A stretch of DNA of 44,911 bases from a virus: positions 1 through 44,911 of the IMG/VR virus record IMGVR_UViG_3300033149_003571. One strand, written 5' to 3'. The translations under genes and the position numbers were made by a program. Positions 1-44,911 of the stretch are shown here, in pieces (position 1 is the stretch's first letter; every line of letters begins with the position of its first letter). The notes under the pieces are model-generated. The model was not told where the DNA came from, searched no databases, and saw nothing but the letters and a program-made list of their open reading frames with translations.

Positions 1-114
1 CAGGCCGATTTTGATTATGGGGTATATGCTGGAACCCCCTTAGCTCAAATGTACAAAGAGGGAGAGGGGGATTGGCAAGTTGGGAAAGTATATCCTGAAG
101 CGTATAATCTTTAT
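1..114. repeat. Terminal direct repeat, left copy
   Basis: The first 114 bases are identical to the last 114 bases (44798-44911). The reading frame of a structural gene continues unbroken across the join, so the molecule was most likely assembled as a circle and this is the overlap. It could reflect circular permutation (headful packaging) or a short terminal repeat. A sequence this short that coincides exactly with the contig ends is more typical of assembly overlap than of physical ends. Confidence 0.95.
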
Positions 115-1047
115 AGATTACGTACCGAAAATCCACAAGAATGGTGGGCACAACAAGGATATAATTACCAAGATCTTGAACAGAGCCAACCTTATCAGGG
201 ATTAACGAGCTTGATTCAACAGTGGCAAGATCCGAATCGGATGCAGCAGGATATACAAGCAGGCGGGCAATATGCAGCTCAGGCCCTTGGATTCGGTACT
301 CAACAGGAAATGACCGATGCTCTTTCTGGACTTAACCAGCGCCTAACCCAAATAGATTTTTCAGGTCAACTCACCGAAGACCAGCGCATAGCCCTATCTA
401 ATGATGTACGGATGGTGCGAGAAGAGAACATGAAGATGATGGAAGCTTTACAGGCTTCTGGTCGTCATTCTGCGGCTTTTTACAAAGCTGATGAAATCTC
501 AAGTCAAATTGCAGACATGTATGTTCAGGGCAAATTGAAATACATGGAAGGCAACCTCTTACGATCTCAGGTAGAGTTTCAAGCCTTGCAAGGTCGTTAT
601 GAAGGGATGGTTGCCGCAGGTACCCGAGCGGCAGGACAATATGCAGATATGCTTGTGAATAACAGAATGGGAGCCCTGCAAGGATATGCTCAACAATTAG
701 ACACCTTGGCTCAGCAGAACAGTCAATATATTGATCTGTACAAACAACATTCTCAGCAAATGTATAACTCAATTATGGCTGATATGGGTTTTGATGCTCA
801 TACTATGGAAATGGCCGCAGAAGCCTATGAAGCATACGTGACTCCCGCTTTAGACAAGTTTGAAATGGACCTTCAAAGTTACAACGCCTGGCTGGCGGGA
901 CAAACGTTAGAAGAAGGTGAAGGAGCTAATTGGAGCGGAATGCTGAGTGGGGCTGCGATGGGCGCGGGGGGAGGCTCTCTAATTGGAGGGCCCGTCGGTG
1001 CGGCTGTAGGGGCGATTGTCGGGGGGATCATAGGATTGTTTTCATAA
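1..1047 (+). CDS. Virion structural/ejection-type protein, C-terminal part
   Basis: The first codon shown (CAG) is in frame with the ATG at 44564, so the full protein across the circle join is 426 aa. The middle is Gln- and Ala-rich and likely helical. The C-terminus has a glycine-zipper-like membrane segment (GGSLIGGPVGAAVGAIVGG) ending in GLFS. It is followed 10 bases later by two more large structural proteins and preceded by a tail protein. Position and the glycine zipper suggest an internal virion/ejection protein that may insert in the host membrane. I recognise no named family. An ATG at 49 is internal, not the true start. Confidence 0.75.
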   Translation, partial: QADFDYGVYAGTPLAQMYKEGEGDWQVGKVYPEAYNLYRLRTENPQEWWAQQGYNYQDLEQSQPYQGLTSLIQQWQDPNRMQQDIQAGGQYAAQALGFGTQQEMTDALSGLNQRLTQIDFSGQLTEDQRIALSNDVRMVREENMKMMEALQASGRHSAAFYKADEISSQIADMYVQGKLKYMEGNLLRSQVEFQALQGRYEGMVAAGTRAAGQYADMLVNNRMGALQGYAQQLDTLAQQNSQYIDLYKQHSQQMYNSIMADMGFDAHTMEMAAEAYEAYVTPALDKFEMDLQSYNAWLAGQTLEEGEGANWSGMLSGAAMGAGGGSLIGGPVGAAVGAIVGGIIGLFS

Positions 1048-1057
1048 AGGAGTATAT

Positions 1058-2008
1058 ATGGGTTGGTTAGAAGCAAATATAGCTAGGCGGCGCAATATCG
1101 CTGACATTACCGGGAATATTGGTCGGCAAGCGGGGAAGATCGCCGATATCCGCCAGGCCGAAAAAGATCGCAGACAGCGAGCTTTCCAAGATTTGGCTAA
1201 CATATTTATGGAGCTAGGTGGGCGCAAATGGAAGGCTGGCGAGGCTAAGAAAGAACGGGATTGGCAAATGAGCGAAGCGGAGAAAGAGCGTCGTTGGGGA
1301 ACGAGTGAGCGTTGGGGCAGAGAGAGTTTTGAAACCAAAGAGAGTGCCAAAGAACGCAAATGGGAGAGCGAAGAAGAAAAAAAAGCGAGACAATTTACAA
1401 TAGAGCACGAACTTCCTTCCCTGGAGCGACGCGCAAAGGCAAGCAGAGCCGAACAAAATATTTACGCTGGCGGACAGGAATTACAAGAAGCATTTGACAG
1501 GGGATTTGAAAGCTGGTTAGAAAAAGCTTCGGCGCAAAGCCCCGGTTGGTTTATTAAAGACGAGCTAGGCGACGTTATAGGATACGATATCCCTGATGAG
1601 GGGTGGGCGCAATTTAGGGAATATATGAGGGTAATGCATCCCAATGTCACGGAAGATAAAATTGATGCCTATATCAATTCGATTCGTGTAGCCGCCCAAG
1701 AAATAACCGAAGAACAAGGAGAAACCATTGTAGAAACGCCTGTTTCCGAACCCACTTATAGACAAGATCCCGTTGATGAGCTTCTTCGCAACCGAAATAA
1801 AATCAAATATTATCCAGGGATGAATATAAACGAACGATATGTGATAGATGCTTTCAACGATTATATGAAGGGCGGCCTTACTCCCGACGAACGCATAAAA
1901 CTTGCCGAGATAGCACCCCAGATTATGGATATTATAGATAAATATACTCAAACATTGGCAGAAACAGCACGGGAAAGGGTGCAAACTCCGGGAAGGGGTA
2001 GGCGATAA
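1058..2008 (+). CDS. Charged coiled-coil virion protein, probable internal/ejection protein
   Basis: A 316-aa protein with SD GGAG just ahead of its ATG. Residues about 15-120 are very rich in Lys, Arg, Glu and Trp, with repeated patterns such as KERDW, KERRW and KERKW, as in long charged helices or coiled coils. The C-terminal third looks globular. It lies between the glycine-zipper protein and the intein-bearing 1517-aa protein, in the position occupied by internal core proteins of podoviruses. Function is inferred from position and composition only. Confidence 0.7.
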   Translation: MGWLEANIARRRNIADITGNIGRQAGKIADIRQAEKDRRQRAFQDLANIFMELGGRKWKAGEAKKERDWQMSEAEKERRWGTSERWGRESFETKESAKERKWESEEEKKARQFTIEHELPSLERRAKASRAEQNIYAGGQELQEAFDRGFESWLEKASAQSPGWFIKDELGDVIGYDIPDEGWAQFREYMRVMHPNVTEDKIDAYINSIRVAAQEITEEQGETIVETPVSEPTYRQDPVDELLRNRNKIKYYPGMNINERYVIDAFNDYMKGGLTPDERIKLAEIAPQIMDIIDKYTQTLAETARERVQTPGRGRR

Positions 2009-2018
2009 GGGATAACTA

Positions 2019-5000
2019 ATGTACTATGTAAGTCCCCTATCAAAGATCCACGAACGAATAAAAAGATATACATCTCCTACCACTCGGCGCAATTTGACTC
2101 AGGCCGAACGGGAGACAATCCCTTACGTACGGGCAGAGCAAGCCAAACGAGAACGTAAACGAAACTGGCTCAAACCCATCGAAGCGATCTTTGACCTCCT
2201 TCAAAGGGGGCAATATGTAACCGCCAATACCGCAGAACAAATTATCCGCAACCTTCGGGAGGGTGAACCCGCACTGAAAGGTGTGGCCCGGGAAGCATGG
2301 GAGGGCCTAACAGGCAAAGAGAAGGGTGACTGGGAGAATGTTCTGTTTGGCGGCAAGGATGTAGGCGGAGAAGAGTTTGAGGGGCTTTTCAAAGACATAG
2401 ACAAAGAAAGATGGGAGAAGCCCGTTCTTGGCAAATGGGCTAAAGGAAAACCCATCATTGGGGCAACGGGCCGGGGCCTGGCCGGACTTGCTGCTAACAT
2501 CTTTTTAGATCCTACTACATATATAGGTTTTGGACCTACTACCGCAGCCCGTGCTGCCGCGACAAAGTATGCCGACGACGTTGCGCGCCTAACCATAAAA
2601 CAATTCGTCAAGAATCCCGAAACATTAGCCAAACTTGCCCGCAAGGGTGGGTCCGAGCTTGCAGAACGCATCGAGCGCCTAGCCATAAAAAATCCCCAAG
2701 AAGCCTTACGATTACTCCAAAAGAATGTAGGTATTGATATCTCTCAACACATGGCAAAGGTGGCAAAGGCGGCCAAGAAAGAAGCTCTAAGATTGCCTGA
2801 GAAAGAGTTGCGAGAGAAAGCTCTAGGCAGGATAACAGAGGCCCGAATAGTCCCGGCCAAGAAAGTGCAGGAGGGTATACAGCGCCAGATCAGAAACCTA
2901 GCGAAAGAATATGCAGACTATGGACCCGCAAAAGGACTTTCTGATCTGATTAATGAGCACGTCGCCGGTTACGTGAGTAAAAAAGAAGCTGTTACTGGTT
3001 TGAAATATCTAGACGAATTAGCCGAATCAGTGCAGAAAGGTGCATATGCCGGTGCAGGAACTAGGGCGGCCCGATTCATGCGGAAAGAGTTTGCCATAAG
3101 TGAACGATATCCAGAAATACTGAAAGCCTGGGATAATCTAGGTAAATGGTGGACTGAGAAAAGCAAGATAGGTGGGTATTTCTCTGATGCCTGGTGGGCT
3201 ATGATGAACAAAGGCGTGGTAGGGAAGCTGAAAAAGATGTTCAATATTCGCAATCCTTACCAGGAAATCTTAGCCCGCACGGTCCAGGACGCCAAAGCAG
3301 CTACAACCGATACCATAGCTCGCACACAACAGGGTTTGGTGGATCTATTAAAGCCCTTAGATGAAAACAGCATGCGGGCGGTACGAGAGTTGTTAATAAC
3401 GGCCCAGGGGGAGGCGGTAGACTTTCGCAAGATGGCCCTTGAAATGGGAGTAGCGACGGACAAGATTGATCTTGTGGTAGAGACTGTCGCTTCTATCAAT
3501 AATCTAACGGCCATGTGGCGCAAAAGACTGGAAGAACTCGTGCAAGACGGGATTATCAAAGAGGTTGGGGAGATTGAGAATTACCTTCCGGTCCGTAGAA
3601 CGGGCACGGGGTTCTACAAAAAAGCGCCTACCCCAATTACAGCCAGGCATCCCGGGTTCTTGTTTGCTCGCACCGCGGGATTTGAAGAGAATATTGCTAG
3701 CGAGGCGGCCAAGCTTAAATTTATTTTCCCCGAGATCAGCGACGAAGCAGCTCAATCACTGGTAAGGGAAGGAGCGGGAGATCTCCAAACAGACCTTTAT
3801 CAAATGTTGTTAGGTCGTGGCATGGCCCAAGCGCGCCTAGAACAAAGAGCTTCTATCATAAAACAAATCCGGGAAATGGGTTTTAATCTGAAACAGGCTG
3901 CTGAAATGGATGACGAGCTTGCCCAGATCATGGTTAATAACCAAACCGTTTTGCAACAGTTTGGCCTACAAGCGATCCCCGATGATGCGCTAGAGGGATA
4001 TTTGTTTGACAAGGAAACATCCGAAATATTGGGAAAGGCTATAAAAATTACAGCAAGTGACGAGACCTTGCGAACCGCCGCACAGTGGATTGGGTCTTTT
4101 ACCGCTTGGTGGAAAGCATGGGCAACTGCTTCTCCGGGGTTTCACTGGAGAAACCATTACTCGAACAATGTCACGGGAATCCTTAAACACGGTGCGGAAT
4201 GGTTTAATCCAAGGAATAATTTTGAAGCATGGGCTGGGACCATAGCGGGGCTTGAAAGAAAAAATGCTTTCAAGAAACTTGTTGCCGAAGGAGTTGATGA
4301 GGCCATGGCAACAGGCATCTTGTCTCGGATATATGGGGGGAAAAGCCTGGAAGAATTGGCAGCATATGCCACTCGCAAGGGGGTTATCGCTCGTCACGTC
4401 ATGGGATTTGATGCGCCTAAAACACTAGAGGGCGTACTAAAACAAGGCGATGCCTTTAAAAAAATAAATCCTATGAGCAAAGAGTTTGGTCTTTTGCAAG
4501 GTAGTTATGCCCTTTCCATGTATGTTGAAAATACCGCAAGGTTTCATTCGTTTATGCTTGATTACAAACGAGCCCTCAAGCAAGGCAGTGCCCCGGAGAC
4601 TGCTATGGAATACGCATCTTTGCAGGCGAAGAAATGGTTCTTGGACTATGATGATCTTAGTCCCTTCGAGCAGAAGGTAATGAAAAGCATAATCCCCTTT
4701 TACTGTGTGCCCACCGATGCCGAGATATTAACCAGAGAAGGATGGAAAACAAACACTCAATTACGAAAGGGCGAGGATGTACTGGCCTATGATGTAAAAA
4801 CTGATACTGCTTTTTGGTATCCTCTTAAAAATGTCGCAGTTTTTAATTATGATGGCATTCTAATGTCTATCAAGAATCGGACCAACGGAGAATATCTTTT
4901 CACACCGAATCACAAATGGCCCGTTTTTGTCGCTCAAAATTATGCCACAGGAATCAATCGGAAGATTGTAAGGGGTTATGAATTAAGAAGTGGATACAGG

Positions 5001-6572
5001 ATACCGCTAACCGCCGCCCAAACACAATGGCCGCAAAAATGTTCTATTTCTGTTCGGGAAGCGAAAATTATTGGATGGGTTTTGACGGACGGTTCGATAA
5101 AACAAAAAACTAAGAATTTTTATCAATATGTGATTTATCAGGCTGATCACAAGTTTGCTGAAGAGATAAGGGAATTATTGAATGGTGAGTGTTCGGAATA
5201 TGTTCATCCCTTAACACGAGTTAGGCGGTTTGAATTAAATGGTAACCTAAGAAAACGAATACAATCTCTGATTACATCCAAGACGAATAATGAACTTCTT
5301 ATTACTAGTTTGTCTAAAGAATGTGCAGAGGCCATGTGGGATGCTATGTATAAAGCAGACGGAACTATTGTTAGAGAACGGAAAACCCGTCCCGGGGTGA
5401 TGACAGATTTGTTTTTTGCAGCTAAAAGATCGACGCCTAACGGAAAAGCGGTGGGAGATTATTTTCAGATTCTTTCTATAATGCTTAACAAAGTTGCACA
5501 CATGACAAAAGACGGAAAAGGGATGTATATTCGGAAAAATTCTGTTAGGCGATTTATCAAAATAGGCAAAGACAATAACGCTTTAGGTACAGAATGGTAC
5601 AAGGGCGAAATATGGTGCCCTGAAATTGATGGATTATGCTGGATGCTTCGGCGAAATGGGAAACATATCTGGAGTTCAAATACCTGGATCAGAAAAAACC
5701 TAGCAAACCAAATTCAGGGCATGTTTGACTTTAGAGAAATGTATAGTATGATCCCCAAGCTTAGCAAAGGGGCTCCCGGGGTAGAGAAATCAGAGATGCC
5801 GAACTGGATGCGGGATTTGGGGTATATTCCTTTTGAGGTGGAAGAGGGCGAGGCCAAGATGTTCTGGCCCAACACCCCTTATATGGACGTTAACAAGATC
5901 CCCTTGAAGTTTGAGATGAGCGCCGGGGGGATTCCTGTACCGAAATGGGGCGGGGATGAAATATTGCGAGATGTTGTTTCAAATGCCCATCCCTTGATTA
6001 AGACGGCTGTTGAAATGGTAGGTAGGCGTGATGTGTTTAAAGATACTCCCCTTGATGACAATCTTGCTTCCCCACGCTTGATGCGTATTTTGGCGGGCAA
6101 AGACGGAGATGCCAGGATTTTAACTTGGCTTGACGGATTTTTACGTCTGGCCGGATGGGAGCGGGGGCTTGACCCGGATGTAAACGAAGAGGGCCAATTG
6201 ACTCTCAACCCCCTGGTTGTCAGGGCACTTGAGAACAATATTTTATTTTTAAAGAGAATCCCGCAGTACTTTGATTTGCCCGAAGCTGTTTTCCCTGCCC
6301 TACAAGAGGTAAAGAACAAGGCCGGCGCAGTGGGGGATTATGAGAAAGCGGATGAACAGCTAGAGGAGATATTTCAGATACTTTCTTTCTATCTAGGCGT
6401 GAAAATGAAGACGTTGGACGTTGAGGAACAGCGCCAATACGAGGCTCGGGATGTATTGAAAACAGCCGAAGAAGAGCGGTACAAACAGATGAAAAGATTA
6501 CCCGGGTATTCTAAGAGAAAGGCGGAATATATCAAGCGCAGTATCAAGCGCCAGAAAAGGTTAGGATTGTAA
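2019..6572 (+). CDS. Large internal virion (ejection) protein interrupted by an intein
   Basis: A 1517-aa precursor of which residues 896-1221 are an intein, leaving a 1191-aa mature protein. The N-extein ends IIPFY and the C-extein begins TWIRKN, so splicing restores PFYTWIRKN, a conserved string I associate with very large phage virion proteins. A hydrophobic stretch lies near residues 148-170 (GLAGLAANIFLD), and the rest is helical and rich in Lys, Arg and Glu. It is the largest protein here, between a coiled-coil virion protein and the tail fibre, consistent with a DNA-ejection protein. The stop overlaps the next start (TAATG). Confidence 0.75.
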   Translation: MYYVSPLSKIHERIKRYTSPTTRRNLTQAERETIPYVRAEQAKRERKRNWLKPIEAIFDLLQRGQYVTANTAEQIIRNLREGEPALKGVAREAWEGLTGKEKGDWENVLFGGKDVGGEEFEGLFKDIDKERWEKPVLGKWAKGKPIIGATGRGLAGLAANIFLDPTTYIGFGPTTAARAAATKYADDVARLTIKQFVKNPETLAKLARKGGSELAERIERLAIKNPQEALRLLQKNVGIDISQHMAKVAKAAKKEALRLPEKELREKALGRITEARIVPAKKVQEGIQRQIRNLAKEYADYGPAKGLSDLINEHVAGYVSKKEAVTGLKYLDELAESVQKGAYAGAGTRAARFMRKEFAISERYPEILKAWDNLGKWWTEKSKIGGYFSDAWWAMMNKGVVGKLKKMFNIRNPYQEILARTVQDAKAATTDTIARTQQGLVDLLKPLDENSMRAVRELLITAQGEAVDFRKMALEMGVATDKIDLVVETVASINNLTAMWRKRLEELVQDGIIKEVGEIENYLPVRRTGTGFYKKAPTPITARHPGFLFARTAGFEENIASEAAKLKFIFPEISDEAAQSLVREGAGDLQTDLYQMLLGRGMAQARLEQRASIIKQIREMGFNLKQAAEMDDELAQIMVNNQTVLQQFGLQAIPDDALEGYLFDKETSEILGKAIKITASDETLRTAAQWIGSFTAWWKAWATASPGFHWRNHYSNNVTGILKHGAEWFNPRNNFEAWAGTIAGLERKNAFKKLVAEGVDEAMATGILSRIYGGKSLEELAAYATRKGVIARHVMGFDAPKTLEGVLKQGDAFKKINPMSKEFGLLQGSYALSMYVENTARFHSFMLDYKRALKQGSAPETAMEYASLQAKKWFLDYDDLSPFEQKVMKSIIPFYCVPTDAEILTREGWKTNTQLRKGEDVLAYDVKTDTAFWYPLKNVAVFNYDGILMSIKNRTNGEYLFTPNHKWPVFVAQNYATGINRKIVRGYELRSGYRIPLTAAQTQWPQKCSISVREAKIIGWVLTDGSIKQKTKNFYQYVIYQADHKFAEEIRELLNGECSEYVHPLTRVRRFELNGNLRKRIQSLITSKTNNELLITSLSKECAEAMWDAMYKADGTIVRERKTRPGVMTDLFFAAKRSTPNGKAVGDYFQILSIMLNKVAHMTKDGKGMYIRKNSVRRFIKIGKDNNALGTEWYKGEIWCPEIDGLCWMLRRNGKHIWSSNTWIRKNLANQIQGMFDFREMYSMIPKLSKGAPGVEKSEMPNWMRDLGYIPFEVEEGEAKMFWPNTPYMDVNKIPLKFEMSAGGIPVPKWGGDEILRDVVSNAHPLIKTAVEMVGRRDVFKDTPLDDNLASPRLMRILAGKDGDARILTWLDGFLRLAGWERGLDPDVNEEGQLTLNPLVVRALENNILFLKRIPQYFDLPEAVFPALQEVKNKAGAVGDYEKADEQLEEIFQILSFYLGVKMKTLDVEEQRQYEARDVLKTAEEERYKQMKRLPGYSKRKAEYIKRSIKRQKRLGL
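4704..5681 (+). other. Intein with LAGLIDADG-type endonuclease domain
   Basis: A 326-residue in-frame insertion. It starts at Cys896 (block A-like CVPTDAEILTREGWK), has a TPNH motif near residue 962 (block B TxxH), and ends GKHIWSSN before Thr1222. The centre carries two degenerate LAGLIDADG helices, IIGWVLTDGS (about 1017-1026) and MWDAMYKADGTI (about 1106-1117), so it probably encodes or once encoded a homing endonuclease. The +1 residue is Thr, and the penultimate residue is Ser where His is usual, so splicing may be slow or need compensation. The insertion point is inside a conserved extein motif, as is typical for inteins. Confidence 0.9.
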
Positions 6573-9500
6573 TGGCAAGAACCTATGAAGACATAATGGA
6601 CCTGCGGGCCGGGAGCCGCCGAGATAGCGAAATTCAGGGGCTGCCCCTGGGGTATATTTCCGGGGGGAAACTTACTCTTGTAGAAGAAGATGCAGGTGAG
6701 CACGTTGATGTTGATCCTCTTGTTGCCAATATAAAGGGAAAGCAAGTTGTTCAAGATGCAACCTATACTATTGTAGACGGGGATTTTCTTCATAGCAGGG
6801 TGGCGGGTTGTGCTTATTATGTATATCTTGACGAGGCGGGCATATTTCATGTTGATGCTTTGGCGCCTAACTATAATTCATCCTACCACGCAGATTATCA
6901 TCCCCAATATAACAATTACAGATGTCTAGGCAAGTTTCATATTGATGACAATAATGCAATAGACTATGCATTTGCTACAGCCAAGGTTGACGAACTTTAT
7001 ATATCCGAATACCAGCTTAATGATGATTCGGTAAGCACGGATAAAATCCAAGCCAGTGCTATTACAACTACTGAACTGCTTGATGATGCGGTAACGGCGG
7101 CCAAAATTATAAACGATGCTGTAGAAGAAGCTAAAATCAAGAACGGAGCAGTGTCTGGTGATAAGATCGCTGTTGATGCTGTTACGGCAGATAAAATACT
7201 CGCTGGCTCTGTTACTACAGCCAAGTTGGACGCAGCAGCCGTGACAACCGTCAAACTTGATGCTGCCTCGGTAACAGCAGCCAAAATAGAAGCTGGTACA
7301 ATAACATCCCGCGAAATGACTTTTGGGGTTAATGATGATGATATCGCCACAGATGCCGATGAAGAAACCGCCGATGAGGATGCCGGGCTATTTGATTTAA
7401 GCCAGCCTGACTGTGTAGGCTCCAAAGGCACGAGACCTGAGGTGGGAAAAGAGATTGTGTACGCGCCTGGGGTTGCTACTGATGAGACGGGCAAAGAGTA
7501 TCCAGGATTCCACTCACCCCGCATGATCGGCCAGAGCGAGGCGATATTCCAGGCGAGCACGAACCTGGTGAAGAGCCCGGAGGATTTGACCACAAGCGAT
7601 TGGGCTACGAGTGGCGCTCCGATAGTAGTCTTAACTGATCAATACGTTAATGGAAAAAGACTTACGAAGATTGTAAATACTGGAGCTGCATCGGATTATG
7701 TTGCCCAAACCCATACAACCGCCTTTACCCAAGTACAGATCGGGGGTTCCGTTATCTGTCGAAAGGGTAAATCAGTTGGTAATACAACTCGGTTCTATGT
7801 TTTTGATTCTACGACTTGGGACCCCAAATTTTGGATAGTTATTGACTTTGACAACTACCCTAATGCACCTGGCACTGCTGGGGCAGGAACTTTACATAAT
7901 TATACTTGGATTGATGAAGACACGATCGAAATTCAGTGGATTGGCACACTCGATGCTGCTGGCAACAATTGTCAAATTCGGTGTTTCGGGTCCGATCACG
8001 CAACAGATGGTGAATACACCTACTGGACAGCAGTTCAATTAGAAGATCTTCCCTATCCAACCCCCTACATAGACCGCTACCGTTGGCCCACGGGAGTAAG
8101 ACCTGCTGTTTCGCCTAACTACGCTGTTACTATGCCGGAGAAGTTTGTGTTCAAGATGAAGATCCGGCCGTGGTTTACTTATGACATAGCTGGTTATCCG
8201 CATTTTTTTGGGTGGTACATAGATGGTTCTCATCGCTTCTTGATCTATTACAATCCAGGGGCACCTGATAAAATCTACATTCTTTGGCAAGATGGTGGAA
8301 CAGCTAGATATTTATTTTCTGAGCAATTTGATGATGGTTCCAACTATTATGATATTAGTTCAGAAATTATCCTTTTCGGTGCAATAGATCTTTCAACCCA
8401 AACAGGCAACAATGCTTTTTTTGCCATCGTAGATAGAGTAAAGCAAGCCGAAGATAATGACTGGACCGGAGCACCCGATGCAAAAGTTTCAACGTTTTCT
8501 ACGCTTTCAATCGGCCATCGGGGTGATGAAAAAAACCACGCCGACTCCCTCATAGAATACGCCAAGTTTTGGCAGTGGGACGGCAGCTCCCTGGGAACGC
8601 TCAACGACGAGACTGACATAGACCGGGTCACAGCAGACCTCACTTCGCTGTTTGACTTGGAGCTGGAAGACCACTCTAATGCCCGCTACAAGCCCGTCAG
8701 CAAGCAGGGGGCGATAGGGATATTCCAGAAGACTACAAACCTGGTGGATTTTCCTGAAGATCTGACTGATGCGAGCTGGCTTGATGAAAACGGGAACATC
8801 ACGCCGTCTCTCTCGGATTATTACATCAACGGCAAACGGTTTACGAAGCTCCTAGTAACGAATACCAGTACTGCTTTTACCTACAAAGACGTGGAAGTCA
8901 CCACGGCCACTCCGTCTTTTCAGGCTATCTTTAAGCACGGGTTGTCAGATGTCACAGTTATCAATCTGGCGGAACGAGGTGTGGCAACCCGTGGGACTAT
9001 CACGATAACCTGGACCACAAAGACAATTGCGGCATCGAACGGTGCTACCAATCTGGAGTACGAATGGATTTCCGATGATACGGTATGGGTGGCCGCAACC
9101 GCCGCTTCCGTCAATACGTCTAATGATGTCGAGATTCGTATATATCCTGACACATCTGAAGCGGCGAATGATTACATTTACGTCACCGCCGTCATGGTAG
9201 AGGACGTCGTCTACCCAACTCCCTATACGCCTACCGAGCGGGCGAAGGATGGGATTCTCAATTATCCCTTCGAGATGCCCGAGAAGTTCACCGTTATGTT
9301 CTGGGTGAGGCCGTGGTTTACCTATAATGGAGGTAGCAAATATTTTGTAGAGTGGTTTATTGATGCGACTCATCGGTTTCTTGTTTATTTCGAAGCAACC
9401 GGCGACTTAATAACAGTTCTGTGGCAGGACGGTGGCACTGCGCGATATCTTTACTCTCAGCAGTTTGATGATGGCTTATCCTATAATGATATTAACCAGT

Positions 9501-10366
9501 GGATCATGGTAGCTCTTGCCTTCGATGCCGCCGGTGGGCAGACAGGTTCCCGGCTTAAGGTATATGCTGATACCATAGGAGAGGACACGGATTTTGGAGG
9601 AGCCATCGACGCCAAAACATCCTCTTTCCCGACCCTATCTATCGGCCAAGAAAACGGCACCCAGGAAGCCGACTCCTTCATCTCCGATCTCCTGATCCTG
9701 CCTAATCAGCTTCTTACAGCCGAACAGATGGATCGGCACTATTGGAAGACCCGCCCCTGGCACTCCCCCGGAGAGGTTGCAAGCTTTGACAAGAGCGTGC
9801 GGATTGACCGGAGCGGGATACGCTTGCACAACGCCGAGCTGAACATCACCGACTGGCGGAACAGGCAGATACTGATCTCCAACCAAGACGGGCTGATGGC
9901 GAAGGATGCTGCGGGGACGGTGATACACGATATCCCCGATGCACCAATTCAAAGTGGACGCTATTATTGTGGACACCTAAATTGGTTTCGAGAACAAAGT
10001 AGTTATGTAATCTACGACGAGGTTACTCCGCCCGATGAAGCCTGGACCCCCGTGACCTGTTTATTGGAAAACAATACGAATGTTCGGGCGGGTTTGTTCA
10101 AAGTTTGGGTTTATTCCAATTTGACCGAAGAGGGGGAGAACTATGTATATCTTGTTCTGCGGCCCAAGGGATCAGGCTGGGATTCGGGGATAACAGCTAA
10201 CGCACCTGCATTATATACTCTGACTAATCCTCTCCTCCGGGTCAATCTTATGGGTTTATTGATGTGTCCGATTGGAGATGATAATTCGATTGATTTTTTC
10301 TTTAACTACCCGCCTACGGCAAGTAGTAAACGCCTACTAATCGCGCAGCTAGGTATTTTTATATGA
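6572..10366 (+). CDS. Tail fibre / receptor-binding protein with duplicated lectin-like modules
   Basis: A 1264-aa protein. Residues about 150-255 are a run of short repeats of the type VTAAKI/VTTAKL, common in phage tail fibre shafts. Two related modules of about 350 residues follow (about 318-690 and 711-1065). Both contain TNLV..PEDLT, INGKR/VNGKR, PYPTPY-like and LWQDGGTARYL strings, and the second half of each resembles LamG/concanavalin folds. A C-terminal domain follows from VRIDRSGIRLHN. It overlaps its neighbours by a few bases on both sides, so it is translationally coupled. The likely role is host recognition, with module duplication giving avidity or two specificities. Confidence 0.8.
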   Translation: MARTYEDIMDLRAGSRRDSEIQGLPLGYISGGKLTLVEEDAGEHVDVDPLVANIKGKQVVQDATYTIVDGDFLHSRVAGCAYYVYLDEAGIFHVDALAPNYNSSYHADYHPQYNNYRCLGKFHIDDNNAIDYAFATAKVDELYISEYQLNDDSVSTDKIQASAITTTELLDDAVTAAKIINDAVEEAKIKNGAVSGDKIAVDAVTADKILAGSVTTAKLDAAAVTTVKLDAASVTAAKIEAGTITSREMTFGVNDDDIATDADEETADEDAGLFDLSQPDCVGSKGTRPEVGKEIVYAPGVATDETGKEYPGFHSPRMIGQSEAIFQASTNLVKSPEDLTTSDWATSGAPIVVLTDQYVNGKRLTKIVNTGAASDYVAQTHTTAFTQVQIGGSVICRKGKSVGNTTRFYVFDSTTWDPKFWIVIDFDNYPNAPGTAGAGTLHNYTWIDEDTIEIQWIGTLDAAGNNCQIRCFGSDHATDGEYTYWTAVQLEDLPYPTPYIDRYRWPTGVRPAVSPNYAVTMPEKFVFKMKIRPWFTYDIAGYPHFFGWYIDGSHRFLIYYNPGAPDKIYILWQDGGTARYLFSEQFDDGSNYYDISSEIILFGAIDLSTQTGNNAFFAIVDRVKQAEDNDWTGAPDAKVSTFSTLSIGHRGDEKNHADSLIEYAKFWQWDGSSLGTLNDETDIDRVTADLTSLFDLELEDHSNARYKPVSKQGAIGIFQKTTNLVDFPEDLTDASWLDENGNITPSLSDYYINGKRFTKLLVTNTSTAFTYKDVEVTTATPSFQAIFKHGLSDVTVINLAERGVATRGTITITWTTKTIAASNGATNLEYEWISDDTVWVAATAASVNTSNDVEIRIYPDTSEAANDYIYVTAVMVEDVVYPTPYTPTERAKDGILNYPFEMPEKFTVMFWVRPWFTYNGGSKYFVEWFIDATHRFLVYFEATGDLITVLWQDGGTARYLYSQQFDDGLSYNDINQWIMVALAFDAAGGQTGSRLKVYADTIGEDTDFGGAIDAKTSSFPTLSIGQENGTQEADSFISDLLILPNQLLTAEQMDRHYWKTRPWHSPGEVASFDKSVRIDRSGIRLHNAELNITDWRNRQILISNQDGLMAKDAAGTVIHDIPDAPIQSGRYYCGHLNWFREQSSYVIYDEVTPPDEAWTPVTCLLENNTNVRAGLFKVWVYSNLTEEGENYVYLVLRPKGSGWDSGITANAPALYTLTNPLLRVNLMGLLMCPIGDDNSIDFFFNYPPTASSKRLLIAQLGIFI

Positions 10367-10785
10367 TTTTTAGATACAATGTCCAGTTGATATATACCAA
10401 ATACTACATTACTGGCTCTCAACTCGTGTCCGAAAAAGGAACTCCGAGTGCGGCGTATGAGTTTACCAAAGCTTTTGATCAGCCCCTACTTAGCAAAAAT
10501 GAGCGACTTCAGTGGACAGTCCGAGAGAACCCTGACTATGACCCAAAGACAGACCATATTGATAATCGTTATATTATCGAGCGTGATCCGATACTGCCAA
10601 CTAATGAAGAACTGGAAGTTGAGAAGCAAGCAGTTATCAAGCAAAAATTCATAGCCGAGCTACCCGATCTGATCTTGCAGAACAAAGACACTCCTGAAGC
10701 CCTGGCACAGGCACTATGTGAGCGGGCAAAACAAATAGAGGTGGAAGTGAAAGATAAAATCCAGATAGATAAGGAAAATAAATGA
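10363..10785 (+). CDS. Tail-fibre-associated protein, unknown function
   Basis: A 140-aa protein whose ATG overlaps the fibre gene stop (ATGA). The N-terminal half is beta-like and contains ENPDYDPKTDH. The C-terminal half is a charged helix (ELEVEKQAVIKQKF) ending Lys-rich. Position immediately after the fibre fits a fibre assembly factor or small fibre, but I do not recognise the family. The stop overlaps the next start. Confidence 0.65.
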   Translation: MIFRYNVQLIYTKYYITGSQLVSEKGTPSAAYEFTKAFDQPLLSKNERLQWTVRENPDYDPKTDHIDNRYIIERDPILPTNEELEVEKQAVIKQKFIAELPDLILQNKDTPEALAQALCERAKQIEVEVKDKIQIDKENK

Positions 10786-10985
10786 ACGAGAAGCCAAGTG
10801 TACTACCTAAAATTCTTACTATTGTTCTCGCCTTAGTTGTTTTGTTAGGCGGTTTTGCCTTTGGCCAGGTCAACGCTAGGTTGAACCGAACCGAGCGCCT
10901 AATAGATCAAATCATCCCGATATTATATAGGATAGAAGAAAAAGTAAATAATATTGAATCCTTGGTTGAAACCCTACAGGAATAA
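10782..10985 (+). CDS. Small membrane protein with coiled-coil tail
   Basis: A 67-aa protein with one N-terminal transmembrane segment (ILTIVLALVVLLGGFAFG, residues about 11-28) and a heptad-patterned helix to the C-terminus. This resembles single-pass phage lysis accessory or i-spanin-like proteins. It sits just ahead of a promoter and a putative cell-wall peptidase. Role uncertain. Confidence 0.7.
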   Translation: MNEKPSVLPKILTIVLALVVLLGGFAFGQVNARLNRTERLIDQIIPILYRIEEKVNNIESLVETLQE

Positions 10986-10990
10986 ACATC

Positions 10991-11019
10991 TTGACAAAAA
11001 GATAAATCTATGTTATAAA
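10991..11019 (+). promoter_or_regulatory. Sigma70-type promoter
   Basis: TTGACA at 10991-10996, a 17-base spacer, then TATAAA at 11014-11019. The predicted start near 11026 is only a few bases ahead of the ATG at 11033, so its transcript would start at or after the AGAGG ribosome site (11021-11025). The first gene would be nearly leaderless from this promoter. Confidence 0.75.
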
Positions 11020-11032
11020 TAGAGGTACGATT

Positions 11033-11452
11033 ATGATCCTTCAACGTGACCCACGCCTAAATCCTACCATCCGGCGTTATGGTTGCTATCTGCTGTCTAT
11101 TTTTTTCCTTGTCAATAAATATACTAATTGCGAGATCAGCACGGGGATGATTAATGAGATATTCCAGATTCTAATTGACCGGGGTTTCATGGAAGAGGAT
11201 GCCTATATTCGAGATCCAGCGGCAATATTTGATTTCATGGGTCTACCCGTATATTATTATGACCAGCACTTGCCGCCTAACCAAGATTGCAAAAAAGACG
11301 AAATAGAGATTCTCATGTTTAAAAAAGGAGGTTGGAGGCATTTTGTAACGGGAGACGGGAAAGGCCATGTGGCTTACGATCCTTGGGGCGTGAGCAGGGC
11401 CGTGACAGAAGGGCGCCTAATTAGCAAGAGGATATTCAAACTTCTCCGATAG
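11033..11452 (+). CDS. C39-like cysteine peptidase / DUF261-like protein, possible endolysin
   Basis: A 139-aa protein with the layout of a papain-like (C39-type) fold: Cys in YGCYLLS near residue 18, His in GWRHFV near residue 104, and Asp in YDPWG near residue 118. The family is reminiscent of DUF261 phage/plasmid proteins. Its own promoter and its place between a small membrane protein and the holin region suggest a cell-wall peptidase for lysis. No cell-wall-binding domain is visible. The catalytic triad is assigned by pattern only. Confidence 0.6.
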   Translation: MILQRDPRLNPTIRRYGCYLLSIFFLVNKYTNCEISTGMINEIFQILIDRGFMEEDAYIRDPAAIFDFMGLPVYYYDQHLPPNQDCKKDEIEILMFKKGGWRHFVTGDGKGHVAYDPWGVSRAVTEGRLISKRIFKLLR

Positions 11453-11461
11453 GAGGCGTAC

Positions 11462-12223
11462 ATGAAAACAAAACGGGTATTGGTGATAGCAGATACCCAT
11501 ATAGGTAGTCGGTTGGGTCTAACACCCCCCGAATGGATACCTCCCGATACGGCTGTGGTACTAAAGCCGATGTGGGACTGGTATGAGAAAACGATAAAAG
11601 ACATAGGCCCGGTGGATGTGGCCGTCTTAAATGGTGACGGCCTAGACGGAGAAGGCAAAAGAGAAGATATCGAGCAGTTAACGACCGATACGATGAAACA
11701 GGTAGAAATCGCCGAAACCGTGTTTGAAAAAATCAAGACAAACCGCTGGTATCTCACATTTGGTTCGCCTTTTCATTCTGTAGGTTCTTATAATTATGAG
11801 GAACCCTTAGCCGACGCTTTAAACGGATCTATCAAAGACACACAATTATTGCATATAGAAGAATGGAAATTTAATTTTAGACACGTCGTAGGTAATAGCA
11901 CCACTCCCTATGGACAAGGTACGCAGTTATTTAAGGAAGCCGTCCGGGACATGATGAGGGCCACCTTTGAGGATAGGGAGGCGGCAGATTTTACAGTGCG
12001 GAGTCACATTCACTATTTTACCCGCATGGAAAGCGCGAATAAGGTGGCTATCTCCACACCATGTTTCCAGGTGCCCCTAAACGTGTTTGGGCGGAAATGC
12101 AGACCTTTCTATTATGATATAGGCTTGTTATTGTTTGAGGTCTCTAAAGAGAAGGTAGATATTCAGAAGTTTATAATGCCCCTAAGAATTGTAGTCAAGA
12201 GGGAATACGAGAAAGTTATATAG
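11462..12223 (+). CDS. Calcineurin-like metallophosphoesterase
   Basis: A 253-aa protein with metallophosphoesterase signatures: DTHIGS at residues about 10-15, LNGDGLDG near 57-64, GSPFH near 100, and SHIHYF near 181. The usual GNHD is altered to GSPFH, so one metal/catalytic position is non-canonical. SD GGAGG lies 5 bases ahead of the ATG. The substrate is unknown; phage members act on nucleic acids, nucleotides or phosphoproteins. A second, shorter phosphoesterase lies just downstream. Confidence 0.8.
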   Translation: MKTKRVLVIADTHIGSRLGLTPPEWIPPDTAVVLKPMWDWYEKTIKDIGPVDVAVLNGDGLDGEGKREDIEQLTTDTMKQVEIAETVFEKIKTNRWYLTFGSPFHSVGSYNYEEPLADALNGSIKDTQLLHIEEWKFNFRHVVGNSTTPYGQGTQLFKEAVRDMMRATFEDREAADFTVRSHIHYFTRMESANKVAISTPCFQVPLNVFGRKCRPFYYDIGLLLFEVSKEKVDIQKFIMPLRIVVKREYEKVI

Positions 12224-12237
12224 AGGGGGAAACTATC

Positions 12238-12438
12238 ATGGAGGGGCTTGGGAGAAATGGAAGCTCAATCTACAGGGGCGTCTGTTGGCACTATCGCGAT
12301 AAGAAATGGCAGGGCCGAATCTGGGTTGACGGAAGGCAAATATACGTCGGTTATTTTGACCAAGAAGATGATGCCGACCGCGCCTGCCGAGATGCGGAGA
12401 AAAAATATGAAACCAGAGTGTCGCAGCGCGACGCCTAA
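12238..12438 (+). CDS. Stand-alone AP2 DNA-binding domain protein
   Basis: A 66-aa protein that is almost only an AP2 domain: YRGVCWHYRDKKWQGRIW, then YVGYFD and a DADRACRDAEKKY helix. Phage AP2 domains usually sit on HNH homing endonucleases; here there is no nuclease domain. SD AGAGGGGG precedes the ATG. The TAA stop lies within a CGCCTAAC octamer (12432-12439). The 3' end overlaps the next gene by 32 bases in another frame. Confidence 0.8.
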   Translation: MEGLGRNGSSIYRGVCWHYRDKKWQGRIWVDGRQIYVGYFDQEDDADRACRDAEKKYETRVSQRDA

Positions 12439-12904
12439 CTACTTTTTTACAGCCGACGAGCACTATTTTCATCAGAACATTCTTAAATATACTCAAAGAC
12501 CGTTCACTACAGTTGAAGAGATGAACGAAGAATTAATTAGGCGGCATAATGAGGTGGTGGGCAAAAATGATACCGTAATACATGCTGGTGATTTTGCCCT
12601 GGCAGCCAAGAAGAAGGTGGGGGAGATTATCGAGCAGCTTAATGGGTATCATGTGTTTCTACAAGGCTCGCATGACAAATGGGGTACAAACTTACCTTTC
12701 CTCTGGGAGCGGAAGATAGGGGATGTATATGTTGTTGTTTGTCATTATCCGATGTTAAGCTGGCCCCGATCTCATTATGGTAGCATTCCTCCCGATAGGG
12801 TTTTGGACATAGGTGTAGATCCATGGGATTACTACCCGGTTGGTCTTGATGAGATCCGAAGATGGGTAGAAGCATGGGGGAAACATGGACGAGATCAAGG
12901 TTGA
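12407..12904 (+). CDS. Small metallophosphoesterase (YfcE/MJ0936-like)
   Basis: A 165-aa protein from the ATG at 12407; an open frame extends upstream to 12248 but only overprints the AP2 gene. Motifs are FTADEHYFHQNI (metal-binding DxH variant), HAGDFAL (GD), GSHDK in place of GNHD, and CHYPM. Phage homologues are annotated as phosphoesterases or hydrolases of unknown substrate. The start inside the AP2 gene implies translational coupling. The GNHD to GSHD change echoes the altered motif in the upstream phosphoesterase. Confidence 0.8.
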   Translation: MKPECRSATPNYFFTADEHYFHQNILKYTQRPFTTVEEMNEELIRRHNEVVGKNDTVIHAGDFALAAKKKVGEIIEQLNGYHVFLQGSHDKWGTNLPFLWERKIGDVYVVVCHYPMLSWPRSHYGSIPPDRVLDIGVDPWDYYPVGLDEIRRWVEAWGKHGRDQG

Positions 12905-13106
12905 GATTGACGAAGAAATTCTTAAAGCTTTTGACGCTCTGCCTTCCGCAAAGGGGCCCGCTGAAATTGACTGGACCCCACAGAAAGATGCCTTGTTGCT
13001 TCGCTATTGGCCGATCAAGAAGCATACAGAAGTAGCTAGACTATTAGGAGTGTGCTCCACTACGGCGTTGAAGCGGTATCGTGAATTGAAGGAGAAAGGG
13101 GAATGA
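12885..13106 (+). CDS. Small SANT/Myb-like helix-turn-helix protein
   Basis: A 73-aa protein. An acidic N-terminus is followed by IDWTPQKDALLLRYW and ARLLGVCSTTALKRYREL, the tri-helical layout of SANT/Myb or GcrA-like DNA-binding domains. It resembles domains in the proteins at 17354 and 18126 (DWTPEKEQKLIEL), so this phage carries several such proteins. It overlaps both neighbours slightly. Likely a small transcription or DNA-binding factor; its target is unknown. Confidence 0.65.
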   Translation: MDEIKVEIDEEILKAFDALPSAKGPAEIDWTPQKDALLLRYWPIKKHTEVARLLGVCSTTALKRYRELKEKGE

Positions 13107-13231
13107 AACGATATAGGATCGTTTTTTGGTGGTTGTGGGTGATAGGTGTGTTTTTGGAGACATATATCATCTTTCTGTGGGATAATATAATAAGAATCTG
13201 GAGGAAAGTATGGGGATTTTTTCGTGGTTAG
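13103..13231 (+). CDS. 42-aa single-pass membrane peptide
   Basis: ATG at 13103 overlaps the previous stop (GAATGA), with SD GGAG and AAAGGGG upstream. The product is 42 aa with a hydrophobic aromatic segment (IVFWWLWVIGVFLETYIIFL) flanked by basic residues. It ends at a TAG within a GTTAGGCG octamer and overlaps the holin gene by 22 bases. Size and position suggest a holin partner or antiholin. Real expression is inferred from good SD and coupling. Confidence 0.55.
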   Translation: MKRYRIVFWWLWVIGVFLETYIIFLWDNIIRIWRKVWGFFRG

Positions 13232-13638
13232 GCGCCGGCGGCGCTAAGGTTGTGGGAGAAACGATTACTACTTTGTCGGGTGCAACCCGCAATATCCGCA
13301 ACACTTTCGCAAAGAACCTTCCCCCGGACGAACAAGCAAAGTTTGATATGGCCTTGGCCCAGATGGAGGCCGATATAGCAAAAGCACAAGCAGAAGTAAA
13401 TGCGGCGGCGGCGAGATCGGCACGATTCTTTGTAGCCGGGGCTCGCCCCTTTATTTTGTGGGTGTGCGGAATTGCTCTAGCTTATCATTTTTTGATAGCA
13501 CCCTTGCTATCACAAATAGTGGGCCTAACTATGCCTCCTATAGACATGGCTCCCTTAATGACGCTACTTTTTGGAATGTTAGGCCTGGCTGGTATGAGAA
13601 CATATGAAAAGTTTAAAGGAGTACAGGACAGACACTAA
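13210..13638 (+). CDS. Holin-like protein (3TM-type)
   Basis: A 142-aa protein with a charged amphipathic N-terminal half (AQMEADIAKAQAEV) followed by RPFILWVCGIALAYHFLI, then PLMTLLFGMLGLAGM and a basic tail. This matches the 3TM holin family known from gene-transfer agents and phages (GTA_holin_3TM). It lies at the end of the lysis-type block, before a promoter/terminator unit. Likely role: membrane pore formation at lysis. Confidence 0.75.
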   Translation: MGIFSWLGAGGAKVVGETITTLSGATRNIRNTFAKNLPPDEQAKFDMALAQMEADIAKAQAEVNAAAARSARFFVAGARPFILWVCGIALAYHFLIAPLLSQIVGLTMPPIDMAPLMTLLFGMLGLAGMRTYEKFKGVQDRH

Positions 13639-13657
13639 AAAAACTTAAAGAAACTAC

Positions 13658-13686
13658 TTGACAATTTAATTGTTTTGTGATATGGT
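13658..13686 (+). promoter_or_regulatory. Sigma70-type promoter of a short RNA
   Basis: TTGACA at 13658-13663, a 17-base spacer, TATGGT at 13681-13686. The expected start is near 13693. The first thing downstream is a strong terminator at 13738-13779, so the default product should be about 85 nt unless read-through occurs into the gene at 13791. Confidence 0.7.
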
Positions 13687-13692
13687 TTGAAT

Positions 13693-13779
13693 ATGCAAAT
13701 TGAGCGAATAGCGCAAGTGTTGATGATCACCCTCCTTATACCCGGTGTGTCCCGTTGGGACGCATCGGGTATTTTTATT
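13693..13779 (+). ncRNA. Candidate small RNA or attenuated leader with anti-SD stretch
   Basis: This is bounded by a promoter ending at 13686 and an intrinsic terminator ending at 13779. Before the terminator it contains CCCTCCTT (13730-13737), complementary to Shine-Dalgarno sequences. It could be a trans-acting small RNA, or a leader where terminator read-through (antitermination) controls the early operon. A 32-codon ORF (ATG 13693) overlaps it but runs through the terminator stem and looks incidental. Confidence 0.5.
13738..13779 (+). terminator. Intrinsic terminator
   Basis: A 16-bp stem (13738-13753 with 13757-13772, two G-U pairs), a GTT loop, and a TTTTTATT tail. It is the strongest terminator seen in the window. 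It separates the lysis-type block from the early operon starting at 13791. Confidence 0.9.
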
Positions 13780-13790
13780 ATGAGGTAGCT

Positions 13791-14036
13791 ATGGAAGTAA
13801 GCTTTTCGATTGGTTCTGTTGATGTTGATGGTATTAAGTATCAAGTGGCAGGGAAACTTAACCCTCTAACCGAAGAAGGCTGGCACTTAATAATTTCGAC
13901 AAATGGGGATCAAAACATCGCCGAGCATCTTAAAGATGGCGTAGTGGAAGATATTGTAGATGCAGTATGCAAAACATACAAAAGGCATTATAACTATAAT
14001 TGCGTATACCAAGATCCCATTTGGGAGGAAGTATAG
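13791..14036 (+). CDS. Hypothetical early protein
   Basis: An 81-aa protein; the ATG at 13791 is chosen because GAGG lies 8 bases upstream, whereas the frame open from 13755 lies inside the terminator. The N-terminal half looks beta-rich (VSFSIGSVDVDGIKY). The C-terminal half has an amphipathic helix and ends in Tyr-rich sequence. Family not recognised. It is the first gene of the early operon, directly downstream of the terminator. Confidence 0.6.
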   Translation: MEVSFSIGSVDVDGIKYQVAGKLNPLTEEGWHLIISTNGDQNIAEHLKDGVVEDIVDAVCKTYKRHYNYNCVYQDPIWEEV

Positions 14037-14044
14037 GAGGCAAT

Positions 14045-14284
14045 ATGAATGATCAAGACGGCAACAATCGTATAGGTTCTTTGTGGGTAAAAACGAGCAA
14101 AGGTGGTACCCGGTATATGTCCGGTATCATTAATGTTGGGGGGCAGGAAATACGGGTTGTGGTGTTTAGGAACAAACAAAAAAGAAGTGACAAATCACCC
14201 GATATGAGTGTGTTTATTTCAAAACCCGCTCAGCCCCAAGGACAACCCCGGCAACAGGCACACCAACAAAACGATATATTTTAA
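14045..14284 (+). CDS. DUF736-like small protein
   Basis: A 79-aa protein from the ATG at 14045, SD GGAGG at 14036-14040. The sequence IGSLWVKTSKGGTRYMSG then VVVFRNKQKR resembles the DUF736/OB-like core found in phage and plasmid early genes. A Pro/Gln-rich tail follows (PAQPQGQPRQQAHQQ). Likely a nucleic-acid-associated early protein. Followed by a structured leader ahead of the nuclease gene. Confidence 0.6.
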   Translation: MNDQDGNNRIGSLWVKTSKGGTRYMSGIINVGGQEIRVVVFRNKQKRSDKSPDMSVFISKPAQPQGQPRQQAHQQNDIF

Positions 14285-14288
14285 TTAG

Positions 14289-14361
14289 GCGCCGCGTGTA
14301 TACTTTAATATGTATGAAAAAGTATACATCTACCGTTAAAGAGGCCGGTGGATAGCGGCGC
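14289..14361 (+). promoter_or_regulatory. Three-way-junction RNA element upstream of the nuclease gene
   Basis: Three perfect or near-perfect stems nest: P1 GCGCCGC/GCGGCGC (14289-14295 with 14355-14361), P2 TGTATACTT/AAGTATACA (14297-14305 with 14320-14328), P3 TCTACCG/CGGTGGA (14329-14335 with 14346-14352, one G-U). Junction gaps are 1, 0 and 2 bases. It ends about 8 bases before the SD of the gene at 14379. It could be a regulatory leader, protein-binding site or processing site. It matches no riboswitch consensus I know. P2 arms could also act as a DNA operator. Confidence 0.6.
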
Positions 14362-14378
14362 ACTTTCCAGGGGGTATT

Positions 14379-15140
14379 ATGGATCTGATAGATGAGCTCG
14401 ATAAGGTGTTGCTACAACACGAGAAGCGGGAAAAGACTAACCACTATCCTTCCGAATGTACTGCTTGTGCGAGACAAGCTTGGTACAAGTGGAAGGGCCG
14501 AGAACCTTCGAACCCTATTGAAGCTGGAGCACTTTGGAAAATGGGCATGGGGAATTCTATTCACAAGATCATCCCCGATCTGCTCCGGGGCGCGGGTTAT
14601 GAAGTCGAAGAAGAGGTTGAAGTATTCCTTGAGCATCCAGCTCTGGAATATCCCATCAAGGGACGAATTGATGTGCGATTTAGGCGTGGGGAAGCTCCCT
14701 GGGAGATATTGGAAGTAAAAAGCTCCTACGGGCGGGGAATTCAGAATATTCAGCAAAGCGGGGCGCCTAAAGAAGATCATTATAACCAGCTAGTCCTTTA
14801 TCTTCACATGTCCGATTGCAGGAAAGGATATCTTTTTTATCTTGGCCGTGATAACGCCTACCGTACTATTTTTACAATCCAGAAAAACGACGAGACCGAG
14901 CATAGATTCAGGAATCTGCTTATGAGATTCCAAATTGTAGAGCACTATCTGTCTGACAACGAGCTTCCCCCTAGGGAATATGTAGCATCTATCGTTGATG
15001 GAAAAATCAAGGACAAGTTTCAACACAAGGGCCGTGAATACAAAGGGGATTGGAATTGTAATTACTGCGGCTATCGAGATGAATGTTGGGATGTAAAAAA
15101 CAAGATGGGTAAATGGCATGGTGAGATGCGGATTGTATGA
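14379..15140 (+). CDS. Cas4/RecB-like PD-(D/E)XK nuclease with Fe-S cysteines
   Basis: A 253-aa protein. The nuclease core has GRIDVRFR (about residues 91-98) and ILEVKSS (about 109-115), giving D and ExK. Cys appears in the N-terminal ECTACARQAWY (about 23-33). Three Cys occur in the C-terminal CNYCGYRDECW (about 226-236), the arrangement that binds 4Fe-4S in Cas4/AddB-type nucleases. Likely a 5'-3' exonuclease for phage recombination or replication. SD AGGGGG, preceded by the three-way-junction leader. Confidence 0.85.
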   Translation: MDLIDELDKVLLQHEKREKTNHYPSECTACARQAWYKWKGREPSNPIEAGALWKMGMGNSIHKIIPDLLRGAGYEVEEEVEVFLEHPALEYPIKGRIDVRFRRGEAPWEILEVKSSYGRGIQNIQQSGAPKEDHYNQLVLYLHMSDCRKGYLFYLGRDNAYRTIFTIQKNDETEHRFRNLLMRFQIVEHYLSDNELPPREYVASIVDGKIKDKFQHKGREYKGDWNCNYCGYRDECWDVKNKMGKWHGEMRIV

Positions 15141-15169
15141 AAACAGAAAAGGGAAAGAGGGAGGATTGA

Positions 15170-15364
15170 ATGAACTTGATAGAAGCCGTAAAATCAGCAT
15201 TAGCGATGCTGGGTGTGGCTGGAGCAATCATTGGATATTGTTTTTTATCTGCATATTTAGTAATTAAAGATGGCTGGGAAAAGGTGGTGGGAATAATGAT
15301 GTTGGTGGTTTTGGGTTTCGGCCTTTTCGGTCTTCTCGTTATGATTTGTTATTGGGCTGATTAA
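15170..15364 (+). CDS. Small two-helix membrane protein
   Basis: A 64-aa protein with two hydrophobic segments (AMLGVAGAIIGYCFLSAYLV and VGIMMLVVLGFGLFGLLVMI) joined by a short charged loop. SD GGGAGGA lies ahead of the ATG. It sits in the early operon after the nuclease. Possible host-takeover or superinfection protein; no family recognised. Confidence 0.65.
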   Translation: MNLIEAVKSALAMLGVAGAIIGYCFLSAYLVIKDGWEKVVGIMMLVVLGFGLFGLLVMICYWAD

Positions 15365-15367
15365 GTA

Positions 15368-15395
15368 TCACAAAGAAGCCAAGCGGGTAAAGGAG
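15368..15395 (+). repeat. 28-bp direct repeat, copy 1
   Basis: Identical over 28 bases to 15844-15871 (same unit, 476 bp apart). Each copy ends in AAGGAG and serves as ribosome binding site for the following gene. In one frame it reads HKEAKRVKE followed shortly by a stop in both copies, so it looks like the preserved 3' end of an ancestral gene left when new genes were inserted. Confidence 0.85.
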
Positions 15396-15408
15396 CAGGA
15401 GTAAAATC

Positions 15409-15837
15409 ATGACTAGGGAAATTAAACCATACTGGCATATTCACCATGATCGATTACTAGAACTACTAGAACCCTCGGACGATATCGGGGAGCGGATCAA
15501 GTTTATCAAGGCAAAGAAACCCAAGTGTCAAATAGAACTTCGCCTAAGATTGCTCAAACCCGTGCGAGGGAAGTTGCCAGATCCTGTTGTTAGGACAATA
15601 AAAGCTTATGACAAAGCATGCAAAAAACTTCAGGAAACTTACACCACTTTTATTCAGGTATCAGGAACTTGCCACGAAGTACGGAAAACTTACCAAGATG
15701 CATGGATAGCCCGTGGCAAGGCAGAAAGGGTCTTCAACGAAGCAGTTATGGCACATCAGGTTGAGATAGAAGCTTTACATAAGAGGGAATGCCCTAATTG
15801 CCCGTGGGATGGAACTACGATATTTCCGCAGTGCTAA
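15409..15837 (+). CDS. Hypothetical early protein with C-terminal CxxC
   Basis: A 142-aa, mostly helical, basic protein (long helices from about residue 25 to 125) ending in HKRECPNCPWDGTTIFPQC, which offers Cys ligands for a metal. SD AAGGAG comes from the 28-bp repeat. It is flanked by both copies of that repeat. Family not recognised. Confidence 0.6.
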   Translation: MTREIKPYWHIHHDRLLELLEPSDDIGERIKFIKAKKPKCQIELRLRLLKPVRGKLPDPVVRTIKAYDKACKKLQETYTTFIQVSGTCHEVRKTYQDAWIARGKAERVFNEAVMAHQVEIEALHKRECPNCPWDGTTIFPQC

Positions 15838-15843
15838 GGAGAT

Positions 15844-15871
15844 TCACAAAGAAGCCAAGCGGGTAAAGGAG
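15844..15871 (+). repeat. 28-bp direct repeat, copy 2
   Basis: Second copy of the unit at 15368-15395. It supplies the SD for the gene at 15880. The two copies bracket the gene at 15409-15837, so that gene could be lost or gained by recombination between them. Confidence 0.85.
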
Positions 15872-15879
15872 TAGGGAAA

Positions 15880-16122
15880 ATGAGAAGATCGTGGCAGGAA
15901 AATAGACTTAGAAGGTTCTATGCACAGTTCAGGGTGCGAACACCGAAAAGATGGAAACAATGTAATCGCTGTAAGGATTATTTCAAAGACGAACCGATGT
16001 ATTATCAAAAAATATACATATACTGTGGGTCTCGGCAGTCATGGTACTGCGCGGAGTGCTATATGATAATAGAGCGGGAGGAACTTAGAGAAGTGGGTGT
16101 GGGGATAGGGGGAGAAGAATGA
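15880..16122 (+). CDS. Small zinc-finger protein
   Basis: An 80-aa basic protein with CNRCKDYF near residue 31 and YCAECYM near residue 58, a four-Cys zinc-binding arrangement. The N-terminus is Arg-rich (MRRSWQENRLRRFYAQ). Start is set by the SD in the upstream repeat. Probable nucleic-acid or protein-binding early factor. Confidence 0.65.
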   Translation: MRRSWQENRLRRFYAQFRVRTPKRWKQCNRCKDYFKDEPMYYQKIYIYCGSRQSWYCAECYMIIEREELREVGVGIGGEE

Positions 16123-16175
16123 CTGGATATCTCCATATCTGGTATTGGTGCAAGCGACTAAAGGGGCAGGGATGA
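16119..16175 (+). CDS. 18-codon overlapping ORF, possible coupling peptide
   Basis: The ATG overlaps the previous stop (AATGA) and its own TGA overlaps the next ATG (GATGA at 16171-16175). It begins MTGYLHIWYW. It may simply hand ribosomes from one gene to the next, or be a remnant of a gene. Low support beyond the double overlap. Confidence 0.25.
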   Translation: MTGYLHIWYWCKRLKGQG

Positions 16176-16513
16176 AATTTGTGGGAGCCGCCACATTCAA
16201 GAGGGGATTAATCATCCCCGACTCCTCCGGTGATCTGGCAATGTATAAGAATAATCTCACCGAAGGGATCAGACTTCGCATGACCATCGAACCCCTGCCA
16301 GCCAAACGGAGCGAAGAGGCTTTTCGTCTATTTCATGCCTTGGTTGATGCTTACCGCAAAGAAAACAATCTTTCCCGAGAAAAGGTCAAAATGGATTTTA
16401 AACTACGCCATGGGGTTGTGTATTCTATTGAGCATGGCCTAACTAGCAAAAGACGAAACCCCCGATGGAAAATTCTTATTTGTAGTAAGCACAAACGAAA
16501 TGTCTGTAAATGA
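16172..16513 (+). CDS. Hypothetical early protein, possible nuclease-associated
   Basis: A 113-aa protein from the ATG at 16172 (AAGGGGCAGGG upstream); the frame is open from 16145 but the later start has the better SD. The sequence includes SEEAFRLFHALVDAYRKEN and a basic C-terminus. Family not recognised. Immediately upstream of a 43-aa ORF and the NinG-like gene. Confidence 0.55.
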   Translation: MKFVGAATFKRGLIIPDSSGDLAMYKNNLTEGIRLRMTIEPLPAKRSEEAFRLFHALVDAYRKENNLSREKVKMDFKLRHGVVYSIEHGLTSKRRNPRWKILICSKHKRNVCK

Positions 16514-16631
16514 AATGTACAATCTGATCCGGGGAACAATCAACGAATGTCTTGATGCACAAACAGACATCCAAGACATAATTTTGCAATGGAGGACATT
16601 CAGTGCGGGCAAAATCGTTGAAGAAATCTAA
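16500..16631 (+). CDS. 43-aa hypothetical protein
   Basis: The ATG at 16500 overlaps the end of the previous gene; 43 codons to TAA at 16629. The peptide is helical and acidic (NEMYNLIRGTINECLDAQTD). Its 3' end overlaps the NinG-like gene, whose SD (GGAGG) is within it. Its tight packing supports translation. Function unknown. Confidence 0.45.
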   Translation: MSVNEMYNLIRGTINECLDAQTDIQDIILQWRTFSAGKIVEEI

Positions 16632-16977
16632 AAGAAAGTGTCTAGTGGGAAGGTTAGATAATGTATTTAGCCGGTTTATTAGGCAGCGAGACGAACGGTG
16701 TGTGACCTGTGGATCGAGAGATAACTTGCAGTGTGGACATTTGTTCAGCAGGCAGAGTTACAGTACCCGGTGGGACCCCGATAATGCTTTTGCACAATGC
16801 TCATCATGCAATCTGAAGCATGAATACGATTCCTATCCCCTCACTAACTGGTTTTTGGGGATGTTTGGAAAAACAGCTTATGATCGCCTTCATGCTAAAT
16901 ATAAGAGTCTGCGTAAATTTTCTAACACTGAGCTTGAAGAAATGATCAGAGAATACCAGGAGAAGCTAAATGGCTAA
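16603..16977 (+). CDS. ninG: NinG/Rap-like HNH recombination protein
   Basis: A 124-aa protein starting at GTG 16603 with GGAGG 8 bases upstream. It has CVTCGSRDNLQCGHLFSRQS, then CSSCNLKHEYD, the paired Cys and GH of NinG/Rap proteins from lambdoid phages, which act on branched DNA during recombination. The length is shorter than lambda NinG (about 200 aa) and lacks much of its N-terminal region. Located between the Cas4-like nuclease and the initiator-like gene, consistent with a recombination/replication role. Confidence 0.75.
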   Translation: MRAKSLKKSKRKCLVGRLDNVFSRFIRQRDERCVTCGSRDNLQCGHLFSRQSYSTRWDPDNAFAQCSSCNLKHEYDSYPLTNWFLGMFGKTAYDRLHAKYKSLRKFSNTELEEMIREYQEKLNG

Positions 16978-17131
16978 ATATGGCGTTTGCGATCTATGTG
17001 GGAAAGCCCAGGCTTCTGTACGATTCCGTGATAAGCCGTTGTTTCACAAACGCCTAAAGAAGCATTTTTACAATATTGTTATCTGTACAAAATGTCTTAA
17101 AGAAGCCCGAAAACTTGTAGGAGAAGATTAA
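16970..17131 (+). CDS. 53-aa zinc-ribbon protein
   Basis: The ATG at 16970 overlaps the previous gene's end. It has CDLCGKAQ near residue 7 and ICTKCLKEAR near residue 42, two CxxC pairs separated by about 31 residues, typical of a small zinc ribbon. The TAA overlaps the next ATG (TAATG). A CGCCTAA copy lies inside (17051-17057). Confidence 0.6.
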   Translation: MAKYGVCDLCGKAQASVRFRDKPLFHKRLKKHFYNIVICTKCLKEARKLVGED

Positions 17132-17352
17132 TGAAAGCAATACTTGAGTTTTCTTTACCCAGGGAGAGGATAGAGCACCAAGATGCAATAAATGGCTGGA
17201 AATGGAAAAGCGTTATATGGGGGCTCTACTGGGAGATCCTTCGTCCTGTATGGAAACATGGTGATGATGAGAAGAATACCGAGTTTGCAGAGGGAGTATG
17301 GGACCGGGTACACGAGAGGATGGAGGAATTAGGTATAACACTGGACGATTGA
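17131..17352 (+). CDS. Hypothetical early protein
   Basis: A 73-aa protein coupled to the upstream zinc ribbon by TAATG. Contains AINGWKWKSVIWGLYWEILR and a helical, acidic C-terminus. Resembles small phage early proteins of unknown function found near zinc ribbons. No activity can be assigned. Confidence 0.6.
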   Translation: MKAILEFSLPRERIEHQDAINGWKWKSVIWGLYWEILRPVWKHGDDEKNTEFAEGVWDRVHERMEELGITLDD

Positions 17353-17353
17353 A

Positions 17354-18124
17354 ATGTATAGATACAAGGGCTGCAAAGATCCACCCCAACGCATAACAGG
17401 AGATTCTTACGAGTTGTTCAACTTTGGCAGGTCTCTGCCCCCGACAAAGAACGAAGAACGGTTTCGGGTTAAATGGACAGCGGAAAAAGATAAAGAGCTT
17501 ATTTCTTTGGCGCCTAACAAAAGCTGGAAAGAACTAGCAGATCATTTTATAACAACCTCATCCTCAGTATTGGTTCATTATAGATTATTGGTTAGGCGTG
17601 GCTTAGCCCCTCCTCTAAGCAAGCAGAGGGAATGGACCGAAGAACAAATTGAATATCTGAGGACGCACGTGAATGATCCCTATAAGTCTCTTGTAGCCGC
17701 CCTAGATAAACACGAGACCACTATATGGGCCAAGATCAAAGAATTGGGCCTAACACACACAAAAAAATTACCTACTAATTCTTGGAAACCCGAAGAAGAA
17801 GAATACTTGAAGAAAAACCTCGCTAACAAGGGGATAGAATATTGTGCCGAGCATTTAGGACGTTCTCTGGCAGCGATAAGAGGCAAAGCATATACCCTTG
17901 GTTTTCTTACTTTAAAAGGTATGAAAAATCATACATCTCGAAAAAAGACATCGCCCTGGCACGGGGATTTTGATTTTGTAACAGGTAAAAAGCAACCGGA
18001 ATTTTCGAATCTTCTTGACATTTTATGGACCTGGGTACAAAATGAGAGGGAACAGAACGAGGATGCCTCGCTGATCATTGCGCTTAAAAAAGGTGCTGTT
18101 ATATCAGGAAAGAGGATTGCATAG
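17354..18124 (+). CDS. Multi-repeat SANT/Myb-like DNA-binding protein
   Basis: A 256-aa protein. The N-terminus is the micro-module MYRYKGCKDPPQRITGDSY. Then come three helix-turn-helix units: FRVKWTAEKDKELISLAP (about 36-75), REWTEEQIEYLRTHV (about 90-130), and SWKPEEEEYLKKNLANK (about 140-185) ending ALRGKA-like AAIRGKAYTLGFL. Such tandem units resemble SANT/Myb or GcrA-type domains. Likely a sequence-specific DNA-binding regulator or replication accessory. A paralogue follows at 18126. Confidence 0.7.
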   Translation: MYRYKGCKDPPQRITGDSYELFNFGRSLPPTKNEERFRVKWTAEKDKELISLAPNKSWKELADHFITTSSSVLVHYRLLVRRGLAPPLSKQREWTEEQIEYLRTHVNDPYKSLVAALDKHETTIWAKIKELGLTHTKKLPTNSWKPEEEEYLKKNLANKGIEYCAEHLGRSLAAIRGKAYTLGFLTLKGMKNHTSRKKTSPWHGDFDFVTGKKQPEFSNLLDILWTWVQNEREQNEDASLIIALKKGAVISGKRIA

Positions 18125-18125
18125 A

Positions 18126-18428
18126 ATGTATATGTATGCAGATTGTTATTGGCAATTTCATATGAGAATCACAGGGGATGGGTATACCAAGTGGGCATTT
18201 GCTAGTCTGCCTCCGCCAACAGAGCAAGGAATGGGCTCTGAGATGATCGTGGACTGGACACCTGAAAAAGAGCAGAAGTTAATTGAGCTAGTTGAATCTG
18301 GCATGAATTGGGAGGCTATTGCTGATCTGTATTATTCGACAGGGCCTAATATGAGATTTAAATATCAAACTCTTGTTAAAAACGGAAAGGTTGAGAACCC
18401 GGTAAGAAATTATGGCAAATATATTTGA
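18126..18428 (+). CDS. Single SANT/Myb-like unit protein, paralogue of the upstream gene
   Basis: A 100-aa protein from the ATG at 18126. It starts MYMYADCYWQFHMRITGDGY, matching the N-terminal micro-module of the 17354 protein, then SLPPP and one unit WTPEKEQKLIELVESG. So it is a short paralogue with one DNA-binding unit instead of three. The Cys and Gly-Asp of the module are kept but the DP pair is lost. It overlaps the initiator-like gene by 17 bases. Confidence 0.65.
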   Translation: MYMYADCYWQFHMRITGDGYTKWAFASLPPPTEQGMGSEMIVDWTPEKEQKLIELVESGMNWEAIADLYYSTGPNMRFKYQTLVKNGKVENPVRNYGKYI

Positions 18429-19128
18429 CAAGATCCTTAAACTAGCAAGAAACACCCTATCACGTTCTCAGCGAGAAATGGGGAGTTTGCTCAAGATCAG
18501 CTCTTCCGCTTATGCTAAATGGGAACAGGGGGTATCGGTCCCTGAAATTGAGAGACGAGAGCAGGTTCTTTTTCTTGTCATTCAGGAACTTTGCAAAGTG
18601 TTCAAAGTGTTGAATTTGCACACCGGGGAGCTTATCACTAGGAGTGATGAGAAAGCCAATACTAGAGATAAAGATACCATATCCAATAAGTTTACCAGTG
18701 GGAAACTAGATACTAGTATATATAATAAGGCAAAGGGAAATCTAGATAAGGGAAATCTAGATTTATATATATATCTAGGACTAGGGGAAATAGACAAGAA
18801 ATTGGATACTCTTATTGATAAGGCACAGAAGCCTCGACGGACTCGGAAGAACTCGGAAGTTGGAGATAGTCGAGTTACAGAACTCACACATCATTTTGCA
18901 CAACTACACGAATTTTATCGGAACTTCCCCTTGACAATCAATTATGCGGCTTGGGGTTCAGTGATTAAGCGGCTGCTTAAAACATATAAGCCTAGAGCTA
19001 TTAGGGGGGTGATGAAAGCATTTTTTGAGACTCCGGGGCGGACAAAGACATCAATTTATGACTTTGAGAAATCTTTTGGCAACGTGTATGGATATTTGTA
19101 TGATAAAGCGAACGGGAAAAGAGAATGA
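18412..19128 (+). CDS. Replication-initiator-like protein with N-terminal XRE-type HTH
   Basis: A 238-aa protein. Residues about 15-50 form an XRE-like HTH (SQREMGSLLKISSSAYAKWE). The middle (about 80-145) is low-complexity, Lys/Asp/Asn-rich, and encoded by the AT-rich repeated DNA. The C-terminus (about 160-238) is helical, with YAAWGSVIKRLLKTYKPRAI, reminiscent of phage replisome organiser proteins. As in lambda O, the origin may lie inside the gene. Assignment is by architecture and repeats, not by a diagnostic motif. Confidence 0.6.
   Translation: MANIFDKILKLARNTLSRSQREMGSLLKISSSAYAKWEQGVSVPEIERREQVLFLVIQELCKVFKVLNLHTGELITRSDEKANTRDKDTISNKFTSGKLDTSIYNKAKGNLDKGNLDLYIYLGLGEIDKKLDTLIDKAQKPRRTRKNSEVGDSRVTELTHHFAQLHEFYRNFPLTINYAAWGSVIKRLLKTYKPRAIRGVMKAFFETPGRTKTSIYDFEKSFGNVYGYLYDKANGKRE
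18700..18762 (+). repeat. Iteron-like repeats in AT-rich DNA, candidate origin
   Basis: GGGAAATCTAGAT occurs at 18735-18747 and 18750-18762 (15-bp spacing), with a one-base-shorter copy GGGAAACTAGAT at 18700-18711. A run of alternating TA follows to 18776, then CTAGGACTAGGGGAAA. The block lies within the initiator-like gene, the usual place for initiator binding sites in lambdoid phages. Confidence 0.6.
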
Positions 19129-19424
19129 AAGAAATGATAGACCTTCCCCGGCCTAAAACCAAAAAGCGTTGTGAGATGTGTCGTGCGACATTACCGTGGC
19201 ATTTCCTTGAATGCCAAAACGTCCCCGGGGGTATGGAATTGTATGTTGCCAATCTAGAAGCAGAAGAGCAGCGCCTAAAAGAAAAGACAGTTTCCAGAGA
19301 CCAGGCAGCTAGGATTATGCGAGCGATAATGCTCATATTATCAGCGCCTAACAAAACAATCATGATTCAACGTAAAGAAGCGATTCAAGATGAAATCAAG
19401 CAGCTAAAGGAGCAGGGGAAATGA
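19125..19424 (+). CDS. Hypothetical Cys-containing early protein
   Basis: A 99-aa protein overlapping the initiator stop (ATGA). It has RCEMCRATLPWHFLEC near residue 15, giving a possible metal site, then a long charged helix. Two CGCCTAA-type motifs lie inside (19272 and 19345). Family not recognised. Confidence 0.55.
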   Translation: MKEMIDLPRPKTKKRCEMCRATLPWHFLECQNVPGGMELYVANLEAEEQRLKEKTVSRDQAARIMRAIMLILSAPNKTIMIQRKEAIQDEIKQLKEQGK

Positions 19425-19588
19425 ACCCGGAAGAGATTGAGAGAGAGAAGCGGATTGATGAAATGGCCGAAGCGTTTAAACGTGCTCTGACTAGCTTGGT
19501 TTTTCGGCAAATCAGGCATGGTTGGGAGACTCGATTTGGTGAACATTATTGGGGATTCCGTCCACCTGATGAGGAAGAAAAATCATGA
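19421..19588 (+). CDS. 55-aa hypothetical protein
   Basis: ATG at 19421 with SD AAAGGAGCAGG; 55 codons ending TGA overlapping the next ATG. Helical N-terminus (EEIEREKRIDEMAEAFKRAL), aromatic C-terminus (YWGFRPPDEEEKS). Tight overlap on both sides supports it as a real gene. Function unknown. Confidence 0.5.
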   Translation: MNPEEIEREKRIDEMAEAFKRALTSLVFRQIRHGWETRFGEHYWGFRPPDEEEKS

Positions 19589-19791
19589 CTCCGGGATGTA
19601 TAGGGCAACCGAGGGTGAAAAAGCTCCCCTCGGGATATTGGCATGTGCGATTTGGGCCGCATAGGTTTGCGCAGTGGCGGACTGGAGAATTATGTAGGCC
19701 AGAGAACGTATTTGGAGGCGGCGGGGATAAAGAACAGCTAGCTGATAAGGCAAATAGAGCGGTAGAATCGCAGAAGGAGAAAGAGAGATGA
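19585..19791 (+). CDS. Hypothetical 68-aa protein
   Basis: Coupled to the upstream gene by ATGA. It begins MTPGCIGQPRVKKLPSGYWH and contains HVRFGPHRFAQWRTGELC, a beta-like, aromatic stretch reminiscent of small integrase-type or AP2-type sheets, but too little to assign. The C-terminus is a charged helix. Its TGA overlaps the next ATG. Confidence 0.5.
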   Translation: MTPGCIGQPRVKKLPSGYWHVRFGPHRFAQWRTGELCRPENVFGGGGDKEQLADKANRAVESQKEKER

Positions 19792-20138
19792 ACTTGGAAG
19801 AGATAACTCTGGAAAAGATAAAGGAACGGCTTAAAGGGTCATGGGATTGCTCTGTACCCAATAATGAGGTCGAATGGCTTGTTGCCGAGGTGGAGCGGTT
19901 ACAAAACGCAGCGAGAAAGGACATATCTTATTGTGCAATCCACCACACCTATCCCTGTGAGGGAGAACCTTGCTGGGCCTGTGCTGAACCTTTTATTCAG
20001 AAGGAAGTAGAGCATGCCGAAAAAGCCGAGGCCCGAATCAGAGAGTTAGAAAAAGGGCTGAGAGAGATAGCCGATAATCTTGATACACCAATAGCTTTGG
20101 CAAGAATAGCCCGTGGATTATTGGCGAACAAAATGTGA
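19788..20138 (+). CDS. Coiled-coil protein with Cys cluster
   Basis: A 116-aa protein. Cys-rich centre (SYCAIHHTYPCEGEPCWACAE, residues about 48-66) between two helices; the second (EKAEARIRELEKGLREIADN) is a clear coiled coil. This layout is common among phage hypothetical proteins near the replication region. Possible zinc-binding. No function assigned. Confidence 0.55.
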   Translation: MNLEEITLEKIKERLKGSWDCSVPNNEVEWLVAEVERLQNAARKDISYCAIHHTYPCEGEPCWACAEPFIQKEVEHAEKAEARIRELEKGLREIADNLDTPIALARIARGLLANKM

Positions 20139-20151
20139 TGATGGAGAGAAT

Positions 20152-20331
20152 ATGAAGAAAGGCAAAACTGACAGGGCGATATTGGAAGATGTTTTTAAGG
20201 CTTTTGGTGTTGAGACAAGAAAGGCAGAAGGATTTCTATATGCCGCGGGGCGAAGGTTCGAGTTTGACCCGGAGGGATGTATTGAAAAGATCATTGATTA
20301 TGGAACTTGGAGGGAAGGAGACGCGACATGA
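20152..20331 (+). CDS. Hypothetical 59-aa protein
   Basis: Chosen start ATG 20152, SD GAGAG upstream; the frame is open from 20113 but that overlaps the previous gene end. The sequence FEFDPEGCIEKIIDY suggests a small alpha/beta protein. Its TGA overlaps the ATG of the NeuB-like gene (ACATGA), so it leads the sugar region translationally. Confidence 0.5.
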   Translation: MKKGKTDRAILEDVFKAFGVETRKAEGFLYAAGRRFEFDPEGCIEKIIDYGTWREGDAT

Positions 20332-21200
20332 TCTACAAACCGCCTAAGATAATAGCCGAAGCATGTTGTAATCATGCGGGTAATATTGAGACGGCCAAGA
20401 GAATGATACGCATGGCCGATATTTGCGGGGTGAACGTGGTGAAATTTCAAAAAAGAGATGTTGATGCCCAGGCCCTTATGTACCCTTTTTTATATGACAA
20501 TCCTCATCCACATTCTGAACATTCTTTTGGTAAAACCTACAAAGATCACCGAAAAGCTCTAGAGTTTAGTTCGGCCCAACATGCTGAGCTTAAAAGATAT
20601 GTTGAACATTTTGGAATGGAATACTCATGTTCTGTATGGGATATTATTTCCGCTTTAGATATCATCAAATTACGGCCAAGAATGATCAAGATCCCCTCGG
20701 CTTGTAATACGCATTATGCTATGATGGATGTGTTGAAGAAAAAATACGAGGGGGATATTCATATTTCTTTAGGCATGACGACGCCTAAAGAATTAAGTCA
20801 GATATTACGGTTCTGGAAAAATAATTTTTCTAGAATAATTTTATATCACTGTACTTCTGGATACCCTGTACCTGCCGAAGAGATGCATTTGTTAGAAATA
20901 GAAAAGCTTTTAAAGATTGGTGTTAAAGGGGTAGGATTGTCTAGTCATTATCCGGGATATAGCATGTGTTTAGAAGCTCAAGCGTTAGGCGCCGAATGGT
21001 TTGAAAAGCACATTACCCTGGACAGATTTGCAAGAGGCACGGATCATCAAGCAGCCCTGGAGTTTCTTGATTTACGCAACCTGGTTCGAGATTTAAAAGC
21101 GGGTTATCAAGCGCTTACGCAAAAACCTTCCAGGATATGCGAGATTGAAAAAGAGCAGAGAACAAAACTGAAATATGGTGTTAGCAGGAGCACAAGATAG
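20328..21200 (+). CDS. neuB: NeuB-like nonulosonic acid synthase
   Basis: A 290-aa protein from the ATG at 20328 with AAGGAG upstream. NeuB features: EACCNHAGNIETAKRMI (about 11-27; usual form EIGxNHxG), VVKFQKRD (about 40-47), HCTSGYPVP, GLSSHYPG (usual GxSDHT), and EKHITLDRFARGTDHQA (usual EKHFTLDRxxxGPDHxAS). It would condense phosphoenolpyruvate with an N-acyl sugar to give a nonulosonate. It ends at about the TIM barrel and lacks the C-terminal SAF (antifreeze-like) domain of typical 340-360-aa synthases. The SSHYPG change may alter activity. Confidence 0.85.
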   Translation: MIYKPPKIIAEACCNHAGNIETAKRMIRMADICGVNVVKFQKRDVDAQALMYPFLYDNPHPHSEHSFGKTYKDHRKALEFSSAQHAELKRYVEHFGMEYSCSVWDIISALDIIKLRPRMIKIPSACNTHYAMMDVLKKKYEGDIHISLGMTTPKELSQILRFWKNNFSRIILYHCTSGYPVPAEEMHLLEIEKLLKIGVKGVGLSSHYPGYSMCLEAQALGAEWFEKHITLDRFARGTDHQAALEFLDLRNLVRDLKAGYQALTQKPSRICEIEKEQRTKLKYGVSRSTR

Positions 21201-21251
21201 CCGAACAACGACTATACGATCCTACAGGCGATAGCGGAGATAGAGAGGTAA

Positions 21252-21273
21252 GTAACCTGGGAGGGGAACGATG
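21252..21273 (+). repeat. 22-bp translation-start repeat, copy 1
   Basis: Identical over 22 bases to 21936-21957. The unit includes GGGAGGGG and the ATG start of the following gene. The two copies bracket the damaged PAPS-reductase gene, so start signals have been copied or the gene inserted between them. Confidence 0.85.
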
Positions 21274-21935
21274 ATATCAGAACACATAAAAATTGCAATC
21301 AGACGTCTCCAACAATTTGAACCTCCAGAGGGTTATTATCTTGCATTTTCTGGAGGCAAGGATTCGACCGTTCTGTTGCATCTTGCCAAAGCTTCAGGTG
21401 TTAAATATGACGCACACTATTTGAAAAAGGTTTTCCAAGGCGGCAGGGGCGATGGTGCTGTGAAGAATACAAAGAAGGCGGGGGATCTGGCCGGGTGGTT
21501 TTGACCGGAATTCGAGCGGCGGAGAGTGCGCGACGAGGCAAGCGCCGCATGGTCGAAATTTGCATGAAAGATCCAAGCAAGCGGTTCGTTCATCCTTTGA
21601 TTGATTGGACTGAACTGAACATCTGGTCTTACATTCGCTCGAAAGATATCCCATATTGCGAGTTATATGATCAGGGATTCAAGCGCCTTGGCTGTTTGTT
21701 CTGTCCGATGATCTATTACAAACGGCGACAGGCAGAAGTGCGTAGATATCCACGATATGCATCTGCCTTTCGCAAAGCTTTCCGAAAACTGTATGCCCGA
21801 CGCAAAGAGGCGGGAGCTAAATCTATAGATCGCTGGACAGATGGTGATGCGATGTTCGAGTGGTGGATCGGCGACGGGGGGGATGAACGAGGACAACAAT
21901 TGATGCACTTTGATTCAGATGAGGCGAAGAGATAG
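21271..21935 (+). pseudogene. PAPS reductase-family gene with internal gap and frameshift
   Basis: The first frame (21271-21504) has the PP-loop YYLAFSGGKDSTVLLHLA near residue 22 and then runs into unrelated residues after KYDAHY. A second frame, open from about 21420, reads FEKGFPRRQGRWCCEEYKE, then VLTGIRAAESARRGKRR and CLFCPMIYYKRR: the normal middle and C-terminal parts of phage phosphoadenosine phosphosulfate reductase-like (adenine nucleotide alpha-hydrolase) enzymes. About 35 expected codons are missing at 21415-21425, with a change of frame. Either a real deletion or an assembly error. If translated separately, the second part could start at GTG 21495. Confidence 0.8.
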
Positions 21936-21957
21936 GTAACCTGGGAGGGGAACGATG
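21936..21957 (+). repeat. 22-bp translation-start repeat, copy 2
   Basis: Second copy of the 21252-21273 unit. It provides SD and ATG for the 33-aa micro-module ORF at 21955. Confidence 0.85.
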
Positions 21958-22056
21958 TATTGGTACGAAGGTTGCAGAGATCCTATCCAGAAAATTACCG
22001 GAGACGCATATCGGAAGTACTTCGGGATTGTAAATTATGAAAATATTATTAATTAA
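21955..22056 (+). CDS. 33-aa ORF carrying the MYxYxGCxDP micro-module
   Basis: The ATG at 21955 has a strong GGGAGGGG. The peptide begins MYWYEGCRDPIQKITGDAY, matching the N-termini of the proteins at 17354 and 18126, but stops after about 33 residues. It overlaps the radical SAM gene start by 20 bases. It is either a stand-alone peptide or the remnant of a larger paralogue cut when the radical SAM gene arrived. Confidence 0.55.
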   Translation: MYWYEGCRDPIQKITGDAYRKYFGIVNYENIIN

Positions 22057-23365
22057 CCGTGATTATGACAGTTATGTGGGCTGGTTCCCTACTGGTCTAG
22101 CTTATGTTGCGGCCTCTTTAAGATCCTGGGGTCATGAAGTGATGATATGGGATGCGGGTGTGTATCACTGGGATTATGGATGCCTAACCCAATATTTAAA
22201 CGATACTTATTTTGACATAGTAGCTTTTGGCCTAGTAGGAGGATATTATGAGTATAAAGAAGCTAAGAAACTTGTAAAAGCGATTGGGGAATCAGTTAGG
22301 CGCCGGCATTTCCTGCTTGTGGTGGGAGGACATCTATTTAGCCCCGAACCAGATTGGTTTTTGGAGCATTGGAATATAGATCAAGTAGTTGTCGGTGAAG
22401 CAGAGTTGTGGAACCCAGAAAAATACCCTTCCCCGGGAATCATCAAGGAATCCCCTCAAGAGGATCTTTTGTTTTTGCCCTTCCCCGCCTATGAGCTTTT
22501 CGAGATAAATCATTATGTACTCCACCGTTTTCATGCTCATATGCACCGGCGGGATCGGGCTCTCCCCATAATTAGCAGCCGGGGATGTATCTTTCACTGC
22601 AACTTTTGTTATCGCATGATCGAAGGCCAGCGTCTAAGAGATCCCAAGGATGTAGTGGAAGAGATAACGATGTTGCAAAAAGAGTATGATATCAATTATA
22701 TTTCCTTTGCTGATGAACTTTTTATGGCCTCAAAAACCAGAGCCGTAGAGATGGCTGAAGCATTAATGCCCCTTGGAATTCGCTGGGATTGCATGGGAAG
22801 GTTAAATTATGCTGACCTTCAGGTACTTAAAACCATGAAAAGAGCAGGATGTGTGTTTATCAACTACGGTATTGAGCAGTTTGACAACTGTGCCCTCCGT
22901 GCTATGCACAAAGCATTAACAGAGAATATAATTGTTAAAGGCATAGAAGCTACCTTAGAAGCGGGGATCAGCCCGGGCCTAAACATGATCTATGGCAATG
23001 TAGGAGATTGGCGTGTATCTTTGCAGAAGAGCATTGATTTCTTATTGCGTTATGATGACGGAGTACAGCTTAGGACAATCCGACCGGTTACGCCTTATCC
23101 TGGCTCTGATCTCTACAAGCAGGCTGTTGAAGTGGGTCTTATTAAAGATATCGGAGACTTTTATGAAAACCTACATACTAATTCCGATCTTTTAACAGTT
23201 AATTTCACCCCGTACACGGACGAGGAAGTCTATGAACACATTTGGGCGGCAAATCGCCGCCTAACCGATAATTATTTTGATAAGAAAAAGAAAGAAATGT
23301 ACGAGCAGCTTAATAAGCTTTACGGAAAGAAAGATGCAAGTTTTAGGGGGTTTAGGCCAATATGA
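22037..23365 (+). CDS. B12-binding radical SAM enzyme
   Basis: A 442-aa protein. The N-terminal cobalamin-binding-like Rossmann domain starts MKILLINRDYDSYVGWFPTG. The radical SAM cluster motif is C184-x3-C188-x2-C191 (RGCIFHCNFCYR). ISFADELFM and FINYGIEQFD follow, as in BchE/HpnJ-type enzymes. It lies in the sugar cassette and may make an unusual sugar, lipid or methyl modification. The last 37 codons are duplicated downstream at 23802-23912. The SD is poor; the start is inside the upstream ORF. Confidence 0.85.
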   Translation: MKILLINRDYDSYVGWFPTGLAYVAASLRSWGHEVMIWDAGVYHWDYGCLTQYLNDTYFDIVAFGLVGGYYEYKEAKKLVKAIGESVRRRHFLLVVGGHLFSPEPDWFLEHWNIDQVVVGEAELWNPEKYPSPGIIKESPQEDLLFLPFPAYELFEINHYVLHRFHAHMHRRDRALPIISSRGCIFHCNFCYRMIEGQRLRDPKDVVEEITMLQKEYDINYISFADELFMASKTRAVEMAEALMPLGIRWDCMGRLNYADLQVLKTMKRAGCVFINYGIEQFDNCALRAMHKALTENIIVKGIEATLEAGISPGLNMIYGNVGDWRVSLQKSIDFLLRYDDGVQLRTIRPVTPYPGSDLYKQAVEVGLIKDIGDFYENLHTNSDLLTVNFTPYTDEEVYEHIWAANRRLTDNYFDKKKKEMYEQLNKLYGKKDASFRGFRPI

Positions 23366-23401
23366 AAACCAAAGATTTTAAACATAATCAGGGGAGAAGA
23401 A

Positions 23402-23776
23402 ATGACTAAGAAAACGTATCGGAAACATATCAAAGCGAGACTAGCAGAAGGCAAAAAGAAACTATGCTTGCGGTGGCGTCATAAATTAATGATGCATTTA
23501 GCTTTTCGAATTACTAAATGTATGGGGGTTTCATACGAGGCTAATGCAGTAGTCGATATTGTAACTTGCATGATTTCGTATTTTTTTGCACTTACTAGGC
23601 GTCTATCCGTGGCAGACATGACTATTGTGTGGCTAAAGGATGGGCCGGGTAAAGTATACTGTGTTATGGGTCGGTTTGGTGATAAGAACACAATCTTGAA
23701 TATGCTACATAGTGCTAAAATGATGGTTGAGGGTAGTATACCACTTGTAAAGAAAAGTAAAACCTGGGATGATTAA
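23402..23776 (+). CDS. Hypothetical 124-aa protein
   Basis: SD GGGGAG lies ahead of the ATG at 23402. The N-terminal 35 residues are strongly basic (RKHIKARLAEGKKKLCLRWR), then an alpha/beta region with ADMTIVWLKDGPGKVYCVMG. The family is not recognised. It sits between the radical SAM gene and a copied fragment of that gene's 3' end, so it may have arrived with the duplication. Confidence 0.55.
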   Translation: MTKKTYRKHIKARLAEGKKKLCLRWRHKLMMHLAFRITKCMGVSYEANAVVDIVTCMISYFFALTRRLSVADMTIVWLKDGPGKVYCVMGRFGDKNTILNMLHSAKMMVEGSIPLVKKSKTWDD

Positions 23777-23912
23777 GTACTGCAAAATAGACTCCGACAT
23801 ACGCCGCCTAACCAAAAATTATTTTGATAAGCTAAAAGAAAAAATGGACGAAAGGTTAAAAAAATTGTATGTTGAGAAAGATGCAACCTTTAGGGGATTT
23901 AGGCCCGTATAA
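23769..23912 (+). pseudogene. Duplicated 3' end of the radical SAM gene (47-aa ORF)
   Basis: Bases 23802-23912 (111 nt) align without gaps to 23255-23365, the radical SAM 3' end, including stop codon position. The peptide RRLTKNYFDKLKEKMDERL parallels RRLTDNYFDKKKKEMYEQL. Both copies begin at CGCCGCCTAACC, i.e. at the genome-wide octamer. An ATG at 23769 in frame gives a 47-aa ORF. A TATAAT hexamer lies across its stop (23908-23913). Confidence 0.75.
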
Positions 23913-23960
23913 TGACAAGCAGAACGTTTGCGAATTTGGAAGTTGCATCTATTGAGACCA

Positions 23961-24670
23961 AGGTGCTGTGAGCGAGATTGATGGACAAGCTAGAACACGG
24001 GGATGCTGTCAAGCGGCGAGAGACGGGAATAAGTCCCCGTACGAGTCCGATGCCCGTGGGACACATTCAATTGCGCTCCATCGAGGTTACGTGTTTTGGC
24101 GCTGAAGGGCATGGTGGAGGGAAATGTAGTAGGTGCCGGGAAACCGGGCAGCACCTTTTATATTGCTGGCGCTATCAGAAAATGGAAGTGGTAGGTCGGG
24201 ATAAGTGTCGGATTGATCAACCGGAGGGCTACCCCGATACGCAGGTTCGAGTCCTGCCGCTGGCTATAAACCAGCGCGGCTCAAGGCATTATGGGGCTAA
24301 GGGGTAGAGGGTGAGCGGACTGCACCGATTATTCGGGTGGGGTGATTGCAGAGATTTCTCAGCGGACCGCCACAGGGTTGCCGCCTGTCGCTGGCTGGAG
24401 TGCTAAAGGTTCCTACTTTCTGACAAGTACCCCCGGGTACTTTGTAGTAAGTCTGCAATAGGTTAGTAGGTCAAGGTGCTGCGAGTGAATATTGCGGGTT
24501 GTATGGGGGCACCTATACACTGTGCCAGAAATGGCCTTGTCCCGGATATTGCGCTCCATCAAGGGCCACCTGCCTAGGAAGGGGTAGTTGGTGGACGAGG
24601 GTAATGTAGTAGATGCCGGGGTCACATCCGGGCAGCACCTATAGTCGGTAATCCCTCCTTGAGAGGGATT
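23961..24670 (+). ncRNA. Large structured RNA candidate with two related domains
   Basis: About 710 bases with no convincing ORF. Domain A (23961-24156) and domain B (24474-24640) are each closed by the same 8-bp pair AGGTGCTG/CAGCACCT. They share ATTGCGCTCCATC, AATGTAGTAG and TGCCGGG...CCGGGCAGCACC blocks. The middle part contains a tRNA T-arm look-alike (GCAGG TTCGAGT CCTGC, 24241-24257), then CGCTGG/CCAGCG (24258-24276), ACAGG/CCTGT (24372-24388) and AAGTACC/GGTACTT (24425-24442). It ends in an 8-bp hairpin (24650-24670). It may belong to phage giant RNAs such as GOLLD or ROOL, but I cannot confirm the class. Strand is inferred from neighbours and the TATAAT at 23908. Confidence 0.65.
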
Positions 24671-24697
24671 GACAAATGCTAGTGGGCATGATAGTAT
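24669..24697 (+). promoter_or_regulatory. Sigma70-type promoter ahead of the HNH gene
   Basis: TTGACA at 24669-24674, a 17-base spacer and TAGTAT at 24692-24697. The -35 overlaps the last stem of the structured RNA, so RNA end and promoter are interlocked. The transcript would have a leader of about 90 bases before the ATG at 24795. Confidence 0.6.
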
Positions 24698-24794
24698 ATG
24701 ATCATGATATTCTGCAAAACCTTACAATTAGCAACCCCAATATTCAGTGCCTTTGCGGGCACGCTGGATGGCGGGGTTTTTCTTTGGAGGTTTT

Positions 24795-25289
24795 ATGAAA
24801 ATATATGTTTTGGAAGTTGATAAAAATGAATATAGAGAGAAAAAATTAGCGGTAGAAATAGATGGAAATGATTGTTGGAATGTTATTTCTCATCAACCTA
24901 AAGATACTGGTTATATTGCATTCACAAGAAACGGGAAACATATAAGAATCCATAGATATATCTATGAGAAATATTTTGGTCCAATTCCAAAGGGTCTTTT
25001 CGTATGTCATTCATGTGATAATCGCAAATGTATAAATCCAAAACATTTATGGCTTGGGACCAATCGTGAAAATTTACAAGATATGATAGAAAAAGGCAGA
25101 AATAATAATCAAAAACTATCTGTATTGGGGGAAGATAATAGTCAGGCAAAATTAACCGAGAAAGATATCATAAGTATAAGAAAAGAACGCAAGACGGGAT
25201 TAACGATGAAATCATTGGCACAAAAATATAATGTAAGTGATTCTAATATACATAGAATTATCCACAGGCAATTATGGTCCCATATATAA
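24795..25289 (+). CDS. HNH homing endonuclease with DNA-binding tail
   Basis: A 164-aa protein. The ATG at 24795 is chosen for its GGAGG SD; an upstream frame extension to 24747 lacks one. The HNH core is HRYIYEKYFGPIPKG, then VCHSCDNRKCINPKHLWLGT (HNH_3 type). The C-terminal KLTEKDIISIRKERKTGLT...LAQKYNVSDSNIHRI is an HTH DNA-recognition unit as in SPO1-like endonucleases. Its DNA is more AT-rich than its neighbours, a sign of recent transfer. It sits free-standing right after the structured RNA. Confidence 0.9.
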   Translation: MKIYVLEVDKNEYREKKLAVEIDGNDCWNVISHQPKDTGYIAFTRNGKHIRIHRYIYEKYFGPIPKGLFVCHSCDNRKCINPKHLWLGTNRENLQDMIEKGRNNNQKLSVLGEDNSQAKLTEKDIISIRKERKTGLTMKSLAQKYNVSDSNIHRIIHRQLWSHI

Positions 25290-25358
25290 AAAAATTAGCC
25301 GGAGATTTTCGTGTTACGAGTAGTCCGGCAAAGGTTTGATAACTTATTGGAGGAAAGA

Positions 25359-26702
25359 ATGTCTCAAGAAAAGTTGGAAACCATAGCATTTAACGATTCA
25401 GTTAGAAGATACTGGATACGGGGATGGGTGTATAACATGGTGAAGAACGAACCGCACCTAAAACAACTTTTTAAGGACAAAGAGAAACAAGCCTTAATAG
25501 GTTCGGCAAAAACAGAGAAGAAAAAGCCGGCTCTAGTGTTAGGCGCTGGCCCAAGTCTAGACGAGATTGCTCCCAGGTTGGGAGAGTGGAGGGGGACTAT
25601 ATTTATACCCAATTCCTTGACAAAATGGTGTGATGCTATTGGCCGACATGCTGAGTATATTATAGCGATTGATGCCTCACGAGAAATAGGCGACGATCTC
25701 CAAGGTCCGCATTATCATCGTTCTACTTTGCTCACCCATCCCGCAGTAGACCCACATGTCTTTGAATCATTTGATGGACCGATTAAACTGTTCAGAATGT
25801 TTGAACCCGGGAATGAGATTATTAATATTTTATATGCCACATTATATCCCTGGATCGAGGCATATGTGATTAATTCGGGATGTGTGACAAATGCCATGAT
25901 TTTGATAGCAAGCTTGTTAGGATACAGCCCCCTTTATCTTTTGGGACATGATTTTGCCTATCCCGATGGGGTGATGCGGTTCCAGGATTTTAATTACCGG
26001 GGCAATTTTACGTATCTCCCAAAACAAGTTAAGAAGATGGTGAATCACGAAGATCCTTGGGAAAAACCCCAATTGTTAACAAGCGATGAGGGTTTGTTAA
26101 CTACCCGGACGATGGTCTTCTATAAGCAGACGTTTCTTTGTAATTACAAGCTTACCGGGGCCCAGTTAATCAACATGAGCAAAAAAAGCATTCTAAAGCC
26201 CGAACTTCCCTTTGCCCCGCTTGATGAAGTGTTAAAAGCCCAAACGGATAAAAAATTAGCAGCCAAGTTAAAGAAATTGCACAGAAGCCGAGCAAAGATT
26301 GACGAGGTATGCGACAATTATTTAGTGCCAAGAGGAATATACGCCAAATATCATAAAGAGATAGGTGCGATTTTGGGTATAGAAATTGTAAGTGGTATGC
26401 CCCAAAAACTAGCACAATGGGAGCGAGAGCTTAGAGGGACCGAGGAAGCGATGAAACAGTGGACGCCCCCATCAAAGGAAAAGCCTTATTGGACCAGGGA
26501 AGGCGTGACATTAACAGAGATACCAGATTGGGAGTGGAAAGATGAACCCGATAATAATGACACAGTGCAGGATCAAGAACAGCCGGTTTCCGGGGAAGAT
26601 GTTAAAGAAGGTACACGGAAAGACGTTGCTACAAATCCACCTGGAACGACTCAGGCCCCTGTTGGAGATTCAACCGGAAACAGATCATCCACTGGCAAAT
26701 GA
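25359..26702 (+). CDS. Maf/DUF115-like protein, putative nonulosonate glycosyltransferase
   Basis: 447 aa from the ATG at 25359, SD GGAGGAAAG; an in-frame GTG at 25311 would add 16 residues. The core has PALVLGAGPSLDE (about 58-70), a 6-hydroxymethylpterin pyrophosphokinase/DUF115 Rossmann signature, then VINSGCVTNAMILIASLLGY and LLGHDFAYPDG. DUF115 proteins include Maf flagellin glycosyltransferases that use CMP-nonulosonates. The context of NeuB- and cytidylyltransferase-like genes supports that role. The C-terminal 50 residues are low-complexity (Pro, Gly, Thr, Ser) because they are read over the next gene in another frame. Confidence 0.75.
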   Translation: MSQEKLETIAFNDSVRRYWIRGWVYNMVKNEPHLKQLFKDKEKQALIGSAKTEKKKPALVLGAGPSLDEIAPRLGEWRGTIFIPNSLTKWCDAIGRHAEYIIAIDASREIGDDLQGPHYHRSTLLTHPAVDPHVFESFDGPIKLFRMFEPGNEIINILYATLYPWIEAYVINSGCVTNAMILIASLLGYSPLYLLGHDFAYPDGVMRFQDFNYRGNFTYLPKQVKKMVNHEDPWEKPQLLTSDEGLLTTRTMVFYKQTFLCNYKLTGAQLINMSKKSILKPELPFAPLDEVLKAQTDKKLAAKLKKLHRSRAKIDEVCDNYLVPRGIYAKYHKEIGAILGIEIVSGMPQKLAQWERELRGTEEAMKQWTPPSKEKPYWTREGVTLTEIPDWEWKDEPDNNDTVQDQEQPVSGEDVKEGTRKDVATNPPGTTQAPVGDSTGNRSSTGK

Positions 26703-27318
26703 CCTAATTGTTGCAATTCCCGATTCTCCTGAAGAAGATCGGGTTGAAAAGGAATGCAAACGCTTAAAAGTAAAATGTTTCCGGGGAAGCGAAGACGATG
26801 TTTTGGACAGATATTATCAATGCGCTAAAAAGTATAATGCCAACCCTATTATTCGTTGCACTTCCGATGATCCTTTTGTGGATTGGAAAGTTATCGCTAG
26901 AGCAATTGCCAAATTCAATCGGTTCGAGTGTGACTATGTCACGAACGCCTGGCCCGGAAGAGAAACGTATCCCGAAGGACTCGATGTGCAAATTATAGCT
27001 TTCAAGATGTTGGAACACATGTGGGAACATGCCCGGGAGCCCGCCGAACGAGAACATATTACGCCCTATATGTGGAATCACAAATATGATTTCCATATTC
27101 GACACGAACGTAATCGCCGGGATTATTCGCATTATAGATGGACGGTTGATTATGCTTCTGACATGGCAATGGTATCTGATGTAATGGCCCATTTTGGCAA
27201 TAAGCCGTTTTTGATGGAAGAGCTTATAGGTTATTGGTTTGAGCATCCGGAAAAAGCCAGGACCAGGGCTAACGTAGAACGAAAACAGGGGATCAATAGG
27301 AGTCTAAAAAATGCCTAA
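26542..27318 (+). CDS. SpsF/NeuA-like cytidylyltransferase
   Basis: A 258-aa protein; ATG 26542 with GGGAG upstream. The N-terminal nucleotide-binding motif IIMTQCRIKNSRFPGKMLKK matches the QARxxSSRLPGKxL pattern of CTP-transferase_3 enzymes (SpsF, NeuA, KdsB). CTSDDPFVDWKVI carries the catalytic Asp region. Expected product: a CMP-activated sugar acid. The first 161 bases overlap the upstream gene out of frame, so the signature motif itself is overprinted. Stop overlaps the DegT start. Confidence 0.8.
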   Translation: MNPIIMTQCRIKNSRFPGKMLKKVHGKTLLQIHLERLRPLLEIQPETDHPLANDLIVAIPDSPEEDRVEKECKRLKVKCFRGSEDDVLDRYYQCAKKYNANPIIRCTSDDPFVDWKVIARAIAKFNRFECDYVTNAWPGRETYPEGLDVQIIAFKMLEHMWEHAREPAEREHITPYMWNHKYDFHIRHERNRRDYSHYRWTVDYASDMAMVSDVMAHFGNKPFLMEELIGYWFEHPEKARTRANVERKQGINRSLKNA

Positions 27319-28420
27319 CCAAAAATATCTAGGCACTTCTACTTGTGTGTCCCAGCTAGAAAAGGTCTTTGCTAAAAAAATGGGTGTGGAATATGCCATA
27401 GCAATGAATTCTGGTACCTCTACTTTACACGCCACACTTGTAGCCTTAGGGATAGGTCCCGGGGATGAAGTAATTGTACCAGCACTTGGGCCGATTATGA
27501 CCGCTGCCGCAGTAATACATGCCGGCGCCAAACCGGTATTTTGCGATGTAGAACCTTTCACCTTTGTTTTAGATAATCGAGCTTGTCTACGTATCCTTTT
27601 AACGCACAGAACAAAAGCTGTTATTTCCGTGTCTCTTTATGGCTTGCCAGTCCGGCTTGACGAGGTTAAGGCATTTTGCGAAGACCATAATATAATACAC
27701 ATAGAAGATAATGCTCAGTGTCTTTTCGCAAGGTTCAAGGATGACCTTGTGGGACATTTTAGCCACGCCGCTTCTTATAGTTTTGAGCAGAGTAAACATA
27801 TCAGTTGTGGAGAAGGCGGGATTGTAACAACAAATGATGGATATTTAGCCGAGAATATCCGGCGATATGCCAACCAGGGGTATGCATGTATGACCGCAGA
27901 AGGATCGAGCCTAACCAAAGAAGAAATCCAACAATTGGGTTACAAGAGACATTCTTGTATAGGTTGGAATTATCGGATGGCTGAACCTCTGGCCGAGATA
28001 GCTTTGAACCAAGTGGAAAGAATGGAAGAGATAGTTAACCGACGTAGGGCAAATGCCGAGATGCTTCGCCTAGTGTTGAAAGATTATGATTTTTTCTTCC
28101 CCCAAGTAGTGCCGACGGACCGGACCCATGCTTACTATACCCTAGCGGCAATGTATGATTCAGAAACTACTAATGTAAAATGGGGGCAGCTTTATGATCG
28201 TTATAAACATTATGGGGGCGATGGTTTCTATTCCTGCTGGAGTGTACCTTATGCTGAGCCTGCTCTTGCCGATTGTGGTTATAGCGGCAAGTGTACTTGT
28301 GCCGAGCATTTGGCGGAACGAATTGTTCAATTTCCCACTAATCAGAAAAATGCGGATGAAATCACCCAATGCGCCCAAGCATTAAGGAAAACTTGTGATG
28401 AAATTGATAATTGCAGGTAG
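27311..28420 (+). CDS. DegT/DnrJ/EryC1-family PLP aminotransferase
   Basis: A 369-aa protein, the usual family length. Signs: MNSGTSTLHATLVALGIGPG (cofactor phosphate site), HIEDNAQCLFA (Asp for the pyridine nitrogen), SFEQSKHISCGEGG (catalytic Lys), then RHSCIGWNYRMAEPLAEIAL. It would transaminate a keto-sugar, as in bacillosamine, legionaminic or 8-amino sugar acid pathways. The start ATGCCTAACC contains part of the genome-wide motif. Overlaps both neighbours, so it forms one operon. Confidence 0.85.
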   Translation: MPNQKYLGTSTCVSQLEKVFAKKMGVEYAIAMNSGTSTLHATLVALGIGPGDEVIVPALGPIMTAAAVIHAGAKPVFCDVEPFTFVLDNRACLRILLTHRTKAVISVSLYGLPVRLDEVKAFCEDHNIIHIEDNAQCLFARFKDDLVGHFSHAASYSFEQSKHISCGEGGIVTTNDGYLAENIRRYANQGYACMTAEGSSLTKEEIQQLGYKRHSCIGWNYRMAEPLAEIALNQVERMEEIVNRRRANAEMLRLVLKDYDFFFPQVVPTDRTHAYYTLAAMYDSETTNVKWGQLYDRYKHYGGDGFYSCWSVPYAEPALADCGYSGKCTCAEHLAERIVQFPTNQKNADEITQCAQALRKTCDEIDNCR

Positions 28421-29075
28421 TGAGGGCCTACTGGGAAAGGTAATAGCAGAATATTATGAAAAGACAGGAACAAAGGTTATCCGGGTGGATAAGAAACTCG
28501 GCCATGACCTCACCAGCGAAAAGCAAGTTAAGGCCCTGGTGGTGGCTAATCCTGATGCTAATGGACTCGTTGTGTTGTTTGCTCTTAATCCCACGCCTAA
28601 CGATACTACTTTTTCGATTAGCAACCTGCCCCTTGCATCGGTGCGAGCCTACCTTCGCGTCAATCTGGAAGCAGTGTATGCCCTGGTTCGGGAGTATGCT
28701 AGTGTTGCTCCCCCAGGTAGCGTCGTGGTTTTATTTTCTAGCACATATGGTCTTGTGTCGCCGAATCCCGGAATTTACCCCAAGGGACACATAAAACACC
28801 CTGCCTATTCAATAACAAAAGCAGGAATTGTTGGCATGACAAAGTACTTCGCTGTTCATTTGGCACCCAAGATTAGAGTAAACTGTATCGCCCCCGGAGG
28901 AGTATGGAACAATCAAGATTCTACTTTTATACGGAAATATGACAAAATTGTGCCAATAGGAAGAATGATGAAAAAGGAAGAAATTATAGGCCCGGTCAAA
29001 TTTCTTCTTTCCGATGATTCTTCCTATATGACCGGGGCCACGCTGATATACGACGGTGGGTACACCGCCTGGTAG
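28398..29075 (+). CDS. Short-chain dehydrogenase/reductase
   Basis: 225 aa from the ATG at 28398 (a GTG at 28395 is also in frame). The Rossmann start is MKLIIAGSEGLLGKVIAEYY, catalytic YxxxK is AYSITKAG (about 136-143), and the end is SSYMTGATLIYDGGYTAW, typical of classical SDRs. It could oxidise the sugar position that the DegT enzyme then aminates. Last gene before a terminator. Confidence 0.85.
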   Translation: MKLIIAGSEGLLGKVIAEYYEKTGTKVIRVDKKLGHDLTSEKQVKALVVANPDANGLVVLFALNPTPNDTTFSISNLPLASVRAYLRVNLEAVYALVREYASVAPPGSVVVLFSSTYGLVSPNPGIYPKGHIKHPAYSITKAGIVGMTKYFAVHLAPKIRVNCIAPGGVWNNQDSTFIRKYDKIVPIGRMMKKEEIIGPVKFLLSDDSSYMTGATLIYDGGYTAW

Positions 29076-29087
29076 AGACAGCACTAT

Positions 29088-29120
29088 AAAAAACCGCCCC
29101 GAAGATCACAGGGCGGTTTT
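29088..29120. terminator. Bidirectional intrinsic terminator
   Basis: Stem AAACCGCCC/GGGCGGTTT with A-runs on the left and a T-run on the right, between the convergent + strand SDR gene and the minus-strand operon. It should stop transcripts from both sides. Confidence 0.9.
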
Positions 29121-29159
29121 GTCAAATTCGGTGCCTAACTATTCTTAATAATTTCTTCT

Positions 29160-29318
29160 CTAGTCATTTTTGTCCCCATGCAATTCTTTTAATATCTCGA
29201 TCATCTGCATTTGGTGTGCTAGATAATCACGCCCATATTTAGGTAGCTTGGCAATAACCTGCACCCACCTTTGGCTCACTTGGGCCACCTGGGCTATTTG
29301 TTTAGTTGTGTATAGCAT
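29160..29318 (-). CDS. 52-aa MerR/XRE-like HTH protein
   Basis: The minus-strand ATG at 29318 overlaps the upstream gene. MLYTTKQIAQVAQVSQRWVQ is a MerR/excisionase-like helix-turn-helix start, followed by an amphipathic helix (AHQMQMIEILKEL). Last gene of the minus-strand operon. A likely small DNA-binding regulator, made from a short ORF easily missed. Confidence 0.6.
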   Translation of the reverse strand: MLYTTKQIAQVAQVSQRWVQVIAKLPKYGRDYLAHQMQMIEILKELHGDKND

Positions 29319-29520
29319 TCTCGATTATCCTGTAATCATGTTTTCTAAGATAAAAACATTTATCTGGCAATGCAGTCACGTATTTTTCAAGCACCCGACG
29401 GCTCCTCGAAAGCGCAATCGGCCGCCACTGCCAAGTATGGATTATGGGCATGGCCATGCGGCCATAGCCGTCCTTTGTGTTGTTGACAATCTTGTCAACT
29501 TTGATTTCTAGGATTTTCAT
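29302..29520 (-). CDS. Hypothetical 72-aa protein
   Basis: Starts at ATG 29520, overlapping the upstream gene stop. It is basic (WRPIALSRSRRVLEKYV). An 18-bp perfect-arm palindrome (29482-29499, GTTGACAA/TTGTCAAC) lies in its 5' codons. Family not recognised. It overlaps the HTH gene by 17 bases, supporting translation of both. Confidence 0.5.
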   Translation of the reverse strand: MKILEIKVDKIVNNTKDGYGRMAMPIIHTWQWRPIALSRSRRVLEKYVTALPDKCFYLRKHDYRIIENAIHN

Positions 29521-29729
29521 ACTTTCATCCCTTGGTCTTTTTTAGCCTCAATATCCTTTTGTAAGGCTTTCCAGTCATAGGCAACTTGGTCATAAGCTTC
29601 TTGTAAGCCATCATAAAATCCCTTGGCATAGCAGCGCTCTAAATGTAAGCGCTGCTTCATGGCCCAGCGCGCCATGTACAAACTATCTCCACGGCAATAC
29701 TTAACGTACTCAAGATAATCATCAATCAT
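29517..29729 (-). CDS. Hypothetical 70-aa protein
   Basis: Start ATG 29729 with GGGAGG upstream on the minus strand; the frame is open further upstream but that region overprints the next gene. Helical and Tyr-rich (YARWAMKQRLHLERCYAKG is close to its centre). Family not recognised. Confidence 0.55.
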   Translation of the reverse strand: MIDDYLEYVKYCRGDSLYMARWAMKQRLHLERCYAKGFYDGLQEAYDQVAYDWKALQKDIEAKKDQGMKV

Positions 29730-29956
29730 GATTTTACCTCCCAATATGGCGGCTGTATTACGTAAAATATTTTTTCTCTTGGTATTACTACAGCATGATC
29801 CCGGTCCCAATCGTGTTTATTTTTCAACCAGCGTTCCCCGGTGATGATATTACCTACAACAGATGTCACTCTGTACCACTTACCATGCGGCAACACTTTC
29901 ACCTGACAAGCTGGAGCGATATCAAAGGTTCTATAGTCATAACAAGCGATTTTCAT
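29726..29956 (-). CDS. Hypothetical 76-aa protein
   Basis: Start ATG 29956 with GGGAGG. Contains FDIAPACQVKVLPHGKWYRV and GNIITGERWLKNK: a beta-rich, small SH3- or OB-like pattern, but no named family. Translationally coupled to the downstream gene. Confidence 0.55.
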   Translation of the reverse strand: MKIACYDYRTFDIAPACQVKVLPHGKWYRVTSVVGNIITGERWLKNKHDWDRDHAVVIPREKIFYVIQPPYWEVKS

Positions 29957-29960
29957 ATCT

Positions 29961-30161
29961 TTACCTCCCGGTCTTTCTTGCGCTAGTACACATAGCCGCT
30001 AATTTCCTTTGTTCAATCAAATCTAGCAGCTTATTTATTATCTTAGCTGCTTCATTCCAGTCATCCATATTCCACTTGTTGCGTCCAGCTTTTTGCATAG
30101 AACGATTGCTTACGTCCCAACCCGCAGCGTATGCAATTTCCCTGGTAAGTAATGACTTCAT
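29961..30161 (-). CDS. Hypothetical 66-aa protein
   Basis: Minus-strand ATG 30161, SD GGGAG inside the upstream gene end. It has REIAYAAGWDVSNRSMQKAG (an HTH-like pair of helices) and a Lys/Arg-rich C-terminus. Possible small DNA-binding protein. Confidence 0.5.
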   Translation of the reverse strand: MKSLLTREIAYAAGWDVSNRSMQKAGRNKWNMDDWNEAAKIINKLLDLIEQRKLAAMCTSARKTGR

Positions 30162-30162
30162 A

Positions 30163-30786
30163 TCAATCTCCCTTAACGGCTTTGTGGGCGATCTTGATTA
30201 AATTGATATCGGAGACGTTCTGGGCGATCTTGGTTAAATTGATATCGGCGACGTTCGTGGTATAGACCGTATAGACGGCGGCATAAGCGGCCTGGATATC
30301 GGCACCAGCGACGCCGGAGGCAGCAAGGGTAGCAGCATGGGCGGCGGTGCCAGTGGCATAGAGGGTGGTATAGACAGCATCAGCAGTCTTATTTTTCCCG
30401 TTTAACCAACCATTCGCCCATTTGGTCCATGTCCTGTTTTTACATACTTTCTTTGAGCAGAGAATGGCAAACCGCACTCTTTGCTCTATCGTTATCCGTG
30501 GCATATCTATGCGCCTTATGGTGGTCAGTTTTTTACATCCAACCTTCAGGCCCCTGTTATTCCTGCCGATCTCGCCCTCACACTCCCACATGTGTCCTGT
30601 GTCTGTATCATATTTGCCATGTATGGGATTCATCAGCACCGCCAAAATTGGGTCAGTATAAGCATGTATCCAGTGCTTAGTACACAACCTACCTTTCCCG
30701 TCTGCCGTGTGGGTCACGCCTTCTCCCCATTGGCAGTCTCCATAGGTCTGATCGTTTTTATCAGTCAGCTTGTATAATTTCATCAT
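30163..30786 (-). CDS. Phage protein with N-terminal conserved fold and repetitive Ala-rich tail
   Basis: 207 aa from ATG 30786, SD AGGAGG; the frame is open to 30846 but that would start upstream of the SD. The N-terminal part (KLYKLTDKNDQTYGDCQWGE) resembles phage proteins of unknown function. The middle has several Cys. The C-terminus is Ala/Thr/Val-rich, ending in a duplicated INLTKIAQNVSD/INLIKIAHKAVK, encoded by a 36-bp tandem repeat. First gene of the minus operon, driven by the promoter at 30856-30884. Confidence 0.65.
   Translation of the reverse strand: MMKLYKLTDKNDQTYGDCQWGEGVTHTADGKGRLCTKHWIHAYTDPILAVLMNPIHGKYDTDTGHMWECEGEIGRNNRGLKVGCKKLTTIRRIDMPRITIEQRVRFAILCSKKVCKNRTWTKWANGWLNGKNKTADAVYTTLYATGTAAHAATLAASGVAGADIQAAYAAVYTVYTTNVADINLTKIAQNVSDINLIKIAHKAVKGD
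30186..30257 (-). repeat. Two tandem copies of a 36-bp unit
   Basis: Units 30186-30221 and 30222-30257 differ at only a few positions. They encode a repeated 12-residue segment at the C-terminus of the 207-aa protein. In-frame length means copy number could vary without breaking the gene. Confidence 0.9.
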
Positions 30787-30855
30787 TTTACTCCTCCTAT
30801 ACTTGATTAGACCGCATTTGTTATTTGGTTCGCCTTGGCGAATCATCTATAATAG

Positions 30856-30884
30856 ATACTATCACGAACAGGGTTGCTTGTCAA
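30856..30884 (-). promoter_or_regulatory. Sigma70-type promoter of the minus operon
   Basis: On the minus strand: TTGACA (30884-30879), a 17-base spacer, TAGTAT (30861-30856). The start would be near 30849, about 60 bases before the ATG at 30786. It has the same -35, spacing and -10 as the promoter at 24669. Confidence 0.75.
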
Positions 30885-30942
30885 GTGAAAAACGAAAAAA
30901 AGATGAAAAAAGGCAAAAAAAACGCCTAACTAGCTTAACGAT

Positions 30943-30955
30943 TGTATAGTATACA
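30943..30955. promoter_or_regulatory. Palindromic operator candidate TGTATAGTATACA
   Basis: A 13-base perfect palindrome in the divergent intergenic region, 7 bases ahead of the plus-strand -35. The half-site TGTATAC also occurs as the inverted arms at 14297-14305 and 14320-14328. A repressor binding here could control both divergent promoters. Confidence 0.45.
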
Positions 30956-30961
30956 TTTCCC

Positions 30962-30990
30962 TTGACAATTTGTTGTGAATGATGTATGAT
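30962..30990 (+). promoter_or_regulatory. Sigma70-type promoter of the packaging operon
   Basis: TTGACA at 30962-30967, a 17-base spacer, TATGAT at 30985-30990. It faces the terminase genes. Divergent from the promoter at 30856-30884, with an octamer copy (30923-30930) and a palindrome between them. Confidence 0.75.
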
Positions 30991-31021
30991 AGGCAAGGAG
31001 TACTATTATGATAAGGCAACT

Positions 31022-31168
31022 ATGGATGCGATAGATTATTGGGTAGAGCTATTAGCCGAATATATAGCTATTGATTGTGAGATAGATGATATACGGGATC
31101 ATATGATGGATATGATGGAGAGCGATCCGGATAGCTGGGCGGAGCTCGACCTGCCTAATAAGGAGTAA
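31022..31168 (+). CDS. 48-aa acidic protein
   Basis: The frame is open from 30986 but that ATG overlaps the promoter -10, so ATG 31022 is preferred. The SD AAGGAG (30995-31000) is better spaced for an 8-codon ORF at 31008-31034 that overlaps it, so the peptide may be coupled. Very acidic (DCEIDDIRDHMMDMMESD). Function unknown. Confidence 0.45.
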   Translation: MDAIDYWVELLAEYIAIDCEIDDIRDHMMDMMESDPDSWAELDLPNKE

Positions 31169-31170
31169 AA

Positions 31171-31329
31171 ATGCCTAAAGGAACAAGAGTATATCGATGC
31201 GTACAATCTCTGATTGCTCAGGGTTGGGATAAAGTAACAGCAATCAAGATTTGCCAGGAAAGTACAGGCCAAAGTTATCAAAAAGGCGAAGTATCAAAAA
31301 GCCAGGCGCCTAACAAAAAGAGCAAATAA
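31171..31329 (+). CDS. 52-aa basic protein ahead of the small terminase
   Basis: ATG 31171 with AAGGAG; 52 codons to TAA at 31327. MPKGTRVYRCVQSLIAQGWD then helical AIKICQE, and a Lys-rich end. Small basic proteins like this commonly sit just ahead of terminase genes. The ORF starts ATGCCTAA and also contains GCGCCTAAC near its end. Confidence 0.6.
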   Translation: MPKGTRVYRCVQSLIAQGWDKVTAIKICQESTGQSYQKGEVSKSQAPNKKSK

Positions 31330-31953
31330 ATGGATACTGATACTGATAATGGACTCACAAAGGGCTCAGAAAGGGATTCTGCACCGGCAGAAAGGGATCA
31401 GGCGAGCCCAGAAGAAAAGACCAAAAACAACCGAGACAAGAGCTCGAATTCTGGGCGCCTAACTAAATCTAAACTCAACCCTAAACAACAAGAGTTCGTA
31501 ATCCGCTATTGCGACCCTACAGGCCCATCCTACAAAAACGCTTCTCGTAGCTATGCCCTATCCCATCCCAACGCTAACCAAAATACAGCAAAAGTAGCTG
31601 GACATGATTACCTACAAAATCCCACTATAAGATCCGAAATAGAAGCCGTATTCGCTTCTCAGGGTATGGACAGAGTGGTAGTCGCCGCACGCCTCGCACA
31701 AATCCTCAAGGGCTCCTATCGTATCACATCAACCACCAAGGATAAGGACGGCAAGGTATGCGCGTCCACGGAGACTTCTCCCCGGCCGGCCGATGTTATC
31801 AAGGCTGCGGATCTGTATTTTAGAGTGACTGGCATACGCGATGCGGCCAAGGCGGCAGTGGACCTGGCCAAGGACAAGGAGCTGCTTAAACTGATACATA
31901 GGCAGGGGCTACCCTCCGGTTCCGCCCATTCCCGGCGGGGGAGGGGGGACTGA
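31330..31953 (+). CDS. terS: Terminase small subunit
   Basis: A 207-aa protein. A basic, Ser-rich N-terminus with repeated acidic patches (about 1-48), then LNPKQQEFVIRYCDPTGPSY, SYALSHPNANQNTAKVAG and YLQNPTIRSEIEAVF: the Terminase_2 DNA-recognition fold. The C-terminus has oligomerisation-type helices (VIKAADLYFRVTG). It selects phage DNA for packaging. The large subunit is 2.3 kb downstream, separated by the protease block. Confidence 0.8.
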   Translation: MDTDTDNGLTKGSERDSAPAERDQASPEEKTKNNRDKSSNSGRLTKSKLNPKQQEFVIRYCDPTGPSYKNASRSYALSHPNANQNTAKVAGHDYLQNPTIRSEIEAVFASQGMDRVVVAARLAQILKGSYRITSTTKDKDGKVCASTETSPRPADVIKAADLYFRVTGIRDAAKAAVDLAKDKELLKLIHRQGLPSGSAHSRRGRGD

Positions 31954-32020
31954 GCCCGGTACTGTGCGTGCTATATGTCATATCCGACCACACGGCGTAT
32001 TTTCAATAAGGGGAGTTAAA

Positions 32021-32239
32021 GTGGAAGAGGAAATAGGGCGCATTCGCAGGAGGATCGGCTGGATTGAGCTATTTGTTGAAGATATAGAAGCCGATGTAAA
32101 AAAAATTATCAGGGAATTACATAAGGGGGAGTCTGCCCGGGATCAGAAACATCCCCCGGGTCCGCGGGTACCGGGATTTATGACAGAATATTTCTTTCGT
32201 TACCCGGAGATAGCGCCTGTTTCTTTTACTGGTTCATGA
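32021..32239 (+). CDS. 72-aa coiled-coil protein
   Basis: GTG 32021 preceded by AAGGGGAG; an upstream in-frame ATG at 31964 lacks an SD. It starts with a charged helix (EEEIGRIRRRIGWIELFVED) and ends in a Pro-rich tail. Family not recognised. Confidence 0.5.
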   Translation: MEEEIGRIRRRIGWIELFVEDIEADVKKIIRELHKGESARDQKHPPGPRVPGFMTEYFFRYPEIAPVSFTGS

Positions 32240-32248
32240 TTACAGTAC

Positions 32249-32277
32249 TTGACATAATCTATGGATTATGATACACT
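32249..32277 (+). promoter_or_regulatory. Probable sigma70 promoter
   Basis: TTGACA at 32249-32254, a 17-base spacer, TACACT at 32272-32277 (weaker -10). The start near 32284 is about 25 bases ahead of the ATG at 32309. It opens the protease operon. Confidence 0.6.
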
Positions 32278-32308
32278 TCCCGTAAGGTAATAAACTAGGG
32301 GGTATGTT

Positions 32309-32626
32309 ATGGAAAATTACAACTTAGGGGTTATAAGAGGAGAAGATAAACCACCTACATGCTACTCTTGTAAGCATTATGTGTCCGAGGGTTATTGGTC
32401 AGAAGGGCATTTCGAATACCGAATTTGTATGTTAGGACATGATGAAAACGTAAAGAAGCACCATCCTCCTATAGTTTGTCGAGACTTTACATTTAGCCGA
32501 TGGCGGAATAGATGGGGTACTACTAAAAAAACAAGAATACCGAAAAGACAAGAAGCTACGATACAACAATTGGTGCGGAACGGTTGGTGCGGCCTTCATT
32601 TGAAACAGATTAGGGAGAAAAGATGA
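32309..32626 (+). CDS. Cys-rich hypothetical protein
   Basis: A 105-aa protein with CYSCKHYVSEGYWSEG, RICMLGHDE and VCRDF, a four-Cys metal-binding pattern, then a basic C-terminal half. SD AGGGGG. Stop overlaps the next ATG. Possible zinc protein; no activity assigned. Confidence 0.6.
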   Translation: MENYNLGVIRGEDKPPTCYSCKHYVSEGYWSEGHFEYRICMLGHDENVKKHHPPIVCRDFTFSRWRNRWGTTKKTRIPKRQEATIQQLVRNGWCGLHLKQIREKR

Positions 32627-32841
32627 AAATTCGAGGGCCTATTAATAATGATAATTTTATTGTAGGTTTTGGTATTTTTATGGTTATGACCATTGGGGCG
32701 CTTTTATATGTAGGGGTTCGTGATAACCAACCTATGTGTTTCTTGGCGCTCATCCCGCTTGCTTTTATGATTATTCCCATACTCGCGGTATGGTCAGTAC
32801 GAAGGAATGGTATAAGGGGGAAAAAAACTAAGAAGGATTAA
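32623..32841 (+). CDS. Two-helix membrane protein
   Basis: A 72-aa protein with hydrophobic segments FIVGFGIFMVMTIGALLYVG and MCFLALIPLAFMIIPILAVW and a basic tail (RRNGIRGKKTKKD). It directly precedes the membrane-anchored protease, so the two may act together at the inner membrane. Confidence 0.65.
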   Translation: MKIRGPINNDNFIVGFGIFMVMTIGALLYVGVRDNQPMCFLALIPLAFMIIPILAVWSVRRNGIRGKKTKKD

Positions 32842-32842
32842 G

Positions 32843-33643
32843 ATGAAGAGGCTGTTGAAAGAAGGTGGAAAGTTTCTAAAAAACCATGGGCAGTTGATAG
32901 CTGTCGGGGTTCTATCGGTTTTGCTATTTATCGCTGTACTTCAAATTAATGAATCGCCGTCTGTGTTACCTAATTACGAAGCTGCCAGCGATTCTGTCGT
33001 AATACTTATCCATGATCATAGCACGACGAGTGGTGTATTAATCTCTGAGGATGGGTATATTTTAACTTGTGCTCACGGAGGCGTCGTTAAGTTTATGTAT
33101 GCCCTGCGTTACTATGACGACATGGACATACCTTTAATAGTAAAGTATGAAGAACTTGCCCTAGTTTTCATGCATAAAGAGCTTGATATAGCAATTTATA
33201 AGATTTCCGCAGAACGTGTCTGGACATATTCGTTTTTTGCCGAAGTCATACCAGAGGTTGGGGATGAAATTTTTGCTATAGGTACTCCAGTTGGAAGACC
33301 TTATTATATATCCTGGGGAAAGTTGATTGATCAAGAATATGATTATGACATAGGTGTTGGGTATCTACTTCATAGTGCATCGTCAAACCAGGGTTCCTCT
33401 GGCGGGCCTTTGTTCAACGACCGGGGAGAGATCGTAGGGATTAATGTATTAGCCTATGCGGTTATACGTACTATGGTTGGATATATTTCATTGATAGATG
33501 GGGCCTATGCGGTACAAGTTATTGATATTCTACCTGTGATCAAGGGCATTATAGAAACAGACCGGATTTTCAATAGCAGGCGCGAAGAGTATGAAGTGGC
33601 GAAAGAACATCTTCGGGATTTGAACCGGGAAAGACCCGAGTAG
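32843..33643 (+). CDS. Membrane-anchored trypsin-like serine protease (HtrA-like)
   Basis: A 266-aa protein. The N-terminal signal-anchor is QLIAVGVLSVLLFIAVLQI (about 18-36). Then comes a chymotrypsin/HtrA fold: TSGVLISEDGYILTCAHGG with His78, LDIAIYKI with Asp115, and NQGSSGGPLFN with Ser186, a complete triad in the expected order. It ends in a coiled helix; no PDZ domain. Such enzymes are unusual in small phages. It might process virion proteins or act on host envelope proteins, with its catalytic part likely outside the cytoplasm. Confidence 0.85.
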   Translation: MKRLLKEGGKFLKNHGQLIAVGVLSVLLFIAVLQINESPSVLPNYEAASDSVVILIHDHSTTSGVLISEDGYILTCAHGGVVKFMYALRYYDDMDIPLIVKYEELALVFMHKELDIAIYKISAERVWTYSFFAEVIPEVGDEIFAIGTPVGRPYYISWGKLIDQEYDYDIGVGYLLHSASSNQGSSGGPLFNDRGEIVGINVLAYAVIRTMVGYISLIDGAYAVQVIDILPVIKGIIETDRIFNSRREEYEVAKEHLRDLNRERPE

Positions 33644-33691
33644 GGCTACTTTGTAAGGCAAAATGGGTATAGCGCAAAACGGGTTTTCAAT

Positions 33692-33847
33692 ATGATAAAG
33701 GCTATCCCTGCCTCTGTCACGGCGTTTATTGTAGAACATCTACCAGGGATACGATATGGAAGACTCACAATAGACTTTATCATAATAAACGGGGAATTAG
33801 CGAGAATAGATAAAGCGATAGTACAGCAGACAAAAACAGACAAATAA
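33692..33847 (+). CDS. 51-aa hypothetical protein
   Basis: ATG 33692, 51 codons to TAA. MIKAIPASVTAFIVEHLPGI then LTIDFIIINGELARIDKAIV: compact alpha/beta peptide, not low-complexity. No clear SD (the upstream sequence is CGGGTTTTCAAT). It is followed by a strong terminator, which supports a real transcript end. Function unknown. Confidence 0.5.
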   Translation: MIKAIPASVTAFIVEHLPGIRYGRLTIDFIIINGELARIDKAIVQQTKTDK

Positions 33848-33870
33848 TTTAATATCCAACTGAATATCAG

Positions 33871-33926
33871 AGGATATACGGAATCCGCAAAAGTTATGCG
33901 GAATTCGTATATCCTTATTTTTTTTA
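33871..33926 (+). terminator. Intrinsic terminator
   Basis: A long stem (GGATATACG...CGTATATCC outer arms and CCGCA/TGCGG inner arms, two mismatches) followed by TTATTTTTTTT. It ends the protease operon and separates it from the large terminase block. Confidence 0.9.
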
Positions 33927-33935
33927 GGAGGACTG

Positions 33936-34043
33936 ATGGACCCAACTGAATTATGGACAAGAGTACAAGCAAATCGTCAAAAATGGGGACGATTCGAACC
34001 TGGGAGAACAGTGGAGTGGGAAAACACCGACAATAGATTATGA
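33936..34043 (+). CDS. Short ORF ahead of the large terminase
   Basis: ATG 33936 with AGGAGG; 35 codons (MDPTELWTRVQANRQKWGRF...). The other frame over the same bases is open from 33937 into the next ORF and also reads protein-like (QEYKQIVKNGDDSNLGEQ). The pair may be one gene broken by a frameshift, or a short overlapping ORF with coupling. Confidence 0.4.
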   Translation: MDPTELWTRVQANRQKWGRFEPGRTVEWENTDNRL

Positions 34044-34044
34044 T

Positions 34045-34290
34045 TTGATCCTAGATTATTTAGAATCACTCCAGCCTCCAGAACAGCCCGCTCCCCAAGA
34101 GGAACCATTCGATATCAATAAATATATCGACAAGATGCAAGAACAGGGAATGCAGCGTTCTGCTCCAACCATTGGCGAAAAGCTGAGAATCTTGTGGGAA
34201 AATCGACCTAAGTTGTCGCAAGATATTGCCAGGGTAAGAGATCTTCCTTGGAAAAAGAATCCCGGAGGGATGACAGCGATTACAAGATAA
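34045..34290 (+). CDS. Hypothetical protein preceding the large terminase
   Basis: Open frame with TTG 34045 as first obvious start (81 aa); the frame itself is open back to 33937. Contains SLQPPEQPAPQEEPFDINKY and APTIGEKLRILWENRPKL. The stop overlaps the terminase ATG (TAATG at 34288-34292). Family not recognised; real start uncertain. Confidence 0.5.
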   Translation: MILDYLESLQPPEQPAPQEEPFDINKYIDKMQEQGMQRSAPTIGEKLRILWENRPKLSQDIARVRDLPWKKNPGGMTAITR

Positions 34291-35426
34291 TGTCCGATAT
34301 CGCACCTAAACGCAAGCCGAGCGAACAACGTAAACTTGAAGAAATCCTCGAACTAGTTGACGGGAATGAACTTGAAGCATCGCGCTTGTATATCAAGTGG
34401 AAATGCCTAACCGATCTATATTATTTAGCGACCGAGGTTCTAGGATGGGACAAAACAAGAGAAGGGAAAAGGCGGATAGATCCGAAATTTCACCGGTGGC
34501 TCGTGCGGCTGCTTGATAGACCCGGAGATAAACTGATCCTGGTTCCCAGGGACCATATGAAATCTACCTGGGTAAAGCTAAAGATTGTTCAAGAAATCCT
34601 AAACAATCCTAATATCAGGATCTTGTTAGCCTCTGCTACTAAACGCCTTGTAGTACAAGAATTGGCGGATATTAAACGGATATTTTCAACATCTATTCTG
34701 CGTAGCTTGTTTCCGGAAATCATCCCTGATCCCGGGAAAGAATATAATGGATGGGAAAAGGCCACCGAACAAGAATTAACACTGAAAAGAGATCCAGAGA
34801 GAGGATATATTCCCCAAGGACCGCAGATTTTAGCAATAGGTGTAGGGGCAAAGATCACCGGCTTTCACTTTGAAAAAGCTTACTTGGATGATGTGATTAA
34901 TGAAAAATCAGTTACCACAGCGGATCAAATAGCGAAGGCGATAGATTGGTGGGGTTATTTACAACCCATGTTGGATACCAAAGCCGAGATTACTGCAATA
35001 GGTACTCCCTATTATTATGCAGACCTATATGCAGTAATTAAAAGAGAAAAGCTTATTGATCATATTTTTGAGCGACCCGCAATTCAGAACGGAAAACCGA
35101 TCTATAAGTACTTTTCGCTCAAGACGCTGATGCGACGAAAGAGGATGATGCGAGATGATTATAAATTTTCGTGTCAGTATCTTCTTAACCCGACGCCAAC
35201 GGAAGAAAAAATCTTTCCCCCGCCGCATCCGACAATTTCCGGACTTCCTCCGGGAGAGTATACATATTACGTAGCCTGTGATCCAGCGGCTACTACAAAG
35301 AGATGGAGCGATCATTCAGGTATTGTGATAGGTGCGGTATGTGAAGCTAATCGCCTATACATCATCGAATCGATAAAAGTGAAGATGAGCGGTGACCGAT
35401 TGGCGGATGATTGGCGGATTTGCTGA
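34290..35426 (+). CDS. terL: Terminase large subunit, N-terminal ATPase part (frame broken)
   Basis: 378 aa in this frame from ATG 34290 (TAATG overlap). Walker A is VPRDHMKSTW (about 88-97), the adenine/coupling region is IRILLASATK, Walker B is KAYLDDVIN (about 190-198), and the nuclease first Asp is in YYVACDPA near 326. The frame ends early at ADDWRIC because GATTGGCGGAT is present twice in tandem (35398-35419). Removing one copy joins LAD to LLIQKAIQYNPKRVG in the next frame. So this and the 35411-35866 ORF are one gene. Confidence 0.9.
   Translation: MSDIAPKRKPSEQRKLEEILELVDGNELEASRLYIKWKCLTDLYYLATEVLGWDKTREGKRRIDPKFHRWLVRLLDRPGDKLILVPRDHMKSTWVKLKIVQEILNNPNIRILLASATKRLVVQELADIKRIFSTSILRSLFPEIIPDPGKEYNGWEKATEQELTLKRDPERGYIPQGPQILAIGVGAKITGFHFEKAYLDDVINEKSVTTADQIAKAIDWWGYLQPMLDTKAEITAIGTPYYYADLYAVIKREKLIDHIFERPAIQNGKPIYKYFSLKTLMRRKRMMRDDYKFSCQYLLNPTPTEEKIFPPPHPTISGLPPGEYTYYVACDPAATTKRWSDHSGIVIGAVCEANRLYIIESIKVKMSGDRLADDWRIC
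35398..35419 (+). repeat. 11-bp tandem duplication breaking the terminase frame
   Basis: Two perfect adjacent copies of GATTGGCGGAT (35398-35408 and 35409-35419). Eleven is not a multiple of three, so one copy shifts the frame. It looks like replication slippage or an assembly/read artefact; one copy restores a continuous large terminase. Confidence 0.95.
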
Positions 35427-35866
35427 TCCAAAAGGCGATCCAGTACAATCCCAAGAGAGTAGGGATCGAATTCGGACAGCAGGAACATTTGAAATATGTG
35501 ATTCAGTTGAAATTAAGCGAATACAACAGAATCCATCAAACAAGGCTAGGATTTCCCATTTTTCCGATAAAAACGCCTAGAACGAAATCCAAAGCCCAAA
35601 AGATAGCTGATACGTTAGGCGCTTTTTGCCGAGCTGGAAAATGCCAGATTCTAGAAAGTTGTATTCCTTTATTGCAGCAGATGGACCTATATACAGGTCG
35701 GGAAGCGGATGAAGACGACCTGTTAGATGCCGCAAGCATGTTGTTTAATTGTATAGAAACGTTTGCGCGGCATGGAGGGATCGAGATACCCGCAGAAGAT
35801 CCTAACACGATAGCGGGCATGTTCAAACCCTCAAGACCAAACTGGGAGGATAGATTTGTTCACTGA
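35411..35866 (+). CDS. terL: Terminase large subunit, C-terminal nuclease part
   Basis: 151 aa in a different frame from the N-terminal part. It reads LLIQKAIQYNPKRVGIEFGQ then TLGAFCRAGKCQILES and DLLDAASMLFNCIETFA, the usual end of large terminases where the remaining RNase H-like acidic residues and DNA-contacting regions lie. No good SD at the apparent start. The 11-bp duplication explains the split, so the product is probably part of one ~520-aa protein in the ancestral sequence. Confidence 0.85.
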   Translation: MADLLIQKAIQYNPKRVGIEFGQQEHLKYVIQLKLSEYNRIHQTRLGFPIFPIKTPRTKSKAQKIADTLGAFCRAGKCQILESCIPLLQQMDLYTGREADEDDLLDAASMLFNCIETFARHGGIEIPAEDPNTIAGMFKPSRPNWEDRFVH

Positions 35867-36089
35867 TTTGGTAAAAACACAAGCCCTTTATGATCCTAAA
35901 AGGTTGAGGATGTTATGGGCGCTTATGAATACCCAGAGACGTTCCCCACAACCGAAGTTAATGGGTCAAAAACGCAAAGGACAAAGCGGTAATTTAGCCG
36001 CACTCACCAAGGGGATGCCTAATAATTTGCCAGGTAGATCCTTGAGACCACCTAAAATAGGAGGTTGGAATGCCCATTCGCTTATATAA
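35856..36089 (+). CDS. Hypothetical 77-aa protein
   Basis: TTG 35856 preceded by GGGAGGA inside the terminase end. Basic, low-complexity (RRSPQPKLMGQKRKGQSGN), with a Pro/Gly-rich C-terminus. Overlaps the zinc-ribbon gene by 20 bases. Possibly a small packaging or head accessory protein; weak case on sequence alone. Confidence 0.45.
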   Translation: MFTDLVKTQALYDPKRLRMLWALMNTQRRSPQPKLMGQKRKGQSGNLAALTKGMPNNLPGRSLRPPKIGGWNAHSLI

Positions 36090-36405
36090 ATGTCCATTTT
36101 GTGGCGAAGAAACAGAAGAACTTTTTTTTGGGACATATCCCAAAGAAATTCCTTGTAAATGTGGCAAGATAGCCCGAAACAAGTTTGCAGCCCCGGGGGC
36201 TGTTATTATAGATTGGCGGCCCGGATTTGATGTCGGCCTTGGTCGCCATTTTGACACCAAACGAGAAAGAGATAATTATATGGCCGAACAGGGAATATCA
36301 GAGGATAAAGATATAAGCGGTCATGAAGGTCGTTCCATGCCCGAATCCCGAGAGCGAAAAATGGCTTATTTGGCCCAGAAAGAGGCTAGCCGGATCAAGG
36401 CATAA
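36070..36405 (+). CDS. FmdB-type zinc-ribbon protein
   Basis: A 111-aa protein with YKCPFCGEETEELFF and IPCKCGKIARN, two CxxC/CxC knuckles as in FmdB-family zinc ribbons frequent beside phage terminase and portal genes. The C-terminal half is charged and helical (TKRERDNYMAEQG). SD AGGAGG. Its TAA overlaps an ATG that starts the portal reading in another frame. Confidence 0.7.
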   Translation: MPIRLYKCPFCGEETEELFFGTYPKEIPCKCGKIARNKFAAPGAVIIDWRPGFDVGLGRHFDTKRERDNYMAEQGISEDKDISGHEGRSMPESRERKMAYLAQKEASRIKA

Positions 36406-36464
36406 TGATGAAAAAAGATAGATTTATAGAGAAATTACAGAACGAGATCGACAAGAGAATATAA
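36405..36464 (+). pseudogene. Probable detached N-terminus of the portal protein
   Basis: ATG 36405 (overlapping the previous stop) reads MMKKDRFIEKLQNEIDKRI then stops. The next frame continues immediately with EYNGEWWDKKNLKTNDSAVF and runs openly into the portal. Portal proteins of this type usually begin with such a helix followed by a YNGEWW-like string, so the start has probably been split by a frameshift near 36457. Confidence 0.55.
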
Positions 36465-36558
36465 CGGGGAATGGTGGGATAAGAAAAACCTAAAAACCAA
36501 CGATTCCGCTGTATTCTGTAATTATATCTTTGCCACGGTAGAAACAAATGCCCCCCTA

Positions 36559-38175
36559 TTGACCGACAATCGGCCTATTTGGAATGTCCGGGCTCGAGAA
36601 TCTTATATGCAAGACTATATCAATGTGTATAGCAAAGCGTTAGATTATCTTTGGGATAAGCTCGAACTCGATGTCAAAACTTATCGTGTTGTTAAGGATT
36701 CGCAAATTTGGCCTGTTGGATTGTGGAAGATCCGATTTGATCCAAACGCCGAGTTTGGCGGCGAAGTTGCTGTTGACCTGGAAGATCCTCGGACCTTTTT
36801 CATCTCTCCGGGAGATGACGATCTATGGAATTGTCACTATTGTGGTACGGTTAAGCAGCGTACTATGATGTGGGTAAAATCCAATTATCCAGATAAGTAT
36901 AAAGATGTAACACCGGACGATGATGTAGAAAAACGCTTAAATATGTCGGAGATGGAGGATTTTGAACTCCAGGGCCGAAAGGTCACTATTTATGAGATTT
37001 GGATGCAAGATGAAAGGATTGAAGAATATATAACCGAAGAACTGGATAAAGACGGGAATCCCGAAGAAAAGAAGGGTACCCGAAAGAAATATCCCAATGG
37101 TAGGTATGTGGTATTTTCCAAGAATGGAGTGAAACTCCAAGATGAATCTTCGCCTTTTTCTCACGGGAAACCACCCTGGGTTGCATTTTATGACTACCAG
37201 GTGCCACATTCATTTTGGGGCATTTGTGAACCGCAACAGATCGAGAACTTAAACCGTGAATTTAACGCCCGCCTGCAAGACATGGTGCATCATTGCCGCA
37301 AACACGCCCGGACTAACTATATGGTCGACGAGACGACTGGACTTGATGTAGAGACCATCAAGAAGGATCTCGCCGAGGGTGATAATGTATTCTTGGCGAA
37401 TATGAGCGCAACAGACGAACCAGTTAGGCCCGTCAAAGTAGCCCCATTCGACAAGGTCCACAGTGATTTGATGCAAGGTATTGCCGGCCTAATAGAAGAG
37501 GTATCTGGAGTAACAGATATCTCTAAAGGTATGGCCTCGAAAAAGCAACGCCAAAGTGCTTCTGAGGTAAGTATCTTAATCGAATCATCTTACACCCGTA
37601 CCCGGCAAAGGGTAAGGAATCTTGAAGCCAGTATAAAACGAGCTGCCTATTTAATGCTTGAGCTTATGCAGCAATATTATAACGAACCGAGAACTTTTTC
37701 CATGCGGAAGGACGAAGAGATTGAGTTCATGCCGATTAGCAACTCCCCGGGTTTTCTACAAGAAGTTAGCAGACCTGAACCCCAAGAAGGAGAAGATCCG
37801 GAAGAATATAAAAAACGCATAACTGAGGATGAGGATTATCAGAAAGTTGTAAAGATGATGGGCGAAGATCAGATATATGCAGCCTTTGATATTGAAGTTC
37901 AAACTAATTCAACATTGCCGATGGACAAACAGTCTCTGGCAAATTTGGCTTTGCGTCTTGGGGAAGTACAGGTAACCCCGGCAAGCGTTATTGACGATGA
38001 GGCGATATTGGATATTTTGAGGTTTCCGGCGAAAGATAAGATTTTGAAAAGAAAAGAGAAGAAAATGATGATGGGACCGCCGGGGAAAGGTAGACCTCCG
38101 GGCTTACCCCCTGCCCCAATGGGGCCACCTGGACCCGGTGTTCCAATAGGTCTACCAACGGGAGGTGCCAAATAA
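36559..38175 (+). CDS. Portal protein
   Basis: 538 aa from a TTG at 36559, but the frame is open back to about 36431 and reads EYNGEWWDKK...YIFATVETNAPLLTDNRP, so the real N-terminus likely lies upstream (see frameshift). Portal-like features: TDNRPIWNVRAR, VAFYDYQVPHSFWGICEPQ, IENLNREFNARLQDMVHHC and VSGVTDISKGMASKKQRQSA. A Gly/Pro-rich tail (PPGKGRPPGLPPAPMGPPG) ends it. It forms the dodecameric DNA channel of the head. Confidence 0.8.
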   Translation: MTDNRPIWNVRARESYMQDYINVYSKALDYLWDKLELDVKTYRVVKDSQIWPVGLWKIRFDPNAEFGGEVAVDLEDPRTFFISPGDDDLWNCHYCGTVKQRTMMWVKSNYPDKYKDVTPDDDVEKRLNMSEMEDFELQGRKVTIYEIWMQDERIEEYITEELDKDGNPEEKKGTRKKYPNGRYVVFSKNGVKLQDESSPFSHGKPPWVAFYDYQVPHSFWGICEPQQIENLNREFNARLQDMVHHCRKHARTNYMVDETTGLDVETIKKDLAEGDNVFLANMSATDEPVRPVKVAPFDKVHSDLMQGIAGLIEEVSGVTDISKGMASKKQRQSASEVSILIESSYTRTRQRVRNLEASIKRAAYLMLELMQQYYNEPRTFSMRKDEEIEFMPISNSPGFLQEVSRPEPQEGEDPEEYKKRITEDEDYQKVVKMMGEDQIYAAFDIEVQTNSTLPMDKQSLANLALRLGEVQVTPASVIDDEAILDILRFPAKDKILKRKEKKMMMGPPGKGRPPGLPPAPMGPPGPGVPIGLPTGGAK

Positions 38176-38183
38176 GTAATGCA

Positions 38184-38234
38184 ATGGACATACTGAAAGC
38201 AAATCCATTTTTTGCAAATGGTTTCATGGGATAA
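38184..38234 (+). pseudogene. Truncated copy of the following gene's start
   Basis: Reads (SNA)MDILKANPFFANGFMG then stop; the gene at 38361 begins (SD)AMNTLKQNRSIFNP. The nucleotide match is TGCAATG.ACA.ACTGAAA. The interval 38235-38340 that separates them is about 100 bases of very AT-rich DNA containing GCAATT/AATTGC (a small hairpin near 38310), with no gene. This appears to be an insertion that duplicated and cut the gene start. Confidence 0.5.
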
Positions 38235-38360
38235 TTAACATATTAAAATTTAATTGTATTTATCATAGTTAATTACAACAATGATGGTGCATAAATCTTT
38301 TAACACTATGGCAATTTGTAATTGCTATATTAATCTAGTACTACAGCCGGGAGGTATCAA

Positions 38361-38702
38361 GTGAGTGATGCAATGAACACACTGAAACAGAACCGATCTA
38401 TTTTCAATCCTACAGATATGGCAATGATGAAACAAGAAGGGGAAATCAGTGCCAACATGACGGTGAGAGAATATTTCGCAAAGTTGGGTGTGGATGTAGA
38501 GGGCCCGATAACACAACTGGTTGATTTGGCGAAAGATCAGATGCAAAAAGGTGATCCTCTAAACAAAATGAAGGCTATTGCCGGTAGCCCTGCGGGAGGC
38601 CCCCCCATGGGCGGCCCACCCCGAGGACAACTACCGCAGGCACCCGGAGGTGGCGTAGCCCCCCCGACGCCTGGGATGAGTGGTCTTTTAAAAAACATGT
38701 AA
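38361..38702 (+). CDS. Head protein with Gly/Pro-rich tail, possible scaffold partner
   Basis: A 113-aa protein starting at GTG 38361 with GGGAGG. Helical residues 5-70 (MTVREYFAKLGVDVEG) and a Pro/Gly/Met-rich tail (AGGPPMGGPPRGQLPQAPGG) similar in style to the portal tail. Between portal and scaffold, so a head-assembly accessory. Confidence 0.6.
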   Translation: MSDAMNTLKQNRSIFNPTDMAMMKQEGEISANMTVREYFAKLGVDVEGPITQLVDLAKDQMQKGDPLNKMKAIAGSPAGGPPMGGPPRGQLPQAPGGGVAPPTPGMSGLLKNM

Positions 38703-38712
38703 GGAGCCTTAA

Positions 38713-39498
38713 ATGGCCGACGAACAAGTAGCAGCCCCCGACCCGGGACAAGCTGCACCGGCCCCCGAAGTGGGACAAGCCGTGCCCCCCATGGGAGGGC
38801 AAACGAACACATGGACTCCTCTCAAATTGGGAGATCAGGAGTTCAAAACAAAAGAGGAACTTGAAAAAGCTTGGAAGGATAGTTATCTGCGCCAAGATGA
38901 CTACACCCGGAAAACCCAGAGCGTCGCCCAGCTACGCAAACAGTATGACCAAAAGATGAAGGAGATTGAGAACCGTGAAAAGGAGTTTCAGGCCAAGGTT
39001 AAGGAATATGAACATTATGACAATTTCCTGAAATCACGGCCCGATGCATATCAAACCTTGCAGCGGATGTTGAACCAACCTCCATCTCCCGAAGTTGCGT
39101 ATCAAAGGGCGGAAAGTTTGGTGAACGACAAAACAGGCGAGATCGAAAAGAAACTTCAAGAGTTTGAAGAGTGGAAGAAACAACAGGAAATCGAGCGGGA
39201 AAAAGGCGATGTTTTTTCCCGGCTTGCACAAGAATTACCTGATTTCAACCCCCAGACAATTGAAGAACGACTTGCCAGTTTGCGCGATGCTGATTTCGAG
39301 GTCCTTGCCCGTCTGTTATATCACGCCGAAAGAGGTGAGAAATCACCCCTGGAAGTGGAGAGAAAAATAACAGACAAACTAAAACAAAAGGGTGGGGTAA
39401 AAACGACCTCGCCCAAGGGTGCGCCACCTTCTGAAACAAAGTTCAAATCTATTGACGAAGGGAGGTTGGCAGCTCTAAGAGATGCTCAAGGAGGATAA
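38713..39498 (+). CDS. Scaffolding protein
   Basis: A 261-aa protein: an Ala/Pro-rich N-terminus (APDPGQAAPAPEVGQAVPP), a small domain with WTPLKLGDQEFKTKEELEKA, then a long coiled coil (EIENREKEFQAKVKEYEHY, about 75-165) and a basic C-terminal segment. This is the usual composition of phage scaffolds directly upstream of the capsid gene. SD AAGGAG. Confidence 0.75.
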   Translation: MADEQVAAPDPGQAAPAPEVGQAVPPMGGQTNTWTPLKLGDQEFKTKEELEKAWKDSYLRQDDYTRKTQSVAQLRKQYDQKMKEIENREKEFQAKVKEYEHYDNFLKSRPDAYQTLQRMLNQPPSPEVAYQRAESLVNDKTGEIEKKLQEFEEWKKQQEIEREKGDVFSRLAQELPDFNPQTIEERLASLRDADFEVLARLLYHAERGEKSPLEVERKITDKLKQKGGVKTTSPKGAPPSETKFKSIDEGRLAALRDAQGG

Positions 39499-39501
39499 CA
39501 G

Positions 39502-40446
39502 ATGGCTCTTTCCATAGAGGAAGCGAATGCTGTATCCCGGTATTATTATGATACCCCCCTGACCCAACAGGCGTATGACGATCATGCCCTGTGGACGAAG
39601 ATGAAGCAAAATAACTTGGTAAAGGTTAAGGGCGGAACAAAATTGCGTTGGCCCATTCGATACAAGAGATTGGACAAGGCCGATGCGGTTGGTGCACGGG
39701 AACAGCTTAGCTACGAACAGTTGGAGACTCGCACTTCTCCCGAGTTGGACTGGGTGTATTATTATGCTCAGGCTTTAATTTCTTGGGATGAACGTGTTAA
39801 GAACTCCGGCAAACAAAAGGTTGTCGATCTGTTGGCCAACAAGGCAGTTGAAATGAAAGAGGACATTTTCTACAGATTCGCCACGGACCTGTGGACTTCG
39901 AACCCGAATGGGAAAGGTATTGAAACGCTTTCTACTATTGTGGGAACCGGAACATATGCCGGACTCGACGACGGGGATGCCTCTACCTGGTACTCTCCAT
40001 TCAATGACGCGACCGCTACGGTTCTGTCTCTTTATGGTTCTACCAGCATTTCCAAGATGATAAACGACTGCACATTCGGCAAAAACAGACCGGACTTTCA
40101 CATCACCACCCGTGATCTCTACAGCAAGTTCATGTCTCTGTTTGAGGGGCAGAAGGTCTACAAAGACAACACCCTGGCAGAAGCGGGATTTGATAACTGT
40201 AAATTTCTGGGTGCAACAATTACACCGGATTCATTCACTCCCACGAGTGCATGGTACGGTTTGGATATCAATCAGTACGAGTTTTGGGTCCACCCGGACT
40301 TTAACTTTAAGCTGAAGGATTGGTTTGAACTGGAACAGGCCGGGTTTCCGAACGCGATGGCTCGTGTTATGACGGTAGCCCTGAACCTCGCGTGTAAGAT
40401 GCGCCGAACTTCCGGAAAGTTTACGGCGTTGAATTACGCTAGTTAA
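39502..40446 (+). CDS. Major capsid protein
   Basis: A 314-aa protein immediately after the scaffold. Features: EEANAVSRYYYDTPL, LWTKMKQNNLVKVKGGTKLRWPI-like N-arm and glycine turn, LDWVYYYAQALISWDE (spine-helix region), DFHITTRDLYSKFM and DNTLAEAGFDNCKFLGA. These match HK97-fold capsids of podovirus/siphovirus type. SD GGAGG. No prohead-protease partner is next door. Confidence 0.85.
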   Translation: MALSIEEANAVSRYYYDTPLTQQAYDDHALWTKMKQNNLVKVKGGTKLRWPIRYKRLDKADAVGAREQLSYEQLETRTSPELDWVYYYAQALISWDERVKNSGKQKVVDLLANKAVEMKEDIFYRFATDLWTSNPNGKGIETLSTIVGTGTYAGLDDGDASTWYSPFNDATATVLSLYGSTSISKMINDCTFGKNRPDFHITTRDLYSKFMSLFEGQKVYKDNTLAEAGFDNCKFLGATITPDSFTPTSAWYGLDINQYEFWVHPDFNFKLKDWFELEQAGFPNAMARVMTVALNLACKMRRTSGKFTALNYAS

Positions 40447-40457
40447 GGAGGTGTAGC

Positions 40458-40910
40458 ATGGCTTGGTTACAGGATAGAAAAAGAGGGAGTGTCGGTTCCC
40501 TACAGCCCAAATACGACGGTGATGGTAGCGTATGGCTATATGCTTACGCAACGGCCGGCGCCACCAAGAAGAATGCCTATGCGGTTATGTTCGGGCAATA
40601 TGGTTGGACCGCTACAGCGGTTGCCGATACCAGCGATGTGCAGATGTTACAGTACGTTGGTATTGCAAAATCAACCTATTCGTCCGGCGACTATGGGTGG
40701 TTCCAGATTGGCGGTTATTGCTCTGATGCCGTTATCACCACAACCACGGGCACGGTAGGACATGCGGTTAAACTCGCTTCAGATGCGATTGTGACAGCGG
40801 GAGCAGCCCCGGCGGGAGGCGACAACGAGTTTGGAGTATTCCAGACCACGGGCTCGACAGCCACCTATGACATTCTTCTCTTCCCGGTCCGCATTGACGG
40901 TGCAGACTAA
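40458..40910 (+). CDS. Head decoration or stabilising protein
   Basis: A 150-aa protein, beta-rich and Ala/Gly/Thr-rich (YATAGATKKNAYAVMFGQYG, CSDAVITTTTGTVGHAVKLA). It follows the capsid gene with an AAGGAGG SD and is followed by a perfect hairpin. Small beta proteins here commonly decorate capsids. Family not recognised with certainty. Confidence 0.65.
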   Translation: MAWLQDRKRGSVGSLQPKYDGDGSVWLYAYATAGATKKNAYAVMFGQYGWTATAVADTSDVQMLQYVGIAKSTYSSGDYGWFQIGGYCSDAVITTTTGTVGHAVKLASDAIVTAGAAPAGGDNEFGVFQTTGSTATYDILLFPVRIDGAD

Positions 40911-40912
40911 GA

Positions 40913-40941
40913 GTTAGGCGCCCCCCCCCTGGGCGCCTAAT
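40913..40941 (+). terminator. Octamer-built hairpin after the decoration gene
   Basis: Perfect 10-bp arms TTAGGCGCCC (40914-40923) and GGGCGCCTAA (40931-40940) with a C-rich loop, in the 51-base gap between genes. There is no T-run after it (TTATAAAATGG follows), so it may act as an attenuator or RNA-stability element rather than a full terminator. Its arms are the genome-wide motif in inverted orientation. Confidence 0.7.
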
Positions 40942-40961
40942 TATAAAATGGAGGAAAGAAC

Positions 40962-41309
40962 ATGGCAGCAACAGTAGTACCAGACGGATATGCGTTTAAT
41001 GCGTATGATTTGAACTCTCACGCAGGCCAAAACCTTAAAATCGTGTACGGTTCTTTTGATTATGCGGCGACCTATCCCGATGGGGGGGCGACGTTCACTA
41101 TCCCGCAGTTAGCTTCCGTAAAAGGAGTGCTTGCCGAACCCGCCAACGGATACACCTTTCGGTATGTAAGTGGTAAGCTGAAAGCTTATTATATCGGTCA
41201 GTTGGATGCATCTGCCACTATGACCGTGGCGGAACCGATGACCGAAGTACCGACTGATACCTCGATGGCAACAGTATCTGCGGTAACATTCTTTGCATGG
41301 GGATTCTAA
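40962..41309 (+). CDS. Small beta-rich virion protein
   Basis: A 115-aa protein (AFNAYDLNSHAGQNLKIVYG, MTVAEPMTEVPTDTSMATVS), SD GGAGGAAAG. Beta-rich, Ala/Thr-rich, like head-decoration or head-tail joining proteins. Lies between two octamer hairpins. No family assigned. Confidence 0.6.
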   Translation: MAATVVPDGYAFNAYDLNSHAGQNLKIVYGSFDYAATYPDGGATFTIPQLASVKGVLAEPANGYTFRYVSGKLKAYYIGQLDASATMTVAEPMTEVPTDTSMATVSAVTFFAWGF

Positions 41310-41639
41310 ATGAGTATTAGCAATCAGGCGTATTGGGCTACGTACGGGGCTCTTACGACCACGGGAACTACTACTCTAATGAACCCTCCGGGAAGCGATT
41401 GTGTATACCTGTGCTATGGGTTTGTGAATGTGTGCGGCATCACAACGGGTAAAAAGATCAATATCTGTGCCGGATCTTCGACAACGGTGATATGGTCTGT
41501 TGATGCAACGGCCATAGGGTTGCAGAACATCAATTTTGGCGATAGAGGGCTCAAGATTGACTCAGGCGCAACCCTATATGCAATAATAGATGCCACGCAT
41601 TATGCGCTATTTGGATTTACGGGATATACGGGATATTAA
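41310..41639 (+). CDS. Small virion protein
   Basis: A 109-aa protein starting directly after the previous stop (TAAATG). Beta-rich (GSDCVYLCYGFVNVCGITTG, WSVDATAIGLQNINFGDRGL). Probably a head completion or decoration protein, by position and composition. Followed by the second octamer hairpin. Confidence 0.6.
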   Translation: MSISNQAYWATYGALTTTGTTTLMNPPGSDCVYLCYGFVNVCGITTGKKINICAGSSTTVIWSVDATAIGLQNINFGDRGLKIDSGATLYAIIDATHYALFGFTGYTGY

Positions 41640-41641
41640 AG

Positions 41642-41670
41642 GTTAGGCGTCCTCGGGCGCCTAACTATTT
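41642..41670 (+). terminator. Second octamer-built hairpin, with short T-run
   Basis: GTTAGGCG (41642-41649) and CGCCTAAC (41658-41665) form an 8-bp stem over an 8-base loop, followed by TATTTT. It lies in the 46-base gap before the adaptor gene. Closest of the two hairpins to a real terminator; also a full inverted pair of the genome-wide octamer. Confidence 0.7.
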
Positions 41671-41685
41671 TAGAGTAGGTAAATA

Positions 41686-42648
41686 ATGACTTTATCTCAA
41701 GCAATTACCAAGGTGCGAGAACTATCACGTACAAACTCAAGCGGTGCCAGTGATACTGCTATCATGCAGCTTATTAACGAAGGACAGCGTGAGTTCGCCA
41801 AAGACGCCTATGGTATGATAACCGAAGACTATCTGACTATCACGCCCTTGTTTGATCTTCAGACAGACTTTGCTTTCTCCTTGGCGCTGAACGGTGGCAC
41901 GGCTACCGATGTGGCGATTACGACCATGGACTACATCAACGCAACGGCCGGTACGGTGGCAACACAGCTTACAACCGCACTAACCGCTCAAGCCGCTACT
42001 TGTACGATCTCCTGGGCCTCGGCGAGCTGGTATTTCACCTTAACATTCGAGGCAACGGTAAGCTCGGCGGTGTTTGCGGAACCTACCGCTCCGACGCATA
42101 TTGACGCCCTTAATCTCATTCTCGGGGGTGCGGCTTCTTTCACCGCACCTACCTGTACGGGGTCTTTTCCCCTGGATTGTGCGGTTGAGGTTTCGCTGCC
42201 TGATAATTTCTTGCAGATGTACCGGGTTGAATGGGACGACAACGCTCTTTCTCCTGCTCCCTTCGGGCTGTTTGTTTCTCCGGAATATACGGGAACGCCC
42301 ATTCAATATCATGTATATGGCAAGAGACTACGCCTATATCCAGCCCCCGGAAGCCAAAAAAGTCTACATATCTTTTATAAATACTATCCCACCGATTGGG
42401 TGGATGCGGCAACACAAGGCAGTGTAGATATGACCATCGACACAGAGCACCAGCTAATGCCCTTGTATTTTGCAGCATCCCTACAGGCAGAGATGAACTT
42501 CGAAGAGCTAAGGGCACAACGTTTGTACTCAAGATATCTTGACCAGGTGCGAAAATACAACCGATTGTATAATAACCAGAACCCGGCTATGTTCCCGAGA
42601 CACGAACCTGTTTTGGTACCCAAAGTAACGTTTTCTAGTGAGGACTAA
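41686..42648 (+). CDS. Head-tail adaptor/connector-like protein
   Basis: A 320-aa protein: helical N-terminus (TLSQAITKVRELSRTNSSGA, INEGQREFAKDAYGM), a beta domain in the middle (about 60-180), then VSLPDNFLQMYRVEWDD and FYKYYPTDWVDAATQG, and a helical C-terminus (EMNFEELRAQRLYSRYLDQV). The layout fits podovirus adaptor proteins that bind under the portal. The stop overlaps the next ATG (AATGA). Confidence 0.7.
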   Translation: MTLSQAITKVRELSRTNSSGASDTAIMQLINEGQREFAKDAYGMITEDYLTITPLFDLQTDFAFSLALNGGTATDVAITTMDYINATAGTVATQLTTALTAQAATCTISWASASWYFTLTFEATVSSAVFAEPTAPTHIDALNLILGGAASFTAPTCTGSFPLDCAVEVSLPDNFLQMYRVEWDDNALSPAPFGLFVSPEYTGTPIQYHVYGKRLRLYPAPGSQKSLHIFYKYYPTDWVDAATQGSVDMTIDTEHQLMPLYFAASLQAEMNFEELRAQRLYSRYLDQVRKYNRLYNNQNPAMFPRHEPVLVPKVTFSSED

Positions 42649-44564
42649 TGAGAACTATAGCGATTGATGATTTTCGGGGTGGGTATTTCACAAACGTACC
42701 CTCTGAACATCTCAAGCCAAATGAATTATTGACCGCTTTAAATTGTTATTGGGATACTACTCTAGAAAAGCGCAACGGGATAGGGATGTATGCTACCAAT
42801 TCCTGGGCCGCCTCGGATGTGATACAGGGATATTTCCGATGCTATGTACCGACGACAACTTCCTGGTTGACTATTTTGGCTGTTGATGATGGGTCTACCG
42901 TGGGGTTCTATTCTTCTACCGGTACAGGAGTAAGCGCAATTGATTCCTCGTATACCTGGACAACAGGTAATAAGGTGGAGATGGACGCAATAGGCGGGGA
43001 AGTGATTGCGGTTAACGGTGTAGATAAACCAGCTTTTCTGTACCATGATGGATCTGGTTGGATCATAGATGATCTAGAAATACACGACACAAGAGTACGG
43101 GCCACAACGAATTGGTTTGCGGGATATTTTGACAAAAGCGGATCGGATGTTGCAAGTTTATATATTGATGACTCAACAGACGCCCGGGATGAAGGAACTT
43201 TTGATTTAAATCAGGCAACCGCAAGCGATGGTATATGGGTTGCTTGTGATTATACATTTAATAAAATAGAATTCACGGAAGTAGATACTCTGGCTTCCGA
43301 TTTGGCACTTAACTATGAATACTACAAGGGTAGTGATACTTGGGGAACCTGTAGCATAGTCACGGGTCTGGCCCTGGGCGCAGCTACCGGAACTTTGACG
43401 GTTGAATGGAATTATCCTACAGACTGGGTAGTGGCAGATTCGGATTTGAGTACCGACCAGCTTGACAATAGATATGTGTTCAGGATGTACTTCACTACAG
43501 CCCCCTCGACAACGGCGGTGTGTGATTATTTGACAGTCAAACATACACAATATTTGACACAGATTTTCGATGATGAAAGACCTAAAACGGTTAAGGTGCA
43601 CAAAAATCATTACTTTTTAGGCTTCGAGAATACTGTCAATCATTCCCCATATCACAAAGCCACGAGTTGGCGGGCTGGGGATGTATATTATTTTGAAGAA
43701 GGAGGGCGCGAGATTAAGGCTTTGGAGTCTCATGGAGAATCCCTATCCATCGTGAAAGATGGGGGAATCCACGGAATATTCGGTAATTCGTTTGCCAACT
43801 TCTACCAGAAATATCTTGTCCCGGGAGGAACAGTCAGCGGGCGTTCTGTTGTAGTGCGGGACCAAGATATGTTTATGATGGACCGGGATGGGATTTACCG
43901 GTGGGATGGTGCCCAGCGCCTAAAAGTGAGCAAACATATCCAAAATGATATCGACTCCTGGGTAACCTCTAACGTAGCCTCAGTGTTGTATCGGGGATGG
44001 ATATATATGTCTTTCCCCTCAAACTCGACAACGTTAATCTTTGACCCAGATACTTTTCGCGAAGATGATATGGGGGACGGAAGAGTAAGCTTCTGGAAGT
44101 TTGATAACTACAGGGCGGATATTTTTGCCTATCACGGTGGGGCCGGTGATACCGGATATTTAGTCGCTGCTGCTAATTTTGGCCCTCCGATGTTACAACG
44201 GTGTAATAATGGTACAGATGACAGCGTTTCAAGTACCGTAGCAATAAACATGCAAGTGCAGACCCCCTATTATTCTATGGGAAATTTTGAAAAGATTAAA
44301 CATTTTGGGAGGGTAAAACCCAAAGTTGGAGAGGTAGCAAGTGCGACTGGGGCCGCCTACGTATTAACAGTATATGGGCAGGACGGAACCTCAAGCGCGG
44401 TTACAACCATGACCGCAGCGGTTGGTTCGGGATGGTGGTCTACGGATGTATCTGTGCCTTATGAACTAGATGGAAAAGGAATAGGATTCAAGATTCAGCA
44501 CAATCAGCTAGGCGCCGCCAAGATAGCTGGGTTTGCGCTGGATTATGAGTTAAGGAGATATTAA
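42648..44564 (+). CDS. Large beta-rich tail protein (nozzle/stabilisation type)
   Basis: A 638-aa protein, beginning RTIAIDDFRGGYFTNVPSEH then LNCYWDTTLEKRNGI, typical of phage tail/stabilisation proteins with beta-propeller folds. Later it has DMFMMDRDGIYRWDGAQRLK and SHGESLSIVKDGGIHGIFGN, propeller-like blades. It is the largest tail protein here and follows the adaptor, as podovirus nozzles do. Its TAA overlaps the next ATG (TAATG). Confidence 0.75.
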   Translation: MRTIAIDDFRGGYFTNVPSEHLKPNELLTALNCYWDTTLEKRNGIGMYATNSWAASDVIQGYFRCYVPTTTSWLTILAVDDGSTVGFYSSTGTGVSAIDSSYTWTTGNKVEMDAIGGEVIAVNGVDKPAFLYHDGSGWIIDDLEIHDTRVRATTNWFAGYFDKSGSDVASLYIDDSTDARDEGTFDLNQATASDGIWVACDYTFNKIEFTEVDTLASDLALNYEYYKGSDTWGTCSIVTGLALGAATGTLTVEWNYPTDWVVADSDLSTDQLDNRYVFRMYFTTAPSTTAVCDYLTVKHTQYLTQIFDDERPKTVKVHKNHYFLGFENTVNHSPYHKATSWRAGDVYYFEEGGREIKALESHGESLSIVKDGGIHGIFGNSFANFYQKYLVPGGTVSGRSVVVRDQDMFMMDRDGIYRWDGAQRLKVSKHIQNDIDSWVTSNVASVLYRGWIYMSFPSNSTTLIFDPDTFREDDMGDGRVSFWKFDNYRADIFAYHGGAGDTGYLVAAANFGPPMLQRCNNGTDDSVSSTVAINMQVQTPYYSMGNFEKIKHFGRVKPKVGEVASATGAAYVLTVYGQDGTSSAVTTMTAAVGSGWWSTDVSVPYELDGKGIGFKIQHNQLGAAKIAGFALDYELRRY

Positions 44565-44911
44565 TGGGAAAATTTTGGGATTGGTTGACGGGAACACATG
44601 ATACGGCTTGGGGACTTGATCCTGAGTTAGAAAAAGCCACAAACCCTCCCGAAGAGCCGCCTGCCTGGGAAGATTACGCCCCCCCGGAACGAACTTACGA
44701 GACCTGGACGGGTCAACAATTAGCTGATTGGTGGGCCCAAACAGGCCAGGAAGGGAATTGGTGGGATCAATATGCTAGCATTTTAAATCCTGAGGGGCAG
44801 GCCGATTTTGATTATGGGGTATATGCTGGAACCCCCTTAGCTCAAATGTACAAAGAGGGAGAGGGGGATTGGCAAGTTGGGAAAGTATATCCTGAAGCGT
44901 ATAATCTTTAT
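44564..44911 (+). CDS. Virion structural/ejection-type protein, N-terminal part
   Basis: ATG 44564 overlaps the previous stop. The 116 codons present (MGKFWDWLTGTHDTAWGLDP...) are rich in Trp, Glu and Pro (WTGQQLADWWAQTGQEGNWW). The frame reaches the window end and continues at position 1 to 1047, for 426 aa in total (codons in 44798-44911 repeat those of 1-114). Same function notes as the part at the window start. Confidence 0.75.
   Translation, partial: MGKFWDWLTGTHDTAWGLDPELEKATNPPEEPPAWEDYAPPERTYETWTGQQLADWWAQTGQEGNWWDQYASILNPEGQADFDYGVYAGTPLAQMYKEGEGDWQVGKVYPEAYNLY
44798..44911. repeat. Terminal direct repeat, right copy
   Basis: Exact copy of positions 1-114; see that entry. It makes 44797 bases of unique sequence if the molecule is circular. 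Confidence 0.95.

Follow-up and report, generated by a model that had tools for sequence, protein, structure and literature searches.

When a strong promoter runs into a strong terminator some 50 bases later, does the pair make a small RNA, mark the end of the genes before it, or govern the genes behind it? The question is raised by positions 13658-13790 of the window, by which we mean the whole 44,911-base virus record analysed here. The window carries a 114-bp direct terminal repeat and is therefore probably a complete phage genome. On balance, we lean towards reading the element as a conditional leader (attenuator) that heads the phage early operon.

The locus and its surroundings

The preliminary description had reported a promoter followed by a 16-bp terminator, and every part that it named is present in its place. 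The promoter (TTGACA-17-TATGGT, 13658-13686, + strand) is of the extended -10 type (TGn), a single base separating the TG from the -10 hexamer. It is identical in the close relative described below and scores highest in the 10-18 kb interval; the + strand of the genome carries three promoters of the TTGACA + TGn kind, this one included. The inferred +1 lies seven bases past the -10, at 13693. The intrinsic terminator (13738-13779, + strand) consists of a 16-bp stem, a 3-nt loop and a T-tract; its hairpin (13738-13772, 16 pairs of which 9 are G-C, -27.8 kcal/mol) is followed directly on its 3' side by TTTTATTATG and is the most stable among the T-tailed hairpins found in the genome. The "about 50 bases" of the original account proves to be the distance that separates the hairpin from the -10 hexamer, and a short leader RNA that starts at +1 and includes the whole T-tract would measure about 86 nt (13693-13779, + strand). 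Abutting the hairpin is an anti-Shine-Dalgarno (anti-SD) stretch, CCCTCCTT (13730-13737, + strand), which occurs twice on the + strand (13730 and 24653). This CCTCC-type stretch is, as had been claimed, complementary to GGAGG, a motif common in the genome (60 copies on the + strand, against 24 of CCTCC); 2.4% of shuffled leaders contain CCTCC by itself.

Upstream, the lysis genes finish with a holin gene (phrog_3427, E 5e-25), whose end at 13638 leaves 20 bases to the promoter. Downstream, the next ATG past the hairpin opens the first gene of the operon (13791-14036, 81 aa), with a GAGG Shine-Dalgarno (SD) site at 13782-13785, followed by the second small gene of the cluster (14045-14284). Then come a Cas4-domain exonuclease (14379-15140), a NinG/Rap-like gene (16603-16977), a D5-like regulator (17354-18124) and a helix-turn-helix (HTH) regulator (18412-19128), all of them, like the SD site, on the + strand; judged by these assignments, the set looks much like an early operon. 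The genes for packaging and structure begin near 31 kb, with the terminase small subunit (31330-31953), the terminase large subunit (34248-35866) and the portal (36559-38175) among them, and continue into the lysis genes on the circular map. The window holds no tRNA, no Rfam family at the gathering score (the remaining matches are chance-level only) and no DNA match to annotated phages, and neither the 81-aa protein nor the terminase led to relatives among the GTDB genomes.

Several other features of the window were recorded along the way. A cargo region (19400-30200), absent from the relative, carries NeuB, PAPS-reductase-like pieces, a radical SAM/B12 protein, an MptE-like protein, a cytidylyltransferase, a DegT aminotransferase and a short-chain dehydrogenase, and looks like a set for the synthesis of a sugar of the nonulosonic acid type. 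A second very stable T-tailed hairpin (33870-33916, -26.8 kcal/mol) lies upstream of the terminase large subunit, directly before an AGGAGG and an ATG, with no promoter immediately upstream. The most over-represented 10-mer in the window is GTTAGGCGCC, with 9 copies, or about 170 times the base-composition expectation, and TTAGGCGCC occurs 13 times against 0.2 expected, in both orientations, also within genes, and in the same manner in the relative. These repeats, found across the window (for example at 13228, 14285, 20985, 22296, 31454 and 40914), are candidates for a binding site or for a highly iterated motif of the host. TTAGGCGCC also begins a three-way-junction-like RNA fold between the early genes (14285-14365, -31.3 kcal/mol, z -4.5). 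Five pairs of this fold are changed in the relative, one of them on both sides (C-G to U-A), while three are still paired and one is broken; the relative has an insertion of about 1 kb immediately after it, and positions 14301-14331 are similar to 17908-17938 within the D5-like gene.

Only one close relative was found, a contig of 32,943 bases (IMGVR_UViG_3300033153_005598) that is mostly 94-97% identical over the shared parts and does not contain the 19.4-30.2 kb region. Differences between window and relative (L026/L027) show a strong transition bias, with 745 transitions and 105 transversions. The first gene has five synonymous and no non-synonymous changes and is therefore a real protein gene. 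From 13624 to 13837 there is a single difference, against 3.8% across the surrounding 3.67 kb. Such low divergence would suggest constraint; it may also reflect local exchange, because a 920-bp stretch nearby (11585-12504) is identical in the two. The sole change, T>C at 13750, replaces one U-A pair of the stem by C-A, taking the hairpin from -27.8 to -23.4 kcal/mol.

The same order of promoter and hairpin recurs at 24669-24783, upstream of an HNH endonuclease gene (24795-25289, phrog_6254, E 8e-31). This second unit has a TTGACA-17-TAGTAT promoter with TGn (24669-24697) and a hairpin with T-tract (24733-24783, -22.2 kcal/mol), all on the + strand. Directly upstream of it, about 750 bases (23900-24668) contain no convincing gene; they include a hairpin repeat in two similar copies (GTAGTAGRTGCCGGG...CCGGGCAGCACCT) and a stretch, GGTTCGAGTCC, that is tRNA-like. 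Neither Rfam nor phage DNA gave a match to this segment, which as a whole shows no excess of folding (z -0.6).

In none of 120 dinucleotide shuffles of the genome did a hairpin at -20 kcal/mol or lower fall within 100 nt of a promoter of similar quality, against two such pairs in the real genome (13658 and 24669). The shuffles disregard the intergenic clustering of both promoters and terminators, and a survey of IMG/VR is the fairer control. There, viral contigs supplied 261 extended -10 promoters of comparable quality. Within 110 nt of five of these lay a T-tailed hairpin at -16 kcal/mol or lower, and one of the five was that of the close relative. Leaving the relative aside, about 4 of 260 comparable promoters do so, a base rate of about 1.5% that is an upper estimate because some of the surveyed hairpins sit in coding sequence. 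The pairing of promoter and terminator is far beyond chance and above the base rate in other phages; it was present in none of 18 distant holin loci.

Probable read-through into the early genes

Between 13687 and 15165, the + strand has no further promoter-like site scoring at least 9/12, and 13658-13686 is the sole evident promoter for the genes from 13791 to 15140. Transcription therefore has two routes to the first genes, one starting at this promoter and the other continuing out of the late operon. Both routes meet the terminator, and this is our main argument for read-through that is regulated, or at least limiting. The preliminary description had offered, as one of its alternatives, that passage through the terminator turns on the operon at 13791, and with no other promoter-like site in this interval that alternative has become the best supported one.

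We suggest that host RNA polymerase would initiate at about 13693 and mostly halt at the hairpin after some 86 nt, giving a short RNA, and that the genes from 13791 onward would be transcribed whenever the terminator is passed. In the read-through RNA, pairing of the leader CCUC with the GAGG of the first gene could add a second, weaker lock. The opener might be a ribosome on a leaderless ORF or an antiterminator protein. A conditional leader is favoured by the early-type character of the genes downstream, as assigned from their sequences (Cas4-domain exonuclease, NinG/Rap, D5-like and HTH), by the near-identity of the relative from 13624 to 13837 and by the second unit, which repeats the order ahead of an HNH gene; we infer that termination is efficient and that read-through is regulated. 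The relative's substitution, which weakens the hairpin, argues against, as does the chance that the low divergence comes from local exchange. A competing antiterminator fold would have only weak pairings to draw on (-5 to -9 kcal/mol) before the 3' arm is made. The antiterminator protein envisaged earlier was not recognised among the phage proteins scanned, which include no Q-like PHROG, Q proteins being highly diverse, and by eye no clear -10-like hexamer follows the +1. We set aside an N-type boxB in the 5' part of the leader (UUGAGC-GAAUA-GCGCAA), with neither a boxA nor an N-like protein seen.

It is also conceivable, though we think it somewhat unlikely, that the hairpin is an ordinary boundary that mainly ends late (lysis) transcripts, with the early promoter upstream of it relying on constant, unregulated leak-through. 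The end of the holin gene so close to the promoter fits this explanation, as does the lack of any further strong terminator to separate the lysis genes from the early genes. However, a terminator placed 3' of the early promoter reduces early transcription too, which a terminator set ahead of the promoter, with a spacer between the two, would avoid. Moreover, the unit at 24669 repeats the order at a site that is not the end of a late operon. The terminator probably does stop late transcripts as well, and this is compatible with its role in a conditional leader.

Predicted pairing of the anti-SD stretch in cis and in trans

The preliminary description had proposed that the anti-SD stretch could titrate or repress translation starts. 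In the predicted fold of the short RNA, CCCTCCTT is indeed mostly unpaired, as a trans-acting RNA would require. In the folding model of the read-through RNA, by contrast, its CCUC reaches over the hairpin to a predicted partner in cis, the first gene's GAGG, which is left about 5% unpaired. The second unit is predicted to form a longer helix, CCUU-A-CAA with UUGGAGG, and the SD sites of both units are predicted to be about 95% paired with the leader present. This pairing is equalled by 10% of shuffled leaders for the first unit and 4% for the second, so that the evidence for a cis lock is statistically suggestive. From these folding models it appears more likely that the stretch acts in cis than in trans.

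We consider it quite improbable that the short RNA exposes CCCUCCUU and acts in trans, repressing or titrating the SD sites of phage or host mRNAs. Apart from the unpaired state of the stretch, such a role is favoured by GATCACCCTCCTTA, which is one inserted base away from a common form of the 16S rRNA 3' tail, a form that may not be the host's; GATCACCCTCCTTA is unique in the genome against 0.08 copies expected, a property noticed post hoc. Against this, the best duplex between the 24-nt region and 36 phage start regions reached -18.9 kcal/mol, whereas controls in which CCCTCCTT was kept and the flanks were shuffled averaged -20.2 kcal/mol. The duplexes are thus no better than those of the controls, and therefore nothing appears to be encoded beyond SD pairing; the proposed titration of phage translation starts draws no support from this comparison. 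Moreover, no anti-start codon (CAU, CAC or CAA) lies at SD spacing from the anti-SD, and the same bases have a partner in cis.

The streptococcal csRNAs (PMC3091779) combine an exposed anti-SD with an anti-start codon and with a site for CiaR. The present locus is like them in that a promoter and a terminator would delimit a short RNA with an unpaired anti-SD stretch, and differs in its weak 5' hairpin and in the gene directly downstream. Of the csRNA hallmarks, the CiaR repeats (TTTAAG-N5-TTTAAG) are absent upstream of 13658, and an anti-start codon beside the anti-SD is absent from the leader sequence.

Candidate leaderless ORFs and relation to known switches

Transcription is predicted to start on the A of an ATG in each of the two units, and the ORF that begins there stays open through the hairpin. 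The candidate leaderless ORF of the first unit has 31 codons (13693-13788, + strand) and stops 2 bases before the next ATG; that of the second has 38 codons (24704-24820, + strand). This arrangement raises the possibility, within the conditional-leader reading, that translation is the opener: a leaderless ribosome from the 5' AUG would cross the hairpin and the SD lock and reinitiate at the first gene. None of three other strong core promoters inspected (30962 and 32249 on the + strand, 30884 on the - strand) has an ATG at +1, and in the IMG/VR survey ORFs after a +1 ATG had a median length of 71 codons, compared with 11 codons after a control triplet. Such long ORFs suggest, as a separate matter, that leaderless genes are common in phages.

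When all IMG/VR contigs were scanned for a promoter, an ATG at +1 and a T-tract, 68 stretches were obtained. A hairpin of -16 kcal/mol or lower was present in eight loci, including the window and its relative, and one of the eight had a long real gene. The clearest unrelated case (L054) has a 36-codon ORF across a -30.8 kcal/mol hairpin, and the stop of this ORF overlaps the next start (TAATG), that of a putative gene which, from its sequence, we take to be TnpB-like. This case speaks for an opening by translation. Other observations tell against it: the codon usage of the mini-ORFs falls between coding and non-coding in both units; the only substitution in the first-unit ORF against the close relative, at codon 20, is non-synonymous; among the strong-terminator matches, few in number, the +1 frame is not clearly open more often than the others; and two loci (L330 and L182) keep the order of promoter, terminator and gene and do not have a +1 ORF. 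Taking both sides together, we think translation unlikely to be the opener. As far as these contigs indicate, the promoter-terminator-gene order recurs rarely in phages, and the mini-ORF is optional. At the extended -10 promoters of four loci in other viral contigs (L279, L299, L305 and L316), a 31-codon ORF of leaderless type (MKYLIELLQAAIIALTMFGPFFYYFAFMMK-like) recurs; we set this family aside as a relative, its amino-acid sequence and hairpin being different, and its hairpin is possibly a by-product of coding.

The most elaborate version of the conditional leader would be a double lock, formed by the terminator and by anti-SD pairing over the same hairpin, and opened by a leaderless ribosome that starts at the 5'-terminal AUG and reinitiates at the first gene. 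Such a device would occur twice here and rarely in unrelated phages, before mobile nuclease genes. We put it forward very tentatively and consider it improbable in this complete form.

The nearest working analogue, by comparison of their organization, would be IsrK of the Salmonella prophage Gifsy-1. IsrK is an RNA of about 90 nt whose 3' end is set by a terminator. The mRNA that arises by partial read-through is kept translationally locked by its leader and is unlocked in trans by the short RNA, and a small ORF 3' of the terminator ends beside the next start codon (PMC4825925). The two loci are alike in having a phage-borne promoter followed by a terminator, an RNA of about 90 nt and a small ORF that ends beside the next start. 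The locking of the read-through mRNA by its leader is a likeness as predicted only, given the 10% and 4% of shuffled leaders that match it. Here, in contrast, the candidate ORF begins at +1 and crosses the terminator. The locus gave no sequence or structure match to IsrK, and no Rfam family at the gathering score. In the lambdoid pR'-tR' arrangement, a promoter, a short leader and an intrinsic terminator precede an operon that needs read-through, which is brought about by Q antitermination (PMC6606751); AlpA of Pseudomonas is reported to be a similar case (PMC9371919). The present locus appears to share promoter, short leader, intrinsic terminator and a read-through-dependent operon with pR'-tR'. 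However, Q governs late genes, whereas the genes downstream here are of early type and no Q-like protein was recognised. We treat the IsrK, lambdoid Q and csRNA systems as points of comparison and assign the locus to none of these classes.

A conditional terminator downstream of a promoter is an already known kind of switch. If our reading is right, this phage would set its early expression by a terminator in the leader and not at the promoter alone, and the same design would recur before a homing-type nuclease within the same genome. The first reading would also be corrected, in that an anti-SD stretch next to a terminator can serve as a lock in cis instead of a silencer in trans, and a single leader of about 90 nt would then govern both transcription termination and ribosome access, a compact example of such control.

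Follow-up and report, generated by a model that had tools for sequence, protein, structure and literature searches.

A probable rare, mobile structured-RNA family of phages, with two tandem diverged copies in one genome

Results

A gene-free locus with two related domains

The locus studied here spans positions 23961-24670 of the phage record IMGVR_UViG_3300033149_003571 (G000), whose full 44,911 nt are referred to as the window. An identical 114-bp direct repeat at the two ends of the window (1-114 and 44798-44911) makes it probable that the phage genome is complete in this record, despite its classification as 'linear, no end repeats'. The gene-free stretch has a G+C content of 56%, compared with 45% for the phage. 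Its features and those of its flanks are given below, G001 being a second phage with related copies.

23802-23910, + strand: duplicated dead 3' end of a radical-SAM/B12 gene, 76% identical to 23255-23363
23961-24156, + strand: domain A, 196 nt
24241-24257, + strand: tRNA T-arm look-alike GCAGG-TTCGAGT-CCTGC, T-loop at 24246-24252, window only
24241-24276, + strand: the T-arm look-alike followed by hairpin CGCTGG/CCAGCG, weak YrlA match
24360-24393, + strand: leader hairpin CAGCG...ACAGG-GTTGCCG-CCTGT-CGCTG; A24372-U24388 is G-C in G001
24425-24442, + strand: perfect leader hairpin AAGTACCC/GGGTACTT; G001 differs in two loop bases only
24474-24640, + strand: domain B, 167 nt, 95% identical to L156:2616-2781 in G001
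24500-24519: hairpin TGTATGGG/CCTATACA with one G-U pair
24641-24670, + strand: trailer, consisting of ATAGTCGGTAATCCCTCC (common to both G001 copies) and then a window-specific hairpin
24650-24670, + strand: that hairpin, AATCCCTC/GAGGGATT, perfect
24669-24697, + strand: promoter-like TTGACA-17-TAGTAT with TG before the -10, directly after the candidate RNA
24735-24785, + strand: terminator-like stem AACCCC...GGGGTT then TTTC, found by eye and folding, just before the HNH gene
24795-25289, + strand: HNH homing endonuclease gene (HNH_3, E = 2e-13)

Direct reading of the sequence shows that AGGTGCTG...CAGCACCT bound domains A and B alike, and AGGTGCTG is the sole 8-mer of the window that occurs at two places with its own reverse complement 100-260 nt downstream. 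At least one comparable coincidence arises in 27 of 100 dinucleotide shuffles, however, so the closing arms alone are weak evidence. Repeat analysis adds internal blocks common to both domains (29 nt at 86%, 17 nt at 94%, 17 nt at 88% and 13 nt at 100% identity), and these, together with homologous copies in another phage, show that A and B are true duplicates. The original prediction of two homologous domains closed by an identical pair is thus borne out, A and B being diverged copies of one domain. Of the further hairpins, those at 24425-24442 and 24650-24670 are perfect, and the one at 24500-24519 has one G-U pair.

The locus had also been described as gene-free, and it holds no credible gene. 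Neither the 109-aa frame (+ strand) nor the 70-aa frame (- strand) of the stretch has a Pfam match, and a one-base indel that separates domain B from its G001 homologue lies inside the conserved half, which excludes a conserved protein frame there. An indel breaks the 70-aa frame, whose start is not conserved, and protein coding was rejected. An origin of replication was likewise rejected, the GC skew being unchanged at 24 kb, and a 19-nt inverted repeat (23875-23893/24403-24421) is considered coincidental because G001 has the second arm without the first. Elsewhere in the window, a 32-nt repeat of the early region (15368-15399 and 15844-15875, 97% identical) is possibly regulatory.

Related copies in a second phage

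IMG/VR was scanned eight times, using six DNA patterns and two protein queries, the results for one broad pattern referring to the matches listed. Among the matches listed, the single other carrier is 3300033153_016045 (G001), a 47-kb phage, and the further pattern matches among those listed read as coding or unrelated sequence; at the sensitivity of these scans, 2.9 million viral contigs thus include two phages with the locus. A DNA similarity search of GenBank phages and plasmids revealed no relatives, and in the GTDB genomes, where the core 17-mer was used as a query, at least 118 stretches were fetched, none of which is homologous beyond the 17-mer. A host search through an accessory protein common to both phages gave no useful match in 611 genomes.

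G001 contains two copies. The first is a minimal domain of 117 nt (L156:1321-1437) and the second (GB) comprises a B homologue with its leader (L156 about 2495-2781), 95% identical to its counterpart in the window and including 120 nt of leader; the two are about 1.2 kb apart, and a C-5 cytosine methyltransferase gene lies in the interval. This separation by a gene argues for a single domain of about 115-200 nt as the unit and not a giant RNA of 700 nt. The trailer ATAGTCGGTAATCCCTCC follows B, its homologue and the minimal copy, and is absent after A. We note that a 16-bp perfect inverted repeat (L156:1604-1649) marks the 5' end of this methyltransferase gene, whose reading frame is apparently interrupted there (two overlapping frames).

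There is no genome-wide homology between G000 and G001, whose similarity is confined to scattered accessory stretches with DNA identities of 75-92%; these suggest a common host or gene pool. The 95% identity of B across the two phages exceeds that of the shared coding stretches, suggesting either constraint or recent transfer. One of the shared elements is a repeated accessory gene module, present at 29737-29998 in the window and at 24222-24438, 44519-44780 and 45447-45676 in G001. Another sequence of roughly 70 nt occurs once in the window (21217-21284) and three times in G001 (35363-35429, 38279-38331 and 37435-37468); in G001, one of them coincides with the 3' end of the methyltransferase gene and directly precedes the RNA leader.

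A predicted fold common to four copies

All four copies conform to the order AGGTGCTG - 1 or 2 nt - GAGYG...YGCTC - CATC - RAGG...GAGGGWAATGTAGTA - GRTG - CCGG - loop - CCGG - G - CAGCACCT, having in common the closing helix, GCTCCATCRAGG, GAGGGWAATGTAGTAGRTGCCGG and the small 3' hairpin. We propose that the domain would fold as a cloverleaf-like four-way junction with its helices in tRNA-like order: P1 would be formed by AGGTGCTG/CAGCACCT, P2 by GAGYG/YGCTC and an arm of variable length, P3 by CATC/GRTG, enclosing a large internal loop that is conserved (RAGG / GAGGGWAATGTAGTA) and ending in a variable tip, and P4, a putative mini T-arm-like hairpin, by CCGG/CCGG. The predicted elements in the window, all on the + strand, are:

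23961-23968/24149-24156: domain A, P1
23970-23974/24074-24078: domain A, base of P2
24079-24082/24132-24135: domain A, P3
24136-24139/24144-24147: domain A, P4, with GAAA loop
24117-24139: invariant core strip of A, GAGGGAAATGTAGTAGGTGCCGG, by pattern match
24474-24481/24633-24640: domain B, P1
24483-24487/24552-24556: domain B, base of P2
24557-24560/24612-24615: domain B, P3
24616-24619/24628-24631: domain B, P4
24597-24619: invariant core strip of B, GAGGGTAATGTAGTAGATGCCGG, by pattern match

P1 and the core strip are invariant. The core pattern GAGGG[AT]AATGTAGTAG[AG]TGCCGG fits all four copies and has no other match with up to six mismatches in three phages. The intervening P2 arm ranges from about 30 nt in the minimal copy to 110 nt in A, differing in length and sequence among copies with the helix kept, and the P4 loop is GAAA in A and otherwise GGTCACAT or, in the minimal copy, GTCAAAT. 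P3 as CATC/GRTG rests on nearly invariant bases and fits all four copies, whereas an alternative pairing, CCATCR/YGGTGG, is absent from the minimal copy and was rejected. A switch between the domain-closing pair and a local AGGTGC...GCACCT hairpin, proposed in the original prediction, fails on conservation: the hairpin is found in A only, and the other three copies have AGATGC.

Evidence for an RNA on the + strand

Several changes among the copies preserve helices. The 5' arm of upper P2 finds its best partner in its own 3' arm in each of the three copies compared (A, B and the minimal copy) despite their sequence differences, and comparison of the 95%-identical B regions reveals a compensatory double change in the leader hairpin at 24360-24393, where the A-U pair of the window is G-C in G001. 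The one-sided stem differences, three of three, give G-U on the + strand and none gives A-C: the fourth P2 pair is U-G in B, the fifth is G-U in the minimal copy, and a P3 pair is U-G in A. As such changes are helix-preserving only when read on the + strand, they support an RNA made from that strand. The covariation tally of one double change and three G-U changes comes from about three independent sequences among the four copies, a number at which a statistical covariation test is impossible.

Folding energies give a mixed picture. Relative to shuffled sequences, the minimal copy (z = -3.2) and B (z = -2.65) are lower, and the whole region (-0.05), A (-1.2) and the middle (+0.4) are unremarkable. 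The common model is not the lowest-energy fold of the copies: relative to the free fold, forcing it costs about 4-6 kcal/mol for the three longer copies (A, B and GB) and 18 for the minimal one, the alternative P3 (CCATCR/YGGTGG) having been the one forced in those three. Elsewhere in the window, the strongest folding outlier is near 33761 (z about -8), and 33871-33915 is a self-complementary 45-bp palindrome (84%, from a BLAST plus/minus self-match).

The pattern of copies could also be explained at the level of DNA, with AGGTGCTG/CAGCACCT as terminal inverted repeats of a small non-autonomous mobile element, or as a DNA site for a recombinase or endonuclease, and no RNA function. All four copies start at AGGTGCTG, A ends at CAGCACCT, the copies are duplicated and common to different phages, and an HNH gene adjoins those of the window. 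We nevertheless regard this explanation as unlikely: similarity continues for 18 nt past the right repeat in three of the four copies and extends 120 nt ahead of the left repeat in two, a clear target-site duplication is lacking, the conserved part lies inside the copies (the core strip and CATC block), and G-U-type changes are seen on one strand only.

Comparison with known RNA families

Rfam covariance models of 4227 families were searched both at the gathering score and at E ≤ 10, and neither threshold gave a match to GOLLD, ROOL, OLE, HEARO, introns, tmRNA or riboswitches; thus no family fits, including the group I/II introns and the others that the original prediction had named for comparison. 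With GOLLD and ROOL the locus has in common a large, G+C-rich, multi-hairpin non-coding region of a phage genome, and its size, phage setting and multiple domains are what a very distant member of these or another Rfam class would offer. Such membership is very improbable, given the lack of any match even at E = 10, and since the window unit is a domain of 115-200 nt that is also found singly in G001, with a gene between the copies; the giant-RNA resemblance is accordingly not supported. The GOLLD/ROOL members that are described in PMC12286853 form homo-oligomeric RNA complexes.

The sole Rfam signal is a weak one to YrlA (RF02553; 15.4 bits with E = 3.6, the cut-off being 69), in which the T-arm, an acceptor-like hairpin and a GCTC/GAGC stem (the D-stem) at 24241-24316 stand in the permuted order of the YrlA module. 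This match, the 7-nt T-loop-like GTCAAAT of the minimal copy, the perfect T-arm and the succession of helices (closing helix, then a D-position arm, a third arm and a T-like arm, joined by short junctions) raise the prospect of degenerate or unusual tRNA-like or Y-RNA-like genes, that is, of phage tRNA mimics. We think this quite unlikely. ARAGORN detects no tRNA or tmRNA genes in the window or L156; no match to Ro60/TROVE (PF05731) exists in the three phage records, although the host may have a copy; and the domain differs from tRNA and tmRNA in having no anticodon arm, a long conserved internal strip, a second arm of 30-110 nt and, in A, a GAAA P4 loop. The TTCGAGT T-loop of the original prediction is present as described, but its segment has no counterpart in G001.

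Other known systems were also rejected. A group I/II intron is disfavored by the absence of an Rfam match and by the position of the insertion between genes in the comparison described below; a HEARO/omega-RNA of an IscB-like nuclease by the absence of an Rfam match and by a neighboring HNH_3 protein of 164 aa without a RuvC match; and a retron ncRNA by the absence of RVT_1 from all three phages.

Insertion, neighbors and expression signals

A sister phage, 3300028840_001730 (G002; 38 kb), is about 65-72% identical to the window in DNA sequence along much of its length. Its gene order at the locus is syntenic, the insertion is absent, and there a homologue (30% identity) of the 124-aa ORF at 23402-23776 abuts the MptE-like gene directly. 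Compared with this empty site the window has about 1.6 kb of extra DNA, which shows that the dead radical-SAM 3' end, the RNA region and the HNH_3 gene constitute one insertion. The radical-SAM duplicate is situated downstream of the 124-aa ORF and immediately upstream of the RNA. We note that G002 also contains an array of roughly 45-bp repeats with regularly spaced GTTCGCTCCCTCAAGG (L280 11156-11400).

The insertion resembles a phage HNH homing cassette in that a free-standing HNH gene and its flanks are inserted relative to a sister phage, and differs in that a structured-RNA locus accompanies the HNH gene; in G001, the HNH gene closest to the RNA belongs to a different HNH subfamily and lies about 500 bases upstream. 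The insertion may have arrived by recombination with a donor phage that had the RNA downstream of a radical-SAM gene, and the HNH nuclease probably drove that recombination. Separately, a 1517-aa ORF at 2019-6572 has a weak LAGLIDADG match under the curated cut-off (residues 1014-1055, E = 5e-4) and is a possible intein.

Alternatively, the stretch could be a decayed remnant, once coding or RNA DNA, that was brought by homing and is now functionless, as the adjoining dead radical-SAM tail, the ordinary folding energy of A and the small number of relatives might imply. We assign this a small probability, for B is 95% identical between unrelated phages with helix-tolerant changes, and none of the four copies, not even the diverged A, departs from the core strip.

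The promoter scan gave no promoter-like site upstream of domain A and one good one, starting at 24669 after the RNA; the terminator-like stem at 24735-24785 went unscored because the scan has a loop limit of 8. Transcription that reads through from the genes upstream is the probable source of the RNA, which processing would then shape. What lies downstream varies by copy (domain B, the HNH gene, the methyltransferase and a 100-aa ORF), an argument against a riboswitch acting in cis.

Discussion

Phage genomes contain many structured RNAs without an assigned function, and to our knowledge few are known to move as accessory modules between unrelated phages. The original prediction of a structured RNA of a possible new class survives in part: four copies in two phages, helix-preserving changes, a frame-breaking indel and the lack of an Rfam match favor it, and the likeness to giant RNAs is not supported. 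We hold with moderate confidence that the locus is a non-coding, structured-RNA locus of the + strand with two diverged copies of a new cloverleaf-like domain that would be stand-alone, partner-binding and moved by HNH endonucleases. The family is probably a rare new mobile one of phages, with two tandem diverged copies here, and its structure and function are provisional.

Since the downstream genes differ from copy to copy, the RNA would act in trans as a stand-alone molecule, and its conserved internal loop is a putative binding site for a protein or other partner; spread between phages may occur by co-conversion with HNH homing endonucleases. More tentatively, the domain may stand for a class of non-coding RNA new among mobile phage elements: compact and cloverleaf-like, its internal loop invariant, present singly or in tandem, it would be an RNA that hitch-hikes with HNH homing endonucleases between unrelated phages of one host and has a trans effect on a host or phage factor.

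The rarity of the locus limits the weight of a new RNA family for now. The copies are of very different length and include a natural minimal form of 117 nt, which provides an experimental handle. If the interpretation is correct, a structured-RNA family is missing from Rfam, and the acquisition of RNA by phages would be tied to homing endonucleases.
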